NCBI GenBank assembly: GCA_022826645.1
Contig: JAJDUM010000096.1
Coordinates: 1 to 64,000, forward strand
Direction of reading: 5' to 3'
Length of the DNA: 64,000 bases
Source of the DNA: Candidatus Poribacteria bacterium
GTDB taxonomy: Bacteria; Poribacteria; WGA-4E; PCPOR2b
A program made the translations under genes and the position numbers. Below are positions 1 through 64,000 of this stretch, in pieces (position 1 is the first letter of the stretch; every line of letters starts with the position of its first letter). Under the pieces are notes generated by a model. That model did not search any database, was not told the origin of the DNA, and saw only the letters and a program-made list of their open reading frames with translations.

Positions 1-117
1 TGGACGGTGGAACAGTTGCTCTGCTATCAAGCTCCCCCTCCGCCGTGGCAACCACCACGACGACAGGGAAGACCTACTGCCAAAATCAAGGAACTTATTC
101 AACGCTATCTTTTGTGA
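1..117 (+). CDS. C-terminal tail of an unidentified protein (5' partial)
   Basis: Frame 1 is open from the window edge to a TGA at 115-117, giving 38 residues. The tail has a Pro-rich patch (PPPPW), a basic stretch (RRQGR) and a helix-like end (KIKELIQRYLL). This looks more like a real protein C-terminus than either other forward frame; frame 2 is also open but rich in Cys and His and has no start codon. The family cannot be recognised from so little. A transposase or DNA-binding tail is possible but unsupported. Confidence 0.4.
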   Translation, partial: WTVEQLLCYQAPPPPWQPPRRQGRPTAKIKELIQRYLL

Positions 118-490
118 CCACACTTTACTGCGGTGCTACCAAGAGACGCCTGCCCATTACTTACCTCCATTTTGCTTTCAAGCCTACTCACATCTGACAG
201 GCATTGTCCGAGAAACCACTTGCGTTCGCTGTAATCTTTTTTCGCCTAGCGACTATCTGACCCATGCGCTCTGTCACATAGATCCATCATCGATCTGCCT
301 ATTATCAGTTGAATTATGGTCTCAGAATCGGCTAAAATAGGTGTCGCCGTATACTATCGCTACTTTTGAACTCTGGACCAAACCGGTCGGAGAAACTGTC
401 TCAGAAATCCTTGAGTTTGACGGTTTCTCGGTGCCATCTCTAAACGGTGAACCGGACTGTAGGCAGGGGGAGGAAGGTGACAATCCACGA
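118..490. other. Intergenic region and leader upstream of the Omp85 gene
   Basis: There is no convincing gene between the upstream TGA and the ATG at 491. A promoter-like pair lies at 309-338 and is listed separately. The stretch 341-490 is open in the Omp85 frame, but it would lie at or before the start of transcription and its translation looks unlike a signal peptide, so I treat it as leader. Confidence 0.5.
309..338 (+). promoter_or_regulatory. Sigma70-type promoter for the Omp85 gene
   Basis: TTGAAT at 309-314 and TAAAAT at 333-338 are separated by 18 bp. Transcription would begin near 345. That rules out the upstream GTG at 341 as the start and supports the ATG at 491, leaving a leader of about 145 nt. 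Confidence 0.5.
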
Positions 491-3319
491 ATGAGACAAC
501 GACCAAATCAGCGAAATCATAAATCAAGTAGTCAACTTGTCTGCTTGTCAGATAATATATCGCCCTCATCCTTTCTGCTAATCACCCTGCTGTTTGCTGC
601 TTCACTTATTATTGTCAGATCAGCTCTAAGCGAATCTGAAACTAAGCCTATTGTCCAAATTCAGTATAAACTCGATGGTGATATCGCTTCCGATGCACTT
701 CGTGTGGATCTACAGCGTAAGACGGAGGTGCGGGTTGGCGAGTCAGTGACCTTTCATCAGATTGGCAAGAGCATTGAGTTGATTCATGCAACTGGGCTCT
801 TTTCTCAGGTTAGGGTAATAGAAATGTCCCTACCAAATGGGGTGGGACTGACCTTCGACCTCACAAGCAAGGTAATCATCGGGAAAATCGAATTTACGGG
901 TAACACTCTCAATAAAAATGTGATTCTCGCTCAGATAGTATCACGTCCGAAAAAGCAGTATTCCCCCGATATTGCAGAGGAAGATCGGCGTCGCATCCTT
1001 GACTTGTACAGAAATTATGGGTATTTTCAAGCAAGAGTGCGCTTGGTCCCTGCGAGTCCGGATGTTTTGCATCGAGTCGACTTGTTGTATAGTATCGAGG
1101 AAGGAAGACGAGCACTTATTGAGCACATTAAGATTGAAGGGGTTAATTCAATCGAGCCGCGGGAGTTGGAAAGCGTCGTCGAGAGTGAGAAGGGTGAAGT
1201 CTACTACAAACAGCTGGTCGATGCCGATGTGCGTCGTATCCAAGAATTATATCGCGATCATGAGTACCGCACCGTGAAGGTGAGACCGCAGTCCGTTTAC
1301 AATGAGATGTCTAGGGGAGTAGTTCTTACCTATGAGATTACTGAAGGAAAAAAAATTAGAATTGAATTCGTGGGGGACGGTATCGACAAATCGGAACTCG
1401 AGCACAGCCTGTTGTTGTTCACACGGGATAGCTCGAGCGATAGCTTTTCGGAAACAAATCTCAAAAACACGGAAGAACAGATTAGTCAGATCTATCAAGC
1501 GAAGGGATATTATGAAGTGGCGGTGGGGCACGCAGTGGAAACGGTATCGGAGCGGGAAAAGATTATCCGATTTGAAATCCAGTTAGGAAAAGCTCTGCGT
1601 ATCCGGCAAATTAACTTTGAAGGAAATAAGGGATTTTCGGATGCTACATTACTCGATCAGATGATAACCGAACCCCGTAGTCAGTTTGTTATACCTGGAT
1701 TTGGCTGGCTATTTTCTGCCGGAATTTATAATCCGATGACACTCGAAACGGACAAACGCGCATTGGAGCTCTTCTACAGAAAAAGAGGCTACCCAGACGT
1801 AGAGATTACAGCATCCCCACCCGAAATTGATGATAAAGATCAACTGGTTTTGCTCCTAAGAATTAGAGAAGGAGAACTGCAGCGCGTCGATAGCGTTTCA
1901 ATCGAGGGGGCTACAGTTTTTGAAACGGCCCAGTTGTATTCGGAGCTTGAGGTGGAGCCAGGGAAACACTACCACAACGATATAGCAAACCGCGATGAAC
2001 GCAGCCTCGAGTCCCTCTACCACCGTGAAGGGTATATCTATGCGCGTATTAATCACGATTATCATCCACAAACACGCGCACTCACCTATAAGATTGTTGA
2101 AGGCATTCAAGCGAAATTTGGGAAGTTCCGATTCGATGGAGGTGGGAAAGTTAAGTTGCACGTTTTACAGCGAGAATTTGAGAACCTTGGCCTCGTCGAA
2201 GGAGCGGTATTTGATGAAGATCGCTTGTTTCGGGAATCTCGGCGACGCCTGTTAACTGTAGGGCTTTTTCGAGAGGTTGAGATTGAGGAAGCTGATCAAT
2301 ACGTGGAAAATACGGAGGTCATTGATGTTAAGGTGAGCGTTGCGGTAAGAAAACCCGGCGCGGTCAGTGTAAGTGGGGGATATATCTCCTCAGAGGGTAT
2401 CCGTGGTACACTGGGACTTGCCTACAATAATCTCTTCAAGCGCAACATGAAAATCAGTTCCAAGATTAGTAGAGGAACAAGAGGCAATTTGTACGAGATC
2501 ACGCTTATTGAGCCTTGGTTCAAACTCCCACCCATTGATAAGCTGATTGGACCTACAATAGCCACTTTCCGCTTGTTCAACGATAATCTGGAGGAATACG
2601 AAGACATAGGGGCGCGGGGTGGGACGGTGAACCTTGCGAAGCGGTTAGGGCAATTCGGCAATCTTGCGGTACAGTACAAATCTCAAGATCTACGAGATCG
2701 TGAAGACCCACCTAAAATTCAGACCACGGTGAGTAGTCTCGGTATTGAGTATCATCGAGATAGCCGTGATCATTTCCTGAATCCTCAGAAGGGTTGGTTC
2801 AACGAGGTTGCCATTGAATACGCGGGCGGTTTTCTCAGGGGAAAGACAAGTTTTTTCAAGTTTACAACTGACCACCGATACTATCGTCCGTTCTGGCGTA
2901 ACAGCGTGCTTGCCAGCGCATTGCGCTTCGGTTATGAGAAAGGGTTGAGAGGAAACCGTGATCGAGAGATCATCTCCTTTGAGCGTTTCTATGCCGGAGG
3001 GTCGACATCAGTCAGGGGGTATCCAGAGCGTGGTTTGGGACCTGAGGATGAGTTTGGGAATCACCGTGGGGATGTCTTATTTATCTTGAACACGGAATTG
3101 CGTTTTCCAATTTACAAAATCATCGGTGGTGCCCTATTTCTGGATGTGGGCAATGTATGGAATAAATTTTCTGATGTTGAAGAGTTTCTTCCGCGGACAG
3201 CAATGGGTACGGGTGTACGTGTAGAGACACCGCTCGGACCTGCCCGCGTCGATGTCGGAGTCCCGGTGATGCGAGAATTTAAACCGATCTTCTACTTGCA
3301 GTTGGGGCAGGCGTTCTAG
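491..3319 (+). CDS. bamA: Outer-membrane assembly protein of the Omp85/BamA family with seven POTRA domains
   Basis: Predicted outer-membrane insertase that folds beta-barrel proteins. The frame is open from a GTG at 341, but ATG 491 is preferred: AGGAAGG precedes it, a promoter lies at 309-338, and this start puts a hydrophobic signal segment at residues about 25-45. The mature part shows seven successive POTRA-like units (roughly 53-627), each with the beta-alpha-alpha-beta-beta pattern and a GYF/GYY/GLF-type motif. A C-terminal barrel of about 315 residues follows. It has the VRGY motif of loop L6 (VRGYPERGLGP) and ends in a terminal Phe, as barrel substrates do. At 942 aa it is longer than the usual five-POTRA BamA of about 800 aa. 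TamA-like or other Omp85 roles are possible, but the POTRA number favours BamA. It stands alone, with a PhyH gene 108 bp downstream. Confidence 0.88.
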   Translation: MRQRPNQRNHKSSSQLVCLSDNISPSSFLLITLLFAASLIIVRSALSESETKPIVQIQYKLDGDIASDALRVDLQRKTEVRVGESVTFHQIGKSIELIHATGLFSQVRVIEMSLPNGVGLTFDLTSKVIIGKIEFTGNTLNKNVILAQIVSRPKKQYSPDIAEEDRRRILDLYRNYGYFQARVRLVPASPDVLHRVDLLYSIEEGRRALIEHIKIEGVNSIEPRELESVVESEKGEVYYKQLVDADVRRIQELYRDHEYRTVKVRPQSVYNEMSRGVVLTYEITEGKKIRIEFVGDGIDKSELEHSLLLFTRDSSSDSFSETNLKNTEEQISQIYQAKGYYEVAVGHAVETVSEREKIIRFEIQLGKALRIRQINFEGNKGFSDATLLDQMITEPRSQFVIPGFGWLFSAGIYNPMTLETDKRALELFYRKRGYPDVEITASPPEIDDKDQLVLLLRIREGELQRVDSVSIEGATVFETAQLYSELEVEPGKHYHNDIANRDERSLESLYHREGYIYARINHDYHPQTRALTYKIVEGIQAKFGKFRFDGGGKVKLHVLQREFENLGLVEGAVFDEDRLFRESRRRLLTVGLFREVEIEEADQYVENTEVIDVKVSVAVRKPGAVSVSGGYISSEGIRGTLGLAYNNLFKRNMKISSKISRGTRGNLYEITLIEPWFKLPPIDKLIGPTIATFRLFNDNLEEYEDIGARGGTVNLAKRLGQFGNLAVQYKSQDLRDREDPPKIQTTVSSLGIEYHRDSRDHFLNPQKGWFNEVAIEYAGGFLRGKTSFFKFTTDHRYYRPFWRNSVLASALRFGYEKGLRGNRDREIISFERFYAGGSTSVRGYPERGLGPEDEFGNHRGDVLFILNTELRFPIYKIIGGALFLDVGNVWNKFSDVEEFLPRTAMGTGVRVETPLGPARVDVGVPVMREFKPIFYLQLGQAF

Positions 3320-3427
3320 AAGTATCATGAACAAGAAGCAACGCTTTGCTAACAGACTAACTATAGTATGTTGGATACAGGCTGCTGACACATTGAGTCT
3401 TATCAATACAAGGCAAGGGAAATTTCG

Positions 3428-4318
3428 ATGAAACTGACAACCCAGCAAATTGAAAAGTTCAAAAGAAAAGGTGTGTTAATCGTTAAGCGTGTCGTTGAAG
3501 AATCTGAGTTGGATCCTGTGATCAACGAGCTTGAGACTTGGGTGGACAGGCGGGCGTGTGAGCTGGTTTCGGAAGGGAAAATTCAGAACCTGCATCCTGA
3601 TGCGTCCTTTGATACCCGTTTTGGACTCCTTTTCCAGCAGTGCAAGGAGATCGGCGATGGACTCGACATCAGTGCATCTCGCGGTAAAGCAATGTTTGAG
3701 TTCTTACATAACAGAAACCTGCTCGATACTGTTGAGCCTCTCATTGGTCCTGAAATTACTTGTAACCCTATACAACATGCTCGTACCAAACCGCCGACAG
3801 CATACGAGGGAGGCACGGGCCCCTCGTTCCATGTCGTCCCTTGGCATCAAGACGCAGGTGTGATGATGCCGGAAGCAGAGGCATCGAACATTGTAACCTG
3901 TTGGTTACCGCTGGGAGACGCGACGATCGAGATGGGATGTATGCAAGCACTTCCCGGTGTTTTCCATCACGGCTATCTCAGCCACTTTAAAGAGGAAGCA
4001 GCGACGGTTACAATACGGCCTGAAGTACTTCCCTCCGTGGCTCCGATGGATCTTGTCTGCTATAAGGGTGATATGGTATTGTTGAATAAATTTACCCCAC
4101 ACCGTTCCGTTCCCAACGTATCGGATAAATGCCGCTGGTCTTTGGATCTTCGGTACCAGACTACTGGCCATCACACCGGCAGAACAGCGTATCCATCGTT
4201 TATTGTGCGATCCCCGACCAATCCCGCAAGTGTCCTGCGCGATTATGACGAATGGTGTCGGCTTTGGACTGATGCACTTGAAAATCCCAAAGGGATATCG
4301 ATGCACCGGACAGACTAA
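3428..4318 (+). CDS. Phytanoyl-CoA dioxygenase (PhyH) family protein, canonical HxD
   Basis: Predicted Fe(II)/2-oxoglutarate-dependent oxygenase of 296 aa with a PhyH double-stranded beta-helix fold. The iron ligands are visible: H140 and D142 in WHQDAG, and a distal H225 in TPHRS. Arginines at about 236-242 could bind the 2-oxoglutarate carboxylate. The ATG at 3428 is preceded by AAGGGAAA. The substrate cannot be read from the sequence; the family hydroxylates many small molecules. The next gene, 61 bp downstream on the same strand, is a DapA/NanA-type lyase, so the pair may act on one substrate. One of six PhyH genes in the window. Confidence 0.87.
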   Translation: MKLTTQQIEKFKRKGVLIVKRVVEESELDPVINELETWVDRRACELVSEGKIQNLHPDASFDTRFGLLFQQCKEIGDGLDISASRGKAMFEFLHNRNLLDTVEPLIGPEITCNPIQHARTKPPTAYEGGTGPSFHVVPWHQDAGVMMPEAEASNIVTCWLPLGDATIEMGCMQALPGVFHHGYLSHFKEEAATVTIRPEVLPSVAPMDLVCYKGDMVLLNKFTPHRSVPNVSDKCRWSLDLRYQTTGHHTGRTAYPSFIVRSPTNPASVLRDYDEWCRLWTDALENPKGISMHRTD

Positions 4319-4379
4319 TACCACTATGCATTTCATGAAATATCTATGAGCTAGGTTATAGCCAGAATGGAGGAGAAAT

Positions 4380-5267
4380 ATGTTCAATTTCAACGGGGCA
4401 TGGCCCGCCTTGGTCACACCCTTTACAGCCGAGGATCAAGTAAATGTCGTAGTATTACGGGAGTTAGTGGAGTATCTGATCGACAAAGGGATTGGCGGAT
4501 TCTACGTCTGTGGTGGCACGGGGGAAGGACTCTTCATGTCGCCAGGGGAACGCAAAGTTGTCACTGAAACCGTTGTTGACCAAGTAGACGGGCGCGTTCC
4601 GGTCATCGCCCATATCGGCAGCATGATCGTAGGCGATGCCGTCCAGTTGGCAGCACATGCTCAGCAGATAGGAGTTGCAGGAATAAGCAGCGTCATTCCA
4701 CCGATGTTTCAGCAAAGTGAAAGTTTATATGCCTACTTTGCACGCGTTGGAGCCGCCGCCCCTGACGTACCGCTGCTAACTTACATTTTTGGTGGTCCTA
4801 CAGATGCTGTGGCGTTAATGCGAGAGTTGATGACTATCCCTACTGTGGCAGGTGCGAAGTACACAGGTCCCAATATGTACGAGTTTAGAGAAATTGTCGG
4901 GTTGAGAGAGGATAACTGGAATATTTTTTCCGGCATGGACGAGCAGTGTATTTACGCAGCGATGCAGGGTTCCTGCGGCAACATCGGCTCAACGCTTAAT
5001 TATATCCCCGGCATCTATCGTGAGATACATGGCAGCTACAAGCAGGGGAATATCGCGAAAGGTCATGAACTCCAAGTCCGTGCGAATCAAGTAACTGGTG
5101 TGCTATTTTCTTTTGGTTTCTTTGGTGCGCTCAAGGAAGTTATGCGGATGTTAGGTTTCGACTGTGGAAAACCTCGTCTGCCGCAACTACCTTTTGTCGA
5201 AGAAAAAAGGAACGCGTTACGGTCCGAACTGGAAGCGATCAATTTCTTCACGGTGGCGGAGATGTAA
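4380..5267 (+). CDS. Dihydrodipicolinate synthase / N-acetylneuraminate lyase family protein
   Basis: Class I aldolase of the DapA/NanA TIM-barrel superfamily, 295 aa, the normal family length. It shows the pyruvate-binding GGTGEG at 45-50, a catalytic Tyr135 (LTYIFG) and the Schiff-base Lys160 (GAKYT). GGAGGAAAT lies directly before the ATG. Its place between two PhyH genes and near a Gfo/Idh gene argues for sugar-acid or sialic-acid cleavage rather than lysine biosynthesis; this is inference from context. It ends 15 bp from the stop of the convergent PhyH gene. Confidence 0.85.
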   Translation: MFNFNGAWPALVTPFTAEDQVNVVVLRELVEYLIDKGIGGFYVCGGTGEGLFMSPGERKVVTETVVDQVDGRVPVIAHIGSMIVGDAVQLAAHAQQIGVAGISSVIPPMFQQSESLYAYFARVGAAAPDVPLLTYIFGGPTDAVALMRELMTIPTVAGAKYTGPNMYEFREIVGLREDNWNIFSGMDEQCIYAAMQGSCGNIGSTLNYIPGIYREIHGSYKQGNIAKGHELQVRANQVTGVLFSFGFFGALKEVMRMLGFDCGKPRLPQLPFVEEKRNALRSELEAINFFTVAEM

Positions 5268-5282
5268 TGCCTACCCTTGTGA

Positions 5283-6110
5283 TCAGCTGGTCCAACAGTC
5301 CGGCGTGTAGGCGGCGCGTGAGAACAATTTTTTCCGAGCGGGATCGGCGCGTTCAATCCAATCGGCGGGAATTTCCTGCGTGTAACGGTGGGGCGGTCCT
5401 GCTTCTTTGAAAATGTCGATCAAAAAAAGTCTGAATGGCTGCGGGGAGTCCAACGGTTTCGGTTCTACACCGTGAAACATTCGCGCATTGAGATAGACCA
5501 TGCTTCCCGGCGGCAATTCCAGATGTTTAACCGCAAGTTCACGCCCAGCAACAGCGTCAAACTCTCCTGCCAGCAGCCTCTCCGGCGTGACGTCCTCCGT
5601 TGGTGGAACACGATGACTGCCAGGAATGACTGATAGGCTTCTGTCTCCCCGTGTGAATCCGTTCGGATAATAGAGGATTTGAATATACCATTTATCCCTT
5701 TCAGCAAGATTGACGGGGTTCTCATGACGCCAATGGTGATGGTCTTGATGAAAGCCGAGCTGCCCGACACCGCGCGGGGCGATATTCATCGCGGAATGAC
5801 AGAAATGGTAATCGGGACCGATTGTAGCTTGCAGCAGCGCCGTGACAAGCGGTGCGTCGATAAGTTGGTCAGCCCATGGACCTCTGTCGTTCCATGGCCT
5901 AACGAAATATACGGCTGGATCGCTCGGTTTGCCCTGCTCGGCCTCTAAAGTTTGGAGATATTCACGAGCGCCATCCAGATTGAGTACCTCATCGGTTAAT
6001 GCTGAAAGTGCCTCCTCCGTAAAAACCTCAGGTATGGCAATATAGCCGTCCCTATGAAAATCTTCAAGATTTTCCTCCGACGGAGTATCAATGCGAAATA
6101 GTGGACTCAT
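5283..6110 (-). CDS. Phytanoyl-CoA dioxygenase (PhyH) family protein, canonical HxD
   Basis: Predicted Fe(II)/2-oxoglutarate oxygenase of 275 aa. H121 and D123 (GFHQDHHH), the distal H213 (MFHGV) and R227 (FRLFL) form a full ligand set, and IPGSH at 162-166 is a typical core motif. The start lies 12 bp after the stop of the Gfo/Idh gene, so the two are probably co-transcribed as oxidoreductase plus dioxygenase. Substrate unknown. Confidence 0.87.
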   Translation of the reverse strand: MSPLFRIDTPSEENLEDFHRDGYIAIPEVFTEEALSALTDEVLNLDGAREYLQTLEAEQGKPSDPAVYFVRPWNDRGPWADQLIDAPLVTALLQATIGPDYHFCHSAMNIAPRGVGQLGFHQDHHHWRHENPVNLAERDKWYIQILYYPNGFTRGDRSLSVIPGSHRVPPTEDVTPERLLAGEFDAVAGRELAVKHLELPPGSMVYLNARMFHGVEPKPLDSPQPFRLFLIDIFKEAGPPHRYTQEIPADWIERADPARKKLFSRAAYTPDCWTS

Positions 6111-6122
6111 AACTACTCTCCA

Positions 6123-7151
6123 TTAATCAAAGGGAAGAGCTACCGGTGTATGGGTCTGTGCGGAGTGACGACAGGCGAGACATAACTCAATCACGCGCTG
6201 GGCGTCCTCAATTGTCAAATCCGGGTCTATTTTGTTCTGGCAACACTCCACCCAATGGGTCATTTCGTCGAGCAGGTTGTTATTTTGGATGCGATAAAAG
6301 TTGCTGATTCCATCTTTCGTGAAAAGCGTTCCCTCGTAGACGCTCTGCTGCGTCCGAATTGCACCTTCTGTGCCGATTAGCTCAACTTCGTAAGCGGGAA
6401 GTCGAAAACCATCCACTGAAAAATAGATGTCAATAGATCCCATTATCCGATTCTCAAAACGTAAGAGGACCTTGCCGTTATCCATGAAAGGGGAGCGATC
6501 TGAGAGATAATTATCGTATTCGGCATAAACCCTCGTCGCTTCCGACTCGGCGAACCATCTTACAATATCGGCGGCGTACCAGATAAGGGAGAGTTCCGGT
6601 CCACCTTCTGCTTCCTCCCAATACCAATCATAATATGGAAAGCTGTTAATGTTTCCGTGTTGATGCAAGGCACGAATCGAGATTAGTTCGCCAATCGCTC
6701 CACTTTTGAAACGCTGATGTGCCTCACGGATGCCCCCGTCGAAACGTTCCGTCGTGCCGGAGGTCGCAATCACGCCGTGCTCACGCACTGCCTTTACGAT
6801 GCGTTCTGCCGCTTCAAGGGTTGTCGCCATCGGTTTAGCGATGTAAATATCGACACCCAAGGGGGCAACCTGTTCGACGAGACGAACAGCTTCGGTGTTT
6901 TTGGTACAGATGCAAACTGCGTCTAACTCCTCCTCTTGAATCATCTCTACCGGATCGTGATACAATTCAAGATCGTACGCTGCGGCATATCCAGTCGGTG
7001 TTTTTCCGAGGGAGATAGATATCAGATTTGGGTCGTAACCTAGATCGGCGCAGGCAACGAGGTCGGCATCGGGTATGGTGCTTAAACAACTTGCGAAGGC
7101 GTTGGGCCAATAGACACTCTGGAGTCCAACAATACCTGTTCTGACACCCAT
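6123..7151 (-). CDS. Gfo/Idh/MocA family NAD(P)-dependent oxidoreductase
   Basis: Sugar or inositol dehydrogenase-type protein of 342 aa. The N-terminal Rossmann fold begins GIVGLQSVY, a slight departure from the usual GxGxxG. The AKP motif (YIAKPMATT) replaces the more common EKP but keeps the catalytic Lys. The GFO/IDH C-terminal domain carries a conserved EVELIGTEGAI segment. It lies between the unknown membrane-protein operon (stop 41 bp upstream) and a PhyH gene. A shared transcript with the membrane operon is possible. Substrate unknown. Confidence 0.85.
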   Translation of the reverse strand: MGVRTGIVGLQSVYWPNAFASCLSTIPDADLVACADLGYDPNLISISLGKTPTGYAAAYDLELYHDPVEMIQEEELDAVCICTKNTEAVRLVEQVAPLGVDIYIAKPMATTLEAAERIVKAVREHGVIATSGTTERFDGGIREAHQRFKSGAIGELISIRALHQHGNINSFPYYDWYWEEAEGGPELSLIWYAADIVRWFAESEATRVYAEYDNYLSDRSPFMDNGKVLLRFENRIMGSIDIYFSVDGFRLPAYEVELIGTEGAIRTQQSVYEGTLFTKDGISNFYRIQNNNLLDEMTHWVECCQNKIDPDLTIEDAQRVIELCLACRHSAQTHTPVALPFD

Positions 7152-7191
7152 TGTTTTCTCCTATGAGCCCGTGTACGCTTTCTTGCGGGTG

Positions 7192-7839
7192 CTAAATCAG
7201 ATGTAGCCAGTCATGTAGAAGAAAATCAACCCTTTGGATAAGGAGGGAGACACGACCCATCACCGTGTTGCCGAATGCTGAACCGAACCCAATCATCAGG
7301 AAGACGATCCCGATCTTTGAAACACCACCAACTACTCCCCGATGTTCGACCGAAAAGAAAAAATAGGTCAATGTTGAGATGACACCAATTAGCATGAGAA
7401 CGACACCGAAGATTTGGAATGGGCCTAACTCGCCCGCGTGAATCTGTGCGAACGGTGCCAGTGTGCCGTGCACCTGTTCAAAAATGTCTGCTCGCATTAC
7501 ATTGGGAATTGCCAAACCGGATCCCACGCCGATAAGGATCGCGATTGGATATCGAATCAGCCAGCCTTGGCTTGGAACAAGACGAGCGAAAAATAGTCCG
7601 CCGATCCCGATAGGGATGAGTCTCACTAGACCAACCCACTCTTGTTTCGTAACGGCTTCCTGAAGTGGGTTCCATGCGAACGGAATGAAACCTTGGTGGA
7701 ATGTAAGTACAATACCGTAGCCCACCGAGAGCCCTACAAAAAGGTGTTCTGCAAATCGGTAGAATGGATTATCTCGATAAAGAAAACTGTAGATGCAGAG
7801 TGTAAGCAGCGCGGCCACCCAGATGCCAATCAATTCCAT
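7192..7839 (-). CDS. Polytopic membrane protein of unknown function (membrane operon gene 4)
   Basis: 215 aa with about six hydrophobic segments (roughly 5-23, 30-48, 73-90, 95-112, 144-165, 175-193). I do not recognise a family. It is the last of four tightly spaced minus-strand genes, with 17 bp to the gene before it, preceded by GGAGGAG. No catalytic or ligand motif stands out. Position and spacing argue for a subunit of one membrane complex with the three genes before it. Confidence 0.75.
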   Translation of the reverse strand: MELIGIWVAALLTLCIYSFLYRDNPFYRFAEHLFVGLSVGYGIVLTFHQGFIPFAWNPLQEAVTKQEWVGLVRLIPIGIGGLFFARLVPSQGWLIRYPIAILIGVGSGLAIPNVMRADIFEQVHGTLAPFAQIHAGELGPFQIFGVVLMLIGVISTLTYFFFSVEHRGVVGGVSKIGIVFLMIGFGSAFGNTVMGRVSLLIQRVDFLLHDWLHLI

Positions 7840-7856
7840 ATATAACTCCTCCTGTT

Positions 7857-8672
7857 TTATTCACCTTGGCGGCGTTGGATAAAGAAGGTGATATTCCCAA
7901 GAATGACGAGCCCCACAACCAGTAGATGGGCGAAGGACTGGATACTCATCCCTTCGGTGCCTTTTGCGGGCCTGTCAATCAGTTTTTCATATTCGGCTGC
8001 ACCCAAGAGACCGGGCATCAGCCCAATTAACTGTTTTGTTTGTAGATAGGGGTACATCTGCGACACAATCACGCCAGTCACGCCCGCGGCAATCTGTTGG
8101 TTATATCTGGTGTTTGTGTAGGTTATCCACCATTCAGTTGAACTCCCCGACGCTAGGTCAAGAACCAAGTCAACCTGTTCGTAATTAGTGACGTCCGCCA
8201 TAAGTGGTATTTCGGTGAGTGAGGTGCCTGCATAATCGGCTTCAAAAACGGAGTCAATTGCTGTACCCATTCCAAGAAGCACCTGTGTTGCCCCCGGTCG
8301 GAAGCCAAGATAGGCATAATCTTGTCCGTATACCGCCCCTGCTTCCGCCGCGACATCTTTCAACATGTTGTCTCCCAACGTCGCTGCTTCGGCGAGAAGT
8401 GTCATACCGATTACCCGAATCTGCTTCTGAAAACAGTGGTATATAACAGCTTTTGCCATCGGGTGGAGTTCCGCCAATGACGAAGGACCGTAGTTAAATC
8501 CGATCATGACGGTCGAGCCGGGAGGCAGCGCTTCGATATAATCATAAGTGCTGCGCGTGGGTTGAGAAACAGTGATAGGAAAACTGACCTCCAGCAGAGA
8601 GGGAATGATTACAGCTAAAGCAACCAGAATAAAGACGATTCGCCGATCTATGTTCATCAGTTTTTCGATCAT
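7857..8672 (-). CDS. Membrane-anchored protein of unknown function with a large soluble domain (membrane operon gene 3)
   Basis: 271 aa. An N-terminal hydrophobic helix (about 13-30) and a C-terminal one (about 248-264) bracket a soluble domain of about 215 residues. That domain has an alternating beta/alpha look (STVMIGFNYG, IRVIGMTLL, VDLVLDLASG) that could be Rossmann-like. Both ends being membrane helices suggests the domain sits on one side of the membrane, anchored twice. It starts 2 bp after the preceding gene, a sign of translational coupling. Family not recognised. Confidence 0.75.
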   Translation of the reverse strand: MIEKLMNIDRRIVFILVALAVIIPSLLEVSFPITVSQPTRSTYDYIEALPPGSTVMIGFNYGPSSLAELHPMAKAVIYHCFQKQIRVIGMTLLAEAATLGDNMLKDVAAEAGAVYGQDYAYLGFRPGATQVLLGMGTAIDSVFEADYAGTSLTEIPLMADVTNYEQVDLVLDLASGSSTEWWITYTNTRYNQQIAAGVTGVIVSQMYPYLQTKQLIGLMPGLLGAAEYEKLIDRPAKGTEGMSIQSFAHLLVVGLVILGNITFFIQRRQGE

Positions 8673-8674
8673 TT

Positions 8675-9325
8675 TTAGTCTCCTTCTACGCCTCCGAGAT
8701 AGGATCGCTCAATTCCTAGGATAATACGAATAGACTGGGAAATGACACCGAGGCTAATACCGAGGATAATTCCCCGTCGTGCGGAGAGGTTAGGATTATC
8801 CAGGATCCACTGTCGTGCGGTGGAGGGGAGGTTATCTTCAAACGGTATTATAGTGTTCCATATCAGGTCACCAACGGGTGCATTTCCAATCATGACAATC
8901 AGTGCTGCGGCGAGTAGCAGGGTCGCCTCAAGGGTACGAGCACGGAAGGCGCGATAGGCAGCGGACGCAATAAAAAAAGCAAGCAGCGAAAACATGGTGG
9001 CATCCATTGGGACTTGTGCGTATCTAAACAACCACACAAATGCTTCATGTCGTTGCCCAAGTGGAATGCCGATTAGCACCATGGCCGCCATGCCAATGAA
9101 GACCAAGAAACTGTATTGCCAATATTCACTGCGCCGGCGGATACGAGTCCAGTGACTCTGCACTAAGGTTGCAACAGCTAGCACAAGGGCGAAAGGACCT
9201 ATAACCAATGTCCAATCGATTATCTCCTCGTTGAGCCACTGAGAAAACGGGTGTGGACTGAATTCGGTGAGTGCCATTACAATACCGAAAGCAAAACAGA
9301 GAATTAACGGAACTTGTCGTCTCAT
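8675..9325 (-). CDS. Polytopic membrane protein of unknown function (membrane operon gene 2)
   Basis: 216 aa with about six predicted transmembrane segments. Basic loops (WTRIRRRSEYW; YRAFRARTLE) are likely cytoplasmic. It starts 30 bp after the stop of the first operon gene and ends 2 bp before the third. No family or active site recognised. The alternating order of polytopic and anchored proteins points to a membrane complex rather than single transporters. Confidence 0.75.
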   Translation of the reverse strand: MRRQVPLILCFAFGIVMALTEFSPHPFSQWLNEEIIDWTLVIGPFALVLAVATLVQSHWTRIRRRSEYWQYSFLVFIGMAAMVLIGIPLGQRHEAFVWLFRYAQVPMDATMFSLLAFFIASAAYRAFRARTLEATLLLAAALIVMIGNAPVGDLIWNTIIPFEDNLPSTARQWILDNPNLSARRGIILGISLGVISQSIRIILGIERSYLGGVEGD

Positions 9326-9355
9326 AACACCTCCTGGTGCATGACATGTGAAACG

Positions 9356-10252
9356 TTACCTGACGCGCTGGAAAAAGGTTGTCATCCAGGTAATTCCGAA
9401 GAGTTCCAAGATGACGCCAATCACGATAGGACCAAAAATCATCACCTTGCCATAATCCTGCCCCTTGAGGCTCCCGAGCAGCATCGGTTCGCGAGATAGA
9501 TAGGCGCTGGCCGCATATAGTTCCTCACCAATCAGGGTGTAGTCACATGCGGCGATGAAAAACGGCAGTTGGTGTTCCTTGTCGGTGCCGGCAATCTGGA
9601 TTGCGCCGATAGAATTACCCGTCTCCGCCAAAATCAACGATTCCGCGAAAAACGTGCCTTGCAGGAACACCGCCGCTGGTTTTTCCCGGACCATCATCCC
9701 ATCAACACCCGCCGCATACGCAAACTGGCTTTCAGTCAGGAAGAAGATATTCTCCTCATTATAGGCATCAGGCCGCCCTTCATTCAGGTAAGCAGTTTTC
9801 ACCATTTCCTGTACCACATTCATGACAATAGGATCATTACATGGAACGCGTAGTGGTGTTTCGTAGTCTGCGGTCTTCTGTGCTACTTGGCTGAGGATGT
9901 TCATACTCGCGATGGTTGCGACGTTGCTGACGCCTCCTAAACCTAGGATGTACATAATCGAACGCCCCATCTCCGTCGCTCGACCAATCGCCTCGTCTAC
10001 CGCTTCAAGCCCGGGAATACGGCGGATGAACAATTCCTTCCCGCTCCGAGCATGGTAGATACAGTAGACTACCGTAGCTGAATAGAGAATTACGGCAAGG
10101 AAAATCCATATCTTAGCCGTGTCAAACAATCGAGTATCTTCGGTTGTCGTTGCCTCTTGTGCAAAGGCATTTAAGCCGCATCCAAGCACCAACAGCGATA
10201 TGACCAACCCTTGAACTACTAGTACTGGACAAGAAAATCTTTGTCCTTTCAT
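9356..10252 (-). CDS. Exported or membrane protein of unknown function, possibly the DUF6754 family (membrane operon gene 1)
   Basis: 298 aa. It starts with a signal-like helix (about 12-32) ending in AFA, a signal peptidase I site, then a second helix (about 46-65). A conserved-looking domain of about 190 residues follows (LGGVSNVATIASMNILSQ; AGVDGMMVREKPAAVFLQGTFFAES), and a last helix lies at about 270-288. From memory it resembles a domain of unknown function, DUF6754; this is unverified. It is the first gene of the operon, with a promoter-like pair at 10321-10349. Confidence 0.72.
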   Translation of the reverse strand: MKGQRFSCPVLVVQGLVISLLVLGCGLNAFAQEATTTEDTRLFDTAKIWIFLAVILYSATVVYCIYHARSGKELFIRRIPGLEAVDEAIGRATEMGRSIMYILGLGGVSNVATIASMNILSQVAQKTADYETPLRVPCNDPIVMNVVQEMVKTAYLNEGRPDAYNEENIFFLTESQFAYAAGVDGMMVREKPAAVFLQGTFFAESLILAETGNSIGAIQIAGTDKEHQLPFFIAACDYTLIGEELYAASAYLSREPMLLGSLKGQDYGKVMIFGPIVIGVILELFGITWMTTFFQRVR

Positions 10253-10320
10253 TATATAGCCTCCGGTCTTTTAGCTTGATGGGTCTCTTTCCGTGGGTGA
10301 GAGTTTTGATGATATCTGCG

Positions 10321-10349
10321 ATTATATCAACGTATCATACGCCTATTAA
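10321..10349 (-). promoter_or_regulatory. Putative promoter of the membrane-protein operon
   Basis: On the minus strand TTAATA (10349-10344) and a perfect TATAAT (10326-10321) are 17 bp apart. The leader to the ATG at 10252 would be about 60 nt. Confidence 0.5.
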
Positions 10350-10424
10350 ATGAGAAGCGAAAAGTAATAATCTTCCTAAATGGCTATCAATCTGGTTTTG
10401 AGGTTTGGTTGGAATAAAGCAAAA

Positions 10425-11378
10425 TTAGAATCCGCGTCTCTTACCAACGACGTTCCGCAATGGCTCACCCTTGAGATAACGCTCCAAGTTCTGGCAGAAA
10501 AATTCAAAGGTCTTGCGCGGGCGATGCTGGGAAGATCCTGCACGGTGCGGGGTAATAATCAGGTTAGGGGCATCCCATAGCGTACTCTCCGGTGGAGGCG
10601 GTTCAATTTCGGTTACGTCCAATCCGGCACCGGCAATTTCACTACTCTTCAGTGCATCAACGAGAGCATCCTCGTCGATGATGCCACCGCGAGTGACGTT
10701 GACCAAATAGGCGGTTCTCTTCATAGAGGCGAATTCCTCCGTGCCAATTAGGTGATAGGTTTCCGGAGTCTTGGGGCAAGCGAGCATTACCACGTCGGAA
10801 CGCCTAAGTAGCTCGTGCAAGTTTTCCGATGTTGCTGGCTTGAGTTCCGCGACCTCTTCCGGCTTGTCTTCGCGCACCGGATCAATCGCCAAAATTGTCA
10901 TATCGTAACCTTGAGCCCTTTTCACCATTTCCATGCCAAAGCCGCCGAGACCGACGATTCCGAGGGTGCTACCGGTTAGTTCAACCACAGGCATTTGCCA
11001 TGCCCGACGTCCGTCAGCTCCCACGACATGCGGGATGCCCCGCGCCAGAGATAGCAGCAATGCCCACGCATGTTCCCCGCCTTGGCTTGCGTAAAGCCCC
11101 GCCATATTGGTGACCGTTACATCATCTCTCTCAATGATTTCTGGGAATAGGAAGTTATCCATGCCCGCGCTATTGGATTGAATCCAACGTAGGTTCGGGG
11201 CAGCCTCGCACACGGATGGCAGAAATAGCCCCAGTATAATCTCAGTCTCTGATGCGAACTCTACGGCTTCCTCTTCGCTGGTGGCGTGGCAGACTTCATG
11301 GTCGCCGTGCCGATGTGCAATATCTTGGAAGGTTTTGATTTGCGCTTCGTCGAAGGAAAAATGGATCAGTATTCTCAT
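10425..11378 (-). CDS. NAD-dependent D-2-hydroxyacid dehydrogenase family protein
   Basis: 317 aa with the two-domain D-2-hydroxyacid dehydrogenase fold. The dinucleotide motif GLGGFGME lies near residue 140, the catalytic Arg is in NVTRGG, and the catalytic His is in TPHRAG near the C-terminus. The family interconverts 2-oxoacids and D-2-hydroxyacids (glyoxylate, hydroxypyruvate, phosphoglycerate). SerA is less likely because it is short and has no ACT domain. It is divergent from the amidohydrolase gene at 11604. Exact substrate unknown. Confidence 0.85.
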   Translation of the reverse strand: MRILIHFSFDEAQIKTFQDIAHRHGDHEVCHATSEEEAVEFASETEIILGLFLPSVCEAAPNLRWIQSNSAGMDNFLFPEIIERDDVTVTNMAGLYASQGGEHAWALLLSLARGIPHVVGADGRRAWQMPVVELTGSTLGIVGLGGFGMEMVKRAQGYDMTILAIDPVREDKPEEVAELKPATSENLHELLRRSDVVMLACPKTPETYHLIGTEEFASMKRTAYLVNVTRGGIIDEDALVDALKSSEIAGAGLDVTEIEPPPPESTLWDAPNLIITPHRAGSSQHRPRKTFEFFCQNLERYLKGEPLRNVVGKRRGF

Positions 11379-11477
11379 GACTGTTTCCTATAAGACCAAT
11401 CTCCATACGAATAGGGACCGGCAGGAAGAATTTGATGGTGTTTTTTTTAACAGCGATACCATGTTATCATACGTTAA

Positions 11478-11506
11478 TTGGCAGAACAATAAAAAAGTGA
11501 CATAAT
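11478..11506 (+). promoter_or_regulatory. Putative promoter of the amidohydrolase gene
   Basis: TTGGCA (11478-11483) and CATAAT (11501-11506) with a 17-bp spacer lie in the AT-rich divergent region. The leader would be about 90 nt. Confidence 0.45.
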
Positions 11507-11603
11507 AAAGGTATTTTATATAACCGACTATGATGTGATGACGCTCTACTATTCTGACTTTAAGAATTCCAAGCTGTAACCACTACAATGGAGGGAGAGA
11601 GAT

Positions 11604-12497
11604 ATGATTATTGACTCACATCAACACGCATATTATCACGGTGTCAATCCCGCCGGGGTCGTAAGCGAAATGGATCAATTTGGGATTGACGTAACTTGGT
11701 TGTTGACTTGGTGTCTGCCACCCGGAGAGGACGCTCCGGGAAGTTCCCGTGCTTTCAACCCTTGTAATATCCGCCCAGACGGAACACATGCAGGAGCTAC
11801 TTTAGGTGAACTGCTGCATGCACGAGATCAATATCCAGATCGATTCATTGCTGGATACTGTCCGTGCCCTTCCGAAGGGGACGCACCTGCATTTTTTGAA
11901 GCTGCTTATCGTATGCACGGGGTACGGGTCTGTGGAGAGTGGAGCTATCGCATGCTGTTGGATGACCCGCGTGCGTTGGAATTGTTCCACGTAGCTGGTG
12001 AACTCAAGTGTCCGGTAGTCCTACATTTGGATGTGCCTTACTTGCCAGATGAAAATGGCGAACAGATTTATCAGACCTACTGGTATGGTGGGGGGGCCGC
12101 TCCCCTAGAACGTACCCTGAAAGCCTGCCCCGGAACGGTTTTTATCGGTCATGCGCCGGGATTCTGGCGGTATATCAGCGGGGATGCAGATACAGATCCA
12201 GCAACCTACCCGCGTGGGCCAATTAAGCCTGGCGGTCAGGTCCAACGTCTGCTTGATACCTATCCCAATCTCTATGCTGATCTGTCCGCCGGATCCGGGT
12301 TAGGGGCATTGCAGCGAGACGTAGGACACGCACGAGAATTTCTCACTCGTTATGCAGACCGTTTGCTATTTGGTCGTGATCAACACGGTCAGGCGCTGCA
12401 ATTGTTTCTGCAGGAGCTTGAGCTTCCCGATGAGGTGGGAGACAAGATCTTTTATCAGAATGCACTGCGATTGGTCCCTCTTCGGACTGAAGACTAA
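11604..12497 (+). CDS. Amidohydrolase-2 family metal-dependent hydrolase
   Basis: 297 aa TIM-barrel hydrolase or decarboxylase-like protein. The metal-binding DSHQH (H6, H8) opens the protein, FIGHAPGFW supplies a mid-protein His, and LLFGRD near the C-terminus supplies the conserved Asp. This fits the amidohydrolase-2 family, which includes lactonases and decarboxylases such as ACMSD. The start is set by GGAGGGAGAG just before the ATG. A sugar-lactonase role would fit the nearby mannonate dehydratase, but that is inference. Confidence 0.82.
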   Translation: MIIDSHQHAYYHGVNPAGVVSEMDQFGIDVTWLLTWCLPPGEDAPGSSRAFNPCNIRPDGTHAGATLGELLHARDQYPDRFIAGYCPCPSEGDAPAFFEAAYRMHGVRVCGEWSYRMLLDDPRALELFHVAGELKCPVVLHLDVPYLPDENGEQIYQTYWYGGGAAPLERTLKACPGTVFIGHAPGFWRYISGDADTDPATYPRGPIKPGGQVQRLLDTYPNLYADLSAGSGLGALQRDVGHAREFLTRYADRLLFGRDQHGQALQLFLQELELPDEVGDKIFYQNALRLVPLRTED

Positions 12498-12525
12498 AAC
12501 AGGTCAGCCCAAGTTTCAATTGCTA

Positions 12526-12554
12526 TTGACCTCAACCTTACTTTCTGCTAAAAT
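12526..12554 (+). promoter_or_regulatory. Promoter of the mannonate dehydratase-like gene
   Basis: TTGACC (12526-12531) and TAAAAT (12549-12554) with an ideal 17-bp spacer, about 110 bp before the ATG. A 5-bp hairpin (CTTAG-AAC-CTAAG) lies in the leader, without a clear role. Confidence 0.6.
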
Positions 12555-12665
12555 AGCCCACCGATTGGAACCCCAGTACTTAGAACCTAAGAGCGGGTTT
12601 TTGGGGTATTGAAATGGTATTATTCACTTTACATTTCCACGTCTTAAATTTAGGAGAATGCACTC

Positions 12666-13682
12666 ATGGCAAACCACCCAATGGACAACATCGAACCGGG
12701 TATCAAAGTAACGGCACAAATGTCGCCTGAACCGACGGAAGAGGATCTACAGTTCACGAAGCAGATGGGCGTTGAATATGTAGTCCTTTGGACGGATGGA
12801 GAACACGCTAACTACGACTATTTTATGAGTCGGCGCGAGATTTTCGAGAACGCAGGGCTCAAAATCTACGGTTTCGGCAACAGCGATGTCCACAACCAAG
12901 ATGCGATTGTGTTGAACTTGCCTAATCGCGATGCGAAAGTTGAACAATATAAAAGATATATCCGTGACCTTGGGCGCGCCGGGATTCCTTATACCACTTA
13001 CGCCCACATGGGCAACGGCATCTGGAGTACAGAGCGAGAGACCACCCGTGGGGGCGCAAGCGCAAGGGGATTTGATCTTGACAAAGCGCAAGAAGGACAT
13101 TGGCGGGAGCGCGCCTACCGGATGCCTCTTTCGCATGGACGAGAATATTCGGAACAGGAAATTTGGGACAACTACACCCATTTCATTAGGGAAGCTGCCC
13201 CTGCAGCGGAAGAAGCGGGAGTAATGATTGGTATCCACCCGGATGATCCTCCTGTGCCAAGGTTGGCAGGCATTCCGCGTTGTATTTTTAGTAGTTTTGA
13301 GGGATACAAACGGGCACTTGAAATGGCTGACAGTCCGAACGTTGGGATGTGTCTCTGCGTCGGTTGCTGGTTGGAGGGCGGTGAGTTGATGGGCAAGGAT
13401 GTTCTTGAGTCCATGCGCTTCTTCGGTGAGTGGGGTAAGGTTTTCAAGGTACACTTCCGCAATGTAGATCAGCCACTACCACACTTCGTTGAGACATTTG
13501 TGGATAACGGTTATCAGGACATGTATCAGGTGATGAAAGTGATGCGCGAGGTGAACTTCAAAGGCGTTGCAATTCCAGATCATGTTCCATCTATGGTGGG
13601 AGATAGAAGCGGAACAGCATATACCATTGCATACATGAACGCACTTGTCAAGCGAGCGAACGAGGAAGTAGAGAGCGCGTAG
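12666..13682 (+). CDS. Mannonate dehydratase (UxuA-like) family protein
   Basis: 338 aa TIM-barrel protein with UxuA-type motifs: IHPDDPP, the FRNVD strand late in the protein, and ETFVDNGYQDMY. UxuA dehydrates D-mannonate to 2-keto-3-deoxygluconate in hexuronate catabolism. The protein is somewhat short for UxuA (about 390 aa in E. coli), and the CVGCW stretch differs from the usual CxGS, so a related sugar-acid substrate is possible. The start follows AGGAG. It is convergent with the phosphopantothenate synthetase gene, 3 bp between stops. Confidence 0.8.
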   Translation: MANHPMDNIEPGIKVTAQMSPEPTEEDLQFTKQMGVEYVVLWTDGEHANYDYFMSRREIFENAGLKIYGFGNSDVHNQDAIVLNLPNRDAKVEQYKRYIRDLGRAGIPYTTYAHMGNGIWSTERETTRGGASARGFDLDKAQEGHWRERAYRMPLSHGREYSEQEIWDNYTHFIREAAPAAEEAGVMIGIHPDDPPVPRLAGIPRCIFSSFEGYKRALEMADSPNVGMCLCVGCWLEGGELMGKDVLESMRFFGEWGKVFKVHFRNVDQPLPHFVETFVDNGYQDMYQVMKVMREVNFKGVAIPDHVPSMVGDRSGTAYTIAYMNALVKRANEEVESA

Positions 13683-13685
13683 ACT

Positions 13686-14423
13686 TTATCGCTCCCGGCA
13701 GATCCATTGAGTCGCTGTCTGAAGGGTCTTGCTGTTGCTGTATTGAGAGGTTATTTCCTGCAATATACTCTTCGGGCTTTCCTGCAGCGCCTGAATCTCC
13801 TGAATCAGCAGCGGCAAAGCCCTTACAACATTGTCCACGATAGTCACACCCGCCGCCTTAGCAGTGCGTGACAATGGGTTGAGGTCCACGGTTACCACTG
13901 TTTTACCCATTTTCTGGAGAGCTTCGCAGCGGTCGCCGTCCTCAAGAGGGACAAATACTACATCAGCACGGAAGATGCCGTTGGGATGGACAAATTTTCG
14001 GTTCGAGTCAATGAAGGAGAGCTGTGCATCTGCCGTTGGCATTAGCACGTCAACTGCCCCATGCCGGTTTAGGTGCCTTCGTATCGCCTTTTCGCGTTCT
14101 TTTGAGGCGTGGAAGATGTTTACCTCTAATGAGGTTTCCAGCACATTGGACAGTACCACCAATTCGTCGGGCGCTAAGGCAGCGACATTGCCATTGACAG
14201 AGATTACCGGGTGTTCGGCGAGGAGAAGGGTAGCTGCTCCGGCGCGGATTGCGGTGGCAGCGAAGCTTTGGGTTTTTTCGCCGAGGAGGTAATCGAAAGC
14301 TTCGCCACGTCCATGTGCCATAAGCCCGTGGATGGAGGTTACGCCGCTTTCCACGCCGGCGACAATTTTATCTCGCAACTTCAATGACGCATACCGGGGG
14401 TGACTTTCGGGGACATCGCTCAT
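13686..14423 (-). CDS. Archaeal-type 4-phosphopantoate--beta-alanine ligase (phosphopantothenate synthetase)
   Basis: 245 aa matching the archaeal phosphopantothenate synthetase family (COG1701/DUF137), which joins 4-phosphopantoate and beta-alanine with ATP on the route to coenzyme A. Recognised motifs, in order: SHPRYASLKLR at the N-terminus, GLMAHGRGEAFDYLLGE, AEHPVISVNGNVAAL, VFVPLEDGDRCEAL and VDLNPLSRTA. The ATG overlaps the stop of the pantoate kinase gene by 4 bp (ATGA), so the two are translationally coupled. Bacteria normally use PanC and CoaA instead; no panC or coaA is in this window. Confidence in the family is high because several long motifs agree. Confidence 0.88.
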   Translation of the reverse strand: MSDVPESHPRYASLKLRDKIVAGVESGVTSIHGLMAHGRGEAFDYLLGEKTQSFAATAIRAGAATLLLAEHPVISVNGNVAALAPDELVVLSNVLETSLEVNIFHASKEREKAIRRHLNRHGAVDVLMPTADAQLSFIDSNRKFVHPNGIFRADVVFVPLEDGDRCEALQKMGKTVVTVDLNPLSRTAKAAGVTIVDNVVRALPLLIQEIQALQESPKSILQEITSQYSNSKTLQTATQWICRER

Positions 14424-15259
14424 AAAACTTCGCCTCTTTCACCTTCAGACAGTGTTGTTTCGGTAGCCCCGTCAAAAGGGTGGGTGCTGAATACAGCATT
14501 TCCCAACATAATCATAGATGCAACCCCGCCTGCCAACTCAATCTCGCGGATAGTCTGTTGTACGTGCGTATCCTCTAACAATCCACTATTGAGGGAGAAC
14601 CTCTTCGACAGTTGGATACAGGCGTTAAAGTCAACCCGGTCCGCTTTTCCCAATTCTTCTAAGGCGTGTAAGGCTTCATCCGCAGCACGGTTGATTTGTT
14701 TTCTCCTCTCCGCATTTTCGAGGATGGTTTTCGTCTGGATCGAACTGAAATATCGATAGTAGATAGGCTGTTCTGGGACCGGTAACCGCTCCGCGGCGAG
14801 CGGGTAGCCTTCTTTCAATTTAACGAGACAACCACCGTGATATTGGGCGCAAACATCCCCTAATCCTGTACGGTTTTCCACTTCAGCCACATGGGCGGTC
14901 ATTGCCAGTTCCTCCTGAGATCTCCCCAAGTCTAGCAGTACGTTGAGGGCATACGTTGTGGCAAGTGAGGCCGCGCCGCTTAGTCCGAACCCACATCCAA
15001 GCGGTAGGGGAGACTCAATATCTACCGTTACCGGCTGGGATGTTAGCTTTTGCACAACTGATCTAACGGTTGGAAAGCGGATGTCGCTGCTGTTAAAACG
15101 GACGGTGGTGCTGGTGTCGCTCGTACAAACTGTTACAGTGACACCCTCTGTAATAGTAAATCCCATGCCGAGGGAGTGCATCTTGGTGGGTTCGGGGTGA
15201 GGGATGATCTTGAATACGCAAGAGAGGTTGCCGGGTGCGAATGCTTTCGCGTTTTCCAT
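14420..15259 (-). CDS. Archaeal-type pantoate kinase (GHMP kinase family)
   Basis: 279 aa GHMP-superfamily kinase. PLPLGCGFGLSGAASLA is the phosphate-binding loop in the form typical of archaeal pantoate kinase, and AEVENRTGLGDVCAQ is a family motif. The enzyme phosphorylates pantoate to 4-phosphopantoate, the substrate of the ligase encoded by the overlapping next gene. The neighbour makes the assignment much stronger than the kinase sequence alone. A near-consensus promoter with an overlapping palindrome lies at 15320-15355. Confidence 0.87.
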   Translation of the reverse strand: MENAKAFAPGNLSCVFKIIPHPEPTKMHSLGMGFTITEGVTVTVCTSDTSTTVRFNSSDIRFPTVRSVVQKLTSQPVTVDIESPLPLGCGFGLSGAASLATTYALNVLLDLGRSQEELAMTAHVAEVENRTGLGDVCAQYHGGCLVKLKEGYPLAAERLPVPEQPIYYRYFSSIQTKTILENAERRKQINRAADEALHALEELGKADRVDFNACIQLSKRFSLNSGLLEDTHVQQTIREIELAGGVASMIMLGNAVFSTHPFDGATETTLSEGERGEVL

Positions 15260-15286
15260 CTTTTGAGTGTTTTGACCTTGTTTCGG

Positions 15287-15316
15287 TTGAGAACGGATCA
15301 GTGGTTCTAGTATATC
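15287..15316 (+). promoter_or_regulatory. Putative promoter of the sugar isomerase gene, divergent from the CoA pair
   Basis: TTGAGA (15287-15292) and TATATC (15311-15316) with an 18-bp spacer. Its start of transcription would fall at the left arm of the palindrome at 15320-15344. Confidence 0.4.
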
Positions 15317-15319
15317 TAT

Positions 15320-15344
15320 CGCTAAATATTATACCGATTTAGCG
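15320..15344. promoter_or_regulatory. Operator-like palindrome in the divergent CoA-pair promoter region
   Basis: A perfect 8-bp inverted repeat, CGCTAAAT and ATTTAGCG, with a 9-bp spacer. The spacer contains the -10 hexamer of the minus-strand pantoate kinase promoter, so a bound protein would block that promoter and could also affect the divergent one. Confidence 0.5.
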
Positions 15345-15355
15345 GGTGCTGTCAA
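15328..15355 (-). promoter_or_regulatory. Near-consensus promoter of the pantoate kinase-synthetase operon
   Basis: On the minus strand a perfect TTGACA (15355-15350) and a perfect TATAAT (15333-15328) are separated by 16 bp. The leader to the ATG at 15259 is about 60 nt. Confidence 0.7.
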
Positions 15356-15374
15356 TGCAAATCAGGAGGCATTT

Positions 15375-16169
15375 ATGAGCGACATGGTTCTTTCTTGTAC
15401 TACGTGCGCGCTGCGAAATCCACCGTTAGATGAAATCTTGGAAACCTTTAGACATGCGCCGGTAGCAGGATATTCGCACTGGGGGTTAGCAGGACCCATT
15501 ACTTGGACACCTGGACTTATTCGGTGGCTGGATACAGAGGGATTACAGCGTCGCGCGGCTGAAGTAGGACTGGAAGGCTTGACGGAGGTCTACGCTTCGG
15601 CGATTTCTACCGACTCCGTTGAAGCTGCGGAACGCTCCGTCGAAGATCTGGTACTCAATGTAGAAGCAGCGGTGAAAATGAAGTGTCCTTTGGTTGTATT
15701 TTCCGGGGGAAAACGAGGGGCAGACGGTTTGGAAAACACGCTTGCTGGTCTCCGGAAACTGGTTAGGTTAATCGCCGAGATGCCGGTAAAGGTGGCACTG
15801 GAACCGCATGTAGGATCGCAATTCTTAAATGAAACAGATTATGAGGAGATCTTGGGAAACATCACTACAGAACAGCTTGGTATTACGATTGATACGGGGC
15901 ATTTTCATGAAGCAGGTGTGGATTGGAAGGCGCTCATCCGCAAGTACCCGGACCGTATTTACAATGTCCATGTGAAAGATCACGTTGCTTCTCAGTCTGT
16001 CCCAATCGGGCAGGGAGAAATCGATATGGCAGGACTAATCGATGAGCTTCGTGCAATTGGGTACCGGGGTCCACTTGCAGTTGAATTAGAGGTCAAAGAT
16101 CCAGAAAATCTACCCCTTTATGTCTCTGATGCTTATCAATATCTGTCGGACTTGATTCGTAATCGATAG
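15375..16169 (+). CDS. Sugar phosphate isomerase/epimerase (xylose isomerase-like TIM barrel)
   Basis: 264 aa AP-endonuclease-2/xylose-isomerase-like barrel. Likely metal ligands are the Glu in ALEPHVGSQ, Asp and His in TIDTGHFHE, His in NVHVKDH, and the late Glu in AVELEV. The AGGAGG at 15364-15369 before the ATG fixes the start. Such proteins isomerise or epimerise keto-sugars. Its neighbour, a convergent Gfo/Idh gene, is a common partner in inositol or sugar oxidation routes. Substrate not known. Confidence 0.82.
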   Translation: MSDMVLSCTTCALRNPPLDEILETFRHAPVAGYSHWGLAGPITWTPGLIRWLDTEGLQRRAAEVGLEGLTEVYASAISTDSVEAAERSVEDLVLNVEAAVKMKCPLVVFSGGKRGADGLENTLAGLRKLVRLIAEMPVKVALEPHVGSQFLNETDYEEILGNITTEQLGITIDTGHFHEAGVDWKALIRKYPDRIYNVHVKDHVASQSVPIGQGEIDMAGLIDELRAIGYRGPLAVELEVKDPENLPLYVSDAYQYLSDLIRNR

Positions 16170-16321
16170 CAGGTGTGTTACCCGTTTGAATCAATCCGGA
16201 TTTTCGATTGTCGCCACGGTATTCGAGTCGTAGACTTCGATTACCTGTAGACCATTGTGAGCCGTGTTCCTGCGAGGGTGGAAATCTTCGGATCGACAGC
16301 CGATTATTTGCGGTTCTCCCT

Positions 16322-17428
16322 CTATCTATGCCAGTCGTATTCCAGCCCCTGGGACCGATCGTCTAAGGGTAAATCAACCCGTTCACCGCCTTGAGCGGCA
16401 GATAACTTTATGGCAATTTCGACCTCAAGCGCGACAGCGACACGTCTTCCCGAATTCTTCGGTTCGTCGAGTTTACCTGCCAAACAATCCATGACATCCG
16501 CAAGTCCGTTAGTTGCACCACCGCCAATGTGCATCTTAGGTCCGGGCCACGGCATCTCCGTCCGATGTAGTCCGGTAGAGGTTTGTACATCCTGAAACAG
16601 GGTCCAGTCGGAATAATGCTCTGGATGGTAAAGTTCGCCCTTCGTGCCGGTGATGCGTACGGCGGGTGCGCCTTTCCTAAAATGTACGACAAGCCCCGCG
16701 TCTGTTATCATCATGCCTTGACCGCGGAATTCGTTACTGCCTGATTCGCGCTTGGGCAAGTCACCTAGGCCTATAACCCATGTGGGCGTGCTGTCGACGA
16801 AGTACGACCAGTTCTGGTGCTGCGAGAGATTCTTGTCCGACTCCGCCTCAATGGAAATCACGTTCCCGATGGCACCGCTTGTCATCAGATCCTTTGCTGT
16901 GCCAAATGCGGGATGGCTCGTCGAAATGGCACCACAACAGAGAGGAACACCGGCATCGGCGCATACCTTAACCATGTGGTCTGCTTCCTCCAAGGTGTAC
17001 GCAATCGGTTTTTCTGTCACGATACCTTTTGCTCCGCACTCCACGGCGTAACAGGTTAAGTCAGAGCGTCCTTTGGTGTTGGTAGCGATAGCAACGATAT
17101 CCGGCTTTTCTTGTTGTAGCATCTTTTTGGCATCAGTGTATAAAGCGCGAACACCGTAACGTTCACCAAAAGCTGCGAGTCTTTTCTTGTCACGCTCAGC
17201 CGCCGCGACCAATTCAATTTCCGAACGATCCGACAGTGCTTCGGCATAGCTGGTTGGTATTGATTTTCGAGTTGAATGGTGATCGTGGTAGTGGAATGTG
17301 CGATGTAGATCTAATTCAGGTGTCGGGCGGTCGGTATCGTCAACGTGCCATACTCCCATACGTTGTGCGAGGTCGTAGAGCATCCCCATCCACCCGAGTC
17401 CGATAACCACACCTCTGTATTGTGCCAT
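16322..17428 (-). CDS. Gfo/Idh/MocA family oxidoreductase (paralogue A)
   Basis: 368 aa from the ATG at 17428, chosen over an upstream start because AGGAG precedes it and the protein then opens directly into the Rossmann fold (GVVIGLGWMG). EKP is present in GIVTEKPIA. The C-terminal domain ends in GGERVDLPLDDRSQGLEYDW. It is clearly paralogous to the gene at 33368-34495, with long matching stretches such as MVKVCADAGVPL and a similar C-terminus. Likely oxidises a sugar or cyclitol. Confidence 0.85.
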   Translation of the reverse strand: MAQYRGVVIGLGWMGMLYDLAQRMGVWHVDDTDRPTPELDLHRTFHYHDHHSTRKSIPTSYAEALSDRSEIELVAAAERDKKRLAAFGERYGVRALYTDAKKMLQQEKPDIVAIATNTKGRSDLTCYAVECGAKGIVTEKPIAYTLEEADHMVKVCADAGVPLCCGAISTSHPAFGTAKDLMTSGAIGNVISIEAESDKNLSQHQNWSYFVDSTPTWVIGLGDLPKRESGSNEFRGQGMMITDAGLVVHFRKGAPAVRITGTKGELYHPEHYSDWTLFQDVQTSTGLHRTEMPWPGPKMHIGGGATNGLADVMDCLAGKLDEPKNSGRRVAVALEVEIAIKLSAAQGGERVDLPLDDRSQGLEYDWHR

Positions 17429-17494
17429 TTCTGACTCCTGACTGTTGCAAAGGACATAGTTTTGGCAATTTGGAATGACCATTTTCCAAACTGA

Positions 17495-19732
17495 TCATTC
17501 TTTTACCGCAATGATCTCTGACGTTTGTTGTTGTAGCTGCACCAATTCATAGAAGATTCCCTTGTTCTTCATCAACTCATTATGAGTTCCAATCTCGACA
17601 ATACGTCCTCCCTCAAGTATGACCAGTCGATCTGCATTTCGTAGGGTAGATAGACGATGGGCGATGGCAAAGGTAGTCCGCCCTTGGGTCAACCGTGCGA
17701 TTGCTTCCTGAATCTGCTTTTCGGTCTCCACATCTACTGACGAGGTCGCCTCATCCAAGATTAGGATTTTGGGGTCGTGGAGTATGGCGCGTGCAATAGC
17801 GACACGTTGCTTTTCGCCGCCTGACAGTTCGCTGCCCCGCTCTCCGACCTGCGTATCATAGCCATCGGACTTCGCAACAATAAAGTCATGTGCATTCGCA
17901 GCAATCGCCGCATCGATAATCTCCTCAAAGCCTGCTCCGGGTTTTCCGTAGCTGATGTTTTCCGCAACGGTACCACTGAACAGGAATGGCTCTTGCGGCA
18001 CGATACCGATTTGGCTCCGCAGATCCTCAAGGCGAATCTTCTGAATAGGGATGTCATCAATCTCGATTGTACCTTGATCGACATCGTAGAACCTACAAAT
18101 CAGATTAACTGTAGTTGTTTTACCAACGCCGGATCTGCCGACAAGCCCGATCATTTCACCGGCTGAGATATCAAGATCTATTCCATGCAGGACGGGTTTG
18201 CTTTTATCGTAACCAAATGTGACATTCTTGAAGCTTACTTCGCCTTTGATATTGGAAATGGGACGTGCAGCGGGGTCTCTGTACGCTTCAGCTGGCGTGT
18301 CAATAACCTCAAAAATGCGCTCTGCACCTGCGAATGCCCGCGTCATCCAACTGTTGACTTCGCCAAACCACTCTACAGGCTCGTAGAGCATCCACATATA
18401 AGCGTAAAACGCTAACAGTGTCCCAATGGTCAGCGTATCTGCCACAACCTCACGTCCGCCGAAAAACCAAACTATCAACATGCCAAAGCTGGTTAGCAGG
18501 GTCGTTGTGGCGAAGAAGACCTCCCAATTCGTCTCTGTTTTAATGGCAAGTTCCCGGATTTTCTTATTTTGATTCCCAAATGTCGCAATTTCTCTCACTT
18601 CTTGGGCAAAAGCTTTGACAACACGGATACCGGACAACGCCTCGTTTACGGTCGCCATGATGTTTGACCAAGCCTGATCCCACTTGTTGAAGTAGAGTCG
18701 CATTCGTTTCCAGAATAGAACACCCCACCCCAGCATGACCGGGATCGGTATGAGAATCAGCAGGGCTAACAGCCAGTGCATCCAGAAAAGGATACTCAAA
18801 ATACCGATGAGCATGAACGTATTAATGATCAGGTAGGGGAGTCCTTCCACCAAGAATTCCTGTAATCTTCCCGCATCTCGGGTTACACGGGACATGACCG
18901 CACCAACCTGTCTCCTGTCATAAAATTGAAGCGAGAGTAACTCCAGTTGTTGGTAAAGTCGGTTGCGAATATCCGCGGTAATGCGCGCGCCTAACCAACT
19001 CACCGTCCAACCGTGTGCCCATTCCATACCCCAGTTCAATACACGTATGGCGATCAAACCGAGTACCAGTAAACCAAGCAGAGCTAATCGTTCAGACATC
19101 TCGCTCGCGTTTTCGCCCGTTGGTGCCAACACACCATCTACGATCTGCCGGGTTAGCATTGGAGGTACTACAGTCGTACCGATTCCTATTAAGGAGACAG
19201 CAGCCAAGAGGATAGCATGCCTGCTGTAAGGTTTGAGATAGCTGGCGATGCGCTGCAACGTTGCAAGTCGCCGAATACAGGCGGGACAGATGCTGTTTTT
19301 CTCGGGTAGAAGCCTATCACATTTTTCGCATCGTTTGCGGTCAAGCTGTGTGTTGATTAGGAAAGGTTCCCCCTTGCGGAGTTGCTCAATTCCTCGTGTG
19401 ACTTCAGAAAATTTCTCCGCTAAAGAACTGGAGTAAGGGATGGCAACAGTTTCTCTGTTTTTTCGCTCAATGTTCAAGCGGCCCCCACCGACGAGTGCCT
19501 CCGTATGCACGAGGGTTAGCTCTTCCATAGGCACCTCGACGATGACACCTGGAGGTGCCATGGGAACTAGCAGGAGACGTTTATTGGTAACGACTATCCA
19601 CTGTATAACAAATTTTCCCTGCCGATTAAGGTCGGTGGAGACACGGATGAGTTCCTCCTCTTCAGAGGAGAGCAGACTACTGATTTTTTTACTGATTGAA
19701 GCTGATGTTGGTTCCAGCAATTTCGTTCTCAT
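17495..19732 (-). CDS. ABC exporter (fused permease-ATPase) with N-terminal PH-like domain and zinc ribbon
   Basis: 745 aa from ATG 19732. Residues about 20-120 form a beta-rich, PH-like domain (IQWIVVTNKRLLLVPM). C135, C138, C149 and C152 form a CxxC...CxxC zinc ribbon. Then comes a six-helix exporter core, and an ATPase with Walker A GRSGVGKTT, Q-loop PQEPFLFSG, signature LSGGEKQ, Walker B ILILDEATSSVD and switch His in AIAHRLST. A full half-transporter would work as a homodimer of MsbA or multidrug type. The extra N-terminal domains add about 150 residues to the usual 580. An upstream start at 19804 would add a poorly formed extension. Cargo unknown. Confidence 0.87.
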   Translation of the reverse strand: MRTKLLEPTSASISKKISSLLSSEEEELIRVSTDLNRQGKFVIQWIVVTNKRLLLVPMAPPGVIVEVPMEELTLVHTEALVGGGRLNIERKNRETVAIPYSSSLAEKFSEVTRGIEQLRKGEPFLINTQLDRKRCEKCDRLLPEKNSICPACIRRLATLQRIASYLKPYSRHAILLAAVSLIGIGTTVVPPMLTRQIVDGVLAPTGENASEMSERLALLGLLVLGLIAIRVLNWGMEWAHGWTVSWLGARITADIRNRLYQQLELLSLQFYDRRQVGAVMSRVTRDAGRLQEFLVEGLPYLIINTFMLIGILSILFWMHWLLALLILIPIPVMLGWGVLFWKRMRLYFNKWDQAWSNIMATVNEALSGIRVVKAFAQEVREIATFGNQNKKIRELAIKTETNWEVFFATTTLLTSFGMLIVWFFGGREVVADTLTIGTLLAFYAYMWMLYEPVEWFGEVNSWMTRAFAGAERIFEVIDTPAEAYRDPAARPISNIKGEVSFKNVTFGYDKSKPVLHGIDLDISAGEMIGLVGRSGVGKTTTVNLICRFYDVDQGTIEIDDIPIQKIRLEDLRSQIGIVPQEPFLFSGTVAENISYGKPGAGFEEIIDAAIAANAHDFIVAKSDGYDTQVGERGSELSGGEKQRVAIARAILHDPKILILDEATSSVDVETEKQIQEAIARLTQGRTTFAIAHRLSTLRNADRLVILEGGRIVEIGTHNELMKNKGIFYELVQLQQQTSEIIAVKE

Positions 19733-19886
19733 AATACCTTGCCAATTGCGGATTGTGATGAATATTATAACCCTATTAAATCCGACTCTCTCACAGTTCT
19801 TCACCGAAATTATAGCACTCCTGAGTAGTTAGATGTGTAGGAAAATTCCCAGAATACTTCTGTTGCCGGTTCGTGCAGACAGAGTG

Positions 19887-19908
19887 CCTATCCTTTGGGT
19901 AGGATAGG
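19887..19908. repeat. 8-bp inverted repeat upstream of ribD
   Basis: CCTATCCT, a 6-nt loop, then AGGATAGG: a perfect palindrome ending 9 bp before the -35 box of the ribD promoter, between divergent genes. It could be a binding site for a regulator. No FMN-riboswitch core is visible here. Confidence 0.4.
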
Positions 19909-19917
19909 TTGTTGATT

Positions 19918-19946
19918 TTGCTTTATCAAGTGTGCCGTGATATAAT
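19918..19946 (+). promoter_or_regulatory. Promoter of ribD
   Basis: TTGCTT (19918-19923), a 17-bp spacer and a perfect TATAAT (19941-19946), about 50 bp before the ribD ATG. Confidence 0.6.
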
Positions 19947-19996
19947 TCTGATAGGATCGATTCCAATCACAACCTTTTCAGCGCGACGGAAGATTA

Positions 19997-21133
19997 ATGG
20001 AGTTTGCTTTGTCCAAGGACACTCAATGGTCGGTGAGAGATAGAAATTTTATGGAGCACGCCCTAAAGTTAGCGGCGCAGGCTCGCGGCCGCACTAGTCC
20101 GAATCCCATGGTTGGTGCAGTTATTGTCCAAAATGGTGAAATCGTGGGGGAAGGCTATCACCAAAGGGCAGGAGATTGCCACGCAGAGATTCATGCACTC
20201 AACCAAGCAAAAGAATCGGCACAGGCGGGCACAATGTACGTGACACTAGAACCGTGTTGTCATTGGGGACGGACGCCGCCATGCACCGAAGCGGTCATTC
20301 GTGCGAAGATAGCCAACGTTTTTGTTGCGATAGAAGATCCAAATCCACAGGTTGCTGGCACCGGCATACGCCAACTTGAGGAAGCAGGCATACCCGTTCA
20401 GGTGGGGCTTTGTGAGGCAGAATCACGGCAGCTTAACGAAGTATTTATCAAATACATCACCACCCAACGCCCCTTTGTTATCCTCAAATCCGCAGTCAGT
20501 CTGGACGGAAAGATTGCTACGGCTTCAGGCGAATCCCAGTGGATTACTTCAGAAGCATCGCGACGGAAAGGACATGAAATCCGCGCCCAGGTTGATGCGA
20601 TCCTTGTTGGTATTGGAACTGTGTTGCAAGATAACCCGTCGTTGACGACACGCTTGCCAGAGCGGGAGCACGAAGATCCAATCCGTGTGATCGTGGATTC
20701 ACATGGTCGCACACCGCTTGGAGCGAAAGTCTTCAATCCAGTCAGCAATGCAGGAACGCTTATCGTTGTCACACAAGCTGCTCCCCTAAAGAAAGTCCAA
20801 GCGCTCAGAACCGCGGGTGCCGATGTGCTAACCGTCAAAGAAAAAGAGGGACGGGTCTGTCTGAAAACGCTAATGGAGGAACTTGGACGCAGGGAGATTA
20901 CAAGCCTACTCATCGAAGGTGGGGCAGCAATCAACGCCGCTGCCTTGGAAGCTGGCATTGTCGATAAGCTGATGTTTTTTGTCGCGCCCAAACTGATTGG
21001 TGGTAGAGGTGCGCCCGGTCCTATTGGAGGCGGAGGAATTGCCCGCTTGTCCGAGGCTTTTGAACTTCGCGGTGTTAGAACCACCCAAATCGAGCGCGAC
21101 GTTCTGATTGAAGGCTATGTATTGAAGCGGTAA
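19997..21133 (+). CDS. ribD: Bifunctional riboflavin biosynthesis protein RibD
   Basis: 378 aa, the normal RibD length. The N-terminal half is the deaminase: HAE at 62-64 and PCCHWGRTPPC, with C87 and C96, bind zinc. The C-terminal half is the NADPH-dependent reductase, recognised by LKSAVSLDGKIA and LLIEGGAAIN. It converts the first GTP-derived pyrimidine through two steps of riboflavin synthesis in the cytoplasm. The other rib genes are not in the window. The archease gene follows after 16 bp and is probably co-transcribed. Confidence 0.93.
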   Translation: MEFALSKDTQWSVRDRNFMEHALKLAAQARGRTSPNPMVGAVIVQNGEIVGEGYHQRAGDCHAEIHALNQAKESAQAGTMYVTLEPCCHWGRTPPCTEAVIRAKIANVFVAIEDPNPQVAGTGIRQLEEAGIPVQVGLCEAESRQLNEVFIKYITTQRPFVILKSAVSLDGKIATASGESQWITSEASRRKGHEIRAQVDAILVGIGTVLQDNPSLTTRLPEREHEDPIRVIVDSHGRTPLGAKVFNPVSNAGTLIVVTQAAPLKKVQALRTAGADVLTVKEKEGRVCLKTLMEELGRREITSLLIEGGAAINAAALEAGIVDKLMFFVAPKLIGGRGAPGPIGGGGIARLSEAFELRGVRTTQIERDVLIEGYVLKR

Positions 21134-21149
21134 CGGTAGGGAAGTCAGT

Positions 21150-21578
21150 TTGATGAAAAGATATGAGTTCATAGAACATACCGGTGATATTGGGATCCGC
21201 GCCTATGGCGAGACGTTGCAGGAACTGTTTATCAACGCAGCACAAGGATTGTTCGAGGCAATCGTAGATCTCAGCACGGTCGGCATGACCACACAGACGG
21301 AAATTGAGGTGTCTGCGGAATCACTGGAAGAGCTAATGGTGGCTTGGTTAGATGAGTTGAATTTTCGACACGAGATCGAGGAGCTTTTCTTTCGAGAGGT
21401 CGAGATTCAGCAAATCTCCCAGGCTCCTTGTAGGATTGTCGCACTTGCCTCTGGAGAGCCAGTTGATTTTGCGAAGCACGCCGTCTATACAGAAATTAAA
21501 AGCATCACCTATCACCAATTGACTGTTGAGCAGACCTCGGATAACCAATGGTTGGCGCAGGTGATTTTCGACATATAA
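21150..21578 (+). CDS. Archease
   Basis: 142 aa matching the archease family: the opening YEFIEHTGDIGIRAYGETL, AQGLFEAI, and the late SITYHQLTVEQ. Archease helps RtcB-type RNA ligase to be guanylated and to turn over, in tRNA splicing or RNA repair. No rtcB is in the window. It lies 16 bp after ribD and is convergent with RNase J, so an RNA theme is shared with neighbours but no direct partner is visible. Confidence 0.85.
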   Translation: MMKRYEFIEHTGDIGIRAYGETLQELFINAAQGLFEAIVDLSTVGMTTQTEIEVSAESLEELMVAWLDELNFRHEIEELFFREVEIQQISQAPCRIVALASGEPVDFAKHAVYTEIKSITYHQLTVEQTSDNQWLAQVIFDI

Positions 21579-21662
21579 GGTATGATTGCGTTCACACCAC
21601 CGAGAAGGTTCCTTGGGCGATGTTAGCCCCATGTGTATGGAGGCATATCCAACAAACGGCTA

Positions 21663-23333
21663 TTAGACTCGCATCACTACAGGCAAGATCATCGGACGGC
21701 GGTCCGTTTTCTTTTTGAAGAAACGTCGCAGCACCACCCGGATCTCTTCCTGTACAGTTTCCGTTTCACTCTTACCTTCTGGACTTAGGTGACTGATTGC
21801 ATGAATCACAATGTCTTTGGCTTCGTCCATCAATTCTTCGGATTCATCCATATAGACAAACCCTCTTGAAACCATATCTGGCCCCGCGGTAACTTCGCCG
21901 CTGTTACTGTTGAGAACTACAATCGGAATGACCATACCATCTTGAGCGAGCTGCTGTCGGTCATGGACCACGATGTTCTCAATCCCCATGTCGATCTTTC
22001 CGTCTACGAGGACACGCCCCGCTGTTACTTTGTCTTCAACACAACAGAAATCAGGGGTCAGCGTAATTAAATCACCATCTTCAGCAATTGTGATATTTTC
22101 TGGGAGTATTCCGACCTCTTCTGCGAGTTCGGCGTGTTGCACAAGGTTACTGTGTTCTCCGTGTGCGGGGATAAAGAACTTGGGGCGAACTAGGTTCATC
22201 ATCAACTTGAGGTCCTCCTGTGCGCCATGCCCTGAGACGTGAACATTTGCATTTCTCTCGTGTAAGACATGGACACCCCGACGCAGAAGGTGGTTGATCA
22301 TGTGACGCACGGATTGCTCGTTGCCGGGGATGATTCGTGCCGAGATCATGACAGTATCCCCTGGCTCCACGTGCAGAAAGGCGTGGTCATCCTTTGCAAT
22401 AAGCGCCATCGCAGATCGCGGCTCACCCTGACTCCCGGTGCTAAGTATGACCACCTCATGGGGAGCAAAACGGTCAACTTCACGTGCATCGATAAGGAGG
22501 TTCTGCGGTACGTCCAGATAGCCTAACTCCGAGGCTGTCCGGATGTTGTTAATCATTGAGCGACCAGAGATTGCTATCAAGCGATGGTGTTCAACCGCGA
22601 GGTCTATGAATTGCTGAACGCGATGCAGGCTTGACGAGAAAGTTGCGAGCAAAAGGCCACCGGTCGTTCTTTGAAATATCCTATCCAAATCGGCATTGAT
22701 TGAACGTTCGGAAGGGGTGAAGCCAGGACGATCTGCGTTGGTGCTGTCGGAAATGAGCAGTAAGACGCCCTTCTCACCGAGTGCCGCGAGTTTAGGAATT
22801 TCAGTTAGGCGACGGTCAACGGGGGTTTGATCGAACTTGAAATCGGTAGCGTGGACAATGGTTCCGATTGGTGTGTGTATTGCGACTGCGACAGTATCGG
22901 GGATACTATGAGCAACATGAATAAACTCCAAACTGAAGCTGCCCAGTTGCAGCGTATCATCGGGACCAATAACGTTCAACGCCGCGATTTCCAGGACGCC
23001 ATATTCGCGTAGCCTCCCTTTGGCCAATGCCAGTGTCAATTCGGTGCCGTAGATAGGCACGTTTATCTGGCGGAGAAAGAATGCAAGTCCGCCCACGTGG
23101 TCTTCGTGCGCGTGGGTGATGATGATACCCTTAATTTTATCTCGATTCTCGCGAAGGTGTGTGATATCGGGGAAAACGAGATCTACCCCGGGCATATCGG
23201 CTTCCGGGAACATCAATCCAGCATCAACGACGATGATATCTTCGCCGTATTTGTACATCATCATGTTTAGGCCGAACTCCCCTAATCCGCCAATGGGTAC
23301 GATCGCCACACCTTCGTCTCGATTTTCAGACAT
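21663..23333 (-). CDS. rnj: Ribonuclease J
   Basis: 556 aa metallo-beta-lactamase/beta-CASP ribonuclease. HAHEDHVGG (H74, H76, D78, H79) is the zinc site, followed by beta-CASP motifs (SDSTNADRPG, ILSTGSQGEPRSA, HVSGHGAQEDL). RNase J combines endonuclease and 5'-3' exonuclease activity in mRNA decay and rRNA maturation. ATG 23333 is preferred to a TTG at 23354 because GGAGG overlaps that TTG; the spacing to the ATG, about 13 nt, is long, so the seven extra residues cannot be excluded. Confidence 0.92.
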   Translation of the reverse strand: MSENRDEGVAIVPIGGLGEFGLNMMMYKYGEDIIVVDAGLMFPEADMPGVDLVFPDITHLRENRDKIKGIIITHAHEDHVGGLAFFLRQINVPIYGTELTLALAKGRLREYGVLEIAALNVIGPDDTLQLGSFSLEFIHVAHSIPDTVAVAIHTPIGTIVHATDFKFDQTPVDRRLTEIPKLAALGEKGVLLLISDSTNADRPGFTPSERSINADLDRIFQRTTGGLLLATFSSSLHRVQQFIDLAVEHHRLIAISGRSMINNIRTASELGYLDVPQNLLIDAREVDRFAPHEVVILSTGSQGEPRSAMALIAKDDHAFLHVEPGDTVMISARIIPGNEQSVRHMINHLLRRGVHVLHERNANVHVSGHGAQEDLKLMMNLVRPKFFIPAHGEHSNLVQHAELAEEVGILPENITIAEDGDLITLTPDFCCVEDKVTAGRVLVDGKIDMGIENIVVHDRQQLAQDGMVIPIVVLNSNSGEVTAGPDMVSRGFVYMDESEELMDEAKDIVIHAISHLSPEGKSETETVQEEIRVVLRRFFKKKTDRRPMILPVVMRV

Positions 23334-23482
23334 TATAGGCGTAAATACCTCCAAATTGGTGCTTCAAAAATCCTGGTTTATTGTAAGATAGTGGGTGTGC
23401 TTGTCATTAATAACTCTGTTGATGGTAGTTATGTTTACCCTCAGGCATGAGTTGGTGTTAAAGGATCCCCTATAGATTTGTG

Positions 23483-24496
23483 TTACCTGCCCCTAACAGG
23501 GTTGAAAGCGAACATCATGGATTCAACATGTTTCTGTACATCATTTATGACTGCGAGAATTTCATCATAACTCCTGAGAGTTACTAGCTGTTCTCGATAT
23601 GTCTTGATGTTGGGGATGCCCTTTAGGTAGTTCTTATAGTGTTTTCTCATTTCTAAAATGCCGTGCCTCGGTCCCTTCCATTTGATGGACAGTTCCAAAT
23701 GCTTTTTTAGGGTGCTTAACCGCTCCTTGATGGAAGGCGGCTCTAGTATCTCTCCAGTTGAAAAGTAGTGCTTAATTTCTCTAAAGATCCATGGGTAGCC
23801 GATAGCGGCGCGGCCAATCATTATTCCATCAACACCGTATTGCTGGCGCATGTGATGTGCCTTCTGTGGAGAATCTACATCTCCATTGCCAAAGACGGGA
23901 ATTGTCATGCGTGGGTTGGCTTTGATTTCGCCAATAAGTGTCCAGTCAGCACTTCCTTTATACATCTGTACACGGGTGCGTCCGTGGATCGTAATTGCTT
24001 GAATTCCAACATCTTGCAGCCTTTCTGCTACCTCAACAATGTACTGCGTTTTTTCATCCCAACCCAGTCGCGTTTTAACGGTAACGGGTAGGGTCGTCGA
24101 TTCAACTATCTCACGGGTCAGCCTTACCATTTTTGGAACAGCCCGCAATATCCCTGCACCTGCGCCTCTACAGGTAATTTTCTTAACAGGGCATCCGTAG
24201 TTAATGTCGATAAGATCCGGATTTACTTGCTCTGCAATCTGCACAGCTGCCTTCATGGATTCGATATCACTGCCAAAAATTTGGATGCCTATAGGGCGCT
24301 CTGATTCAAAGATATCCAGTTTCATTATACTTTGACGAGCGTTTCGGATAAGCCCCTCAGACGATATGAATTCGGTGTACATCATATCCACTCCACGTGT
24401 CTTGCACACCGCACGGAAAGGAGGATCGCTTACATCTTCCATTGGAGCCAATAGCAGTGGAAAATTGCCTAGCTGCAGAGTACCAATTTTAACCAT
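23483..24496 (-). CDS. dusB: tRNA-dihydrouridine synthase (DusB type)
   Basis: 337 aa flavoenzyme that reduces uridine to dihydrouridine in tRNA. LLAPMEDVSDPPFR near the start binds FMN, INYGCPVKKI carries the catalytic Cys, VKTRLGWDE follows, and ITIHGRTRVQMYKG and FGNGDV complete the FMN pocket. I start at ATG 24496 (MVKIGTLQLG, as in the family); starts at 24508 or 24514 add only a few residues. A perfect-consensus promoter lies upstream at 24578-24606. Confidence 0.9.
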   Translation of the reverse strand: MVKIGTLQLGNFPLLLAPMEDVSDPPFRAVCKTRGVDMMYTEFISSEGLIRNARQSIMKLDIFESERPIGIQIFGSDIESMKAAVQIAEQVNPDLIDINYGCPVKKITCRGAGAGILRAVPKMVRLTREIVESTTLPVTVKTRLGWDEKTQYIVEVAERLQDVGIQAITIHGRTRVQMYKGSADWTLIGEIKANPRMTIPVFGNGDVDSPQKAHHMRQQYGVDGIMIGRAAIGYPWIFREIKHYFSTGEILEPPSIKERLSTLKKHLELSIKWKGPRHGILEMRKHYKNYLKGIPNIKTYREQLVTLRSYDEILAVINDVQKHVESMMFAFNPVRGR

Positions 24497-24889
24497 TGAA
24501 CAAGTCATCTCCAATTCAAAATTAGCCCTATATGTGGCATTAGGTTGGGCGTGAATTTAATCAGGAATGATTAGAAAATTATAAGGACTTATGTGGGGTT
24601 TGTCAAATCAGAAATGGTACACGGGAAAATTTACGGGCAAAGCGACTGACATGGATGTTACACTATATTAGCGCAAGTTGGTAGTAACACAACAGCGGTG
24701 AGGAGCGCGTGAGATTTTCCAAGTTTTCAGAGTAATCGGTAAGATGTGATGGTGCCGAAAAGGGGTGATACACACGCTATGACTCATTGCTGCCATACAA
24801 ATAGCTAGTAGCTTGCATCATTATCCACTCTGGCGATAAATCGAGCTAGCTGCGTTTAGCAGTTGACTGTGCATGGAAGGAAACGTTGA
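24497..24889. other. Divergent intergenic region between dusB and the M6 protease gene
   Basis: No gene seen. It holds the strong dusB promoter (24578-24606) and a 6-bp palindrome TAATCA-GGAA-TGATTA (24558-24573) at about the dusB start of transcription. On the other strand there is only a weak pair for the protease gene: TTGCAT (24813-24818), 18 bp, TAAATC (24837-24842). Confidence 0.5.
24578..24606 (-). promoter_or_regulatory. Perfect-consensus sigma70 promoter of dusB
   Basis: On the minus strand TTGACA (24606-24601) and TATAAT (24583-24578) with a 17-bp spacer, the exact textbook arrangement. Transcription would start near 24571, inside the palindrome at 24558-24573. Confidence 0.75.
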
Positions 24890-27016
24890 TTGGAAGCGAG
24901 ATCTGTATCTTTAAGATTATACATATTTGGTTTGATAATGCTATTTTCTTTGGGTTTACCTTGCGCGAGTGCACCACCGAACCCTTACTTGTTCTATAAC
25001 TACGATGCTGTTACAAATTCTTGGGCCCCTAAAGCACCCTCAAGCGAGAGGGACTTCCGTGCGGCATCAGATCGTTGTTGTTTCGTGCGTGAACAGGTCG
25101 TGTTACAAGAAGATGGCATTGAGTTTGTTTTAGCGATTAAAATTGATTTTTCGGATCAACCCGGTCAGCGTACTGGCGTAACATTGGATGGATACCTGTT
25201 TTCGGATGAAGGCGTATCGCTAAAAACGTACTATAGAGAAGTGTCCTACGGACAGATGGACATACGACCAGGGCCGATGGGGGGAGTTGTCCCGAGGGGC
25301 AATCAATGGATACGAGCGCGAAAACCGATGAGTTACTACGGTGAGGGGCGGATAAACGTGAGGCGTTCCCGCGAGTTGGTGCGTGAAGCTTGCGCAGCAG
25401 TGGACGACATGGTGGATTTTTCGGGGTATGACCGTGATAAAGACGGGGTAGTTGACCATGTCTTTGTTATTCATTCAGGGAACGATCAGGCATCCACGTT
25501 AGAGACGAATGATATTTGGTCAATCCTGACGGATGATGTTAATGCAACGTTTGATGGTGTACTCGTGAGCACAGCCGTCTTAGTCGGTGAAGAGCCTGGG
25601 TTCGATACACCACACCTTGGTATCTATTTCCACGAATTTCTGCATGACTTTGGTGCTCCCGACGTGTATGGCGGCAATTTTATTGGTCCGCTTGATCATA
25701 AGTGGGGATTGATGGGACAGTTTGGTCCCTATCAAGGTGAAATTGTCAATGGAATTGGCAATGGTCTGCAGCCAAGTCATATCAGTGGCTATCTGAAGTG
25801 GGACCTTGACGCGCGACCGGAGAACGGGAGACTGGGGTGGATCCATCCTGTCGAGATTAAGGAGAACGTGTTAGACTTGGCTATTCCCAGTTTTGAATTG
25901 CCACCACACGACAACAAGCTCTTCAAAGTTAATATCCCGGGAAAAATCAACCAATTTGGTGAAAGCACAGAATTTTTCCTTATTGAAAATCGGCATAAAG
26001 AATCAGGGGCGCGCTTCGATACCGATCTGCCGGAATCTGGGATTTTGATCTGGCATATTGACGAAACGAAGGTGCGCCCCGCCGGAGTGATCGACGCTGC
26101 AAGCCAAATTTGGCTTGAAGACCCGAACGATCCCAAGCATTATGGTCTCATTCCCAATCAGCCGGGTATCATAGATATTGGTACCGTTACGGATGGTGCG
26201 GCGTATTCCGCTGATGACGGCGAAACATCGTTTACCCCTGCAACGTCCCCTAACAGCAATGCAAACGACGGTACCGTTTCGAGAATCTCTATCACGAATA
26301 TTGGACCTGAGGGGCAGGAAATCACGCTCTCTATCGCGTTTGGAGACACTTATGAGCCGAACGATGAACTGGGCGAGGCTTTTCCAATCCAATTTAACCA
26401 AACTTATGAGTCTTTTATCTATGACCAGAAGGATACTCGCGATCTCTACCGAACTGATGCTATATCAGGCGAGGCGATCGTGGCAACGTTACTTAACTCT
26501 TCGGATGCAGTTGATTATGAACTTTCTATACTCAATGAGAGTGGCCAGCAGATCGCTACTGCGGAGAGAGTAAATTCCGTTGAGCTACAGATCATATTTC
26601 AACCCACACAAACAGGCAGATTTTATATTTCCGTGGCATCACGGTCGGGTTTCAGCGAGGCGGATTCATACCTTTTGACGGTTAATGCGGTCGAACCGAG
26701 GTCTGGACAACTGAAACTGACGCGAGTTCGAGCTTTCCCCAATCCCATACGTGCAGAGCACGCTGGCGTGTTTTTCTTCTATACGATCCCTGATTTTCAG
26801 CTGGCAGAAGAGGTTGAGTTGGAAATTTTCAATATTGCTGGAGATATAGTCTACACAGATGTTCGGCGAAATGTTATTGGATCTGGACACTTCCGTTGGA
26901 ATGGAAGGAATGCGGATAATGGGATACCAGCGGCAGGCATTTATATTTTTGTTATCTCCGCGATTCAGGGTGCAGATGTAGCGCAGGAAATTGGTAAAAT
27001 TGGTTTTGTTAGATAA
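24890..27016 (+). CDS. Secreted M6-family metalloprotease with FlgD-like C-terminal domain
   Basis: 708 aa. A TTG start is chosen because GGAAGGA lies about 7 nt before it and a signal peptide (about 10-28, ending CASA) follows. HEFLHDFG at 248-255 is the zinc HExxH (H248, E249, H252), with a downstream GLMGQFG like the Met-turn region of M6 peptidases (immune inhibitor A type). Then comes a beta-rich pre-peptidase-type region (YEPNDELGEAFPI to about 610), and a final Ig-like domain with FPNPI, YTIP and FNIAGDIVYT and WNGRNADNG, like FlgD-type tails used for anchoring or secretion. Predicted extracellular degradative protease. Confidence 0.85.
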   Translation: MEARSVSLRLYIFGLIMLFSLGLPCASAPPNPYLFYNYDAVTNSWAPKAPSSERDFRAASDRCCFVREQVVLQEDGIEFVLAIKIDFSDQPGQRTGVTLDGYLFSDEGVSLKTYYREVSYGQMDIRPGPMGGVVPRGNQWIRARKPMSYYGEGRINVRRSRELVREACAAVDDMVDFSGYDRDKDGVVDHVFVIHSGNDQASTLETNDIWSILTDDVNATFDGVLVSTAVLVGEEPGFDTPHLGIYFHEFLHDFGAPDVYGGNFIGPLDHKWGLMGQFGPYQGEIVNGIGNGLQPSHISGYLKWDLDARPENGRLGWIHPVEIKENVLDLAIPSFELPPHDNKLFKVNIPGKINQFGESTEFFLIENRHKESGARFDTDLPESGILIWHIDETKVRPAGVIDAASQIWLEDPNDPKHYGLIPNQPGIIDIGTVTDGAAYSADDGETSFTPATSPNSNANDGTVSRISITNIGPEGQEITLSIAFGDTYEPNDELGEAFPIQFNQTYESFIYDQKDTRDLYRTDAISGEAIVATLLNSSDAVDYELSILNESGQQIATAERVNSVELQIIFQPTQTGRFYISVASRSGFSEADSYLLTVNAVEPRSGQLKLTRVRAFPNPIRAEHAGVFFFYTIPDFQLAEEVELEIFNIAGDIVYTDVRRNVIGSGHFRWNGRNADNGIPAAGIYIFVISAIQGADVAQEIGKIGFVR

Positions 27017-27170
27017 AAAGTTTTGCGCAGGGCATGTACAATGGAAAAATTGATGGAGGAAATGATTTTGGTTGGAAGCCTGACGTGTTGTATGATAATC
27101 TTGACTAAGTACGGTAAGAAGAATCAAGCAGAGGATTAAATAGACACGAAAGAAACTGTAAGGACTTCAG

Positions 27171-28175
27171 ATGCATATTCTTGGAATTGAAACGTCGTGT
27201 GATGAAACAGCTGCAGCCATCGTTACTGACGGCAGGGAAATCCGATCCAATATTGTCGCTTCTCAAATAGAACTTCATGCTAAATATGGTGGGATCGTAC
27301 CTGAACTCGCGTCCCGGAAACACGTAGAAGCGATCAACTACATCGTGGATCAAGCGATGGATGAAGCTGGCATGAGATTTGATGAGTTGGCGGCAATTGC
27401 TGTCACGAACCGACCGGGGTTGATTGGTGCCCTTCTTGTTGGTGTTGCTGCCGCAAAGTCGTTAGCATACTGCCATGACCTACCGCTTTTGGGAATTAAT
27501 CACGTTGAGGGTCATATCTACGCAAATTGTATGGAGCATCCGACGTTATCTTTTCCGCATATCTGTCTCACTGTTTCCGGCGGGCACACCCTGTTGGTGG
27601 AGGTACAGGAAGGTTGGCGATATGAGATCCTGGGTACGACACAGGACGATGCCGCGGGAGAAGCCTATGATAAAGTTGCACAATATCTCGGCCTTGGTTT
27701 TCCGGGTGGTAAGGTAATCGATGATTTGGCGAAGGAAGGTGACAGTGACGCGATCCGGTTCCCACGTCCTATGCTTGAGCGTGACAATTATCAGTTTAGT
27801 TTCAGTGGAGTCAAGACTGCTGTTCGATTTTTTGTTGAAAAAGCAAGAGATGCGGGAACATTGCCCGAGGTTGCGGATATTGCGGCGAGTTTTCAGGCAG
27901 CGGTTGTGGATGTACTTGTGGGCAAAACCATTCGGGCGGCAAAAGCGAAAAACGCCAAGGCGATTACTCTAACGGGAGGCGTTGCGGCAAACCGCCAATT
28001 GCGTGAATCTATGCGTGAGGCGGGGGATGAATTAGGCGCGGAAGTCTACTACCCACGAATTCAACTTTGCACAGATAACGGTGCGATGATTGCCGGAGTG
28101 GCTTACCAGAAATATCAAGAAGGATTGAGAGACACACTTGATCTTAACGCATATGCCTCTGGATCTATCGTTTGA
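27171..28175 (+). CDS. tsaD: tRNA N6-threonylcarbamoyladenosine transferase TsaD
   Basis: 334 aa, full length. GIETSCDETA opens the ASKHA ATPase fold; H111 and H115 in NHVEGH bind the metal; SGGHT and LTGGVAANRQLR are conserved. It transfers the threonylcarbamoyl group to A37 of ANN-decoding tRNAs, using the intermediate made by TsaC, which is encoded 51 bp downstream. No tsaB or tsaE is in the window. Confidence 0.95.
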   Translation: MHILGIETSCDETAAAIVTDGREIRSNIVASQIELHAKYGGIVPELASRKHVEAINYIVDQAMDEAGMRFDELAAIAVTNRPGLIGALLVGVAAAKSLAYCHDLPLLGINHVEGHIYANCMEHPTLSFPHICLTVSGGHTLLVEVQEGWRYEILGTTQDDAAGEAYDKVAQYLGLGFPGGKVIDDLAKEGDSDAIRFPRPMLERDNYQFSFSGVKTAVRFFVEKARDAGTLPEVADIAASFQAAVVDVLVGKTIRAAKAKNAKAITLTGGVAANRQLRESMREAGDELGAEVYYPRIQLCTDNGAMIAGVAYQKYQEGLRDTLDLNAYASGSIV

Positions 28176-28226
28176 AATGCAAAACTTGATGCCCAGAAAA
28201 AACAGATAGGTGAAATTCCAAACGCT

Positions 28227-28841
28227 ATGAACTCATTTGAAGACATCTCCATTGATCAGGCCACTGCAACTTTGCGGTGTGGTGGTGTCGTGGCTTTCCC
28301 GACTGATACGGTATACGGGGTAGGTACTGATCCGTTTCAACCTAAAGCTGTGCGAAAGCTATATCAGATCAAGGGCAGACCTATGGATAAACCAATTCCA
28401 ATATTGGTTGGCTCCGTCGATGATGTTCAGCATGTTGCTCAGGATCTGCCACCAATGTTTAACCAGATCGCAGAACGGTTCTGGCCCGGTGGACTAACAC
28501 TGATCGTAAAGGCAAAAACACTGCCGTCTGAAGTTACCGCTGGTGGGGATACGGTTGGGGTGCGTATGCCCGATCACCCAATAGCACTTGCGCTTCTCCA
28601 GCGTTTTGGCGGTGCAATTGCTACAACGAGTGCAAACAGATCTGATGAACCACCAGCTACTTCAGCCACCGAGGTCCGATCCGAGCTTGGCGAACTCGTG
28701 GATATTGTACTTGATGGCGGTGCGACGGTGACGAGAATAGCCTCCACTGTTTTGGATCTCACCGTATCACCCCCGCACATCCTCCGCCAGGGCGGGGTTT
28801 CAATGGATCAACTTGCCCCGGTTATACACCATCCCGATTAA
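28227..28841 (+). CDS. tsaC: L-threonylcarbamoyladenylate synthase (TsaC/Sua5/YrdC family)
   Basis: 204 aa, YrdC domain only (the Sua5 C-terminal domain is absent). GGVVAFPTDTVYGVG, KGRPMDKPIPIL, FWPGGLTL, VGVRMPDHP and TSANRSDEP are all family motifs. It makes threonylcarbamoyl-AMP from threonine, bicarbonate and ATP, feeding TsaD. Its position directly after tsaD supports a shared transcript. Confidence 0.93.
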   Translation: MNSFEDISIDQATATLRCGGVVAFPTDTVYGVGTDPFQPKAVRKLYQIKGRPMDKPIPILVGSVDDVQHVAQDLPPMFNQIAERFWPGGLTLIVKAKTLPSEVTAGGDTVGVRMPDHPIALALLQRFGGAIATTSANRSDEPPATSATEVRSELGELVDIVLDGGATVTRIASTVLDLTVSPPHILRQGGVSMDQLAPVIHHPD

Positions 28842-28895
28842 ATCAACCTATGGTTTTTGTATACTTATTCAGTAAGTCAGATGAGGAGTCTGTTT

Positions 28896-29717
28896 ATGGA
28901 AATTTCGCTTGCAGGTTGGAGTATCAATCGACGTTTCAGGGATCAGGCAAATCCACTTTCTCTGCTCGATTATCCGGCGCTTTCAAACGATGAGTTTGGT
29001 ATTAATGCGGTGGAGTTAAATAGTCCTTTCTTTTCCTACGAGAATCCAGATAATCCGGCGCAGAGTGGGATATCTAATGCGTACATTGATGAGTTGCATC
29101 GCCGCGCTGACGATGCTGGGGTGAGGATGCTTAGTATTGCGGTTGATGGTCATGGCAACCTGTCTTCCATTGATGAAGATGAGCGGACTCAGGCAGTCCA
29201 GAATCACAGGAAATGGTTCGATATCTGCCAAAAACTAGGATGCAATGCTTTCCGAGCCAATAGTGGTGGGAGCCACGGGGCTGATGCCACAGAGACGGAG
29301 ATTGAGCAGTGTATTAAGAGTTTTAAGGACCTTGCTGCTATGGCTGAGAATACGGGAGTCCGTGTAATGATGGAGAATCACGGAGGCGTTTCCGTATCAC
29401 CGGACAACATTATCCAGGTTATGGAAGCGGTCGATAGTGTCTACTGCCGTGTGCTCGCGGATTTCCTGAATTGGAGACCGTCGGATGATAAAGTAGAAAA
29501 CCTGAGAGCAGTTGCGCCTTATACTTGGGCAACCCATGCAAAATTCCTCAGTTTTGATGAAAGTGGGGAGTCAAATGAGATTGACTGCAAGCGTGTCATG
29601 GAAATCTTTAAATCGGCGGGATATACCAACCCTTTCGGGATTGAGTACGAGGGTGAAACAGACGATCACGTCGGGGTTCTCAAGAGCAAAGCACTCATTG
29701 AGAAGTATGCGTATTAG
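28896..29717 (+). CDS. Sugar phosphate isomerase/epimerase (TIM barrel)
   Basis: 273 aa from ATG 28896, chosen because GAGGAG lies 8 nt before it; upstream TTG or ATG starts only add residues without a ribosome site. Likely metal ligands are the Glu in MMENHGG, Asp in VLADFLNW, His in THAKFLSF, and Glu in GIEYEGE. It resembles the barrel protein at 59055-59906 in motif order. A cupin gene follows after 48 bp. The reaction is not identifiable. Confidence 0.8.
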   Translation: MEISLAGWSINRRFRDQANPLSLLDYPALSNDEFGINAVELNSPFFSYENPDNPAQSGISNAYIDELHRRADDAGVRMLSIAVDGHGNLSSIDEDERTQAVQNHRKWFDICQKLGCNAFRANSGGSHGADATETEIEQCIKSFKDLAAMAENTGVRVMMENHGGVSVSPDNIIQVMEAVDSVYCRVLADFLNWRPSDDKVENLRAVAPYTWATHAKFLSFDESGESNEIDCKRVMEIFKSAGYTNPFGIEYEGETDDHVGVLKSKALIEKYAY

Positions 29718-29765
29718 CCTGCACCATCCTGCGTTGGCTTCTGTAAGGTTAGAGACGTAAAGAAG

Positions 29766-30167
29766 ATGACTGACTTCAGTACCAAGTGTTTGCCCGCTAT
29801 TTCCGACACCATCGCCCCAGATGGCTCTAGGGTCCGGCTCCTGTTAAGCCTCGCAGCGGGCGGGCTGGCCCATTTTGAGCTTGCCGCGGGAGAGACATCA
29901 GCTGCGGTCGCGCACCGAACCGTTGAAGAGATTTGGTTTTTCTTAGGAGGTTGCGGTGAAATGTGGCGGAAGCAAGGCGCAAGCGAAGAGGTCGTTACGG
30001 TACACTCAGGAGTCTGTATTACAATCCCGATCGGTGTTCACTTTCAATTCCGAGCATTCGGTACTGAGCCGTTAGCAGCCATTGCGGTGACCATGCCGCC
30101 ATGGCCCGGTGGGTGTGAAGCCTATATTGTTGATGGAAAGTGGAAACCGACCGTGCCTAAAGAGTAA
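29766..30167 (+). CDS. Cupin-domain protein
   Basis: 133 aa single-domain cupin. HRTVEEIWFFLGGCGEMW is cupin motif 1 in a form with a His and Glu as possible metal ligands, and ITIPIGVHFQFRAFG is motif 2. Small cupins bind metals and act as isomerases, dioxygenases or sensors. Its position after a sugar isomerase gene suggests a sugar-related role, which is inference. Confidence 0.8.
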   Translation: MTDFSTKCLPAISDTIAPDGSRVRLLLSLAAGGLAHFELAAGETSAAVAHRTVEEIWFFLGGCGEMWRKQGASEEVVTVHSGVCITIPIGVHFQFRAFGTEPLAAIAVTMPPWPGGCEAYIVDGKWKPTVPKE

Positions 30168-30283
30168 AATAGGTCCAGATGATTTACGCTGCGCAGTAGA
30201 CGCCTCTTAAACGTAACCTGCGTTGCGAATCGTAGATTGCAGGACGAAGCGACTCTCAAAGAAAGGATACCATCGCATATATC

Positions 30284-31396
30284 ATGTCAACTATTCACAC
30301 CAAACTCAAGATCGGTGCTGCCCGAGACGTTGGGATGTCGCAGGATATCCTCTTAGAAGCGGGAGCCCTTCTTCGATCGGAAATTACCAATCGACGCATT
30401 ACTGCGGCCTCTTTACTCGTTGCGCGTAATCAGACAATCGTCCATTCAGAAGGCTATGGACATCTGACTCCGGACGAAAACTCCCGCTCAGTTACCCCAG
30501 ATAGCGTATTTCTACTCGCGTCGATTACGAAGCCCGTAACGGCTTGCGCTCTGATGCTGCTGGTCGATCGAGGACAGATCTCACTTGATGATCCTGTTTC
30601 CCTCTACCTGCCAGAATTCCAGGGCGGGGAGCGCCATAAGGTACGCGTCCGAAATCTATTGTCGCACACGTCTGGTATGCCGGATATGCTGCCGGAGAAT
30701 ACCGATTTGCGTCGTGCCCATGCACCCTTAAGCGAGTTTGTCCGGCGCGCGCTTCAGACCCCGCTACTTTACTCACCTAATACCAATTTCAGCTATCAAA
30801 GTAAGGGGATCTTGTTAGGGTCGGAGATTGTTGAACGGATTACAGGGCAGCGGTTACGCGACTTTGAAGAGGAAGAGATCTTCAAGCCGCTTGGGATGCA
30901 GAACAGCGCATTGGGACTTGGAAGATTTAAGATTCCTGACACGGTGTGGTGTGGAACATCTATGGAGGAAACCGAGGACCAGTGTCGTTTCGGGCCAAAT
31001 AGTGCTTATTGGCGTGATTTAGGTAATCCGTGGGGTGGGATACATAGCACCGGACCAGATCTTGCCATCCTATTGCAGGCTATGCTTAATGGCGGTGGAT
31101 ACGCGGGGCAGCGTGTTTTCAGCCGGGCGGCGGTCGAGGCAATGACAACCGACCAGAATGGTACGCTGAATGCACCGTGGGGATTAGGCTGGGGATTGGC
31201 GCACTCAAAAGCATGGAACTTTTTTGGCGAATTAGTTTCTCCAGCTACATTCGGACACACCGGCGCGACCGGCACTGTAGCATGGGCTGATCCTGAACAG
31301 GAATTGCTCTGTGTGATTTTGACGAACCAGATGGTGGATAATGGCAGTTTGCTCCGGCGGGTTTCCAATGTAGTCGCGTCCGCTGTTGCCTGCTAG
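30284..31396 (+). CDS. Serine hydrolase of the beta-lactamase / penicillin-binding protein-like family
   Basis: 370 aa class C-like fold. S80 and K83 (SITK) form SxxK, YQS in NFSYQSKG is the second motif, and HTGATG near the C-terminus replaces KTG. No signal peptide is obvious, so a cytoplasmic esterase or peptidase is as likely as a resistance enzyme. The stop at 31394-31396 overlaps the possible GTG start of the symporter gene, so the two are coupled; the hydrolase might release a substrate related to the one imported. Confidence 0.85.
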   Translation: MSTIHTKLKIGAARDVGMSQDILLEAGALLRSEITNRRITAASLLVARNQTIVHSEGYGHLTPDENSRSVTPDSVFLLASITKPVTACALMLLVDRGQISLDDPVSLYLPEFQGGERHKVRVRNLLSHTSGMPDMLPENTDLRRAHAPLSEFVRRALQTPLLYSPNTNFSYQSKGILLGSEIVERITGQRLRDFEEEEIFKPLGMQNSALGLGRFKIPDTVWCGTSMEETEDQCRFGPNSAYWRDLGNPWGGIHSTGPDLAILLQAMLNGGGYAGQRVFSRAAVEAMTTDQNGTLNAPWGLGWGLAHSKAWNFFGELVSPATFGHTGATGTVAWADPEQELLCVILTNQMVDNGSLLRRVSNVVASAVAC

Positions 31397-31419
31397 TGTC
31401 AAGTGGCGGGGAAACCTCT

Positions 31420-33126
31420 ATGACTGTGATAGATTGGCTGCTGGTCTTGGTAATCAATGGCGGCATAGTCCTGTATGGAATCCTTGTGTTTCGTCGGCAG
31501 CGAGAGAGTTTTGACTGGTACTTGGCGGCGAAATCCATCCCATGGTGGATTGTAGGATTGTCTGCCTTCTCCACCGCCGTGGATAGTGGGGATTACGTGG
31601 CGATTGTTGGAGGGTCCTATACGCTCGGACTATCGCAGTTGTCCCAGTGGTGGTTAGGCATTGCCGTGGGTTGGTTCATTTTGAGTTTCTTTGTCATTGT
31701 GCCGATGTATCGGTCCGGCGTGTTTACTAATGCAGAATGGCTTGAATTCCGGTTTGGTCCTGCAGCGCGCTTCCTGTCGGTCCTGATAAACATCCAATCC
31801 AGGACCAACGTACTGGGTAATATCTTTTTTTCTACCTTCCTGGTCCTGAACATCGTAGCAGATATTGAGACACTCTGGAGTTGGCTTATTGTGGTTGCTG
31901 TTGCGTTCACAGCGATTTTGTACATCGTCAGAGGTGGGCTGAAAGCAGGGGTTGTTACCGATGCGCTGCAGAGCGTTAGTATGATTGTCGCAGCCTTTGT
32001 GCTTTGGGGTGTCGTATGGGTCAGGGCGGGTGGCTGGAACGGTCTGAATCAGAAACTTGCCGCGATAGATGCAAGTCTTCCTAAAACCCTGCTCCATGTG
32101 GGTGGATATTCACCGCCCGGCGTGCCTCCCCTTTTGGTTGTATTTGGACTTATCGTTGTATTGACCATGTATGTCCTGATTAATCAGTACGAAACGATTC
32201 GGTTCTTAGGTGCCCGCTCCGAGTGGGACTTCAAGATGGCGGCTTTGGTGGCTAGCGTAGCAACGGCAATCTGTTTATGGTTTAACGTGAGTCTGGGACC
32301 CTTGGCGCGAGCCGATTTTCCCACGCTCGCGATGAGCGATCAAGCCTATCCGTTGATGCTAAAAAAATATCTCCCTACCGGCTTAATCGGCTTAGTGCTC
32401 GCGGGATTAGTCGCGGGAGGATACTCAACCTTCGACTCTATCGGCATCGGGATTTCAAGCCTTTTTGTTCGGGATATCTATGCTCGTTTTATTGTAAAGA
32501 AGGGTTCCGACGCCCATTACACGCGGGTGGGCAGGATCACAGTACCTTTTATCATTATACTCGGATTTCTGTATGTGCCTTTCCTTCAGGGTGGGATGGT
32601 CCTATTTTATCTGCGTCTTGCTGGAGCGATTCAGGTACCGCTCATGACGGTTATCCTGATGGGTGTCTTCACTCGGGTACATCGTGGCACAGGTATCATC
32701 GGACTCGCAGTGGGGCTTATTTACGGTATCTCAGCCATCATAGCGGACGCTAAGGGGTTGGCACTGCCAGTCTGGTATACTAATACTTGGTGGGCGTATC
32801 TATGGAATCTCATACTCCCGGCAGCGAGTATGCTCATTGCTTCAAGAGTTATTGACTGTTTCCGTGGTCCCGTCCATGATGAGGAGTTAAGAGGACTGTG
32901 CTATGGTGAAGATCAGGAGCCGATGGATGTCCGAGAATTAATGGCGAGTCGCTTGGACGCACTTGAAGGCACCTGGCTGCAGCAAACATTGCGAGAAGCA
33001 CCAGTTCGCCCCAAATATCCTTTTGAAGTACCCGACACAGGTCTACGTTGGTTCAAGCGTCCCGGACTGTGGGCAATTATTTACCTTGCTATTGCCTGCT
33101 ACTTGCTGTTTGTGCTGCTTTGGTGA
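31420..33126 (+). CDS. Sodium:solute symporter family transporter
   Basis: 568 aa polytopic protein with about 13 membrane segments, of the SSS family. AVDSGDYVAIVGGSYTLG near the start and LAGLVAGGYSTFDSIGIGISS in the middle are the recognisable stretches, the latter like the SSS motif around the Na+ site. ATG 31420 follows GGCGGGGAAA and is preferred; an upstream GTG at 31396 would add eight residues and overlap the hydrolase stop. A small two-helix protein follows after 11 bp. Substrate unknown; sugars or organic acids are likely from context. Confidence 0.87.
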   Translation: MTVIDWLLVLVINGGIVLYGILVFRRQRESFDWYLAAKSIPWWIVGLSAFSTAVDSGDYVAIVGGSYTLGLSQLSQWWLGIAVGWFILSFFVIVPMYRSGVFTNAEWLEFRFGPAARFLSVLINIQSRTNVLGNIFFSTFLVLNIVADIETLWSWLIVVAVAFTAILYIVRGGLKAGVVTDALQSVSMIVAAFVLWGVVWVRAGGWNGLNQKLAAIDASLPKTLLHVGGYSPPGVPPLLVVFGLIVVLTMYVLINQYETIRFLGARSEWDFKMAALVASVATAICLWFNVSLGPLARADFPTLAMSDQAYPLMLKKYLPTGLIGLVLAGLVAGGYSTFDSIGIGISSLFVRDIYARFIVKKGSDAHYTRVGRITVPFIIILGFLYVPFLQGGMVLFYLRLAGAIQVPLMTVILMGVFTRVHRGTGIIGLAVGLIYGISAIIADAKGLALPVWYTNTWWAYLWNLILPAASMLIASRVIDCFRGPVHDEELRGLCYGEDQEPMDVRELMASRLDALEGTWLQQTLREAPVRPKYPFEVPDTGLRWFKRPGLWAIIYLAIACYLLFVLLW

Positions 33127-33137
33127 AGGAGAGCGGA

Positions 33138-33335
33138 ATGGGAAAGTCGAAAGATGGAAGAAAATCCAAACAGTTCGAGAGGTTGTACACAGCCGTGCTC
33201 GTACTGCTTGTAGCAATCTTGCTCCTAATTTCTATTTTCTATACGCCGAGTTTGTGGCAGGTGAAGGTTACAATCGCAGTGATATTGATCGGGATAAGTG
33301 GACTCTTCTGGGGTAGATACATGGGTGACCGTTAG
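33138..33335 (+). CDS. Small two-helix membrane protein next to the symporter
   Basis: 65 aa from ATG 33138, preceded by AAGGAGAGCGG. A basic N-terminus (MGKSKDGRKSKQ) leads into two hydrophobic helices (about 18-37 and 43-60). It begins 11 bp after the symporter stop. Small accessory subunits encoded beside SSS transporters are known in other families; whether this is one is inference. Longer starts at 33048 would overlap the symporter and are unlikely. Confidence 0.7.
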   Translation: MGKSKDGRKSKQFERLYTAVLVLLVAILLLISIFYTPSLWQVKVTIAVILIGISGLFWGRYMGDR

Positions 33336-33367
33336 GCGCACACAGAACCTCTGATTCGCTCGAACAT

Positions 33368-34495
33368 CTACCGGAACCAGTCATAATTGAGCCCCAAAGA
33401 TCTGTCCGTTAGCGGTAGATCTACTCGGGCACCGCCCTGCGCCGAAGACTGTTTAAGCGCAATCTCAACTTCAAGTGCGATCGCAACTCTTCGTCCAGAA
33501 TTCTTAGGTTCATCGAGCCTACCCTCCATGCAGTCTATCACATCTGCTAATCCGTAGATTGCACCGTAAGGACCGACAAATTGAGGATCGGGCCATGGGA
33601 CTTCTATCCTGCTAACACCGCTGGCTGTTTCGATGTCCTGCCACAGTTTAAACCCAGTTGCCATGGTGGGAATAACTATTTCACCCGCGGTGCCGGTTAC
33701 ACGCAGGTGCGGTGCGCCCGGTCGAAAGTAGACCGCTATTTCATTGTGTGTAACCATTAAGCCCTGCCCCGCAAATTCGTCGCTCCCACCAGGTCCCTTG
33801 AATTCATCGGTGCCACTACCCCGTCGTTGCTGGTCACCAATACCGATAACCCAAGCAGGCGAACTATCCAGAAAATAGGACCAACTCTGATGCTGCGCGC
33901 CGGGTCTTGGTGCCTCAATCGAGAGGATATTGCCAATCGCGCCACCATCAATTAATTCCTTCGCCTTTCCGAATGATGGATGAGTCGTCGATATCGCGCC
34001 ACAATTGAGCGGGACACCGGCGTCGGCGCAGACTTTAACCATCCGGTCAGTTTCTTCAAGCGTGTGTGCCATCGGCTTTGCCGTTACAATTCCCTTCGCG
34101 CCGTTCTCAACTGCCAAACAGGTCAGGTCAGCTCGTCCCTTAACGTTCGTGGCAACAGCGACGAGATCCAGATTTTCCGTACGTAGCATTTCCACTGCAT
34201 CAGTATAGAGCGCGTTGATACCATAACGTTCCTTGAATGCCTCTAGGCGTTTCTGGTCACGATCCGCGGCAGCAACCAAAGCTACGTCAGGACGGTTCCA
34301 AAACGCCTCTGAATAACTGGTAGGTAAACCTTCCTTGCCGGGGTGATCATGGTGATAGATTTTCCGATAAACATCCAAATTCGGTGTGGGGCGATCAATG
34401 TCATTGATATTGAAAAAATCTCCGATTCGCGTCGCCATGTCGTAAAGCATTCCCATCCAACCCAGACCTATGACTCCTGCACGATATCTTGGCAT
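33368..34495 (-). CDS. Gfo/Idh/MocA family oxidoreductase (paralogue B)
   Basis: 375 aa. Rossmann motif GVIGLGWMGMLYD; AKP (GIVTAKPMA) where paralogue A at 16322 has EKP. The two proteins align along their whole length. This copy carries a short insertion near residue 235 that looks like a tandem duplication of a GxDEFxGxG unit. Likely NAD(P)-dependent sugar dehydrogenase. It is convergent with the small membrane protein gene. Confidence 0.85.
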   Translation of the reverse strand: MPRYRAGVIGLGWMGMLYDMATRIGDFFNINDIDRPTPNLDVYRKIYHHDHPGKEGLPTSYSEAFWNRPDVALVAAADRDQKRLEAFKERYGINALYTDAVEMLRTENLDLVAVATNVKGRADLTCLAVENGAKGIVTAKPMAHTLEETDRMVKVCADAGVPLNCGAISTTHPSFGKAKELIDGGAIGNILSIEAPRPGAQHQSWSYFLDSSPAWVIGIGDQQRRGSGTDEFKGPGGSDEFAGQGLMVTHNEIAVYFRPGAPHLRVTGTAGEIVIPTMATGFKLWQDIETASGVSRIEVPWPDPQFVGPYGAIYGLADVIDCMEGRLDEPKNSGRRVAIALEVEIALKQSSAQGGARVDLPLTDRSLGLNYDWFR

Positions 34496-34546
34496 ATTGG
34501 ATTTCCTTCATGATGTAAACCTGTACAAAGCCAGTGTGACAGGTGA

Positions 34547-34942
34547 TTATTTTTTGGGCTTTCCGCGATAGGTTTCTTGCATCATTCCCGCAAAGGTCAT
34601 GATATCTTGTTGAAAAGCCTCCGTAAAATCCCCTGATTCCTTGGTATCTGCGAAACGAGTGAATACAGTTTCTAACGCTTCCACAAATTGCTCTGATTTG
34701 CCTTCATCTGCCGCCTGTTGTTTCAGTTGTTGAAGGATTGTCATCTTCGCTGCTTTTTCCCGTTCTGATTGCACCTCTTGTATTGATTTATCGAAAGTAA
34801 CACGCAGCGTTTCGACAATGTGGTATGCCATCGAACGGTTATATTTCTGTGAATCGCGTTTAGCGCCCTCATAAATGTCCATAGGTAGCAATAAGCTAAT
34901 TTGCTTCTTTAAGGAATCTTTTGGCTGGCGATATTCTTTCAT
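34547..34942 (-). CDS. Small putative DNA-binding protein (ribbon-helix-helix-like), unknown
   Basis: 131 aa. The N-terminal 50 residues (KKQISLLLPMDIYEGAKRDSQKYNRSMAYHIVETLR, here shortened in quotation) have the strand-helix-helix pattern of ribbon-helix-helix proteins; the rest is helical and charged. The ATG follows GAGGAA. It lies next to the tyrosine recombinase in a visibly AT-richer stretch, so it may be part of the same inserted element. No firm family. Confidence 0.55.
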   Translation of the reverse strand: MKEYRQPKDSLKKQISLLLPMDIYEGAKRDSQKYNRSMAYHIVETLRVTFDKSIQEVQSEREKAAKMTILQQLKQQAADEGKSEQFVEALETVFTRFADTKESGDFTEAFQQDIMTFAGMMQETYRGKPKK

Positions 34943-35080
34943 CTAATTCCTCTGAGTTTAATATATTAGAGTCAGAGTTATAGTTAAAATAAGTATTATT
35001 GGGTAATAGTATAACACCACAATGCAAAAAATTACAGTAAAATATTTCAAGCAATAGAATGGTCACTATTGTTCAACATA

Positions 35081-36013
35081 CTACTCCCATGATATGCTTT
35101 CCATAGTAATATGTAAATCATGTTCTGTAGGCATAGTGTAAATAGCTGTTGTATTAACATTGGAATGACCTAATATTTTTGAAACTCTATCAATGGGTTG
35201 ACCAGCGTCAATAAGGTTTTTTGCACAAGTATGCCTAAACACATGAGGAGACAGATTATCTATTTTTGCTTCATAGGCATATTTGTGTATAATGTATCGA
35301 ACACCACGGTCTGTCAAGGGCATCCGTTTCTGCCCATAAAAGAGAAAACGCTCCCTTTCAGGGCTTGCACCGATTATGCCTGTTGGATGTTTGGATCCAT
35401 CTAATGCGTTGAGGTAATCCTTCAAAACCCGTATGATACTTGAGTTTAATGGGATATTGCGTCGTTTCGTGCCTTTGCCCTCACGGACCGTAATCATATT
35501 GCTATTAGTTGATATTCTAATATCGGAAACTCGCAAATTACAAAGCTCGCTCACACGCATTCCGGTATGCAGCAGCATCGTAATAATGGCTAAATCCCTG
35601 AGTTTTCCCGATCTCCGTACTGCTCGTAACAACGCCAGCTGCTCTTTGCGCTCCAAAGCCCGAGGGGCAAGCGGCTCTTCGGCGACAGTTCGTATGCCTT
35701 CAGCAGGATTATTTAGTATGAGGTCATTTTGTTGTGCCCACTGGCAAAAGCTGGATATGCTAATTAGGCTACGGTTAATCGTCGATGGCTTTTTACCCCA
35801 GTCTAACAGGGCGTTCCGATACTCGATGATCTCCATTGGGGTAATACTATCGAGGACGAGTGCTGCTCCGTTGATATGTTGGAACCAACGCGAAAATGAG
35901 CGAAGATCTGTCATATAGGCTTTGACGGTCTGCTCAGATTTATCTTGATCATAAAGATAATCGCGGTAATCTTGGAGTAATTCCTCCATTTTGTGTGTCT
36001 CCTTATCGGACAT
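35081..36013 (-). CDS. Tyrosine recombinase (XerC/XerD-like integrase)
   Basis: 310 aa with an N-terminal SAM-like core-binding domain (about 8-100) and a full catalytic set: R153 (HTGMRVSEL), K181, H257 and R260 (SPHVFRHT), H283 (LGHSN) and nucleophile Y292 (AIYT). It could be a chromosomal Xer or the integrase of an element. The AT-rich setting, the small DNA-binding neighbour and a 9-6-9 palindrome upstream (36102-36125) favour a mobile or site-specific system. The first codons (ATGTCCGATAAG) belong to a sequence repeated twice more upstream. Confidence 0.88.
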   Translation of the reverse strand: MSDKETHKMEELLQDYRDYLYDQDKSEQTVKAYMTDLRSFSRWFQHINGAALVLDSITPMEIIEYRNALLDWGKKPSTINRSLISISSFCQWAQQNDLILNNPAEGIRTVAEEPLAPRALERKEQLALLRAVRRSGKLRDLAIITMLLHTGMRVSELCNLRVSDIRISTNSNMITVREGKGTKRRNIPLNSSIIRVLKDYLNALDGSKHPTGIIGASPERERFLFYGQKRMPLTDRGVRYIIHKYAYEAKIDNLSPHVFRHTCAKNLIDAGQPIDRVSKILGHSNVNTTAIYTMPTEHDLHITMESISWE

Positions 36014-36131
36014 TTTTTTTAGGAGTTCAGTTATTATGCGGGTTAGAACGCCGAACTCAGAGTATAAGTTTCACTTATCGGACATTTTACGGAGGAATAA
36101 CGTCCGATAAGATTAGTTATCGGACATTTGG
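36003..36131. repeat. Repeats of the recombinase start region with a Xer-like 9-6-9 palindrome
   Basis: TTATCGGAC occurs in direct orientation at 36003-36011, 36075-36083 and 36117-36125, and inverted (GTCCGATAA) at 36102-36110. The last two form a perfect inverted repeat with a 6-bp spacer (GATTAG), the layout of Xer core sites. The first copy covers the recombinase start codon. The other two, read on the minus strand, encode a start codon with MSDK or MSDN and then a stop. Confidence 0.7.
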
Positions 36132-36377
36132 ACGGCGAAGGGGCTGTGGTCAGTATAAAATTGCGTGATTTTATGATTTTACCGGAAATTCGATTCTGGT
36201 TCAACATTTTTTTGTTTACTGATTCCTCGGTTTGTTCGTTTATTTGTTTGGACTTGACATCAAATTCGTTGAATGCTATCATCCAAATATTAGCTTCTTC
36301 GATGAACAGACACAAACCTTAGCACGTCCGCGAGCGAATGTCAGCGATGAGGCTGGTCAAATTCACTCGTACCCATT
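36014..36377. other. Intergenic region between recombinase and ruvX
   Basis: No gene supported; a 90-codon minus-strand frame here crosses the repeats and has no ribosome site or family. It holds the repeat and palindrome set (36003-36131) and the ruvX promoter (36254-36282). Confidence 0.5.
36254..36282 (+). promoter_or_regulatory. Promoter of ruvX-mltG
   Basis: Perfect TTGACA (36254-36259), 17 bp, TATCAT (36277-36282), about 95 bp before the ruvX start. Confidence 0.65.
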
Positions 36378-36824
36378 ATGTCAATAATCCTCGGCTTAGA
36401 CATCGGCGACGCCCGAACTGGTGTAGCCATCAGCGATGAACTTGGTATTGCTGCACATCCACTCTGCACAATTCATCGCAAAAGCAAAAAAGCGGTGTTA
36501 GCCAAGTTACAGGAATTGGTTGCCGCTCACAAAGTCGAACGGATTGTGGTTGGACTCCCGCTTCAACTCGACGGTGCTGAAGGGGCTCAAACACGAAAGG
36601 TAAAACGACTTGCAGAGAAACTCCAGCAGCAAGTCGATGTGCCAATCGTTTATTGGGACGAAAGTTATACTACTGTCGAAGCAGCGGAGATCTTGCGGGG
36701 AGCAAATAAACGGCGCAAGAAGCGCAAGCAACTTATCGATCAGGTTGCTGCAGTGCTGATTCTCGAGGGATATCTAGAGGAGTTACGCAATTCACGCGGA
36801 AATGGTCAAGTCGATCGCAACTAA
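36378..36824 (+). CDS. ruvX: Putative pre-16S rRNA nuclease / Holliday junction resolvase RuvX (YqgF)
   Basis: 148 aa, full length. LGLDIGDARTGVAISD opens the RNase H-like fold with the catalytic Asp; IVVGLPLQLDG and YWDESYTTVEA are the other family motifs. YqgF proteins process the 16S rRNA 5' end and may resolve junctions. The mltG gene begins 82 bp downstream, an arrangement seen in many bacteria. Confidence 0.92.
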   Translation: MSIILGLDIGDARTGVAISDELGIAAHPLCTIHRKSKKAVLAKLQELVAAHKVERIVVGLPLQLDGAEGAQTRKVKRLAEKLQQQVDVPIVYWDESYTTVEAAEILRGANKRRKKRKQLIDQVAAVLILEGYLEELRNSRGNGQVDRN

Positions 36825-36906
36825 AGTTCATTAACGGATTGCTGCCCACATGCACCAATCCATACACCGATGTTGTAACTACTTGACTTTCGTGGAAGTG
36901 ACTTCA

Positions 36907-37953
36907 ATGAAATTCCCAGATATTCGCAAAAACGCTTGGCGGTACATTGCCATTGCCCTCTTTTGTGTATCCATTCTGAGTAGTGTCGCAGTTTGTGTCA
37001 GTATATCTTACATGGTCCGTTATCTATCTCCCGTGGATTCAGGTGCGAAGGCTACACACTTGAAAATCGCTCCCGGTATGAGCTCTATGGCAATAGCTAA
37101 TCAACTTGCTGATAGTCACTTGATTCACAACCCATGGGCGTTCTTGGTTGCTACGTATCTTACCGGGTCAAATCACCGGCTGCAGGTAGGAAGTTATCGC
37201 CTCAGCGCGGCCATGAGTATGCCGCAGATTATAGATCATCTTAAAACTGGGAAGGTGATAACACATCAATTTGTAGTTCCCGAGGGTTTAACGGTTGCTC
37301 AGATTGCAAAGCTTTGGGAAAAGGCTGGATTTGGTCCGGCAGCAGCGTTTGATGAAGCTGTAAGGGATCCCAAGTGGCAGCTGAATTATGGAATTGACGC
37401 GGAAACACTTGAGGGGTACTTATTTCCCGACACATACCGATTTCCTGATGGAACAATACCAGACGTCGTTATTCAAATAATGCTTGATGAATCTGAACGA
37501 CGTTGGGCGGATGAGTTCTGTAGGGCAGCCGAGTCCCTTGAATTTTCCAGGCACGAGATAATTACACTCGCTTCCATTATTGAAACCGAGGCGAGAGTAG
37601 CTGAAGAGCGTCCTTTAATTTCAGCTGTTTTTCACAACCGGCTGCGTCGTGGTTGGAAGCTCCAAGCAGACCCCACGGCACTTTACGGACTGGGAAATCC
37701 TGATCGTCCACCGAGGGCAGCTGACTTAAGAACTGATACACCCTATAACACCTATATCTATACGGGGTTACCACCGGGACCAATCTGCAATCCGGGTGCG
37801 GCTTCAATTTCAGCGGCACTGCAGCCGGCTCCGGTTGACTACATGTATTTTGTTGCAATAGGTGAAGGCAAACATCACTTTTCAAAGACGCTGCGGGAAC
37901 ACCAAAATATGATTAACCGAATAAAACGGCGCCGCAGATCGATTGCCGATTAA
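36907..37953 (+). CDS. mltG: Endolytic murein transglycosylase MltG
   Basis: 348 aa from ATG 36907, chosen because GGAAGTG precedes it and the protein then starts with a short cytoplasmic tail and a membrane helix (about 12-35). LysM-like region, then the YceG domain with LEGYLFPDTYRFP, the catalytic Glu in ASIIETEA, and LQADPTALYG and YNTYIYTGLPPGPICNPG. It cuts nascent glycan strands and may set their length. Anchored in the inner membrane. Confidence 0.93.
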   Translation: MKFPDIRKNAWRYIAIALFCVSILSSVAVCVSISYMVRYLSPVDSGAKATHLKIAPGMSSMAIANQLADSHLIHNPWAFLVATYLTGSNHRLQVGSYRLSAAMSMPQIIDHLKTGKVITHQFVVPEGLTVAQIAKLWEKAGFGPAAAFDEAVRDPKWQLNYGIDAETLEGYLFPDTYRFPDGTIPDVVIQIMLDESERRWADEFCRAAESLEFSRHEIITLASIIETEARVAEERPLISAVFHNRLRRGWKLQADPTALYGLGNPDRPPRAADLRTDTPYNTYIYTGLPPGPICNPGAASISAALQPAPVDYMYFVAIGEGKHHFSKTLREHQNMINRIKRRRRSIAD

Positions 37954-38047
37954 CGAACAGGCAGTGTGAATCAATCTCGCTCAGAAGTAAGCAATTGCTC
38001 TAATTCACAATCATCCGTATTCAATCAAACGAGAGGGTAAAAACCTT

Positions 38048-39325
38048 TTGGCATCACAACAGACTATTCAAAACGAGGTTACTATCTCCGGGACCGGTCT
38101 AATGCTTGGCGAGCCCGTGAACCTTACATTTAAGCCAGCACCGGCCAACCACGGCATTGTGTTTCACCGGATAGACTTACCCGATGAACCAACAGTCGAA
38201 GTATGTCCTGATAACTATGCAGCAATCCTCCCTCGCTGCACCAGCCTCCGCGTGGGAAACGCGGACGTTAACAGCGTTGAACATCTGCTTTCCGCATTTG
38301 CGGGTCTAGGCATTGACAATCTGCGCGTCGATATTGACGCGCCAGAATGCCCGGCGCTCGATGGTAGTGCGCTACCATACGTGCAGATCCTTCAGCAGGC
38401 AGAGATAGTAGAACAGGACACGCCGCGTGTGCCGATTGAGTTGACAGATCCCCTCGCTGTATATGATGAGGATAAGCAGCTCATTCTACTTCCGGCGGAG
38501 TCCTTCCAAGTATCTTGTGTGTATGATCATCCGAAACTCCCTCCCCAAGTTGAGGCTCTTGAAATAGATCGAGATACTTATGTGAATGAAATTGCACCAG
38601 CGCGTAGTTTCTGTTTTTCGGATGAAATAGAATTGCTTCGAGGGCAAGGAATCGGTAAGGGGGCAAGTTACGATAATGTCCTTGTTATCGAGGATGATGG
38701 AAGCACCAGTCGGGAGCTACGGTACGCAAATGAGTTTGTCCGACATAAAATATTGGACCTGATTGGGGATCTCTATTTGATTGGTAAACTTCCCCAAACC
38801 CAGGTGGTCGCCTTAAAATCTGGACATACGCTCCATGCACAACTTATCCTATCAATGGCTCAGAAAGGGCTTTTGCACCAGCAGGAGCCTATTGAAATCT
38901 TGGATATTTTGGAAGTATTGCCGCATCGCTATCCGATGTGCATGCTAGATAGGATTGTCGAAGTAGAACCCGGCAAACGCGCAGTAGGGATCAAGAATCT
39001 TAGTTTCAATGAACCTTTTTTTCAGGGGCACTTTCCCGAACAACCGGTTATGCCTGGGGTTCTGCAGATGGAAGCCTTAGCGCAGCTTGGGGCATGGTTG
39101 CTGTTAAAAGAGCTGGGAGCTGAAGGGCAGGTTGGCTATTTTGTGTCGATTAAGGAAGCTAAATTTAGACGGCCAGTCGTCCCGGGCGATCAGTTGAAGC
39201 TGGAAATCGAAATTCTTCGCAGGCGCCGGACCTGGGCACGGCTTGGCGGGAAAGCCTATGTTGGAGATCAACTTGCAGCTGAAGGTGAACTTTCTATCGC
39301 GCTTGGAGAGGGTTCAAGTGGGTAA
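38048..39325 (+). CDS. lpxC-fabZ: Bifunctional LpxC-FabZ fusion: UDP-3-O-acyl-GlcNAc deacetylase / 3-hydroxyacyl-ACP dehydratase
   Basis: 425 aa. Residues 1-275 are LpxC: zinc ligands H79 (SVEHLLSA), H233 and D237 (HKILD), and catalytic H260 (SGHTLH). Residues about 283-425 are FabZ: catalytic H293 (LPHRYP), GHFPEQPVMPG, and E342 (MEALAQ). LpxC commits the cell to lipid A; FabZ serves fatty-acid elongation. Such fusions are known in Bacteroidetes-type groups. A TTG start is used, preceded by GAGAGGG; no ATG gives a complete LpxC. lpxA follows. Confidence 0.93.
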   Translation: MASQQTIQNEVTISGTGLMLGEPVNLTFKPAPANHGIVFHRIDLPDEPTVEVCPDNYAAILPRCTSLRVGNADVNSVEHLLSAFAGLGIDNLRVDIDAPECPALDGSALPYVQILQQAEIVEQDTPRVPIELTDPLAVYDEDKQLILLPAESFQVSCVYDHPKLPPQVEALEIDRDTYVNEIAPARSFCFSDEIELLRGQGIGKGASYDNVLVIEDDGSTSRELRYANEFVRHKILDLIGDLYLIGKLPQTQVVALKSGHTLHAQLILSMAQKGLLHQQEPIEILDILEVLPHRYPMCMLDRIVEVEPGKRAVGIKNLSFNEPFFQGHFPEQPVMPGVLQMEALAQLGAWLLLKELGAEGQVGYFVSIKEAKFRRPVVPGDQLKLEIEILRRRRTWARLGGKAYVGDQLAAEGELSIALGEGSSG

Positions 39326-39349
39326 GATGCCAACTGCGATTCATCCAGA

Positions 39350-39367
39350 CACACCAGTGATGGTGTG
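39350..39367. repeat. Hairpin between lpxC-fabZ and lpxA
   Basis: CACACCA-GTGA-TGGTGTG, a perfect 7-bp stem with a 4-nt loop and no T-run. It may stabilise or attenuate the transcript but is not a standard terminator. Confidence 0.4.
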
Positions 39368-39425
39368 GTGCACATACAGTCCTTATGCTGTTTATAAAAC
39401 CGATCACTAAAATGGGAGAGCTGCG

Positions 39426-40217
39426 GTGACAATGATTCATGACGCTGCTATTATTCATCCGAAAGCCGAGTTAGACGAGAACGTGGAAGTCGGGCCATTC
39501 TCGATTATCAGCGAAGACGTGCGGATCGGCCGTGGAACCGTGATTGGACCGCATGTGCAGGTCGACCGGTGGACGACCATCGGTGAGGAATGCCAAATCT
39601 TTTTCGGTTCTACAATTGGTAATCCATCAAAAGATCTTAAGTATGGGGGTTGGCGAAGCTATACGAAGATTGGTGATCGCAACGTGCTCCGTGAGTATGT
39701 GTCAATTTCGAGAGCGACGGCGGAGGATGCGGCCACAATCGTTGGCGATGACAATCTGCTGATGAACTGGGTCAATATTGCCCACGACACTGTTGTTGGC
39801 AGTCGTACCATAATGGCGAACTTTGCAACCATAGCTGGGCATGTTCTTATTGAGGATGATGCACGGATTGGCGCACACGCCGCGATTCATCAGTTCGTGC
39901 GCGTTGGAAAAATGGCAATGGTTGGAGCGTGCTCAAAATTTGTGCAAGATATACCGCCGTTCACTGTGTCTGATGGTCACCCCGCTCGTGTGCGGAGTCT
40001 AAATATCGTTGGGCTCGGCACCTCACAAGTGCACCCAATGGCATCACTGTCGCCCGAAACTATTAGCCGTTTGAAGCGTGCCTACCGCACGCTATTCCGA
40101 AGTAAAGTAAATCTGACCGAGGCGATTGCCCAAGTAAGAGACGAGGGTGAAACTGACGATGAGGTAGAATATCTCTTGAACTTTATTGAGAGCTCTACTC
40201 GTGGCATCGGTGTTTAA
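39426..40217 (+). CDS. lpxA: UDP-N-acetylglucosamine O-acyltransferase LpxA
   Basis: 263 aa left-handed beta-helix with hexapeptide repeats, first enzyme of lipid A synthesis. The catalytic His lies in NVNIAHDTVVG-like context (WVNIAHDTVV), and AGHVLIEDDARIGAHAAIHQFVRVG is the family centre. The helical C-terminal part follows. A GTG at 39426 lies 5 nt after GGGAGAG; an ATG at 39432 is an alternative. Sits between lpxC-fabZ and lpxI, forming a lipid A block. Confidence 0.93.
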   Translation: MTMIHDAAIIHPKAELDENVEVGPFSIISEDVRIGRGTVIGPHVQVDRWTTIGEECQIFFGSTIGNPSKDLKYGGWRSYTKIGDRNVLREYVSISRATAEDAATIVGDDNLLMNWVNIAHDTVVGSRTIMANFATIAGHVLIEDDARIGAHAAIHQFVRVGKMAMVGACSKFVQDIPPFTVSDGHPARVRSLNIVGLGTSQVHPMASLSPETISRLKRAYRTLFRSKVNLTEAIAQVRDEGETDDEVEYLLNFIESSTRGIGV

Positions 40218-40244
40218 TCAAGAAATGGGTACAAGAGGACAGCA

Positions 40245-41048
40245 GTGGAAAAGCTTGGAATCATTGCTGGAGCTGGTGATCTGCCAATATTGCTTGCTCA
40301 AGCGGCAGTAGAACAGAACCGCGCGCCAATTGTCATTCAGATCACCCAACCCATATCAAAGCAACTCGAAAATGTTGCTTCGGAAGTATATTCATTTGGT
40401 ATTGGACAGGTGCAGAAGATAACAAAAACGCTCCATGATTCAGGAGTGCGGGAGCTTGTAATCATAGGTAAAATTGAGACAAGTATCCTCTTCCGCCCCT
40501 TTCTGGTAGACCCTACGGCTGTGGCGATTCTCGCCCGAAACCGCAACAAGGGGACACGCGCGGTTGTTGGTGCCGTCATCGACCACTTTCAATCCCAAGG
40601 AATTACTGTGGTTGAACAGCAAACATTTTTGAGTGACCTGATACCGCAAGAAGGTGTATTGACAAAAAGGCAACCGACGAAATCTCAGTGGGTGGATGTA
40701 AAATACGGGATGCAGGTAGCACGTCGTATAGCCGATTTGGGGATTGGACAGACGGTTGTTGTGAAAAATATGACAGCGGTTGCGATTGAAGCCCTTGAGG
40801 GAACTGATGAAGCTATAAAACGGGGCGGTACGCTTGGTGGGAAAGGTGTTGTCGTTGCGAAAGCTGCAGCGACAGATCACGATTTTCGGGTTGATGTGCC
40901 AACGGTTGGGGAGCGGACAGTACAAACGCTACATACAGTCAGTGGAGGTGTGCTGGCTGTTGAGGCGGGGCGCACGTTTGTTATGAATCAACCTGCGCTG
41001 TGCGAACAGGCAGATCGATGGAAAATTCCCATCGTTGCTTTGTCTTAA
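40245..41048 (+). CDS. lpxI: UDP-2,3-diacylglucosamine diphosphatase LpxI
   Basis: 267 aa of the LpxI (DUF1009) family: LGIIAGAGDLPILLAQAA at the start and a C-terminal LpxI domain with EGTDEAIKRGG and DFRVDVPTVG. It hydrolyses UDP-2,3-diacylglucosamine to lipid X, replacing LpxH. GTG start, 28 bp after lpxA. A strong terminator follows at 41117-41153. Confidence 0.9.
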   Translation: MEKLGIIAGAGDLPILLAQAAVEQNRAPIVIQITQPISKQLENVASEVYSFGIGQVQKITKTLHDSGVRELVIIGKIETSILFRPFLVDPTAVAILARNRNKGTRAVVGAVIDHFQSQGITVVEQQTFLSDLIPQEGVLTKRQPTKSQWVDVKYGMQVARRIADLGIGQTVVVKNMTAVAIEALEGTDEAIKRGGTLGGKGVVVAKAAATDHDFRVDVPTVGERTVQTLHTVSGGVLAVEAGRTFVMNQPALCEQADRWKIPIVALS

Positions 41049-41116
41049 TTGGTCAGGAATGATTTCCGCTACAGAACTGATACTGTCTTCACCGGATACA
41101 GGTGAAATGATCATTT

Positions 41117-41153
41117 GCCCGCGGCAGATTTACTGTTAGTCGCGGGCTTTTTT
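41117..41153 (+). terminator. Rho-independent terminator of the lipid A operon
   Basis: GCCCGCG (41117-41123), a 17-nt loop, CGCGGGC (41141-41147), then six T residues. It ends the plus-strand block just before the convergent DUF711-like gene. Confidence 0.8.
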
Positions 41154-41157
41154 AGTG

Positions 41158-42288
41158 TCACAGTTTCATCACTGCGGTATTGGTCAGGTAGGGTGAATTG
41201 AAACGGGTTAATTCGCCTGGTTGCAAACCGGGTACAGGAAACAGACGGACCGAAAGGGGTTTACGCCATCGGATTGACAGAGAAGCCACATCAGTAAGGA
41301 TCTCATAGATCTTATCAATGGGGGTGTTACCGGGAATAGGAATTGTGTCGAGACCTGTTCCACAGATAGAGGCGTAGAGAAGCAGGCTATCTAGATTAAT
41401 GCACCCTTCACGATTACGATTCCCCAACACCTCGTCCTCAAGTACCGGGAACATTAGGCCTGAGTAGCCGCATCGTGGTAAGTCCAGTGAATCGAGGGCC
41501 CGCGTGATAGCTCCGACGGCAGTAAGAGTGCCCCTTTCGCCAAATGTCCCGGATAGTTGATTCTCTATTGCGCTGGCGATGCTGTCAGATCCCATCGGTG
41601 CAGGCGAGACATCTATCCCTACAAATCGAATCCCGGCTTCCTTCGCAATTCCTTGGGCGAGTGTTACGATTCGATGCCCCTCGTGTTCCATGAGAGCTTT
41701 TAATCGTACCGATGCAACCTCTATATCTGGCGCCTCAGTAAATGCCTCGTGAACAAGATCTGCTGCCTGCCAGCCGATTCCGAGGTTGAATCCCTCATCC
41801 TGCCAGTAGCCAGCGGGGAAAAAAGGGGTGTTCGGCGGGCAATTCATCGTTGCAGCAAAACGTAGGTTACCGAGACCGCCCTCGGTCTGCTGGGCGATCT
41901 GCTGTATAGCAGTAGCTGTCTTTACAGCAGCCTCCCGTCCAATCTGCCCGTCAGGCGTGGTCAGTGTAGCGGACGCAAAGAGGGTTTGGCTTTGCGAGAT
42001 TATGTCTGGAACAAGGGTGAGGTGGTTCAACGCCTGTGGGCGATGGGGAAAAATTGTGCCTAAGCTAAAAAACTCGCATCCCAATGCAATGATACGACCA
42101 TCCAGTTCAAGTGCTCTATCTACGTTCGGAATCTGCTCCCACGCTTGGCTGATAATCCTCGTGGTCTGGACCTCGTATCCATTCGCTTCAAAATGGCTCT
42201 GACACCTACAACTAAAATCTACGGCGAATCCCAACTGTTCACGCGAAAAAGCATCAGGGATTCCGACGGTCACAGTTCGAATCTTCAT
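41158..42288 (-). CDS. DUF711 / UPF0210-like family protein
   Basis: 376 aa. It resembles the DUF711 family (a PFL-like fold of unknown function), from the opening KIRTVTVGIP, the GIDVSPAPMGSDS segment, and TIPIPGNTPIDKI near the C-terminus. The assignment is by memory of motifs and moderate. Its ATG overlaps the stop of accA by 4 bp (ATGA), so translation is coupled to the fatty-acid gene. No reaction known. Confidence 0.7.
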   Translation of the reverse strand: MKIRTVTVGIPDAFSREQLGFAVDFSCRCQSHFEANGYEVQTTRIISQAWEQIPNVDRALELDGRIIALGCEFFSLGTIFPHRPQALNHLTLVPDIISQSQTLFASATLTTPDGQIGREAAVKTATAIQQIAQQTEGGLGNLRFAATMNCPPNTPFFPAGYWQDEGFNLGIGWQAADLVHEAFTEAPDIEVASVRLKALMEHEGHRIVTLAQGIAKEAGIRFVGIDVSPAPMGSDSIASAIENQLSGTFGERGTLTAVGAITRALDSLDLPRCGYSGLMFPVLEDEVLGNRNREGCINLDSLLLYASICGTGLDTIPIPGNTPIDKIYEILTDVASLSIRWRKPLSVRLFPVPGLQPGELTRFNSPYLTNTAVMKL

Positions 42289-43247
42289 GACTCACCGTAA
42301 ACGCCAATCCTCCGGTAGCGTTCCAATCGTTGAGCGACCAAGACTGTGGGATCCATCTCCATGAGTTCTTTCAGGTGCTTTCGGATTGTCGTTTTAACCC
42401 GCCTGGCAGCGAGTGGGATATCGCGGTGAGCTCCACCGAGTGGTTCGCGGATGACCTCATCAATTACCTCAAATTTCAACAGATCCTCCGCCGTTGGTTT
42501 ATAGCCTTCTGTTGCTTCCGACGCACGTTCACCTTCATCTTTCCATACGATACTACTGCACACCTCCGGGGCAGCGACGCAGTAGATGGCGTACTCCATC
42601 ATAAGGACGCGGTCCCCAATGGCGATCGCCAGTGCCCCGCCACTTCCACCTTCCCCAAGCACAATCACTATAATAGGAACGCGCAGCGTAGACATTTGAG
42701 CAAGATTTTCAGCTATCGCTATGGATTGTCCTCGTTCCTCCGATTCTGCATCGTAGTGTGCACCGCGGGTGTCAACAAAACAGATCAGCGGACGATTAAA
42801 CTTTTCCGCGAGACACATCAGCCGTCGAGCTTTACGGTATCCCTCGGGTCGGGTATATCCAAAGTTCATCTCTTGGCGTTCTTTGATGTTTGTACCTTTC
42901 TGTTGAGCAAGGTAAACAATCGGCTCTCCGTCAAACCAAGCGAGTCCACCGATCAAAGCCCGGTCATCTGCGTACAGCTTGTCACCACGCAATTCAATTG
43001 CATCCTCAAGCATCGCGTCAATGTATACAGGTGCTTGTGGTCTCTCTGCATGACGTGACAACCATACCTTATCCCAGCGTGTAACCTTTCGAAATGCCTG
43101 CCTTGTGAGATCTTTCGTATTCTCATCAAGTGCATCAAGAGCCTTTGTGAGATCCAGCTCAGGATTGACTTCAGCAAAAGCCTTCAGCTGGGCAGCATAT
43201 TGATTTAGTTCAAGTAGCGGTTGTTCAAAATCGAGGAGACTTCTCAT
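42285..43247 (-). CDS. accA: Acetyl-CoA carboxylase carboxyltransferase subunit alpha
   Basis: 320 aa, full length. DFEQPLLEL at the start, GGLAWFDGEPIVYLAQQKG, NFGYTRPEGYRKA, FVDTRGAHYDAESEERGQS and GEGGSGGALAIAIGDRVLMME are family motifs. With AccD it transfers the carboxyl group from biotin to acetyl-CoA. accD is not in the window. ftsY lies 77 bp upstream on the same strand. Confidence 0.95.
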   Translation of the reverse strand: MRSLLDFEQPLLELNQYAAQLKAFAEVNPELDLTKALDALDENTKDLTRQAFRKVTRWDKVWLSRHAERPQAPVYIDAMLEDAIELRGDKLYADDRALIGGLAWFDGEPIVYLAQQKGTNIKERQEMNFGYTRPEGYRKARRLMCLAEKFNRPLICFVDTRGAHYDAESEERGQSIAIAENLAQMSTLRVPIIVIVLGEGGSGGALAIAIGDRVLMMEYAIYCVAAPEVCSSIVWKDEGERASEATEGYKPTAEDLLKFEVIDEVIREPLGGAHRDIPLAARRVKTTIRKHLKELMEMDPTVLVAQRLERYRRIGVYGES

Positions 43248-43324
43248 GATTCAGATATCTCTCCCACTCGGTCGATAAAACCTGTTTTACTGGTTCAAAG
43301 GATGTCCTTATTCTTAAGCCCCGT

Positions 43325-44368
43325 TCAGTTATCAGAGGCTTGCTCTCGTTCAAACAATACCTCAACGAAATCATGTCCGACAAAGTCACGGAGATCGTCT
43401 AATTTTTCACCGATTCCAATTAATCTAACTGGTGCGCCAATCTCCTGTTTCACGGCGATAACAATTCCACCCTTCGCCGTGCCGTCCAGTTTCGTTACCG
43501 CGACACCGGTGATAGGCACGGCTTCGTTAAAAACCTTTGCCTGCATAATCGCATTTTGCCCTGCTGTGCCGTCGAGTACGAGCAGCACCTCATGTGGTGC
43601 CTCAGAACTCGCCCTGCTCATTACTCTACCGATTTTCGACAACTCGTCCATCAACGGTTTTTTTGTGTGAAGCCTGCCAGCAGTGTCAACGATGAGCAGA
43701 TCCGCTTGACGAGACTTTGCAGCCTCCATGGCATCAAATACAACGGATGCCGGATCTGCACCTTCACTCCCGCGGATTAGCTCCACACCGGCACGGTCAC
43801 ACCATATAGCCAGCTGATCCGCTGCCGCTGCTCGGAAGGTATCGCCGGCAGCAACGAGGACACGCTTACCCTCAGACCTGAATCGATGTGCAAGCTTACC
43901 GATAGTTGTTGTTTTACCGGCACCATTGATGCCAAGCACTAAAATCGTATATAGTTGTCCTTCAGGCACGCTGAGGCGAGCATCCTCTCCAAGCACAGTT
44001 AATATTTCTTGCTTGAGGATATCCGCCAATTCGGACGCATCATTGAGTCCACGTTCCCTGACCACTTCGCGCACATTGTCCATTAACTCTAAGGTAGTGT
44101 TGACGCCAACGTCTGCCTGTATCAAGATCTCCTCAATCTCTTCCAGCAATTCTTCATCAATCGTCCTTCCGACGCGCAGTAATCCTGAGATTTGGCCAAG
44201 GATGCTATTTCGGGTCTTGGACAAGCCTGCTTTGAGTCGAGCGAACCAAGTGCCTTCTTGGTTAGATGTTTCTTCTGGTTCCGGCGACTCCACTGTCGGT
44301 CCGTCGACCTCAATCTCTTGTTCTTCCTGTAAATTATCTGTTTTCCGATTGAATAAATTTCTTAACAT
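43325..44368 (-). CDS. ftsY: Signal recognition particle receptor FtsY
   Basis: 347 aa. Acidic N-terminal A domain (about 10-45), N domain, then the GTPase with GINGAGKTTTIGKLA, DTAGRLHTKK and VTKLDGTAKGG, and a C-terminal IGIGEKLDDLRDF. It docks SRP-ribosome complexes at the inner membrane. Probably the first gene of ftsY-accA-DUF711. Confidence 0.95.
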   Translation of the reverse strand: MLRNLFNRKTDNLQEEQEIEVDGPTVESPEPEETSNQEGTWFARLKAGLSKTRNSILGQISGLLRVGRTIDEELLEEIEEILIQADVGVNTTLELMDNVREVVRERGLNDASELADILKQEILTVLGEDARLSVPEGQLYTILVLGINGAGKTTTIGKLAHRFRSEGKRVLVAAGDTFRAAAADQLAIWCDRAGVELIRGSEGADPASVVFDAMEAAKSRQADLLIVDTAGRLHTKKPLMDELSKIGRVMSRASSEAPHEVLLVLDGTAGQNAIMQAKVFNEAVPITGVAVTKLDGTAKGGIVIAVKQEIGAPVRLIGIGEKLDDLRDFVGHDFVEVLFEREQASDN

Positions 44369-44476
44369 CTGTTTTTCGTTTATCAGTAAAATCCTACCAC
44401 TTTTGAAAATATTTTACCACCTGCTTTTACATGCAAGCGGTCATAGCTCGTTCAACTTTAAGGAGCGAATCGAGGT

Positions 44477-44510
44477 GCAGTGGGAGCGTGGGAATGCCAC
44501 GCCCCACTGC
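44477..44510. repeat. Strong REP-like hairpin downstream of katG
   Basis: GCAGTGGG-a-GCGTGG, a GAATG loop, CCACGC-CCCACTGC: a 14-bp stem with one bulged A. There is no T-run. It lies 17 bp past the katG stop (minus strand) and upstream of ftsY. It could protect the katG 3' end or be a copy of a dispersed palindromic repeat. Confidence 0.6.
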
Positions 44511-44526
44511 GCGTGATGTGCTGCGT

Positions 44527-46712
<2,186 letters not shown>

Positions 46713-46901
46713 ATTTCCTCCAATAAAGATCTGCATATTTTCGATGTGTTCTGGGACGCACTTTTCCCTATAAACATATAAAATCCCAGATGACCTTTTG
46801 CTCTACTCCGTAGACGGGTTCTGAGTATTATGAGAAGGGATACTTACGTCTCAATCTTACGATATATTATACAACAAGAATCCCAAGAACGGAACAAAAA
46901 T

Positions 46902-46930
46902 TTGACTTCCCCCTGTCCACGTCATATAAT
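46902..46930 (+). promoter_or_regulatory. Promoter of rhaB
   Basis: TTGACT (46902-46907), 17 bp, perfect TATAAT (46925-46930). Transcription would begin near 46937, about 25 nt before the start codon. Confidence 0.7.
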
Positions 46931-46961
46931 ACCGATTTTGAACTGAACTCATCATTGTCTC

Positions 46962-48458
46962 ATGGGGAAGGAAATGGGAGCAGCGCAGCGATTCTTAGCA
47001 TTCGATCTTGGCGCGGAAAGTGGACGAGGTGTGCTCGGGTGTTTCGATGGCGCAAAGCTCAAGTTAGAAGAGTTACACCGCTTTCCAAATGGGGGCATCC
47101 GCGTCTTGGATAGCTTACACTGGAATGTCTTGCATCTCTGGAACGAGATGAAGGCTGCCCTCTCGGTCTGCGCGCAGAGAGATATAGAGCTTACCGGAAT
47201 TGGGGTTGACACATGGGGCGTAGATTTCGCTTTACTTGGAAGGGGCGACGAGCTACTGGGCTTGCCTTATCACTATCGCGATGCACGCACCGATCATATG
47301 TTGGAAGAAGCTTTCCAGCGGCTTCCTCGATCAACCATCTTTGAGCGGAGTGGCTGTCAGTTCCTTCAGATCAACACCCTCTATCAGTTACTATCGATGG
47401 TTGTGCATAAATCTCCTCTACTCGACGTTGCCGAGACATTTCTGATGATTCCTGACCTTTTCAACTTCTGGTTAACCGGACGCAAGGTGTGTGAATTCAC
47501 GAACGCAACGACGACACAGTTCTATGATCCCCGAAGGCAGCGTTGGTCCACGGAAATCTGTGACGCACTCGCTGTGTGTTCGGAGATACTGCCAGAGATT
47601 GTGCAGCCGGGGACGCGGCTTGGCACGCTGCTACCGTCCGTTGCAGCAGAAACGGGGCTGCCCGAAATACCGGTTATCGCGCCAGCTTGCCACGACACCG
47701 GTTCAGCAGTCGCCGCAGTGCCAGCGGAAGGAGACAACTGGGCGTATATCAGTTCCGGTACATGGTCACTGATGGGGATTGAAGTTTCAGCACCGATCGT
47801 CACCGATCAGGCACTTACGCTCAATTTTACTAACGAAGGAGGCGTAGAAAACACATTCCGTTTCCTCAAGAATATCATGGGACTCTGGATTGTGCAGGAA
47901 TGTCGGCGAACGTGGGCGCGAGTCGGCAATGAAATGTCATATCCCGAAATGACACAACTCGCCGAAAACGCCCCGCCATTCTCCGCACTTATCGATCCCG
48001 ATGACGATATTTTCCTGCCGCCAGGTGACATGTCATCACGGATCATTGAATACTGTAAACGCACAGGACAAACCCCACCTTCCGGCCTCGGGGAGACCCT
48101 TCGATGCGCTTTGGAAAGCCTTGCCCTCAAATATCGATGGGTTCTGAAACAGCTGGAATTGGTCCGCGGACGATCAATTGATGTGGTTCATATTGTCGGA
48201 GGAGGTGCCCAGAACCATACCCTCTGCCAGTTTACAGCGGATGCAACTGGTACGCAGGTTATTGCTGGTCCTACCGAGGCGACAGCACTCGGAAATATCG
48301 TGATGCAGGCGATCGCCTGTAATTCAATCGGATCCATTGCTGAAGGGCGAGAGATTATCCGGCGGTGTTTTAATATTATAACCTATGAACCCCAAGAATC
48401 GCAGCGGTGGGATCAGGCATACGGACGATTTCTGGAAATAGCAGAATTGGAAGCCTAA
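46962..48458 (+). CDS. rhaB: Rhamnulokinase-like FGGY-family carbohydrate kinase
   Basis: 498 aa. FLAFDLGAESGRGVLG is the phosphate 1 motif in the form typical of RhaB; IGVDTWGVDFALL, YHYRDARTD and SSGTWSLMG are also RhaB-like; VHIVGGGAQNHTLCQFTADATG is the adenosine region. RhaB phosphorylates L-rhamnulose. A start at ATG 46974 would be four codons shorter. No rhaA or rhaD is in the window, so a related deoxy- or keto-sugar is possible. Confidence 0.88.
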   Translation: MGKEMGAAQRFLAFDLGAESGRGVLGCFDGAKLKLEELHRFPNGGIRVLDSLHWNVLHLWNEMKAALSVCAQRDIELTGIGVDTWGVDFALLGRGDELLGLPYHYRDARTDHMLEEAFQRLPRSTIFERSGCQFLQINTLYQLLSMVVHKSPLLDVAETFLMIPDLFNFWLTGRKVCEFTNATTTQFYDPRRQRWSTEICDALAVCSEILPEIVQPGTRLGTLLPSVAAETGLPEIPVIAPACHDTGSAVAAVPAEGDNWAYISSGTWSLMGIEVSAPIVTDQALTLNFTNEGGVENTFRFLKNIMGLWIVQECRRTWARVGNEMSYPEMTQLAENAPPFSALIDPDDDIFLPPGDMSSRIIEYCKRTGQTPPSGLGETLRCALESLALKYRWVLKQLELVRGRSIDVVHIVGGGAQNHTLCQFTADATGTQVIAGPTEATALGNIVMQAIACNSIGSIAEGREIIRRCFNIITYEPQESQRWDQAYGRFLEIAELEA

Positions 48459-48500
48459 CTCTGCTTTAGCAATTTGGCAGCAGACAAGGAGTAATACTTT

Positions 48501-49316
48501 ATGTTGACTGATGAGGAAAAATGGTTTTTTGACCTGCACGGCTATCTGGTGCTCAAGCAAGCTGTCCCGAAGGAAGATGTGAAACGTATGGTTGGATTAT
48601 GCGATGTTTGGCACAGTATGCAAGACAGTGAGCTGCCAGCACCGCTAAGGAGTTATCATGATGTAAACACCAAGCCGACGACACCGCGATCGATCAATAA
48701 TGTGCCCTACGCTGACGAAGTATTCCAACGCCTTGTTCTCAATCGGGAGATTATGCGGGCGGTACTTGCACTGACAGACAACTCGCCACAGTTGCTCTCG
48801 GTTGCACTGGTACGAAATACGAAGGAATCAGATGATATTCCGTTTCACGGCGGCTTTTCAGGCGGCATTCGGAGTCCCGCAAACGACTACCAAGCTGCGA
48901 ATGGGCAGGTCTTTGCAACCTTTCTTAACGCTGGGGTTTCGCTGGTAGATGTACCAGCCGGAACTGGGTTTGTGTGCATCCCGGGCAGCCACAAATCGAA
49001 TTTCCCAAAACCGGATGGTGTGAATATCTATGATGGTCCACCCACAGTGGCTAACGTCAATGTGAAGGCAGGGGATGTGGTGCTGTTTACAGAAGCACTC
49101 TGCCACGGTGCACGCCGCTGGACGCTTGACGAGCCGCGCCGGAACGTGTTTGTTCGTTACAGTACCTCCTACGCCTCTTGGTCTCCCGGGTATGGCCCGA
49201 TCGAGGAACATCGAGACAAACTCCCAGACGACATCTATGAGCTGCTCCAAATGGCATCTTCCCAACACAGGAAACGGGTGGTAAACCAGTTACTTGCAGG
49301 GATAGGGGAGCAGTAG
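48501..49316 (+). CDS. PhyH-family protein with HxG in place of HxD (halogenase-like metal site)
   Basis: 271 aa of the PhyH superfamily, with CIPGSHKSNFP at about 159-169 and distal H202 (LCHGARR). The first iron motif reads H116-G117-G118 (FHGGFSGG), so the usual Asp two residues after His is Gly. In characterised Fe(II)/2-oxoglutarate halogenases (SyrB2 has HxA, WelO5 has HxG) this change opens a halide site. An alternative is a subfamily with altered or lost metal binding. AAGGAG precedes the ATG. It lies 42 bp after rhaB and before a methyltransferase gene. Closest in motifs to the gene at 53747-54559. Confidence 0.82.
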   Translation: MLTDEEKWFFDLHGYLVLKQAVPKEDVKRMVGLCDVWHSMQDSELPAPLRSYHDVNTKPTTPRSINNVPYADEVFQRLVLNREIMRAVLALTDNSPQLLSVALVRNTKESDDIPFHGGFSGGIRSPANDYQAANGQVFATFLNAGVSLVDVPAGTGFVCIPGSHKSNFPKPDGVNIYDGPPTVANVNVKAGDVVLFTEALCHGARRWTLDEPRRNVFVRYSTSYASWSPGYGPIEEHRDKLPDDIYELLQMASSQHRKRVVNQLLAGIGEQ

Positions 49317-49352
49317 GTTCGTCACTCTAATTTTCGTGCACGGATTGGAATA

Positions 49353-50048
49353 ATGTCTTCAGAAATACTGCTTCAACAGATTAAGAGTCGTTATCCCGTT
49401 GCAGAGAAGACCATCCCGATGATTGCCAATCCGATCCGTATGACGATAGTTGACGATCCGGATCAATTGCTTGATGCCTTGAGTAAGGAGGATCAGTGTG
49501 GTGTGCTGCATCTCCCCTATTGGACTTACTTATGGCCCTCTGCGATCGGTCTCGCGCGATATCTTGGTTCGGACGATGGGATTTACGGGGAGCGAGTCTT
49601 AGAAATCGGCTGTGGGTTTGGGCTTGCAGGGATTGTGGCGTGTCAAAGCGGCGGCATGGTCCTATTTACAGATTATGAACAGGACGCACTCGCGTTTGCT
49701 CGATATAACACTTTACGAAACGGGTGTGCTGACAAAGCATGTTTTGTGCAAATGGACTGGAACACGCCTTGCTTGAAGGGTAAGTTTGCGCGTATCATTG
49801 CCTCGGATGTGATTTATGAAGACACACACTGGACTCCGATTTTAGAGATGCTTCAGACTCACTTGATTCCGGGTGGCGAGGCGATTTTTGCAGAACCGAC
49901 CCGAACAAGTGCTGCTGGTTTCCTTGACCGGCTCAGTCGTTATGGGTTTACATACACCAAACGGATCAGCGATGTTGTTGGTCTGGACGGAGTCGTATTC
50001 AAGATATCCATCTATTGTCTGAAGCAGGACAGGGACGCCCCTCCCTAA
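49353..50048 (+). CDS. Class I SAM-dependent methyltransferase
   Basis: 231 aa. VLEIGCGFGLAGIVA is the SAM-binding motif I, followed by LFTDYEQDALAFARYN (acidic residue binding ribose) and ASDVIYED (motif IV). The layout is that of the Methyltransf_16/lysine methyltransferase-like family, which methylates proteins or small amines. Its stop overlaps by 4 bp the stop of the convergent small acidic protein gene. Confidence 0.82.
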   Translation: MSSEILLQQIKSRYPVAEKTIPMIANPIRMTIVDDPDQLLDALSKEDQCGVLHLPYWTYLWPSAIGLARYLGSDDGIYGERVLEIGCGFGLAGIVACQSGGMVLFTDYEQDALAFARYNTLRNGCADKACFVQMDWNTPCLKGKFARIIASDVIYEDTHWTPILEMLQTHLIPGGEAIFAEPTRTSAAGFLDRLSRYGFTYTKRISDVVGLDGVVFKISIYCLKQDRDAPP

Positions 50049-50290
50049 CCCACTTCATAACGGAGATCAATGTGAACCCTGTCCTCAAGTGCATCCGCAA
50101 GCATCAGGTGCAGCTCCTGATCACAACCATTCTCTGCCAAAAAACTCAAGGCTTCTGAATCAATGTAATAATCCTGATCCTCAACTCCCGCTTCCTCCAA
50201 GTTGTCGATGAGAAATTGTACCTGATCTTCTGTGACTATACCGATTTCGTCGTCGTGTTCAATGTCTATCAATCGATACATCTGGACCAT
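50045..50290 (-). CDS. Small acidic protein of unknown function
   Basis: 81 aa from ATG 50290, preceded by GGAG. Very acidic (IEHDDEIGIVTEDQ; EEAGVEDQDYYID), no Cys-pair or membrane helix. It lies 70 bp after the sulfatase stop and may be the last gene of that operon. A longer start would run into the sulfatase gene. Family not recognised. Confidence 0.6.
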   Translation of the reverse strand: MVQMYRLIDIEHDDEIGIVTEDQVQFLIDNLEEAGVEDQDYYIDSEALSFLAENGCDQELHLMLADALEDRVHIDLRYEVG

Positions 50291-50360
50291 ATTCGTCTCC
50301 GACTGTCGCTGATTTCCACAAGCTGACACGGAACCGTTACCCGTAATTTCCCGTATCGCG

Positions 50361-51854
50361 TTATTTGGGGTACGCGGCAAGATGTGCCTGCGGAGTTCCA
50401 TGCTGGTAGTCACCATCGCAAGCATCGAGCATCCACGCTTTTAACTGCTCGACAATTTCCGGATTATCTTTTGCAAGGTCATTCTCCTCGCGATAATCCT
50501 GATTCAAATCGTATAACTGAAAGCTATCCTCACTGTTGACGTAGCGCAATTTCCAATTATCCTGCGTGACCAAAGCGGGACCTTGCCAAGAAGCATATAT
50601 GATAAACGAATGGGTCTGTTGCACGTCAGATCTCCCAAGTAATGTTGGCAAGAACGAAAGCCCATCCTTTTCGTGGGGTAATTCCGCGCCGATGAGTTCA
50701 GCGAGTGTTGGCATGAGATCATAATTTGTCAGGATATGGTCTGATAGGCTACCGGGATCAATTCTGGTGGGCCAACGGACAAGATAGGGGATTCGCGTCC
50801 CGCCCTCCCAACTGGACCATTTCAAGCCGGCCATGCCGTCGTTTCCGTTAAACACATCGCCGCCCGATTCAGAGTAGAATTTCGTTCTGATGTTATCAAA
50901 GGCTTCGCCCTCAAGATTCTCTGTGCGGCCGGAAGTTCGTCCTTGTTGAAGGGCGTACACCTCATGACCGTTGTCTGAACAGAACACAATCATAGTTCTG
51001 TCGTCAATTCCAAGTTGCTCAAGTTCTTCCAAGATGAGTCCAACTGTTTCATCGAGTTTGAGGATCATTGAAGCGTATTCCTTCTCGTATTCCGTGAGGT
51101 TCGGATTGTGCTTTACAGCTGGATGAATCTCCGGGACAGCGATGGGACCGTGCGGCAACTGTGATGGATGGTACAGGAAGAAAGTTTGGTCCTTGTGTTT
51201 GCGCAGGAAGGCGAGAATTTTTTCGTTGAAAATATCTTGAGAATACACCGCCTTTCCCCTCTGATCTGAGCGAATCGCCGCGTTCTCTGGTGACTCCCCG
51301 TCCAGATGTACGCCACAATCGGCTCGCGTGTTTCCACGAATGTAGGATAATTCACCGTTCTCAAAGAGGAAGGGCGGATAAAATCCGTGACAACGCGCAT
51401 GGTCATACCACCCGTAATGATAATCCCATCCGTGGCGACGGATTCGGTCGCTTGTCGTATCAAAACCCCACTCCAACTTACCGATCTCTCCCGTTACGTA
51501 ACCGGCCTCTTGGGCAAGCTGAGCGAGAAATATCTCATCTGGAGCGGCTTGCAGACCGGTTGTATGGATAAGCTCTGTGATCTGTGCGAGCGTCATCTCA
51601 CCTGTGCTGAGTCGCTTATAGACACTCCCTTGGGTATAGGTCCAAGTGCCGCGGTGGCAATCGTGAAGCCCCGTCATCATGCTGGCACGTGATGGTGCAC
51701 AAAAAGCGCAGCCGTAGGCTTGTCGGAATTGCACACCTTCGCTGGAGAGACGATCAATATTGGGCGTCTCGAAATGCTGCTGTCCATAGCAGCTGAGCAT
51801 TCCACGACCGAGATCGTCGCCGTAGATGAGAATGACATTTGGTTTATCCGTCAT
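50361..51854 (-). CDS. Arylsulfatase-type sulfatase
   Basis: 497 aa from ATG 51854. D13 and D14 (YGDDLG) bind the metal, and C52 in CAPSR is the Cys converted to formylglycine. VFCSDNGHE and TRIPYLVRWP follow. No signal peptide, so it acts inside the cell or depends on another export route. It would remove sulfate from a carbohydrate or other ester. It follows two PhyH genes and a ThuA-like gene in one operon. No sulfatase-activating enzyme is in the window. Confidence 0.9.
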   Translation of the reverse strand: MTDKPNVILIYGDDLGRGMLSCYGQQHFETPNIDRLSSEGVQFRQAYGCAFCAPSRASMMTGLHDCHRGTWTYTQGSVYKRLSTGEMTLAQITELIHTTGLQAAPDEIFLAQLAQEAGYVTGEIGKLEWGFDTTSDRIRRHGWDYHYGWYDHARCHGFYPPFLFENGELSYIRGNTRADCGVHLDGESPENAAIRSDQRGKAVYSQDIFNEKILAFLRKHKDQTFFLYHPSQLPHGPIAVPEIHPAVKHNPNLTEYEKEYASMILKLDETVGLILEELEQLGIDDRTMIVFCSDNGHEVYALQQGRTSGRTENLEGEAFDNIRTKFYSESGGDVFNGNDGMAGLKWSSWEGGTRIPYLVRWPTRIDPGSLSDHILTNYDLMPTLAELIGAELPHEKDGLSFLPTLLGRSDVQQTHSFIIYASWQGPALVTQDNWKLRYVNSEDSFQLYDLNQDYREENDLAKDNPEIVEQLKAWMLDACDGDYQHGTPQAHLAAYPK

Positions 51855-51923
51855 GTTAAACGTTTCCTTTCCACTTAGCATAAAACCGGTGGAAATTATC
51901 CCGCAATTTTGATCTAGGTAGTT

Positions 51924-52733
51924 CTATGTCCAACGGGTGACCATCTTGGTGCGCGGGTCTTCACCGCTACCAATCTCCTCATGGCGAAAAAGTTGTTTGG
52001 CACGTTCTGACAGGGCATCATAGGTATCTTGGCGAATGCCGATCTGAGGATACATTGTCTTAAACCACGAACGCGCGTACATCAGTGCAATGTTCGGACG
52101 CGGTTCATCTGAGATGTTAGGGGTGCCACGGTGCCACATCCGTGCATCCCGAATGAGCAGAGAACCCGCCGGCATAAGAATCTGCTCGGAATGCATAATC
52201 TTTGATAGGTTTTCGACATCAATACCGCTCGGCATCAGATGTGTGCCGCCGGGCCAAATTTCCATCGCGCCGTTCTCCTTGCGAAACTCGACCAAAGGAA
52301 TGTCTAAGACAATACAGTAGACCGGGGACGGAGCGTCTATCTCTGGAAAGAGTTGATGAATATCAGAATGGGTGGGCTGGTAGTCGGAGCCCGGAAGTGG
52401 CGTATTATTTCCCAGATAATGGCAGATACAGTTTTCCCCCAATAGCTGGTCAATCACGGACAGAACGATCGGATTACTTACCACGTCCGGATGGTTGAAC
52501 GGCGTCTCGAACGGCAGATGCATCTGCCACCGTTTTGCCCCGCGATTGGGGGCATTTTCTGCGATATTTGCATTTAAGAGTTCCATATAGCGTGCACGAA
52601 GTTCATCAACAAGGTCTTGAGACAGTACCGATTCAAAAACAGTGTAGCCGTTCATTTTGATCTGCTGAAGCGCAGTGTCAAGCGTTTCGGCAGTTAGGGT
52701 TTTGGTATCGTGTTCATAAGCATTCAGTTTCAT
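51924..52733 (-). CDS. Phytanoyl-CoA dioxygenase (PhyH) family protein, canonical HxD
   Basis: 269 aa. H122 and D124 (THSDIH), distal H201 (MWHRGTPN) and a following Arg complete the iron and 2-oxoglutarate site. It sits between the ThuA-like gene (60 bp upstream) and the sulfatase gene (69 bp downstream), so it probably oxidises an intermediate of the same pathway. Confidence 0.87.
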   Translation of the reverse strand: MKLNAYEHDTKTLTAETLDTALQQIKMNGYTVFESVLSQDLVDELRARYMELLNANIAENAPNRGAKRWQMHLPFETPFNHPDVVSNPIVLSVIDQLLGENCICHYLGNNTPLPGSDYQPTHSDIHQLFPEIDAPSPVYCIVLDIPLVEFRKENGAMEIWPGGTHLMPSGIDVENLSKIMHSEQILMPAGSLLIRDARMWHRGTPNISDEPRPNIALMYARSWFKTMYPQIGIRQDTYDALSERAKQLFRHEEIGSGEDPRTKMVTRWT

Positions 52734-52793
52734 CTAATCTCCTCTACGGTTTCTGACTTCTAGCGGATGGATAACAGATCGCCCAGCTCCAAA

Positions 52794-53735
52794 TCAGAGG
52801 CTAAAATCACACGGTCGCATTCCTCTTTTGAAGGTGCCGAAGCCGAAGAAAGTGGGGTTATAATCCTTCACATAACCGACTTGGCTTTTGGAGGGAATCT
52901 GATTCTCCAATCCCATGCACCAGTAGCAAGCGTTTACCAACAGACGGCGCAATCCTTCGCTCTCTAGATCTACCGAAGCACCCATTGTAGTGCAGAAAAC
53001 ACGCGATTCTTTCCCTTGGTCGCCTGTGTAAGTTTTGAGCCATGCTAGCGGCATCGTAGGGGTGTCAGCCTTCGGCGGATCGGATGGATCCATTCCGACA
53101 AGCACCTGACCATGGAGCAGTACCTCGGGGGTTCCTGCTAATGTAGTGGTGCCGTAAACGTCGGTTGGTCCCCACACATCTTCGACTCCTTTGAGGACCG
53201 GGTGGGTGCGCATGTCCGTGTTAATGACTCCGCGTGTGCTCTCTTTGCCGTGATGCCCATGATGGTTAATCCAGGTCTCGCCCAAGACTTGGCGTCCGTA
53301 CCCACCCTCAAACTCCTCACTGTTGAAACTGTACTTAGCATAAGGGCTTTGTAGGTCCCTTGAGTAACTGAAGGCGTGTGTTGCGGTACGCAAACCCATA
53401 ACCGGTCGCCCCGAATTGGTATAGTCAACGATATATCTCATTTGATCATCGGGCAGTTCACGGAAGCGGGTGAAAAGCATCATCATATCGGCGTCAATGA
53501 GGTTATGAAGTCCGGGAATGTTGGTTTGTTCCTCCGGATTAATTTCTCCGGTTTCCGTATCGATTGCGAAAAGGACTGTGCACTTGAATCCGTGATGGAC
53601 GGCAAGAATTTGGCCAAGCAGTGGCAGTGCTTCTTCAGAACGATATTCTTCGTCACCACTGACGAGGACGATGTGTTTTCCTGCTCCTACCCCTTTACTG
53701 CCTTCATATACAATCCAATTTTCAGATCTGTCCAT
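52794..53735 (-). CDS. ThuA-like (trehalose utilisation/glutamine amidotransferase-fold) protein
   Basis: 313 aa. HIVLVSGDEEYRSEEALP at the start, ADMMMLFTRFRELPDDQMRYIVDYTNSG in the middle and GETWINHHGHHG are typical of the ThuA-like fold, which resembles class I amidotransferases. ThuA-type proteins are linked to disaccharide use. GAGGAG before the ATG; it starts 11 bp after the PhyH gene. Confidence 0.82.
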   Translation of the reverse strand: MDRSENWIVYEGSKGVGAGKHIVLVSGDEEYRSEEALPLLGQILAVHHGFKCTVLFAIDTETGEINPEEQTNIPGLHNLIDADMMMLFTRFRELPDDQMRYIVDYTNSGRPVMGLRTATHAFSYSRDLQSPYAKYSFNSEEFEGGYGRQVLGETWINHHGHHGKESTRGVINTDMRTHPVLKGVEDVWGPTDVYGTTTLAGTPEVLLHGQVLVGMDPSDPPKADTPTMPLAWLKTYTGDQGKESRVFCTTMGASVDLESEGLRRLLVNACYWCMGLENQIPSKSQVGYVKDYNPTFFGFGTFKRGMRPCDFSL

Positions 53736-53746
53736 GTCACTCTCCT

Positions 53747-54559
53747 CTATTGTGTCCGGTACAGTTTAGATCCTTTATCTTCCCTACGATATTGTGGTGC
53801 GGAGATGACGGCTTTTTGGGCATCGGTCAGTTCATCGTAGAACGGCGGCGGTGTGTAATCACCCATCAACGACTCACCCATAACTCCAGAGTTATAACGG
53901 ATAATCACGGAGCGACGTTGGTGTTCGGCAACCCAGGGAAGTCCGCCATGCATCAGGCATTCGACGAACAGAACCGCATCGCCAGCCTTGGCTGGGATTT
54001 GGACGATTCGATCTTTGTATGTATGATAAAGTCGAATATCGTCAGGGCAAGGAAAGTTTGCCTTATGACTACCGGGCAAACACGCAAAACCGCCATCTTC
54101 GGGACCCACATCGGTCAATTGAACTGCGAAGTTCGTCATTCCACAGTACATTCGACCGTTACGGTAGAGGAATCCTCGTGAACGATCGAACGGTTCGCCA
54201 CCTTCGTGAAACCAGAAACCTTCCGCTCCTTCGTCCATTGTGATCATGCTAAGGCCTTCCAGTCGGAATCCGGGACCCAGCAACTCCTCCAGATACGGAG
54301 TGAGTTTAGGATGGGCAATCATCTGTCGGAACACGTTGCAGTGTGGCTTGTCCCACGTCAACATGCCTCCTAGATCGCCACGTCCGGTCTTACCGCGCAA
54401 CGTTGTGGATCCATTGGCAAGGTCATTTGGGCGAATACTAATCTGGTCTGCATGATGATCGACTGCGGCATTCGCTGCCTCTACCTCCTCAGGTGACAGG
54501 GCATTTTCTATTATCAGATAACCGTGCACATCAAACAGATATTTCTCTGCGTCCGTCAT
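53747..54559 (-). CDS. PhyH-family protein with HxG in place of HxD (halogenase-like metal site)
   Basis: 270 aa. H118-E119-G120 in FWFHEGGEP replaces HxD; distal H204 (LMHGG) and CLPGSHKANFP are present. As in the gene at 48501, the Asp position is Gly, the substitution seen in Fe(II)/2-oxoglutarate halogenases; a non-halogenating subfamily is the simpler alternative. It is the first gene of the operon PhyH-ThuA-PhyH-sulfatase, with promoter at 54649-54677 and GAGGAG before the ATG. Confidence 0.82.
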   Translation of the reverse strand: MTDAEKYLFDVHGYLIIENALSPEEVEAANAAVDHHADQISIRPNDLANGSTTLRGKTGRGDLGGMLTWDKPHCNVFRQMIAHPKLTPYLEELLGPGFRLEGLSMITMDEGAEGFWFHEGGEPFDRSRGFLYRNGRMYCGMTNFAVQLTDVGPEDGGFACLPGSHKANFPCPDDIRLYHTYKDRIVQIPAKAGDAVLFVECLMHGGLPWVAEHQRRSVIIRYNSGVMGESLMGDYTPPPFYDELTDAQKAVISAPQYRREDKGSKLYRTQ

Positions 54560-54648
54560 TATGTTTCTCCTCTAAGTCTGCACACTCGTAAAATATATTG
54601 TCTCAATTCAGTTAAAACCAATCAAACCATCGTAGGTGTCATCCTGAA

Positions 54649-54677
54649 ATTATATCGCCGAAACAGCTAAGCTACAA
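54649..54677 (-). promoter_or_regulatory. Promoter of the PhyH-ThuA-PhyH-sulfatase operon
   Basis: Minus strand TTGTAG (54677-54672), 17 bp, perfect TATAAT (54654-54649). The leader to ATG 54559 is about 85 nt. Confidence 0.55.
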
Positions 54678-54794
54678 ACTGAAATCCATGGAATTTCGTA
54701 GTTTTGAAATAGAACCTCAGTTCGACATATTCTCCTTGCAAGGATTGTAGATCTCGATTTCCGCGGACGACGTGCTTGGAGAAGAGGTATCACA

Positions 54795-55652
54795 CTACTC
54801 ATCCGCGGTGTCTTTTTCCGTCGTGACGCGAGCGGAACGTATTATCTTGCGGAAGTCTTCATAAGCCATGCCCACTGACCGGATCCATCGCCAATTGCAA
54901 TCTGCGAGTGTCATGCTATACCCATCTACGCGTTCTGGTTTCCCCTTCTCCCACGGTGTTGGGGGCCAGACTGTGTGCCCATTCTTAGTACAGACCTGTA
55001 GCCGTCGATCATCAAGTTGGAGATGAACTTGACGCTCATCCACCCACTGCGCCCTCAAGCGGGATTGAAACATGGCTGCACCGGTCCCGTCATGGCACTG
55101 AAAAAGCCACGCCTCCACGTCGCAACCATCAATCGAGATGATCTCCCAGCGCCGGGCACCGTACAAGAATCGAGAGTCATAAACAGTCATATCGAATCGC
55201 ATCTTTGGGGGACAGCTCAGTCCGAGATATTCGGCGAAGGCACCACCGTATCCGGGGACACATCCCTCGAAAGATTCTCCCCAGAGTTCCGAGGTTACTG
55301 TAGCCGTGTCTAACTGCAGCTGGTGTCCAGATATGTGATTGTGAAAATCCGATGTAAGGCGACGGTAATATTCACGCAGATCGCCATTTTCAGGAAACGG
55401 GGTCCGTGGATAGAAGACAGCGGCTTCACCAAGATTCTCAACTGCGCTCTCTTTCAAATATTCGGGACCACCCAATTGAAGGAATAGAGTATTTTCCGGT
55501 CGCTCAGAGAGGTTTCGAAGCCAATGCTGCTTTACCTGTTCCTCCCTTTGGACAAAGAGAGAGAGGTTGTCTCTACGGATGGTATTGGCGTCGAGGTTTT
55601 CGTAGCAGCATGGGTGAATTAAAAAGATTATGTGCTCAATTCTCATTTTCAC
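54795..55652 (-). CDS. Protein of unknown function
   Basis: 285 aa, no signal peptide or membrane helix. It opens MKMRIEHIIFLIHPCCYENL, with a His-Pro-Cys-Cys near the start, and has ELWGESFEGCVPGYGGAFAEYLG and RRWEIISIDGCDVEAWLF. The C-terminal half is Trp-rich. No family recognised. It lies 32 bp downstream of the RspA-like dehydratase gene, so it is probably part of the PhyH-RspA transcript starting at 57870. Confidence 0.68.
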   Translation of the reverse strand: MKMRIEHIIFLIHPCCYENLDANTIRRDNLSLFVQREEQVKQHWLRNLSERPENTLFLQLGGPEYLKESAVENLGEAAVFYPRTPFPENGDLREYYRRLTSDFHNHISGHQLQLDTATVTSELWGESFEGCVPGYGGAFAEYLGLSCPPKMRFDMTVYDSRFLYGARRWEIISIDGCDVEAWLFQCHDGTGAAMFQSRLRAQWVDERQVHLQLDDRRLQVCTKNGHTVWPPTPWEKGKPERVDGYSMTLADCNWRWIRSVGMAYEDFRKIIRSARVTTEKDTADE

Positions 55653-55684
55653 ATCTGTAGTTAGGGGTTGAGACGGTTGGTTTC

Positions 55685-56926
55685 TTACGGTCTGATTACC
55701 GTGCCGTCCGCGCGCCTCGCATCACCCCACAGCTTGGCACCCCCAATATCTTGTGCAGGGAAGCGTGCCGCAAGTTCCTCGTTTATATCTACTCCTATTC
55801 CAGGTTTACCGTTGGGCCACATGTACCCGTCGCGCAGTTCGGGGGTTCCGGGAAAGACCTCTTTCAAGGTTTCATGGGTGTTAAGGTAGACCGAAGCCTC
55901 CTGAATACCGAAATTCCACACGTTCATATCGAGCATGAGGTTAGCGGCGTGCCCGACAGGAGACACATCTGCCGATCCATGCCAGGCGGTGCGGACGTTG
56001 AATGCTTCGCACAACGCCGCGAGTTTACGCGCTGGTGTTAAACCTCCTATGGTCGAGATGTGCACGCGAATAAAGTCAATCAGCCGATCCTTGATCATCG
56101 GCACGATCTCTTGGGGATTGCTATACAACTCTCCCATCGCGATCGGTACGCTGGTCTGTTGACGCACAAGGCGGAAGTAGTCGTTGTCTTCCGGCGCAAA
56201 CAGGTCCTCCAAGAAAAATGGTCGGTACTGCTCTAACTTCTTTGCCAAAGCGAGTCCCTGAATAGGTGGCATGCGTTCATGTAGGTCATATAGAATTTCT
56301 GGAGTTGGACCGAAGGTTGTGCGGAAGTGTTCAAATGCCGCCACAACATCTTGCGCGTACGGTACTGGCTCAAAGATGCTCACTCTGTCATCGGAGACTT
56401 TTTTGGTGATGACAACCGGCGCTTGATGCGGACGCTCCTGTGATGATGAGGGGTGCATCGCACCGAGTTTGAAATAGCGGAATCCCCGTTCCTGGAGTTC
56501 ATGGATGTGTTCCTCGTATTCTACAAGGTCACGTCCGTTAGGGATTATGTAGACAGCTGCAGCTTCCCTCGATTTCCCACCAAACAGCTCGTACACCGGC
56601 ATCCCTGCAACCTTGCCCTTGATGTCCCATAGCGCTTGATCTACACCACTGATAGCGTTGTTAAGAACGGGACCATAGCGCCAATATGCGGAGACGTTGC
56701 ATGACTGCCATATATCCTCAATATCAGCCGGATCCTTGCCCACAAGAAAGGGGGTGAGATAATCATTCACTGCGGAGGCCACAGCGGTCGGTCTTGAGAA
56801 AAACGAAGCGCATCCCAGACCGTGCAATTCCGGTTCGTTGGTTTCGACTTTCACAACGATGAGGGTTCGCGCTCCCGGTGGTTGAGTGATAATAGCGCGG
56901 ACATCCCGAATTTTTAGGTTGCTCAT
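55685..56926 (-). CDS. Mandelate racemase/enolase superfamily dehydratase (RspA/mannonate dehydratase-like)
   Basis: 413 aa. LYDLHERMPP (Asp ligand), FFLEDLFAPED (Glu), AMGELYSNP (Glu) and TAWHGSADVSPVGHAAN (His) are the metal and catalytic positions. MWPNGKPGIGVDINEELA ends the protein. It fits the RspA/D-mannonate dehydratase branch, which dehydrates sugar acids to 2-keto-3-deoxy acids. Preceded by a PhyH gene 50 bp upstream. Confidence 0.87.
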   Translation of the reverse strand: MSNLKIRDVRAIITQPPGARTLIVVKVETNEPELHGLGCASFFSRPTAVASAVNDYLTPFLVGKDPADIEDIWQSCNVSAYWRYGPVLNNAISGVDQALWDIKGKVAGMPVYELFGGKSREAAAVYIIPNGRDLVEYEEHIHELQERGFRYFKLGAMHPSSSQERPHQAPVVITKKVSDDRVSIFEPVPYAQDVVAAFEHFRTTFGPTPEILYDLHERMPPIQGLALAKKLEQYRPFFLEDLFAPEDNDYFRLVRQQTSVPIAMGELYSNPQEIVPMIKDRLIDFIRVHISTIGGLTPARKLAALCEAFNVRTAWHGSADVSPVGHAANLMLDMNVWNFGIQEASVYLNTHETLKEVFPGTPELRDGYMWPNGKPGIGVDINEELAARFPAQDIGGAKLWGDARRADGTVIRP

Positions 56927-56976
56927 TTTCTACACCTTGTTCTTTCGTGAAATTGCTTTAGCTTTAAAGCTTCCCC

Positions 56977-57870
56977 CTAAACACAACCGGGGAACTCCTT
57001 TCCACGGATCAGAGGCCAGCCGTTGACCGGCTCTTGCCCTACGAGGCAATCTAACTGTTTAATGCGTTCGGTTTCTTCCGGCGTACCGATATAGCGTGTA
57101 TCGGCTGAAACGTAGTGCATAGACCAGCCGCGCCTGCGGTAGGGCGTTGTGTTCGGACCGCTGCAATGCAGCGCAAGACTGTGATGGAAGGTAGCGTCAC
57201 CAGCTGTGAGGGGCACTGCCACCTCTTGAGCAAGGACCTCCTCTGTCAACATGTACGGTAAGTGATCCCAGTTGACAAGACCGAAGTTGTGGCTGCCCGG
57301 AATAAAGCGCACACAACCATTTTCCGGTGTTGCATCGTCGAGCAGGAGTTGACAGGTAACTTGGAAGTTGCTTGCAAAGAAGCCCCAAAACACAGAATCC
57401 TGATGATAGCGGTTGGCGCGTGCGTATGGTGGTTTGGCAAACACTTGATCATAGTAGAGTTTGATGTTTGATCCCATAAGGTCGGCGACAATATCAACAA
57501 TTTTTGGTGAGCGGACGAAGGTATCAAAGACGGAATCGTAGCGGGAAGGCACGTTCATCTTGTTTACAGCATCGATCGGATCTGTAAGCGGGGCGCTGCG
57601 CTGTGTTTCGTAATTTTCTTCACCTTTCGGAAAAACTTGGGTGCCGCGTCGATTATGCTGACTTCCATGTTGTGTAGGTGGTTCGGGTATTTGTGTTGAC
57701 CCTGGCTTGAGGCGAGATATGTGTCGCTCTGGAAAATTGGGTGCGCCTCCTAATACGAGGTTAGCGTAGTGTTCCCGTAGGGTGTCAAGTTCGTCGGGCG
57801 AGATCAAATTCTTGACGACGATGTAGCCATCTTTGAAGAACAATCTTTTTTGTGCGTCGTTGAGTCCCAT
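56977..57870 (-). CDS. Phytanoyl-CoA dioxygenase (PhyH) family protein, canonical HxD
   Basis: 297 aa. H156 and D158 (RYHQDSVFWG), FIPGSHNFG and distal H235 (LALHCSGPN) form the site. GAGGAAAGG precedes the ATG. It leads a likely three-gene transcript with the RspA-like dehydratase and the unknown 285-aa protein. Promoter at 57947-57975. Confidence 0.88.
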   Translation of the reverse strand: MGLNDAQKRLFFKDGYIVVKNLISPDELDTLREHYANLVLGGAPNFPERHISRLKPGSTQIPEPPTQHGSQHNRRGTQVFPKGEENYETQRSAPLTDPIDAVNKMNVPSRYDSVFDTFVRSPKIVDIVADLMGSNIKLYYDQVFAKPPYARANRYHQDSVFWGFFASNFQVTCQLLLDDATPENGCVRFIPGSHNFGLVNWDHLPYMLTEEVLAQEVAVPLTAGDATFHHSLALHCSGPNTTPYRRRGWSMHYVSADTRYIGTPEETERIKQLDCLVGQEPVNGWPLIRGKEFPGCV

Positions 57871-57946
57871 AGTTATCCTTTCCTCTAAAGAGTGGTGAAG
57901 CGTGAAGTTACATTTCTGGCAATTGGACCCAATGAAAATAATCTCA

Positions 57947-57975
57947 ACTCTACCTTAATTTAATCTCCAAGTCAA
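57947..57975 (-). promoter_or_regulatory. Putative promoter of the PhyH-RspA-like operon
   Basis: Minus strand TTGACT (57975-57970), 17 bp, TAGAGT (57952-57947). Leader about 70 nt. Confidence 0.5.
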
Positions 57976-58108
57976 GGATATTCTTATTCAGCATTGTAGT
58001 ACAATAAATGACAGAAATGGTCTTGAATGGTGAGGTCTTTCTGCTTATTTTGAGGAAGGAAAGATTACAACGTTGGAAATAGGAGAAAGGAAAAAAACAT
58101 CTGACTAA

Positions 58109-58137
58109 AAAAAAGAGGGCAAGCACAAGGCTTGCCC
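58109..58137 (-). terminator. Rho-independent terminator of the sugar isomerase genes
   Basis: On the minus strand GGGCAAGC, a 5-nt loop, GCTTGCCC, then TC and eight T residues. The 8-bp stem is perfect. It ends the transcript of the genes at 59906-58246. The stem sequence looks like a dispersed intergenic palindrome. Confidence 0.8.
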
Positions 58138-58245
58138 CTACATACCCAACTATCTCAGCGCGGAAGGAATGGAGATCGCCGTTCCGTGGGGATAAGATTC
58201 CCCGCAATTCGGAAATCCAGGTTTTTAGCACGAACAGCTTCTCTC

Positions 58246-59010
58246 CTACACATCACACAGCAGGGCTGCCGCGCGCAGCCCCTCGATTGGATCGCCCTTG
58301 GGGACAAACTCGTGGCCCACGTAGAGCGTATAGCCTGTCTCTGCAATCGCTTGCATAATGGGTGGGTAATTGATTTCTTGCTCTTCATCCAGGTCGTGGC
58401 GACCGGGATTGCCCGCCGTGTGAAAGTGTCCGATATACTCAATATTGTCTTGGAGCGTGCGGATGATGTCTCCTTCCATAATTTGCATGTGGTAGATATC
58501 GTAGAGCAGCTTCGCTCGCGGTGAGTTTACCCGCTTGCACACCTCTACACCCCACGCGGTGCTGTCGCACTGGTAATCGGGATGGTTGACCTTACTGTTT
58601 AGCAATTCCAGACAGAGATTAACCCCCTTTTCTTCAGCAGTTTTTATGACCCGACTGATTCCATCGGCGACAATATCAACCCCTTCTTCATCGGACAAAC
58701 CGTCATAGCGGTTACCCGAGAAAGTGATGAGTCCGGGAATGTCATTTGCCGCGGCAAGCTCAATGTTTGCGAGGAGTTCGTCCTCTATCCGATCGTGATT
58801 CTCGCGCTTATTCAGCCCATCGGTCAACGAACTGTGGCCAACAAAGGTGGCGATATCAAGTCCCAACTCCTTCACAAGCGGCCAATACTCCTGATCTACC
58901 AGTTCGACGGCTGCTAAACCAATTTCAGCTGCGCCTCTGATGAATCCTTCTGGTGTCAGGTCACCTTGAAGGAAACTCCATCCGGTGGCGGATTGGTTAA
59001 TTCGTGCCAT
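58246..59010 (-). CDS. Hydroxypyruvate isomerase-like TIM-barrel protein
   Basis: 254 aa. Likely metal ligands are Glu in CLELLNSK, Asp and His in LLYDIYHMQ, His in IGHFHTAGNPGRH, and Glu in YVGHEFVP. LYDIYHMQIMEGD and GHFHTAGNPGR match the hydroxypyruvate isomerase (Hyi) type closely, but substrates vary. GAGAGGAGAG before the ATG. It lies 44 bp after another barrel gene. Confidence 0.82.
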   Translation of the reverse strand: MARINQSATGWSFLQGDLTPEGFIRGAAEIGLAAVELVDQEYWPLVKELGLDIATFVGHSSLTDGLNKRENHDRIEDELLANIELAAANDIPGLITFSGNRYDGLSDEEGVDIVADGISRVIKTAEEKGVNLCLELLNSKVNHPDYQCDSTAWGVEVCKRVNSPRAKLLYDIYHMQIMEGDIIRTLQDNIEYIGHFHTAGNPGRHDLDEEQEINYPPIMQAIAETGYTLYVGHEFVPKGDPIEGLRAAALLCDV

Positions 59011-59054
59011 ATTGCTCTCCTCTCAACTATTAGAAGTGTGATGCGTCCGAAATT

Positions 59055-59906
59055 TCAAGCCTGTTTGAGATAAGATTCGACAACGCCTCGTTCGATAGTC
59101 AACCCCTCCCATTCATCGTCTCCTGGACCGTCATAAATGAGCGTATGTGGACCAGAAAAACCGGCGTCCTTCGTCAATTCAAGGCACTGGACATAATCAT
59201 CGGTGTCCATTTCACCGGGTGCCGAAAAATGGGCTTTGGTGTGGCAAGACTCCGCCCGTGAGGCGATTGCCTCGAGATCGGCGTACTTCGTTTCGCCCAC
59301 CCAGTTGCCAAAGTCCAAGCAGAACCCAACCGTACCGTCTAAATTGTCAAGCAGCGATATTACGTTTTCTGGAGTTGATAGAACAGAAAACCAATTCTCC
59401 GTCATCAATCGAACTCCATTCGCCTCCGCGCGTTCAGCCAATTTTTGTAGTCCGTTTCGACTCATCTCTAACGCGTCGGCGGAGGGGGCGGCTTTTCCAG
59501 CAATCGCGCGAGTGCACTTAGCACCGAGCGTTCCCGCAATGTCAATCCATTCCCCTATCCAGGTGAGATCCCGATCCGCATGTTCCGGATGGGTAATATC
59601 GCCGTGATCTATCAATACTGAGAACAGTTCAACCTCCGCCGCCTCTAATGCACCGCGGAGTTCATTCAGGTATCCGTTGTCCAGACGCGGGATATGGAAG
59701 TGGCAGAGTTCCAAGGTGTTGATGCCGAATTCGGCAACACGTGCTGGCAGATCAAGTAGCGATACTTCTCCCCTACCATGTGTCGCGACAGGAATCTGTT
59801 TCCCATCGTCGGGACCGTAAAAGTCGGGTCGCCCGAGCTGACGGTGTAGACTCCACGTCGAGACAGACAGTCGAGGCCCCTGATCGGTTAGTGTGGTGTT
59901 TGTCAT
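59055..59906 (-). CDS. Sugar phosphate isomerase/epimerase (TIM barrel)
   Basis: 283 aa xylose-isomerase-like barrel. Glu in RLMTENWFS, Asp in GFCLDFGNW, His in SCHTKAHFS and late Asp in LIYDGPGDDEWEG are likely ligand positions. Similar in motif order to the protein at 28896-29717. First of two barrel genes ended by the terminator at 58109. Confidence 0.8.
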   Translation of the reverse strand: MTNTTLTDQGPRLSVSTWSLHRQLGRPDFYGPDDGKQIPVATHGRGEVSLLDLPARVAEFGINTLELCHFHIPRLDNGYLNELRGALEAAEVELFSVLIDHGDITHPEHADRDLTWIGEWIDIAGTLGAKCTRAIAGKAAPSADALEMSRNGLQKLAERAEANGVRLMTENWFSVLSTPENVISLLDNLDGTVGFCLDFGNWVGETKYADLEAIASRAESCHTKAHFSAPGEMDTDDYVQCLELTKDAGFSGPHTLIYDGPGDDEWEGLTIERGVVESYLKQA

Positions 59907-59943
59907 GGCAGTTTTGTCCTCTCTTAGAAGTTGCGCAGTTCAA

Positions 59944-60022
59944 TTTGTAGTAGGGCGATTTATCGGGGATTCATCGGGCGTTGGAAATGGCGTACTGCGG
60001 TGATTCATCACCGAACTACAAA
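59944..60022. repeat. 79-bp imperfect palindromic element
   Basis: TTTGTAGT (59944-59951) and ACTACAAA (60015-60022) are perfect ends. The left arm (TTTGTAGTAGGGCGATTTATC) resembles the complement of the right arm, which also holds a CGGTGA-TTCA-TCACCG hairpin (59998-60013). It looks like a REP- or MITE-type intergenic repeat. There is no open frame and no T-run. The first positions of the arms agree at roughly 16 of 21 bases by eye. Confidence 0.5.
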
Positions 60023-60083
60023 GCTTTGAGTGTTCAAGTGCGTAAGTCCTACTCTCTATAGAAAAAAATGAGTTAACCGATTT

Positions 60084-60758
60084 TTAAGGCTTATAGAACA
60101 GTGTGACATTTTTTCGTGGATATTCTACGCACCAACTGTACTGGTCAGCGATCCATGCCATCGTTGCTCGTTTGTAAAAACAGACATGTGTGGGCTCGGT
60201 ATGGTACCACCAGCTGGCAAAACTGTCGTCTGATTCTAGCATTTCGGTCATGATTCCCAACCAACCACGGCGGTTAAGTAGTCGGTGAAATCGATCGAAC
60301 TCCTTCTTGGGAACATGGAAATGCTCGGCGGTTTCGGTACAGGTAATAAAATCGTAGGTACGCTCAAGGGGTGCGGTATCGGGTGCGAAGTAAGGATCGT
60401 AGATCTCCATAGGAAAGCCCGCTTCTTCCAGCATCACCGAAAGTGTCGGTCCCGGACCTGAACCGTAATCGAGACCCCTCGCCCCCGCTTGCAACTTGGG
60501 GGTCAGGTAGTCGGTCAATCGGCTGAGAAATTCCCGATAGCGGCCGTCTTCAGGACTGTTTTCGTGCAGTAGGTATCGGGCAAGTTCGTCCTCTGGCGAA
60601 AGGTAAAACTCCGGTGAAAGAAACGTCAGGTGACATTTATCACAGCGCCAGAACGTCTTGGAATCAACAGCGACAAACTGTCGTATTGAATCAGCACCGC
60701 ACAGAGGACAGGTGTCTATTGCTCCGCGGTCAGGTTCGAGAACCGCGTTTTGATCCAT
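60084..60758 (-). CDS. Class I SAM-dependent methyltransferase with N-terminal zinc-finger-like motif
   Basis: 224 aa. CPLCG and CDKCH (about 18-21 and 39-42) form a zinc-ribbon-like pair, then GLDYGSGPGPTLSVMLEE is the SAM motif and FITCTETAEHF follows; this is the Methyltransf_23 layout. Substrate unknown. The ATG overlaps the end of the hydrolase gene by 43 bp; a TTG at 60740 would shorten the overlap. Confidence 0.8.
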   Translation of the reverse strand: MDQNAVLEPDRGAIDTCPLCGADSIRQFVAVDSKTFWRCDKCHLTFLSPEFYLSPEDELARYLLHENSPEDGRYREFLSRLTDYLTPKLQAGARGLDYGSGPGPTLSVMLEEAGFPMEIYDPYFAPDTAPLERTYDFITCTETAEHFHVPKKEFDRFHRLLNRRGWLGIMTEMLESDDSFASWWYHTEPTHVCFYKRATMAWIADQYSWCVEYPRKNVTLFYKP

Positions 60759-61459
60759 GCAACCACCTCTTGGACCATTATCGGCGTAGATTCGTTACTG
60801 AAGACATGGTCTGCCCCTTCCAGAGTGATGAGTTGTGCAGAATCATCGGCTTCGGCTAAGATAGCGTGAGAATCTCCAATCGGCACAACGTCATCTTCAG
60901 CGCCATGCACTAAGAGCCAGGGGACAGTGATTCGTGATGCCGGGGAAACCACCGAACCTATCTCCCCTAAATCGTCCATATAGGCTTGCGAAAGCGGACA
61001 GTCCGGGTCATCCCACATGAACCCTTCGTCGGGGGCGACAGCGCCAAATTCGCGTTGCGCGAAAGCTCTGGTGTGCACCATGCCGGCAAGGGAAACTAAC
61101 AGTTGGATTCGGCTATCATTGCTGGCGCGTAGTACGCCAACGGCACCACCCATGCTATGTCCTACGTAGCACACGGCGTAGTCTTCCAGAACGCCCAGCA
61201 CAGCACCAAGATCGTCAACCTCTTTGGAGATCGTGGAATCCGTAAATTTGCCATCCGATGCACCATTTCCAGAGAAGGAGAACCGTAGAGCCGGGATCCC
61301 CCGGTTCGCCAATCCTTTCGCCAATGCCACGATAAACGGTCGGTCCTTATTCCCGGTGACCCCGTGTCCGAGAACGACGATGCTTTTCGACTCTGAGTCA
61401 CCTTCGTGGAAGGCGTAGTCAAGATTTTCGCCATGCACGTTTCTAATTTCACCAAACAT
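60716..61459 (-). CDS. Alpha/beta hydrolase
   Basis: 247 aa. GHSMGGAVGV carries the nucleophile Ser; VHGAEDDVVPIGDSH the Asp; GADHVFSNES the His. VVLGHGVTGNKDRPF is the oxyanion region. No signal peptide. Likely carboxylesterase or acyl-transfer type. It lies 24 bp after proS, in a run proS-hydrolase-methyltransferase. Confidence 0.87.
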   Translation of the reverse strand: MFGEIRNVHGENLDYAFHEGDSESKSIVVLGHGVTGNKDRPFIVALAKGLANRGIPALRFSFSGNGASDGKFTDSTISKEVDDLGAVLGVLEDYAVCYVGHSMGGAVGVLRASNDSRIQLLVSLAGMVHTRAFAQREFGAVAPDEGFMWDDPDCPLSQAYMDDLGEIGSVVSPASRITVPWLLVHGAEDDVVPIGDSHAILAEADDSAQLITLEGADHVFSNESTPIMVQEVVAWIKTRFSNLTAEQ

Positions 61460-61483
61460 AGTTAGACGTCACTCCATCATGTT

Positions 61484-63172
61484 TTATGAGAGGTAAAGCT
61501 GTGGGTCTAATTCCTCTAACCTCACCAGATGCTTTTCCTGTTCGGTCCGCCGCTTGACCTCCACTGAATTGGTTTCAAGGGTGCGCTGACTAATTGTGAA
61601 TCGGACAGGCATACCCAGTAGATCTGCCTCTTTGAATTTCACACCCGGACTCTCTTGGCGGTCATCGTAGAGGACCTCATAGCCCTGCGCGCGAAGGTTT
61701 GCATAGAGGGTTTCGCTTTGCTCGCGGACTTCATCCCCTTTGCCGATGTGCATGAGATGAATCTGATAGGGTGCTACAGCAGAGGGCCAGATTATACCAT
61801 CCTCATCATGGTTCGCCTCAACGATGCTGGCAAGTAGCCGTCCGAGTCCGATACCGTAGCAGCCCATGAAAAGCAGCTCTGGTCGTCCCTTCTGGCTGAG
61901 ATAGGTCGCATTCATCGCCTCGCTATACTTTGTCCCCAGCTTAAAGATGTTTCCTACCTCGATTCCACGTCTCTCCCTTAGTGTTCCCCCGCAGTGAACA
62001 CACGTTGATCCATTACGCGCTAGTGAAATATCGGTGACGAGGTCCGCTCTAAAATCGCGCGGGTAGTTCATGTTTTTGAGATGGTATCCCGGTTTGTTGG
62101 CGCCGGCGACCAAGTTTGTGGTAGATGCAACGGAATCGTCAACAACCACCGTGACACCCTTCACGTCTATCGGCGAGGCGTAACCAGCTACCAAACCGTA
62201 TCTTTGAAGCTCTGCGTCGGTTGAAAACCAGAGATGAGATGCACCCACGGCTCGCTTGAGTTTCGTTTCGTTCACCTCTATATCGCCCCGGATCGCTGCG
62301 AAAATAAGGCTTTCGTCCGTCGAGTATAAGACCGCTTTGAGGGTCTGTTCCTTTTGGATGCCGAGGAAGTTAGCCACATCATCGATTGTCGTTTGATCCG
62401 GCGTTTCGACCTCCTCGATCGGTATAGGCTCACCGTTATTAATCTGTGGTTTACGCAACACCGCGACATCGGCATTCGCCCGATAATCACACCCATTGCA
62501 GGAGATAACTCTGTCCTCACCTGCATCGGAGATCAGCATGAACTCGTGTGCTTCTGTACCGCCGATTATCCCCGGATCGGATTCTACCGAAACGACATCA
62601 ATGCCCAAACGACGGAAAACCCTAAGATACACTTGGTGTATCTGCTCATAGTAGTTTTCCAGATCAGCTTCATCCGTGTGAAAGCTGTAGGCATCCTTCA
62701 TAACAAATTCACGGACTCGAATCAGTCCGGCGCGTGGTCGTGGTTCATCTCGAAACTTCAACTTAAACTGATAGAGCATCAGGGGTAATTGCCGATAGGA
62801 GTTGGTCTGATTCCGGACGAGGTCCGTAACCGCCTCCTCATGCGTCATCGCGAGAACCAGTTTACGGCCAAATCGATCCTCGAAGCCAGCCAATTCCCTA
62901 CCTTCAAGCATTTCCCAACGTCCCGTTTCTTGCCATAGTCCTGCGGGTTGGACAAGGGGCATATCGATTTCTTGCCCTCCAATGTCGTCCATCTCTTCGC
63001 GGATGATGTGCTCCATCTTGCGTAAAGCACGTTGGGCGAGCGGTAAGTAACTGTACATTCCCACGACGAGGCGGCGAATCATACCCGCTTGTAGGAGCAG
63101 TTGATGGCTGGGGATTTCCGCCTCTGATGGAATTTCTCTGAGTGTACGACCGAACAGTTGAGATCTTCTCAT
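61484..63172 (-). CDS. proS: Prolyl-tRNA synthetase (bacterial type with editing domain)
   Basis: 562 aa. Class II motifs: motif 2 in QFKLKFRDEPRPRAGLIRVREFVMKDAYSFH and motif 3 in GCYGIGLGRLLASIVE. Between them lies the INS editing domain (about 240-380). The anticodon-binding domain is C-terminal. Attaches proline to tRNA. A 123-bp gap separates it from the LeuB-family gene. Confidence 0.95.
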   Translation of the reverse strand: MRRSQLFGRTLREIPSEAEIPSHQLLLQAGMIRRLVVGMYSYLPLAQRALRKMEHIIREEMDDIGGQEIDMPLVQPAGLWQETGRWEMLEGRELAGFEDRFGRKLVLAMTHEEAVTDLVRNQTNSYRQLPLMLYQFKLKFRDEPRPRAGLIRVREFVMKDAYSFHTDEADLENYYEQIHQVYLRVFRRLGIDVVSVESDPGIIGGTEAHEFMLISDAGEDRVISCNGCDYRANADVAVLRKPQINNGEPIPIEEVETPDQTTIDDVANFLGIQKEQTLKAVLYSTDESLIFAAIRGDIEVNETKLKRAVGASHLWFSTDAELQRYGLVAGYASPIDVKGVTVVVDDSVASTTNLVAGANKPGYHLKNMNYPRDFRADLVTDISLARNGSTCVHCGGTLRERRGIEVGNIFKLGTKYSEAMNATYLSQKGRPELLFMGCYGIGLGRLLASIVEANHDEDGIIWPSAVAPYQIHLMHIGKGDEVREQSETLYANLRAQGYEVLYDDRQESPGVKFKEADLLGMPVRFTISQRTLETNSVEVKRRTEQEKHLVRLEELDPQLYLS

Positions 63173-63295
63173 CGTCTAATACTCTTTGGGAATTGCACGG
63201 TTGAACCCTCAAGACAAACGCTACAAACGAGCGTGCAACTGTGCGTGAAACGGCGAAACAAAATGAACCAGTGAGCTAATAAGCTAATGAACTGA

Positions 63296-64000
63296 TTAAC
63301 TGGCGACCGATTCCGCAATCTTGTCGCCGATTTCTGCTGTTGTGAATCCCATCCGTCCGGCAGCAAGATCTTTGATTTCCCCACTTGCTAGAAGGTCGCT
63401 CACTGCGCGGTCAACCAAGCCTGCGCCTTCCGTTTCGCCAAGGTGATCGAGCATCATCCCCGCTGCGCTGATTGCCGCTATCGGGTTAATTTGATTCTTG
63501 CCTGTATAACGAGGCGCAGATCCGTGAATCGGTTCAAACATAGCGACGCTCTCAGGATTGAGGTTACCTGACGCAGCGATTCCCATGCCCCCTTGGATCA
63601 TTGCACCGAGGTCTGTGATAATGTCGCCAAACATGTTACAGGTCACAATAACATCAAACCATTCGGGATTCTTGACCATCCACATCGTTGTCGCATCAAC
63701 GAAAGCGTAATCTGTTTCAATGTCTGCGTATTCGGCACCCACCTCATCGAAAACACGTCGCCAGAGATCGTGGGCGTAAGTTAGTACATTCGCCTTATCA
63801 CACAGTGTGAGCTGTTTCGCTTTGTTCCGCTTCCGGGTCAATTCAAATGCGTACCGCACACAGCGTTCCACCCCTTTGCGGGTATTGATCATTTCCTGGA
63901 TGGCGACTTCGTCCGCTGTCCCGTGCTTCAAGAACCCACCGATTCCAGCGTATAAACCTTCTGTGTTCTCACGAACAATGATGAAATCAATCTCTTCGGG
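63296..64000 (-). CDS. leuB: 3-isopropylmalate dehydrogenase / isocitrate dehydrogenase family protein (5' cut by window)
   Basis: The frame continues to the window edge: from 64000 it reads [19 protein letters not shown], so the N-terminal third is missing. [53 protein letters not shown] and MMLDHLG are family motifs, giving 234 visible residues. LeuB is the likely assignment; tartrate or homoisocitrate dehydrogenase is possible because this family is hard to split by sight. No leucine genes are visible here. Confidence 0.85.

Follow-up and report, generated by a model that had tools for sequence, protein, structure and literature searches.

The Locus and the Metal-Site Residues

The window, a stretch of 64,000 nucleotides from a Candidatus Poribacteria contig (JAJDUM010000096.1), encodes two PhyH (PF05721) proteins, P0001 and P0002, that score 39.6 and 65.2 bits against a curated cut-off of 22 (Table 1). 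Both have two histidines and lack an Asp or Glu two residues after the proximal histidine (position H+2). An earlier sequence-only reading of this DNA had reported the H-x-G motif and the retained distal histidine of both proteins, as well as HQD or HSD in the window's four remaining PhyH proteins, and all of these assignments are confirmed (HQD in three of the four, HSD in one). The plus-strand reading of 53747-54559 contains stops, and P0002 lies on the minus strand.

Table 1. Genes and motif codons of the locus (positions in the window; codon positions computed from the gene start).
Feature	Positions	Strand	Description
P0001	48501..49316	+	PhyH protein, 271 aa, FHGG; expected iron ligands H116, H202; G118 at Asp position; E198 at distal His -4; R213 at distal His +11
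P0001 codons H116-G117-G118	48846..48854	+	H-x-G
P0001 codons E198 to H202	49092..49106	+	Glu-x3-His
P0002	53747..54559	-	PhyH protein, 270 aa, FHEGG; expected iron ligands H118, H204; G120 at Asp position; E200 at distal His -4; R215 at distal His +11
P0002 codons H118-E119-G120	54200..54208	-	H-x-G
P0002 codons E200 to H204	53948..53962	-	Glu-x3-His
ThuA-like protein	52794..53735	-	downstream of P0002; 34 bits, cut-off 33.4
PhyH protein	51924..52733	-	HSD; downstream of P0002
Sulfatase	50361..51881	-	last of the same-strand run
FGGY carbohydrate kinase	46962..48458	+	rhamnulokinase-like (below equivalog cut-off); just upstream of P0001
Enolase-superfamily (MR_MLE) dehydratase	55685..56926	-	ManD-like (below equivalog cut-off)
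PhyH protein	3428..4318	+	HQD
PhyH protein	5283..6110	-	HQD
PhyH protein	56977..57870	-	HQD

The H-x-G motif is kept across the orthologues of each protein, with H-E-G in 35/35 orthologues of P0002 (L001-L035, 71-99% identity) and H-G-G in the nine orthologues of P0001 readable by motif pattern among the ten fetched (67-94% identity; L103 unread), and is thus more than a chance occurrence. Both histidines, the Arg and an SHK segment rank with the best-conserved positions. The Arg, located at distal His +11 and kept in P0001 and P0002, occupies the position that binds 2-oxoglutarate in PHYH; since it is kept while the Asp ligand is absent, an active two-His enzyme is plausible.

Gene Neighbourhood

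P0002 and the genes for the ThuA-like protein, the HSD-type PhyH protein and the sulfatase share one strand and are separated by gaps of 11, 60 and 42 bases. The proposal that P0002 heads an operon is made plausible by this closely spaced four-gene run, but same-strand genes also lie upstream of P0002, 235 bases away, and its position as the first gene is therefore less firm. The order P0002-ThuA-PhyH is conserved in four of four close poribacterial loci (L001-L004), with the sulfatase present in L001 and L002 and missing from L003 and L004; the FGGY kinase adjoins P0001 in L003 and L004 too. The two PhyH proteins need not occur as a pair: with the thresholds applied, one genome (G017) has P0002 and no P0001 match, and two (G008, G023) show the reverse. 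A P0001 orthologue (at least 58%) occurs in four of the 11 searched genomes with P0002, and the linkage seen in the window recurs in at least four of 36 P0002 loci, several of which have short flanks; a divergent P0001-P0002 orthologue pair is present in at least two more loci (L025, L028). A search for viral relatives of P0001 returned 12 pattern matches, none of which was confirmed, and a PHROGs search gave no match.

A Carboxylate-Free PhyH Clade

The analysis covered 175 PhyH domains of this genome, made up of 174 matches minus one 173-residue fragment and with two fused proteins split, and 35 of them lack the carboxylate; this set of 175 is perhaps incomplete, as the 151 PhyH matches in the genome are a lower bound (150 of 251 candidates scored). 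All 35 carboxylate-free domains fall into one clade of 37 domains (support 0.94). In a tree that samples this one genome and represents HygX, a structurally solved PhyH protein, by fragments only, HygX joins the clade, which then counts 38 (0.86) or 39 (0.93) members and still holds all 35 domains. EasH is left out of the carboxylate-free count, its fragment being misaligned in the tree. Whether Gly is fixed in the wider H-x-G subfamily had been raised as a check, and the alignment shows that it is not: across the clade, the H+2 position holds G, A, S, N, Q, H or R, small residues (G, A, S) accounting for 27 of the 32 domains with a proximal histidine and N, Q, H or R for the other five. In two fused two-domain proteins of the clade, the first domain lacks the proximal histidine.

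The clade is further characterized by a Glu four residues before the distal histidine (distal His -4), present in 31 of 37 clade domains versus 1 of 138 outside and missing in six of the 35 carboxylate-free domains; when HygX is added to the alignment, this position is Glu in 32/38 and acidic in 35/38. A two-by-two test of Asp loss against this Glu gives p 7e-24, a value that treats relatives as independent and is no true probability. Moreover, because the loss of the Asp and the gain of the Glu may constitute a single event, the count is not independent evidence.

The Asp ligand is truly missing. When the clade and HygX are realigned, acidic residues fill at most 15 of 38 rows in any column of the loop between the proximal histidine and the L-x-D strand; the Asp of that strand (D150) also occurs in canonical PhyH proteins of this genome (alignment judged by eye only). 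Two individual acids were also rejected as ligands: the Asp of the NDY motif of P0001 is replaced by N in L117 and L119, two of the 17 sister-group loci read, and the H+1 Glu of P0002 (E119) is unique among the 35 carboxylate-free domains.

Neither sulfatase nor enolase-superfamily neighbours serve as a mark of the branch, as their frequency is not clearly above that around other PhyH genes. A sulfatase lies within 5 kb of 5/35 clade genes versus 11/136 other PhyH genes and within 10 kb of 5/35 versus 20/136 (29 of 32 sulfatase matches used); for the enolase superfamily, the counts are 7/35 versus 18/136 within 3 kb and 12/35 versus 39/136 within 10 kb (96 of 101 matches used). In these counts the 35 clade genes include two Asp-bearing members, and the 136 are the remaining listed PhyH places.

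HygX Is the Nearest Solved Relative

In profile searches whose underlying alignments share rows, HygX is the top solved structure for P0001 (3.1e-22) and P0002 (1.6e-22), the next matches standing at 1e-8 and 4e-9; the halogenase SyrB2 is reached at 2e-5 and 8e-7, through its C-terminal part only. HygX is the best match of P0002 in a fold search, ties for P0001, and is also the nearest relative of both by sequence and tree. It shares with them H-x-G at the Asp position (H-G-G in HygX, read from a printed pairwise alignment), the Glu at distal His -4 and membership of the same clade. By comparison, structural identity is about 23-27%, the loop after the proximal histidine differs, and HygX acts in hygromycin B biosynthesis whereas the neighbours of P0001 and P0002 look catabolic. 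HygX from Streptomyces hygroscopicus is deposited as an "oxidase/hydroxylase" (PDB 4xc9, 4xca, 4xcb, 4zpi), and the entry titles describe crystals with iron and also with nickel, 2-oxoglutarate and hygromycin B. The abstract of the main HygX paper reportedly mentions variation in metal coordination.

H-x-G had been taken as a pointer to halogenation, yet the nearest relative is itself an H-x-G protein, deposited as an oxidase/hydroxylase. Human AspH, which belongs to a different branch of the superfamily, resembles P0001 and P0002 in the metal site only. The sequence-only reading held that loss of the Asp/Glu ligand to Ala or Gly defines halogenases, but H-x-G is not diagnostic of them: AspH is a two-His Fe(II)/2-oxoglutarate enzyme with H-x-G that hydroxylates, and FIH with Asp replaced by Gly retains some activity, according to the available sections of PMC10947486.

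Predicted Activity and Competing Explanations

P0001 and P0002 are best predicted to be active oxygenases that use two histidines, Fe(II) and 2-oxoglutarate, to come from a HygX-type PhyH branch that lost its Asp ligand long ago, and to carry out non-halogenating oxidation, a reading given a probability of roughly 0.6; the differently liganded subfamily, initially raised as an alternative, is thus the best fit. The two histidines and 2-oxoglutarate would hold the iron, and the vacated Asp site would be filled by water or a substrate oxygen hydrogen-bonded to the Glu at distal His -4. A ferryl species would then abstract hydrogen, leading to oxidation without halogen, which could be hydroxylation, ring closure or demethylation. 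The substrate may perhaps be sugar-derived, as suggested, more weakly, by analogy with HygX and by the neighbouring genes.

The same Glu could instead be the iron ligand itself, in a relocated triad performing ordinary 2-oxoglutarate oxidation. Its near restriction to the clade and the lack of a widely acidic loop column are in keeping with this arrangement, as is the model of the halogenase HctB in the available text of PMC6218459, which places the residue at distal His -4 near the halide and hence near the vacated site. But HctB binds halide at iron with this Glu alongside, six carboxylate-free domains do without it, and the Glu count loses weight if Asp loss and Glu gain are one event; a relocated triad is therefore unlikely. 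It is more doubtful still that one or both proteins lack oxygenase activity and act as structural partners, perhaps of each other, in the manner of TlxI, the structural partner of TlxJ. TlxI turns up in both the sequence and the fold searches, orthologues of the two proteins lie divergently side by side in L025 and L028, and two fused clade proteins have a first domain devoid of the proximal histidine; against this, both histidines, the Arg and the SHK segment belong to the best-conserved positions, HygX of the same clade binds metal and 2-oxoglutarate (entry titles), and the two proteins do not always co-occur (a P0001 orthologue in 4 of the 11 searched genomes with P0002).

Were P0001 and P0002 halogenases, as the sequence-only reading proposed, chloride or bromide would occupy the Asp site and then be transferred to a substrate radical. 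P0001 and P0002 resemble SyrB2 and CytC3 in their PhyH-like fold, their two histidines and the absence of an H+2 carboxylate, and the predominance of small H+2 residues in the clade (27/32) agrees with such a role; but SyrB2 and CytC3 have an HQA motif and Ser at distal His -4, match far more weakly than HygX and over the C-terminal part only, and N, Q, H or R stands at H+2 in 5/32 domains. HctB, of hectochlorin biosynthesis, does have two histidines and, by the numbering of PMC6218459, Glu at distal His -4, which the available text calls unusual among halogenases; it differs in being a three-domain enzyme whose substrate is a carrier-bound fatty acyl chain. The chlorinating-enzyme family TIGR01762 has no match to P0001 or P0002 at E 1e-3, and none of its 48 sub-threshold matches in the genome overlaps a clade gene. 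This family covers SyrB2-type enzymes and may not extend to other halogenases, WelO5 for example. Neither SyrB2, WelO5, BesD nor any other halogenase is among the 50 fold matches listed, below which halogenases may still rank. Among solved relatives, HygX, a non-halogenase, comes first by many orders of magnitude; the halogenase assignment of P0001 and P0002 is unsupported and improbable, and H-x-G is weak evidence for halogenases. Bolder and least probable is the idea that all members of the Glu(-4) clade, which counts 35 genes here and has relatives in several phyla, share a non-standard iron site where an exchangeable ligand is backed by the Glu, in the manner of HctB, part of the clade being halogenases of free sugar-like small molecules.

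Implications for PhyH Annotation

The expansion of PhyH proteins in Poribacteria is already published, mostly without function in the available text (PMC3909097). PHYHD1-type 2'-O-methyl nucleoside demethylases are PhyH proteins of proven oxidative activity that include one enzyme from Poribacteria; they are likened to P0001 and P0002 by description only, and Asp loss is not reported in the available sections of PMC12709175. Genome mining flags halogenases by H-x-G or H-x-A, as in the accessible part of PMC11186838. Because the carboxylate-free branch makes up 35 of 175 examined PhyH domains in a single poribacterial genome, and the only solved member found, HygX, is deposited as an oxidase/hydroxylase, this flag alone is expected to yield many doubtful halogenase calls. 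As a Glu near the distal histidine accompanies the loss of the Asp, the branch provides a test of 2-oxoglutarate oxygenase function without the carboxylate ligand.

HygX-Type Branch of PhyH Proteins Lacking the Carboxylate Ligand

P0001 and P0002, both assigned to PhyH by Pfam, carry H-x-G where the window's four remaining PhyH proteins have HQD (three) or HSD (one); this contrast, noticed in the sequence-only reading, is borne out, its residue numbers and coordinates are right, and the strand that it did not give for P0002 is minus. Both belong, as new members, to a HygX-type branch, HygX being a protein of hygromycin B biosynthesis whose structure is deposited as an oxidase/hydroxylase; a search by title and abstract, made largely outside subscription journals, found no paper on this branch.

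Positions of the proteins and loci discussed (C, contigs of the window's genome)
Feature	Position	Strand	Character
P0001	window 48501-49316	plus	FHGG (H116, G118); distal His H202
P0002	window 53747-54559	minus	FHEGG (H118, G120); distal His H204
285-residue protein	window 54795-55652	minus	no Pfam match
L025 (Gemmatimonadaceae)	2384-4160		P0001 and P0002 orthologues
L028 (assembly title “bacterium”)	2525-4302		P0001 and P0002 orthologues
L041	C8 ~70006		HGD; Tyr as distal His
L053	C67 ~27303		HAD
L048	C43 ~87023-88357		fused two-domain protein
L050	C61 ~33825-35159		fused two-domain protein

Counts refer to 175 PhyH domains in 173 proteins of the window's genome. Asp or Glu stands two residues after a present proximal His (H+2) in 140 of them and is missing from 35, the proximal His being absent as well in three of these. 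Every one of the 35 carboxylate-free domains falls within a single clade of 37 (FastTree support 0.94), and the simplest reading is that the Asp was lost once in this set. The two other members (L041 and L053), nested among the carboxylate-free domains, have D at H+2, which may be a regained Asp or a loop acid. Gly is not fixed across the wider HxG subfamily, which answers a question posed by the sequence-only reading: among the 32 carboxylate-free domains with a proximal His, H+2 is G in 17, and A (6), S (4), N (2), Q, H and R (one each) make up the other 15. Two fusion proteins, 516 and 518 residues long, each pair two domains of the branch; V or S replaces the proximal His of the first domain in both, with Trp in place of the distal His in one. 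They resemble a degenerate domain linked to one that may be active.

H-x-G characterises the family, as its orthologues show. The closest of these to P0002, at 99% identity, comes from a Candidatus Poribacteria assembly (L001) in which the flanking genes stand in the same order, and H-E-G is present in 35/35 orthologues (L001-L035), from assemblies titled Poribacteria, Latescibacterota, Gemmatimonadota, Planctomycetota, Handelsmanbacteria and Zixiibacteriota; a paralogue (L036, 47% identity) has HGS. H-G-G is found in nine of the ten P0001 orthologues fetched (67-94% identity), the tenth, L103, being unread by the motif pattern. In the P0001 sister group (53-56% identity), H+2 is S in 12 and A in 5 of the 17 loci read out of 19.

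Conserved Glu and the Halogenase Question

When the clade was realigned with HygX, the loop that follows the proximal His offered no acid to replace the Asp: before the L-x-D strand, at most 15 of 38 rows are acidic in any one column. A Glu four residues before the distal His is present in 31/37 clade domains versus 1/138 outside; split otherwise, it occurs in 29/35 carboxylate-free domains versus 3/140 others, two of those three lying inside the clade. In the realignment, this position is Glu in 32/38 rows and acidic in 35/38. As the Asp was perhaps lost in one event, the association amounts to one co-occurrence kept through deep divergence rather than many independent ones. The Arg at distal His +11, whose counterpart in PHYH binds 2-oxoglutarate, is conserved in 35 of the 37 rows that are not gapped at this position.

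The proposal that P0001 and P0002 are halogenases is not supported, and a differently liganded subfamily, which the same reading had named as its alternative, is the better account. HygX ranks far ahead of the halogenase SyrB2 as a relative (profile E-values 3e-22 and 2e-22 versus 2e-5 and 8e-7, the latter pair confined to the C-terminal part), neither protein matches the chlorinating-enzyme model, and none of that model's 48 sub-threshold matches in the window's genome overlaps a clade gene; two of them are HxD genes of the window. The H+2 residue itself varies across the clade, and H-x-G is compatible with hydroxylation: AspH combines the two and FIH tolerates Asp to Gly (PMC10947486). According to PMC2767507, P4H stripped of its Asp lost hydroxylation and did not become a halogenase, and TauD likewise lost hydroxylation; these losses speak against a simple two-His hydroxylase too. 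The halogenase reading is nevertheless kept alive by HctB, a true halogenase with iron ligands His111 and His227. Its Glu223 precedes His227 by four residues, just as the clade Glu precedes the distal His, and a computed model places it close to the halide; PMC6218459 describes this Glu as unusual, Ser or Lys being the residue in other halogenases. In our alignment, SyrB2 and CytC3 have Ser at this position. By analogy, the clade Glu may lie beside the vacated carboxylate site.

Gene Surroundings

Downstream of P0002 come genes for a ThuA-like protein, the PhyH protein with HSD and a sulfatase. On its upstream side, the same strand encodes an unassigned protein, a ManD-like dehydratase of the enolase superfamily, a PhyH protein with HQD and two xylose-isomerase-like barrels. 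A rhamnulokinase-like FGGY kinase precedes P0001. Much of this order is kept at four close Poribacteria loci (L001-L004). In L025 and L028, both far from Poribacteria and devoid of the remaining window gene order, the orthologues of P0001 and P0002 lie side by side in divergent orientation, with about 170 bases between them; an enolase-superfamily gene (by Pfam) abuts the P0001 orthologue in L025, and L028 has a gene with the same beginning. These surroundings weakly suggest that P0001 and P0002 act in a shared pathway for sugar-like compounds, weakly because the branch shows no clear excess of nearby sulfatases or enolase-superfamily genes over other PhyH genes of the window's genome.

The 285-residue protein, encoded between P0002 and the enolase-superfamily gene, is kept in L001 and L004 and partly in L003. 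With about 100 enolase-superfamily (MR_MLE_C) matches, about 30 sulfatases and at least 151 PhyH matches (a lower bound from scoring 150 of the 251 candidates), the catabolic enzyme set is very large for a 6 Mb genome.
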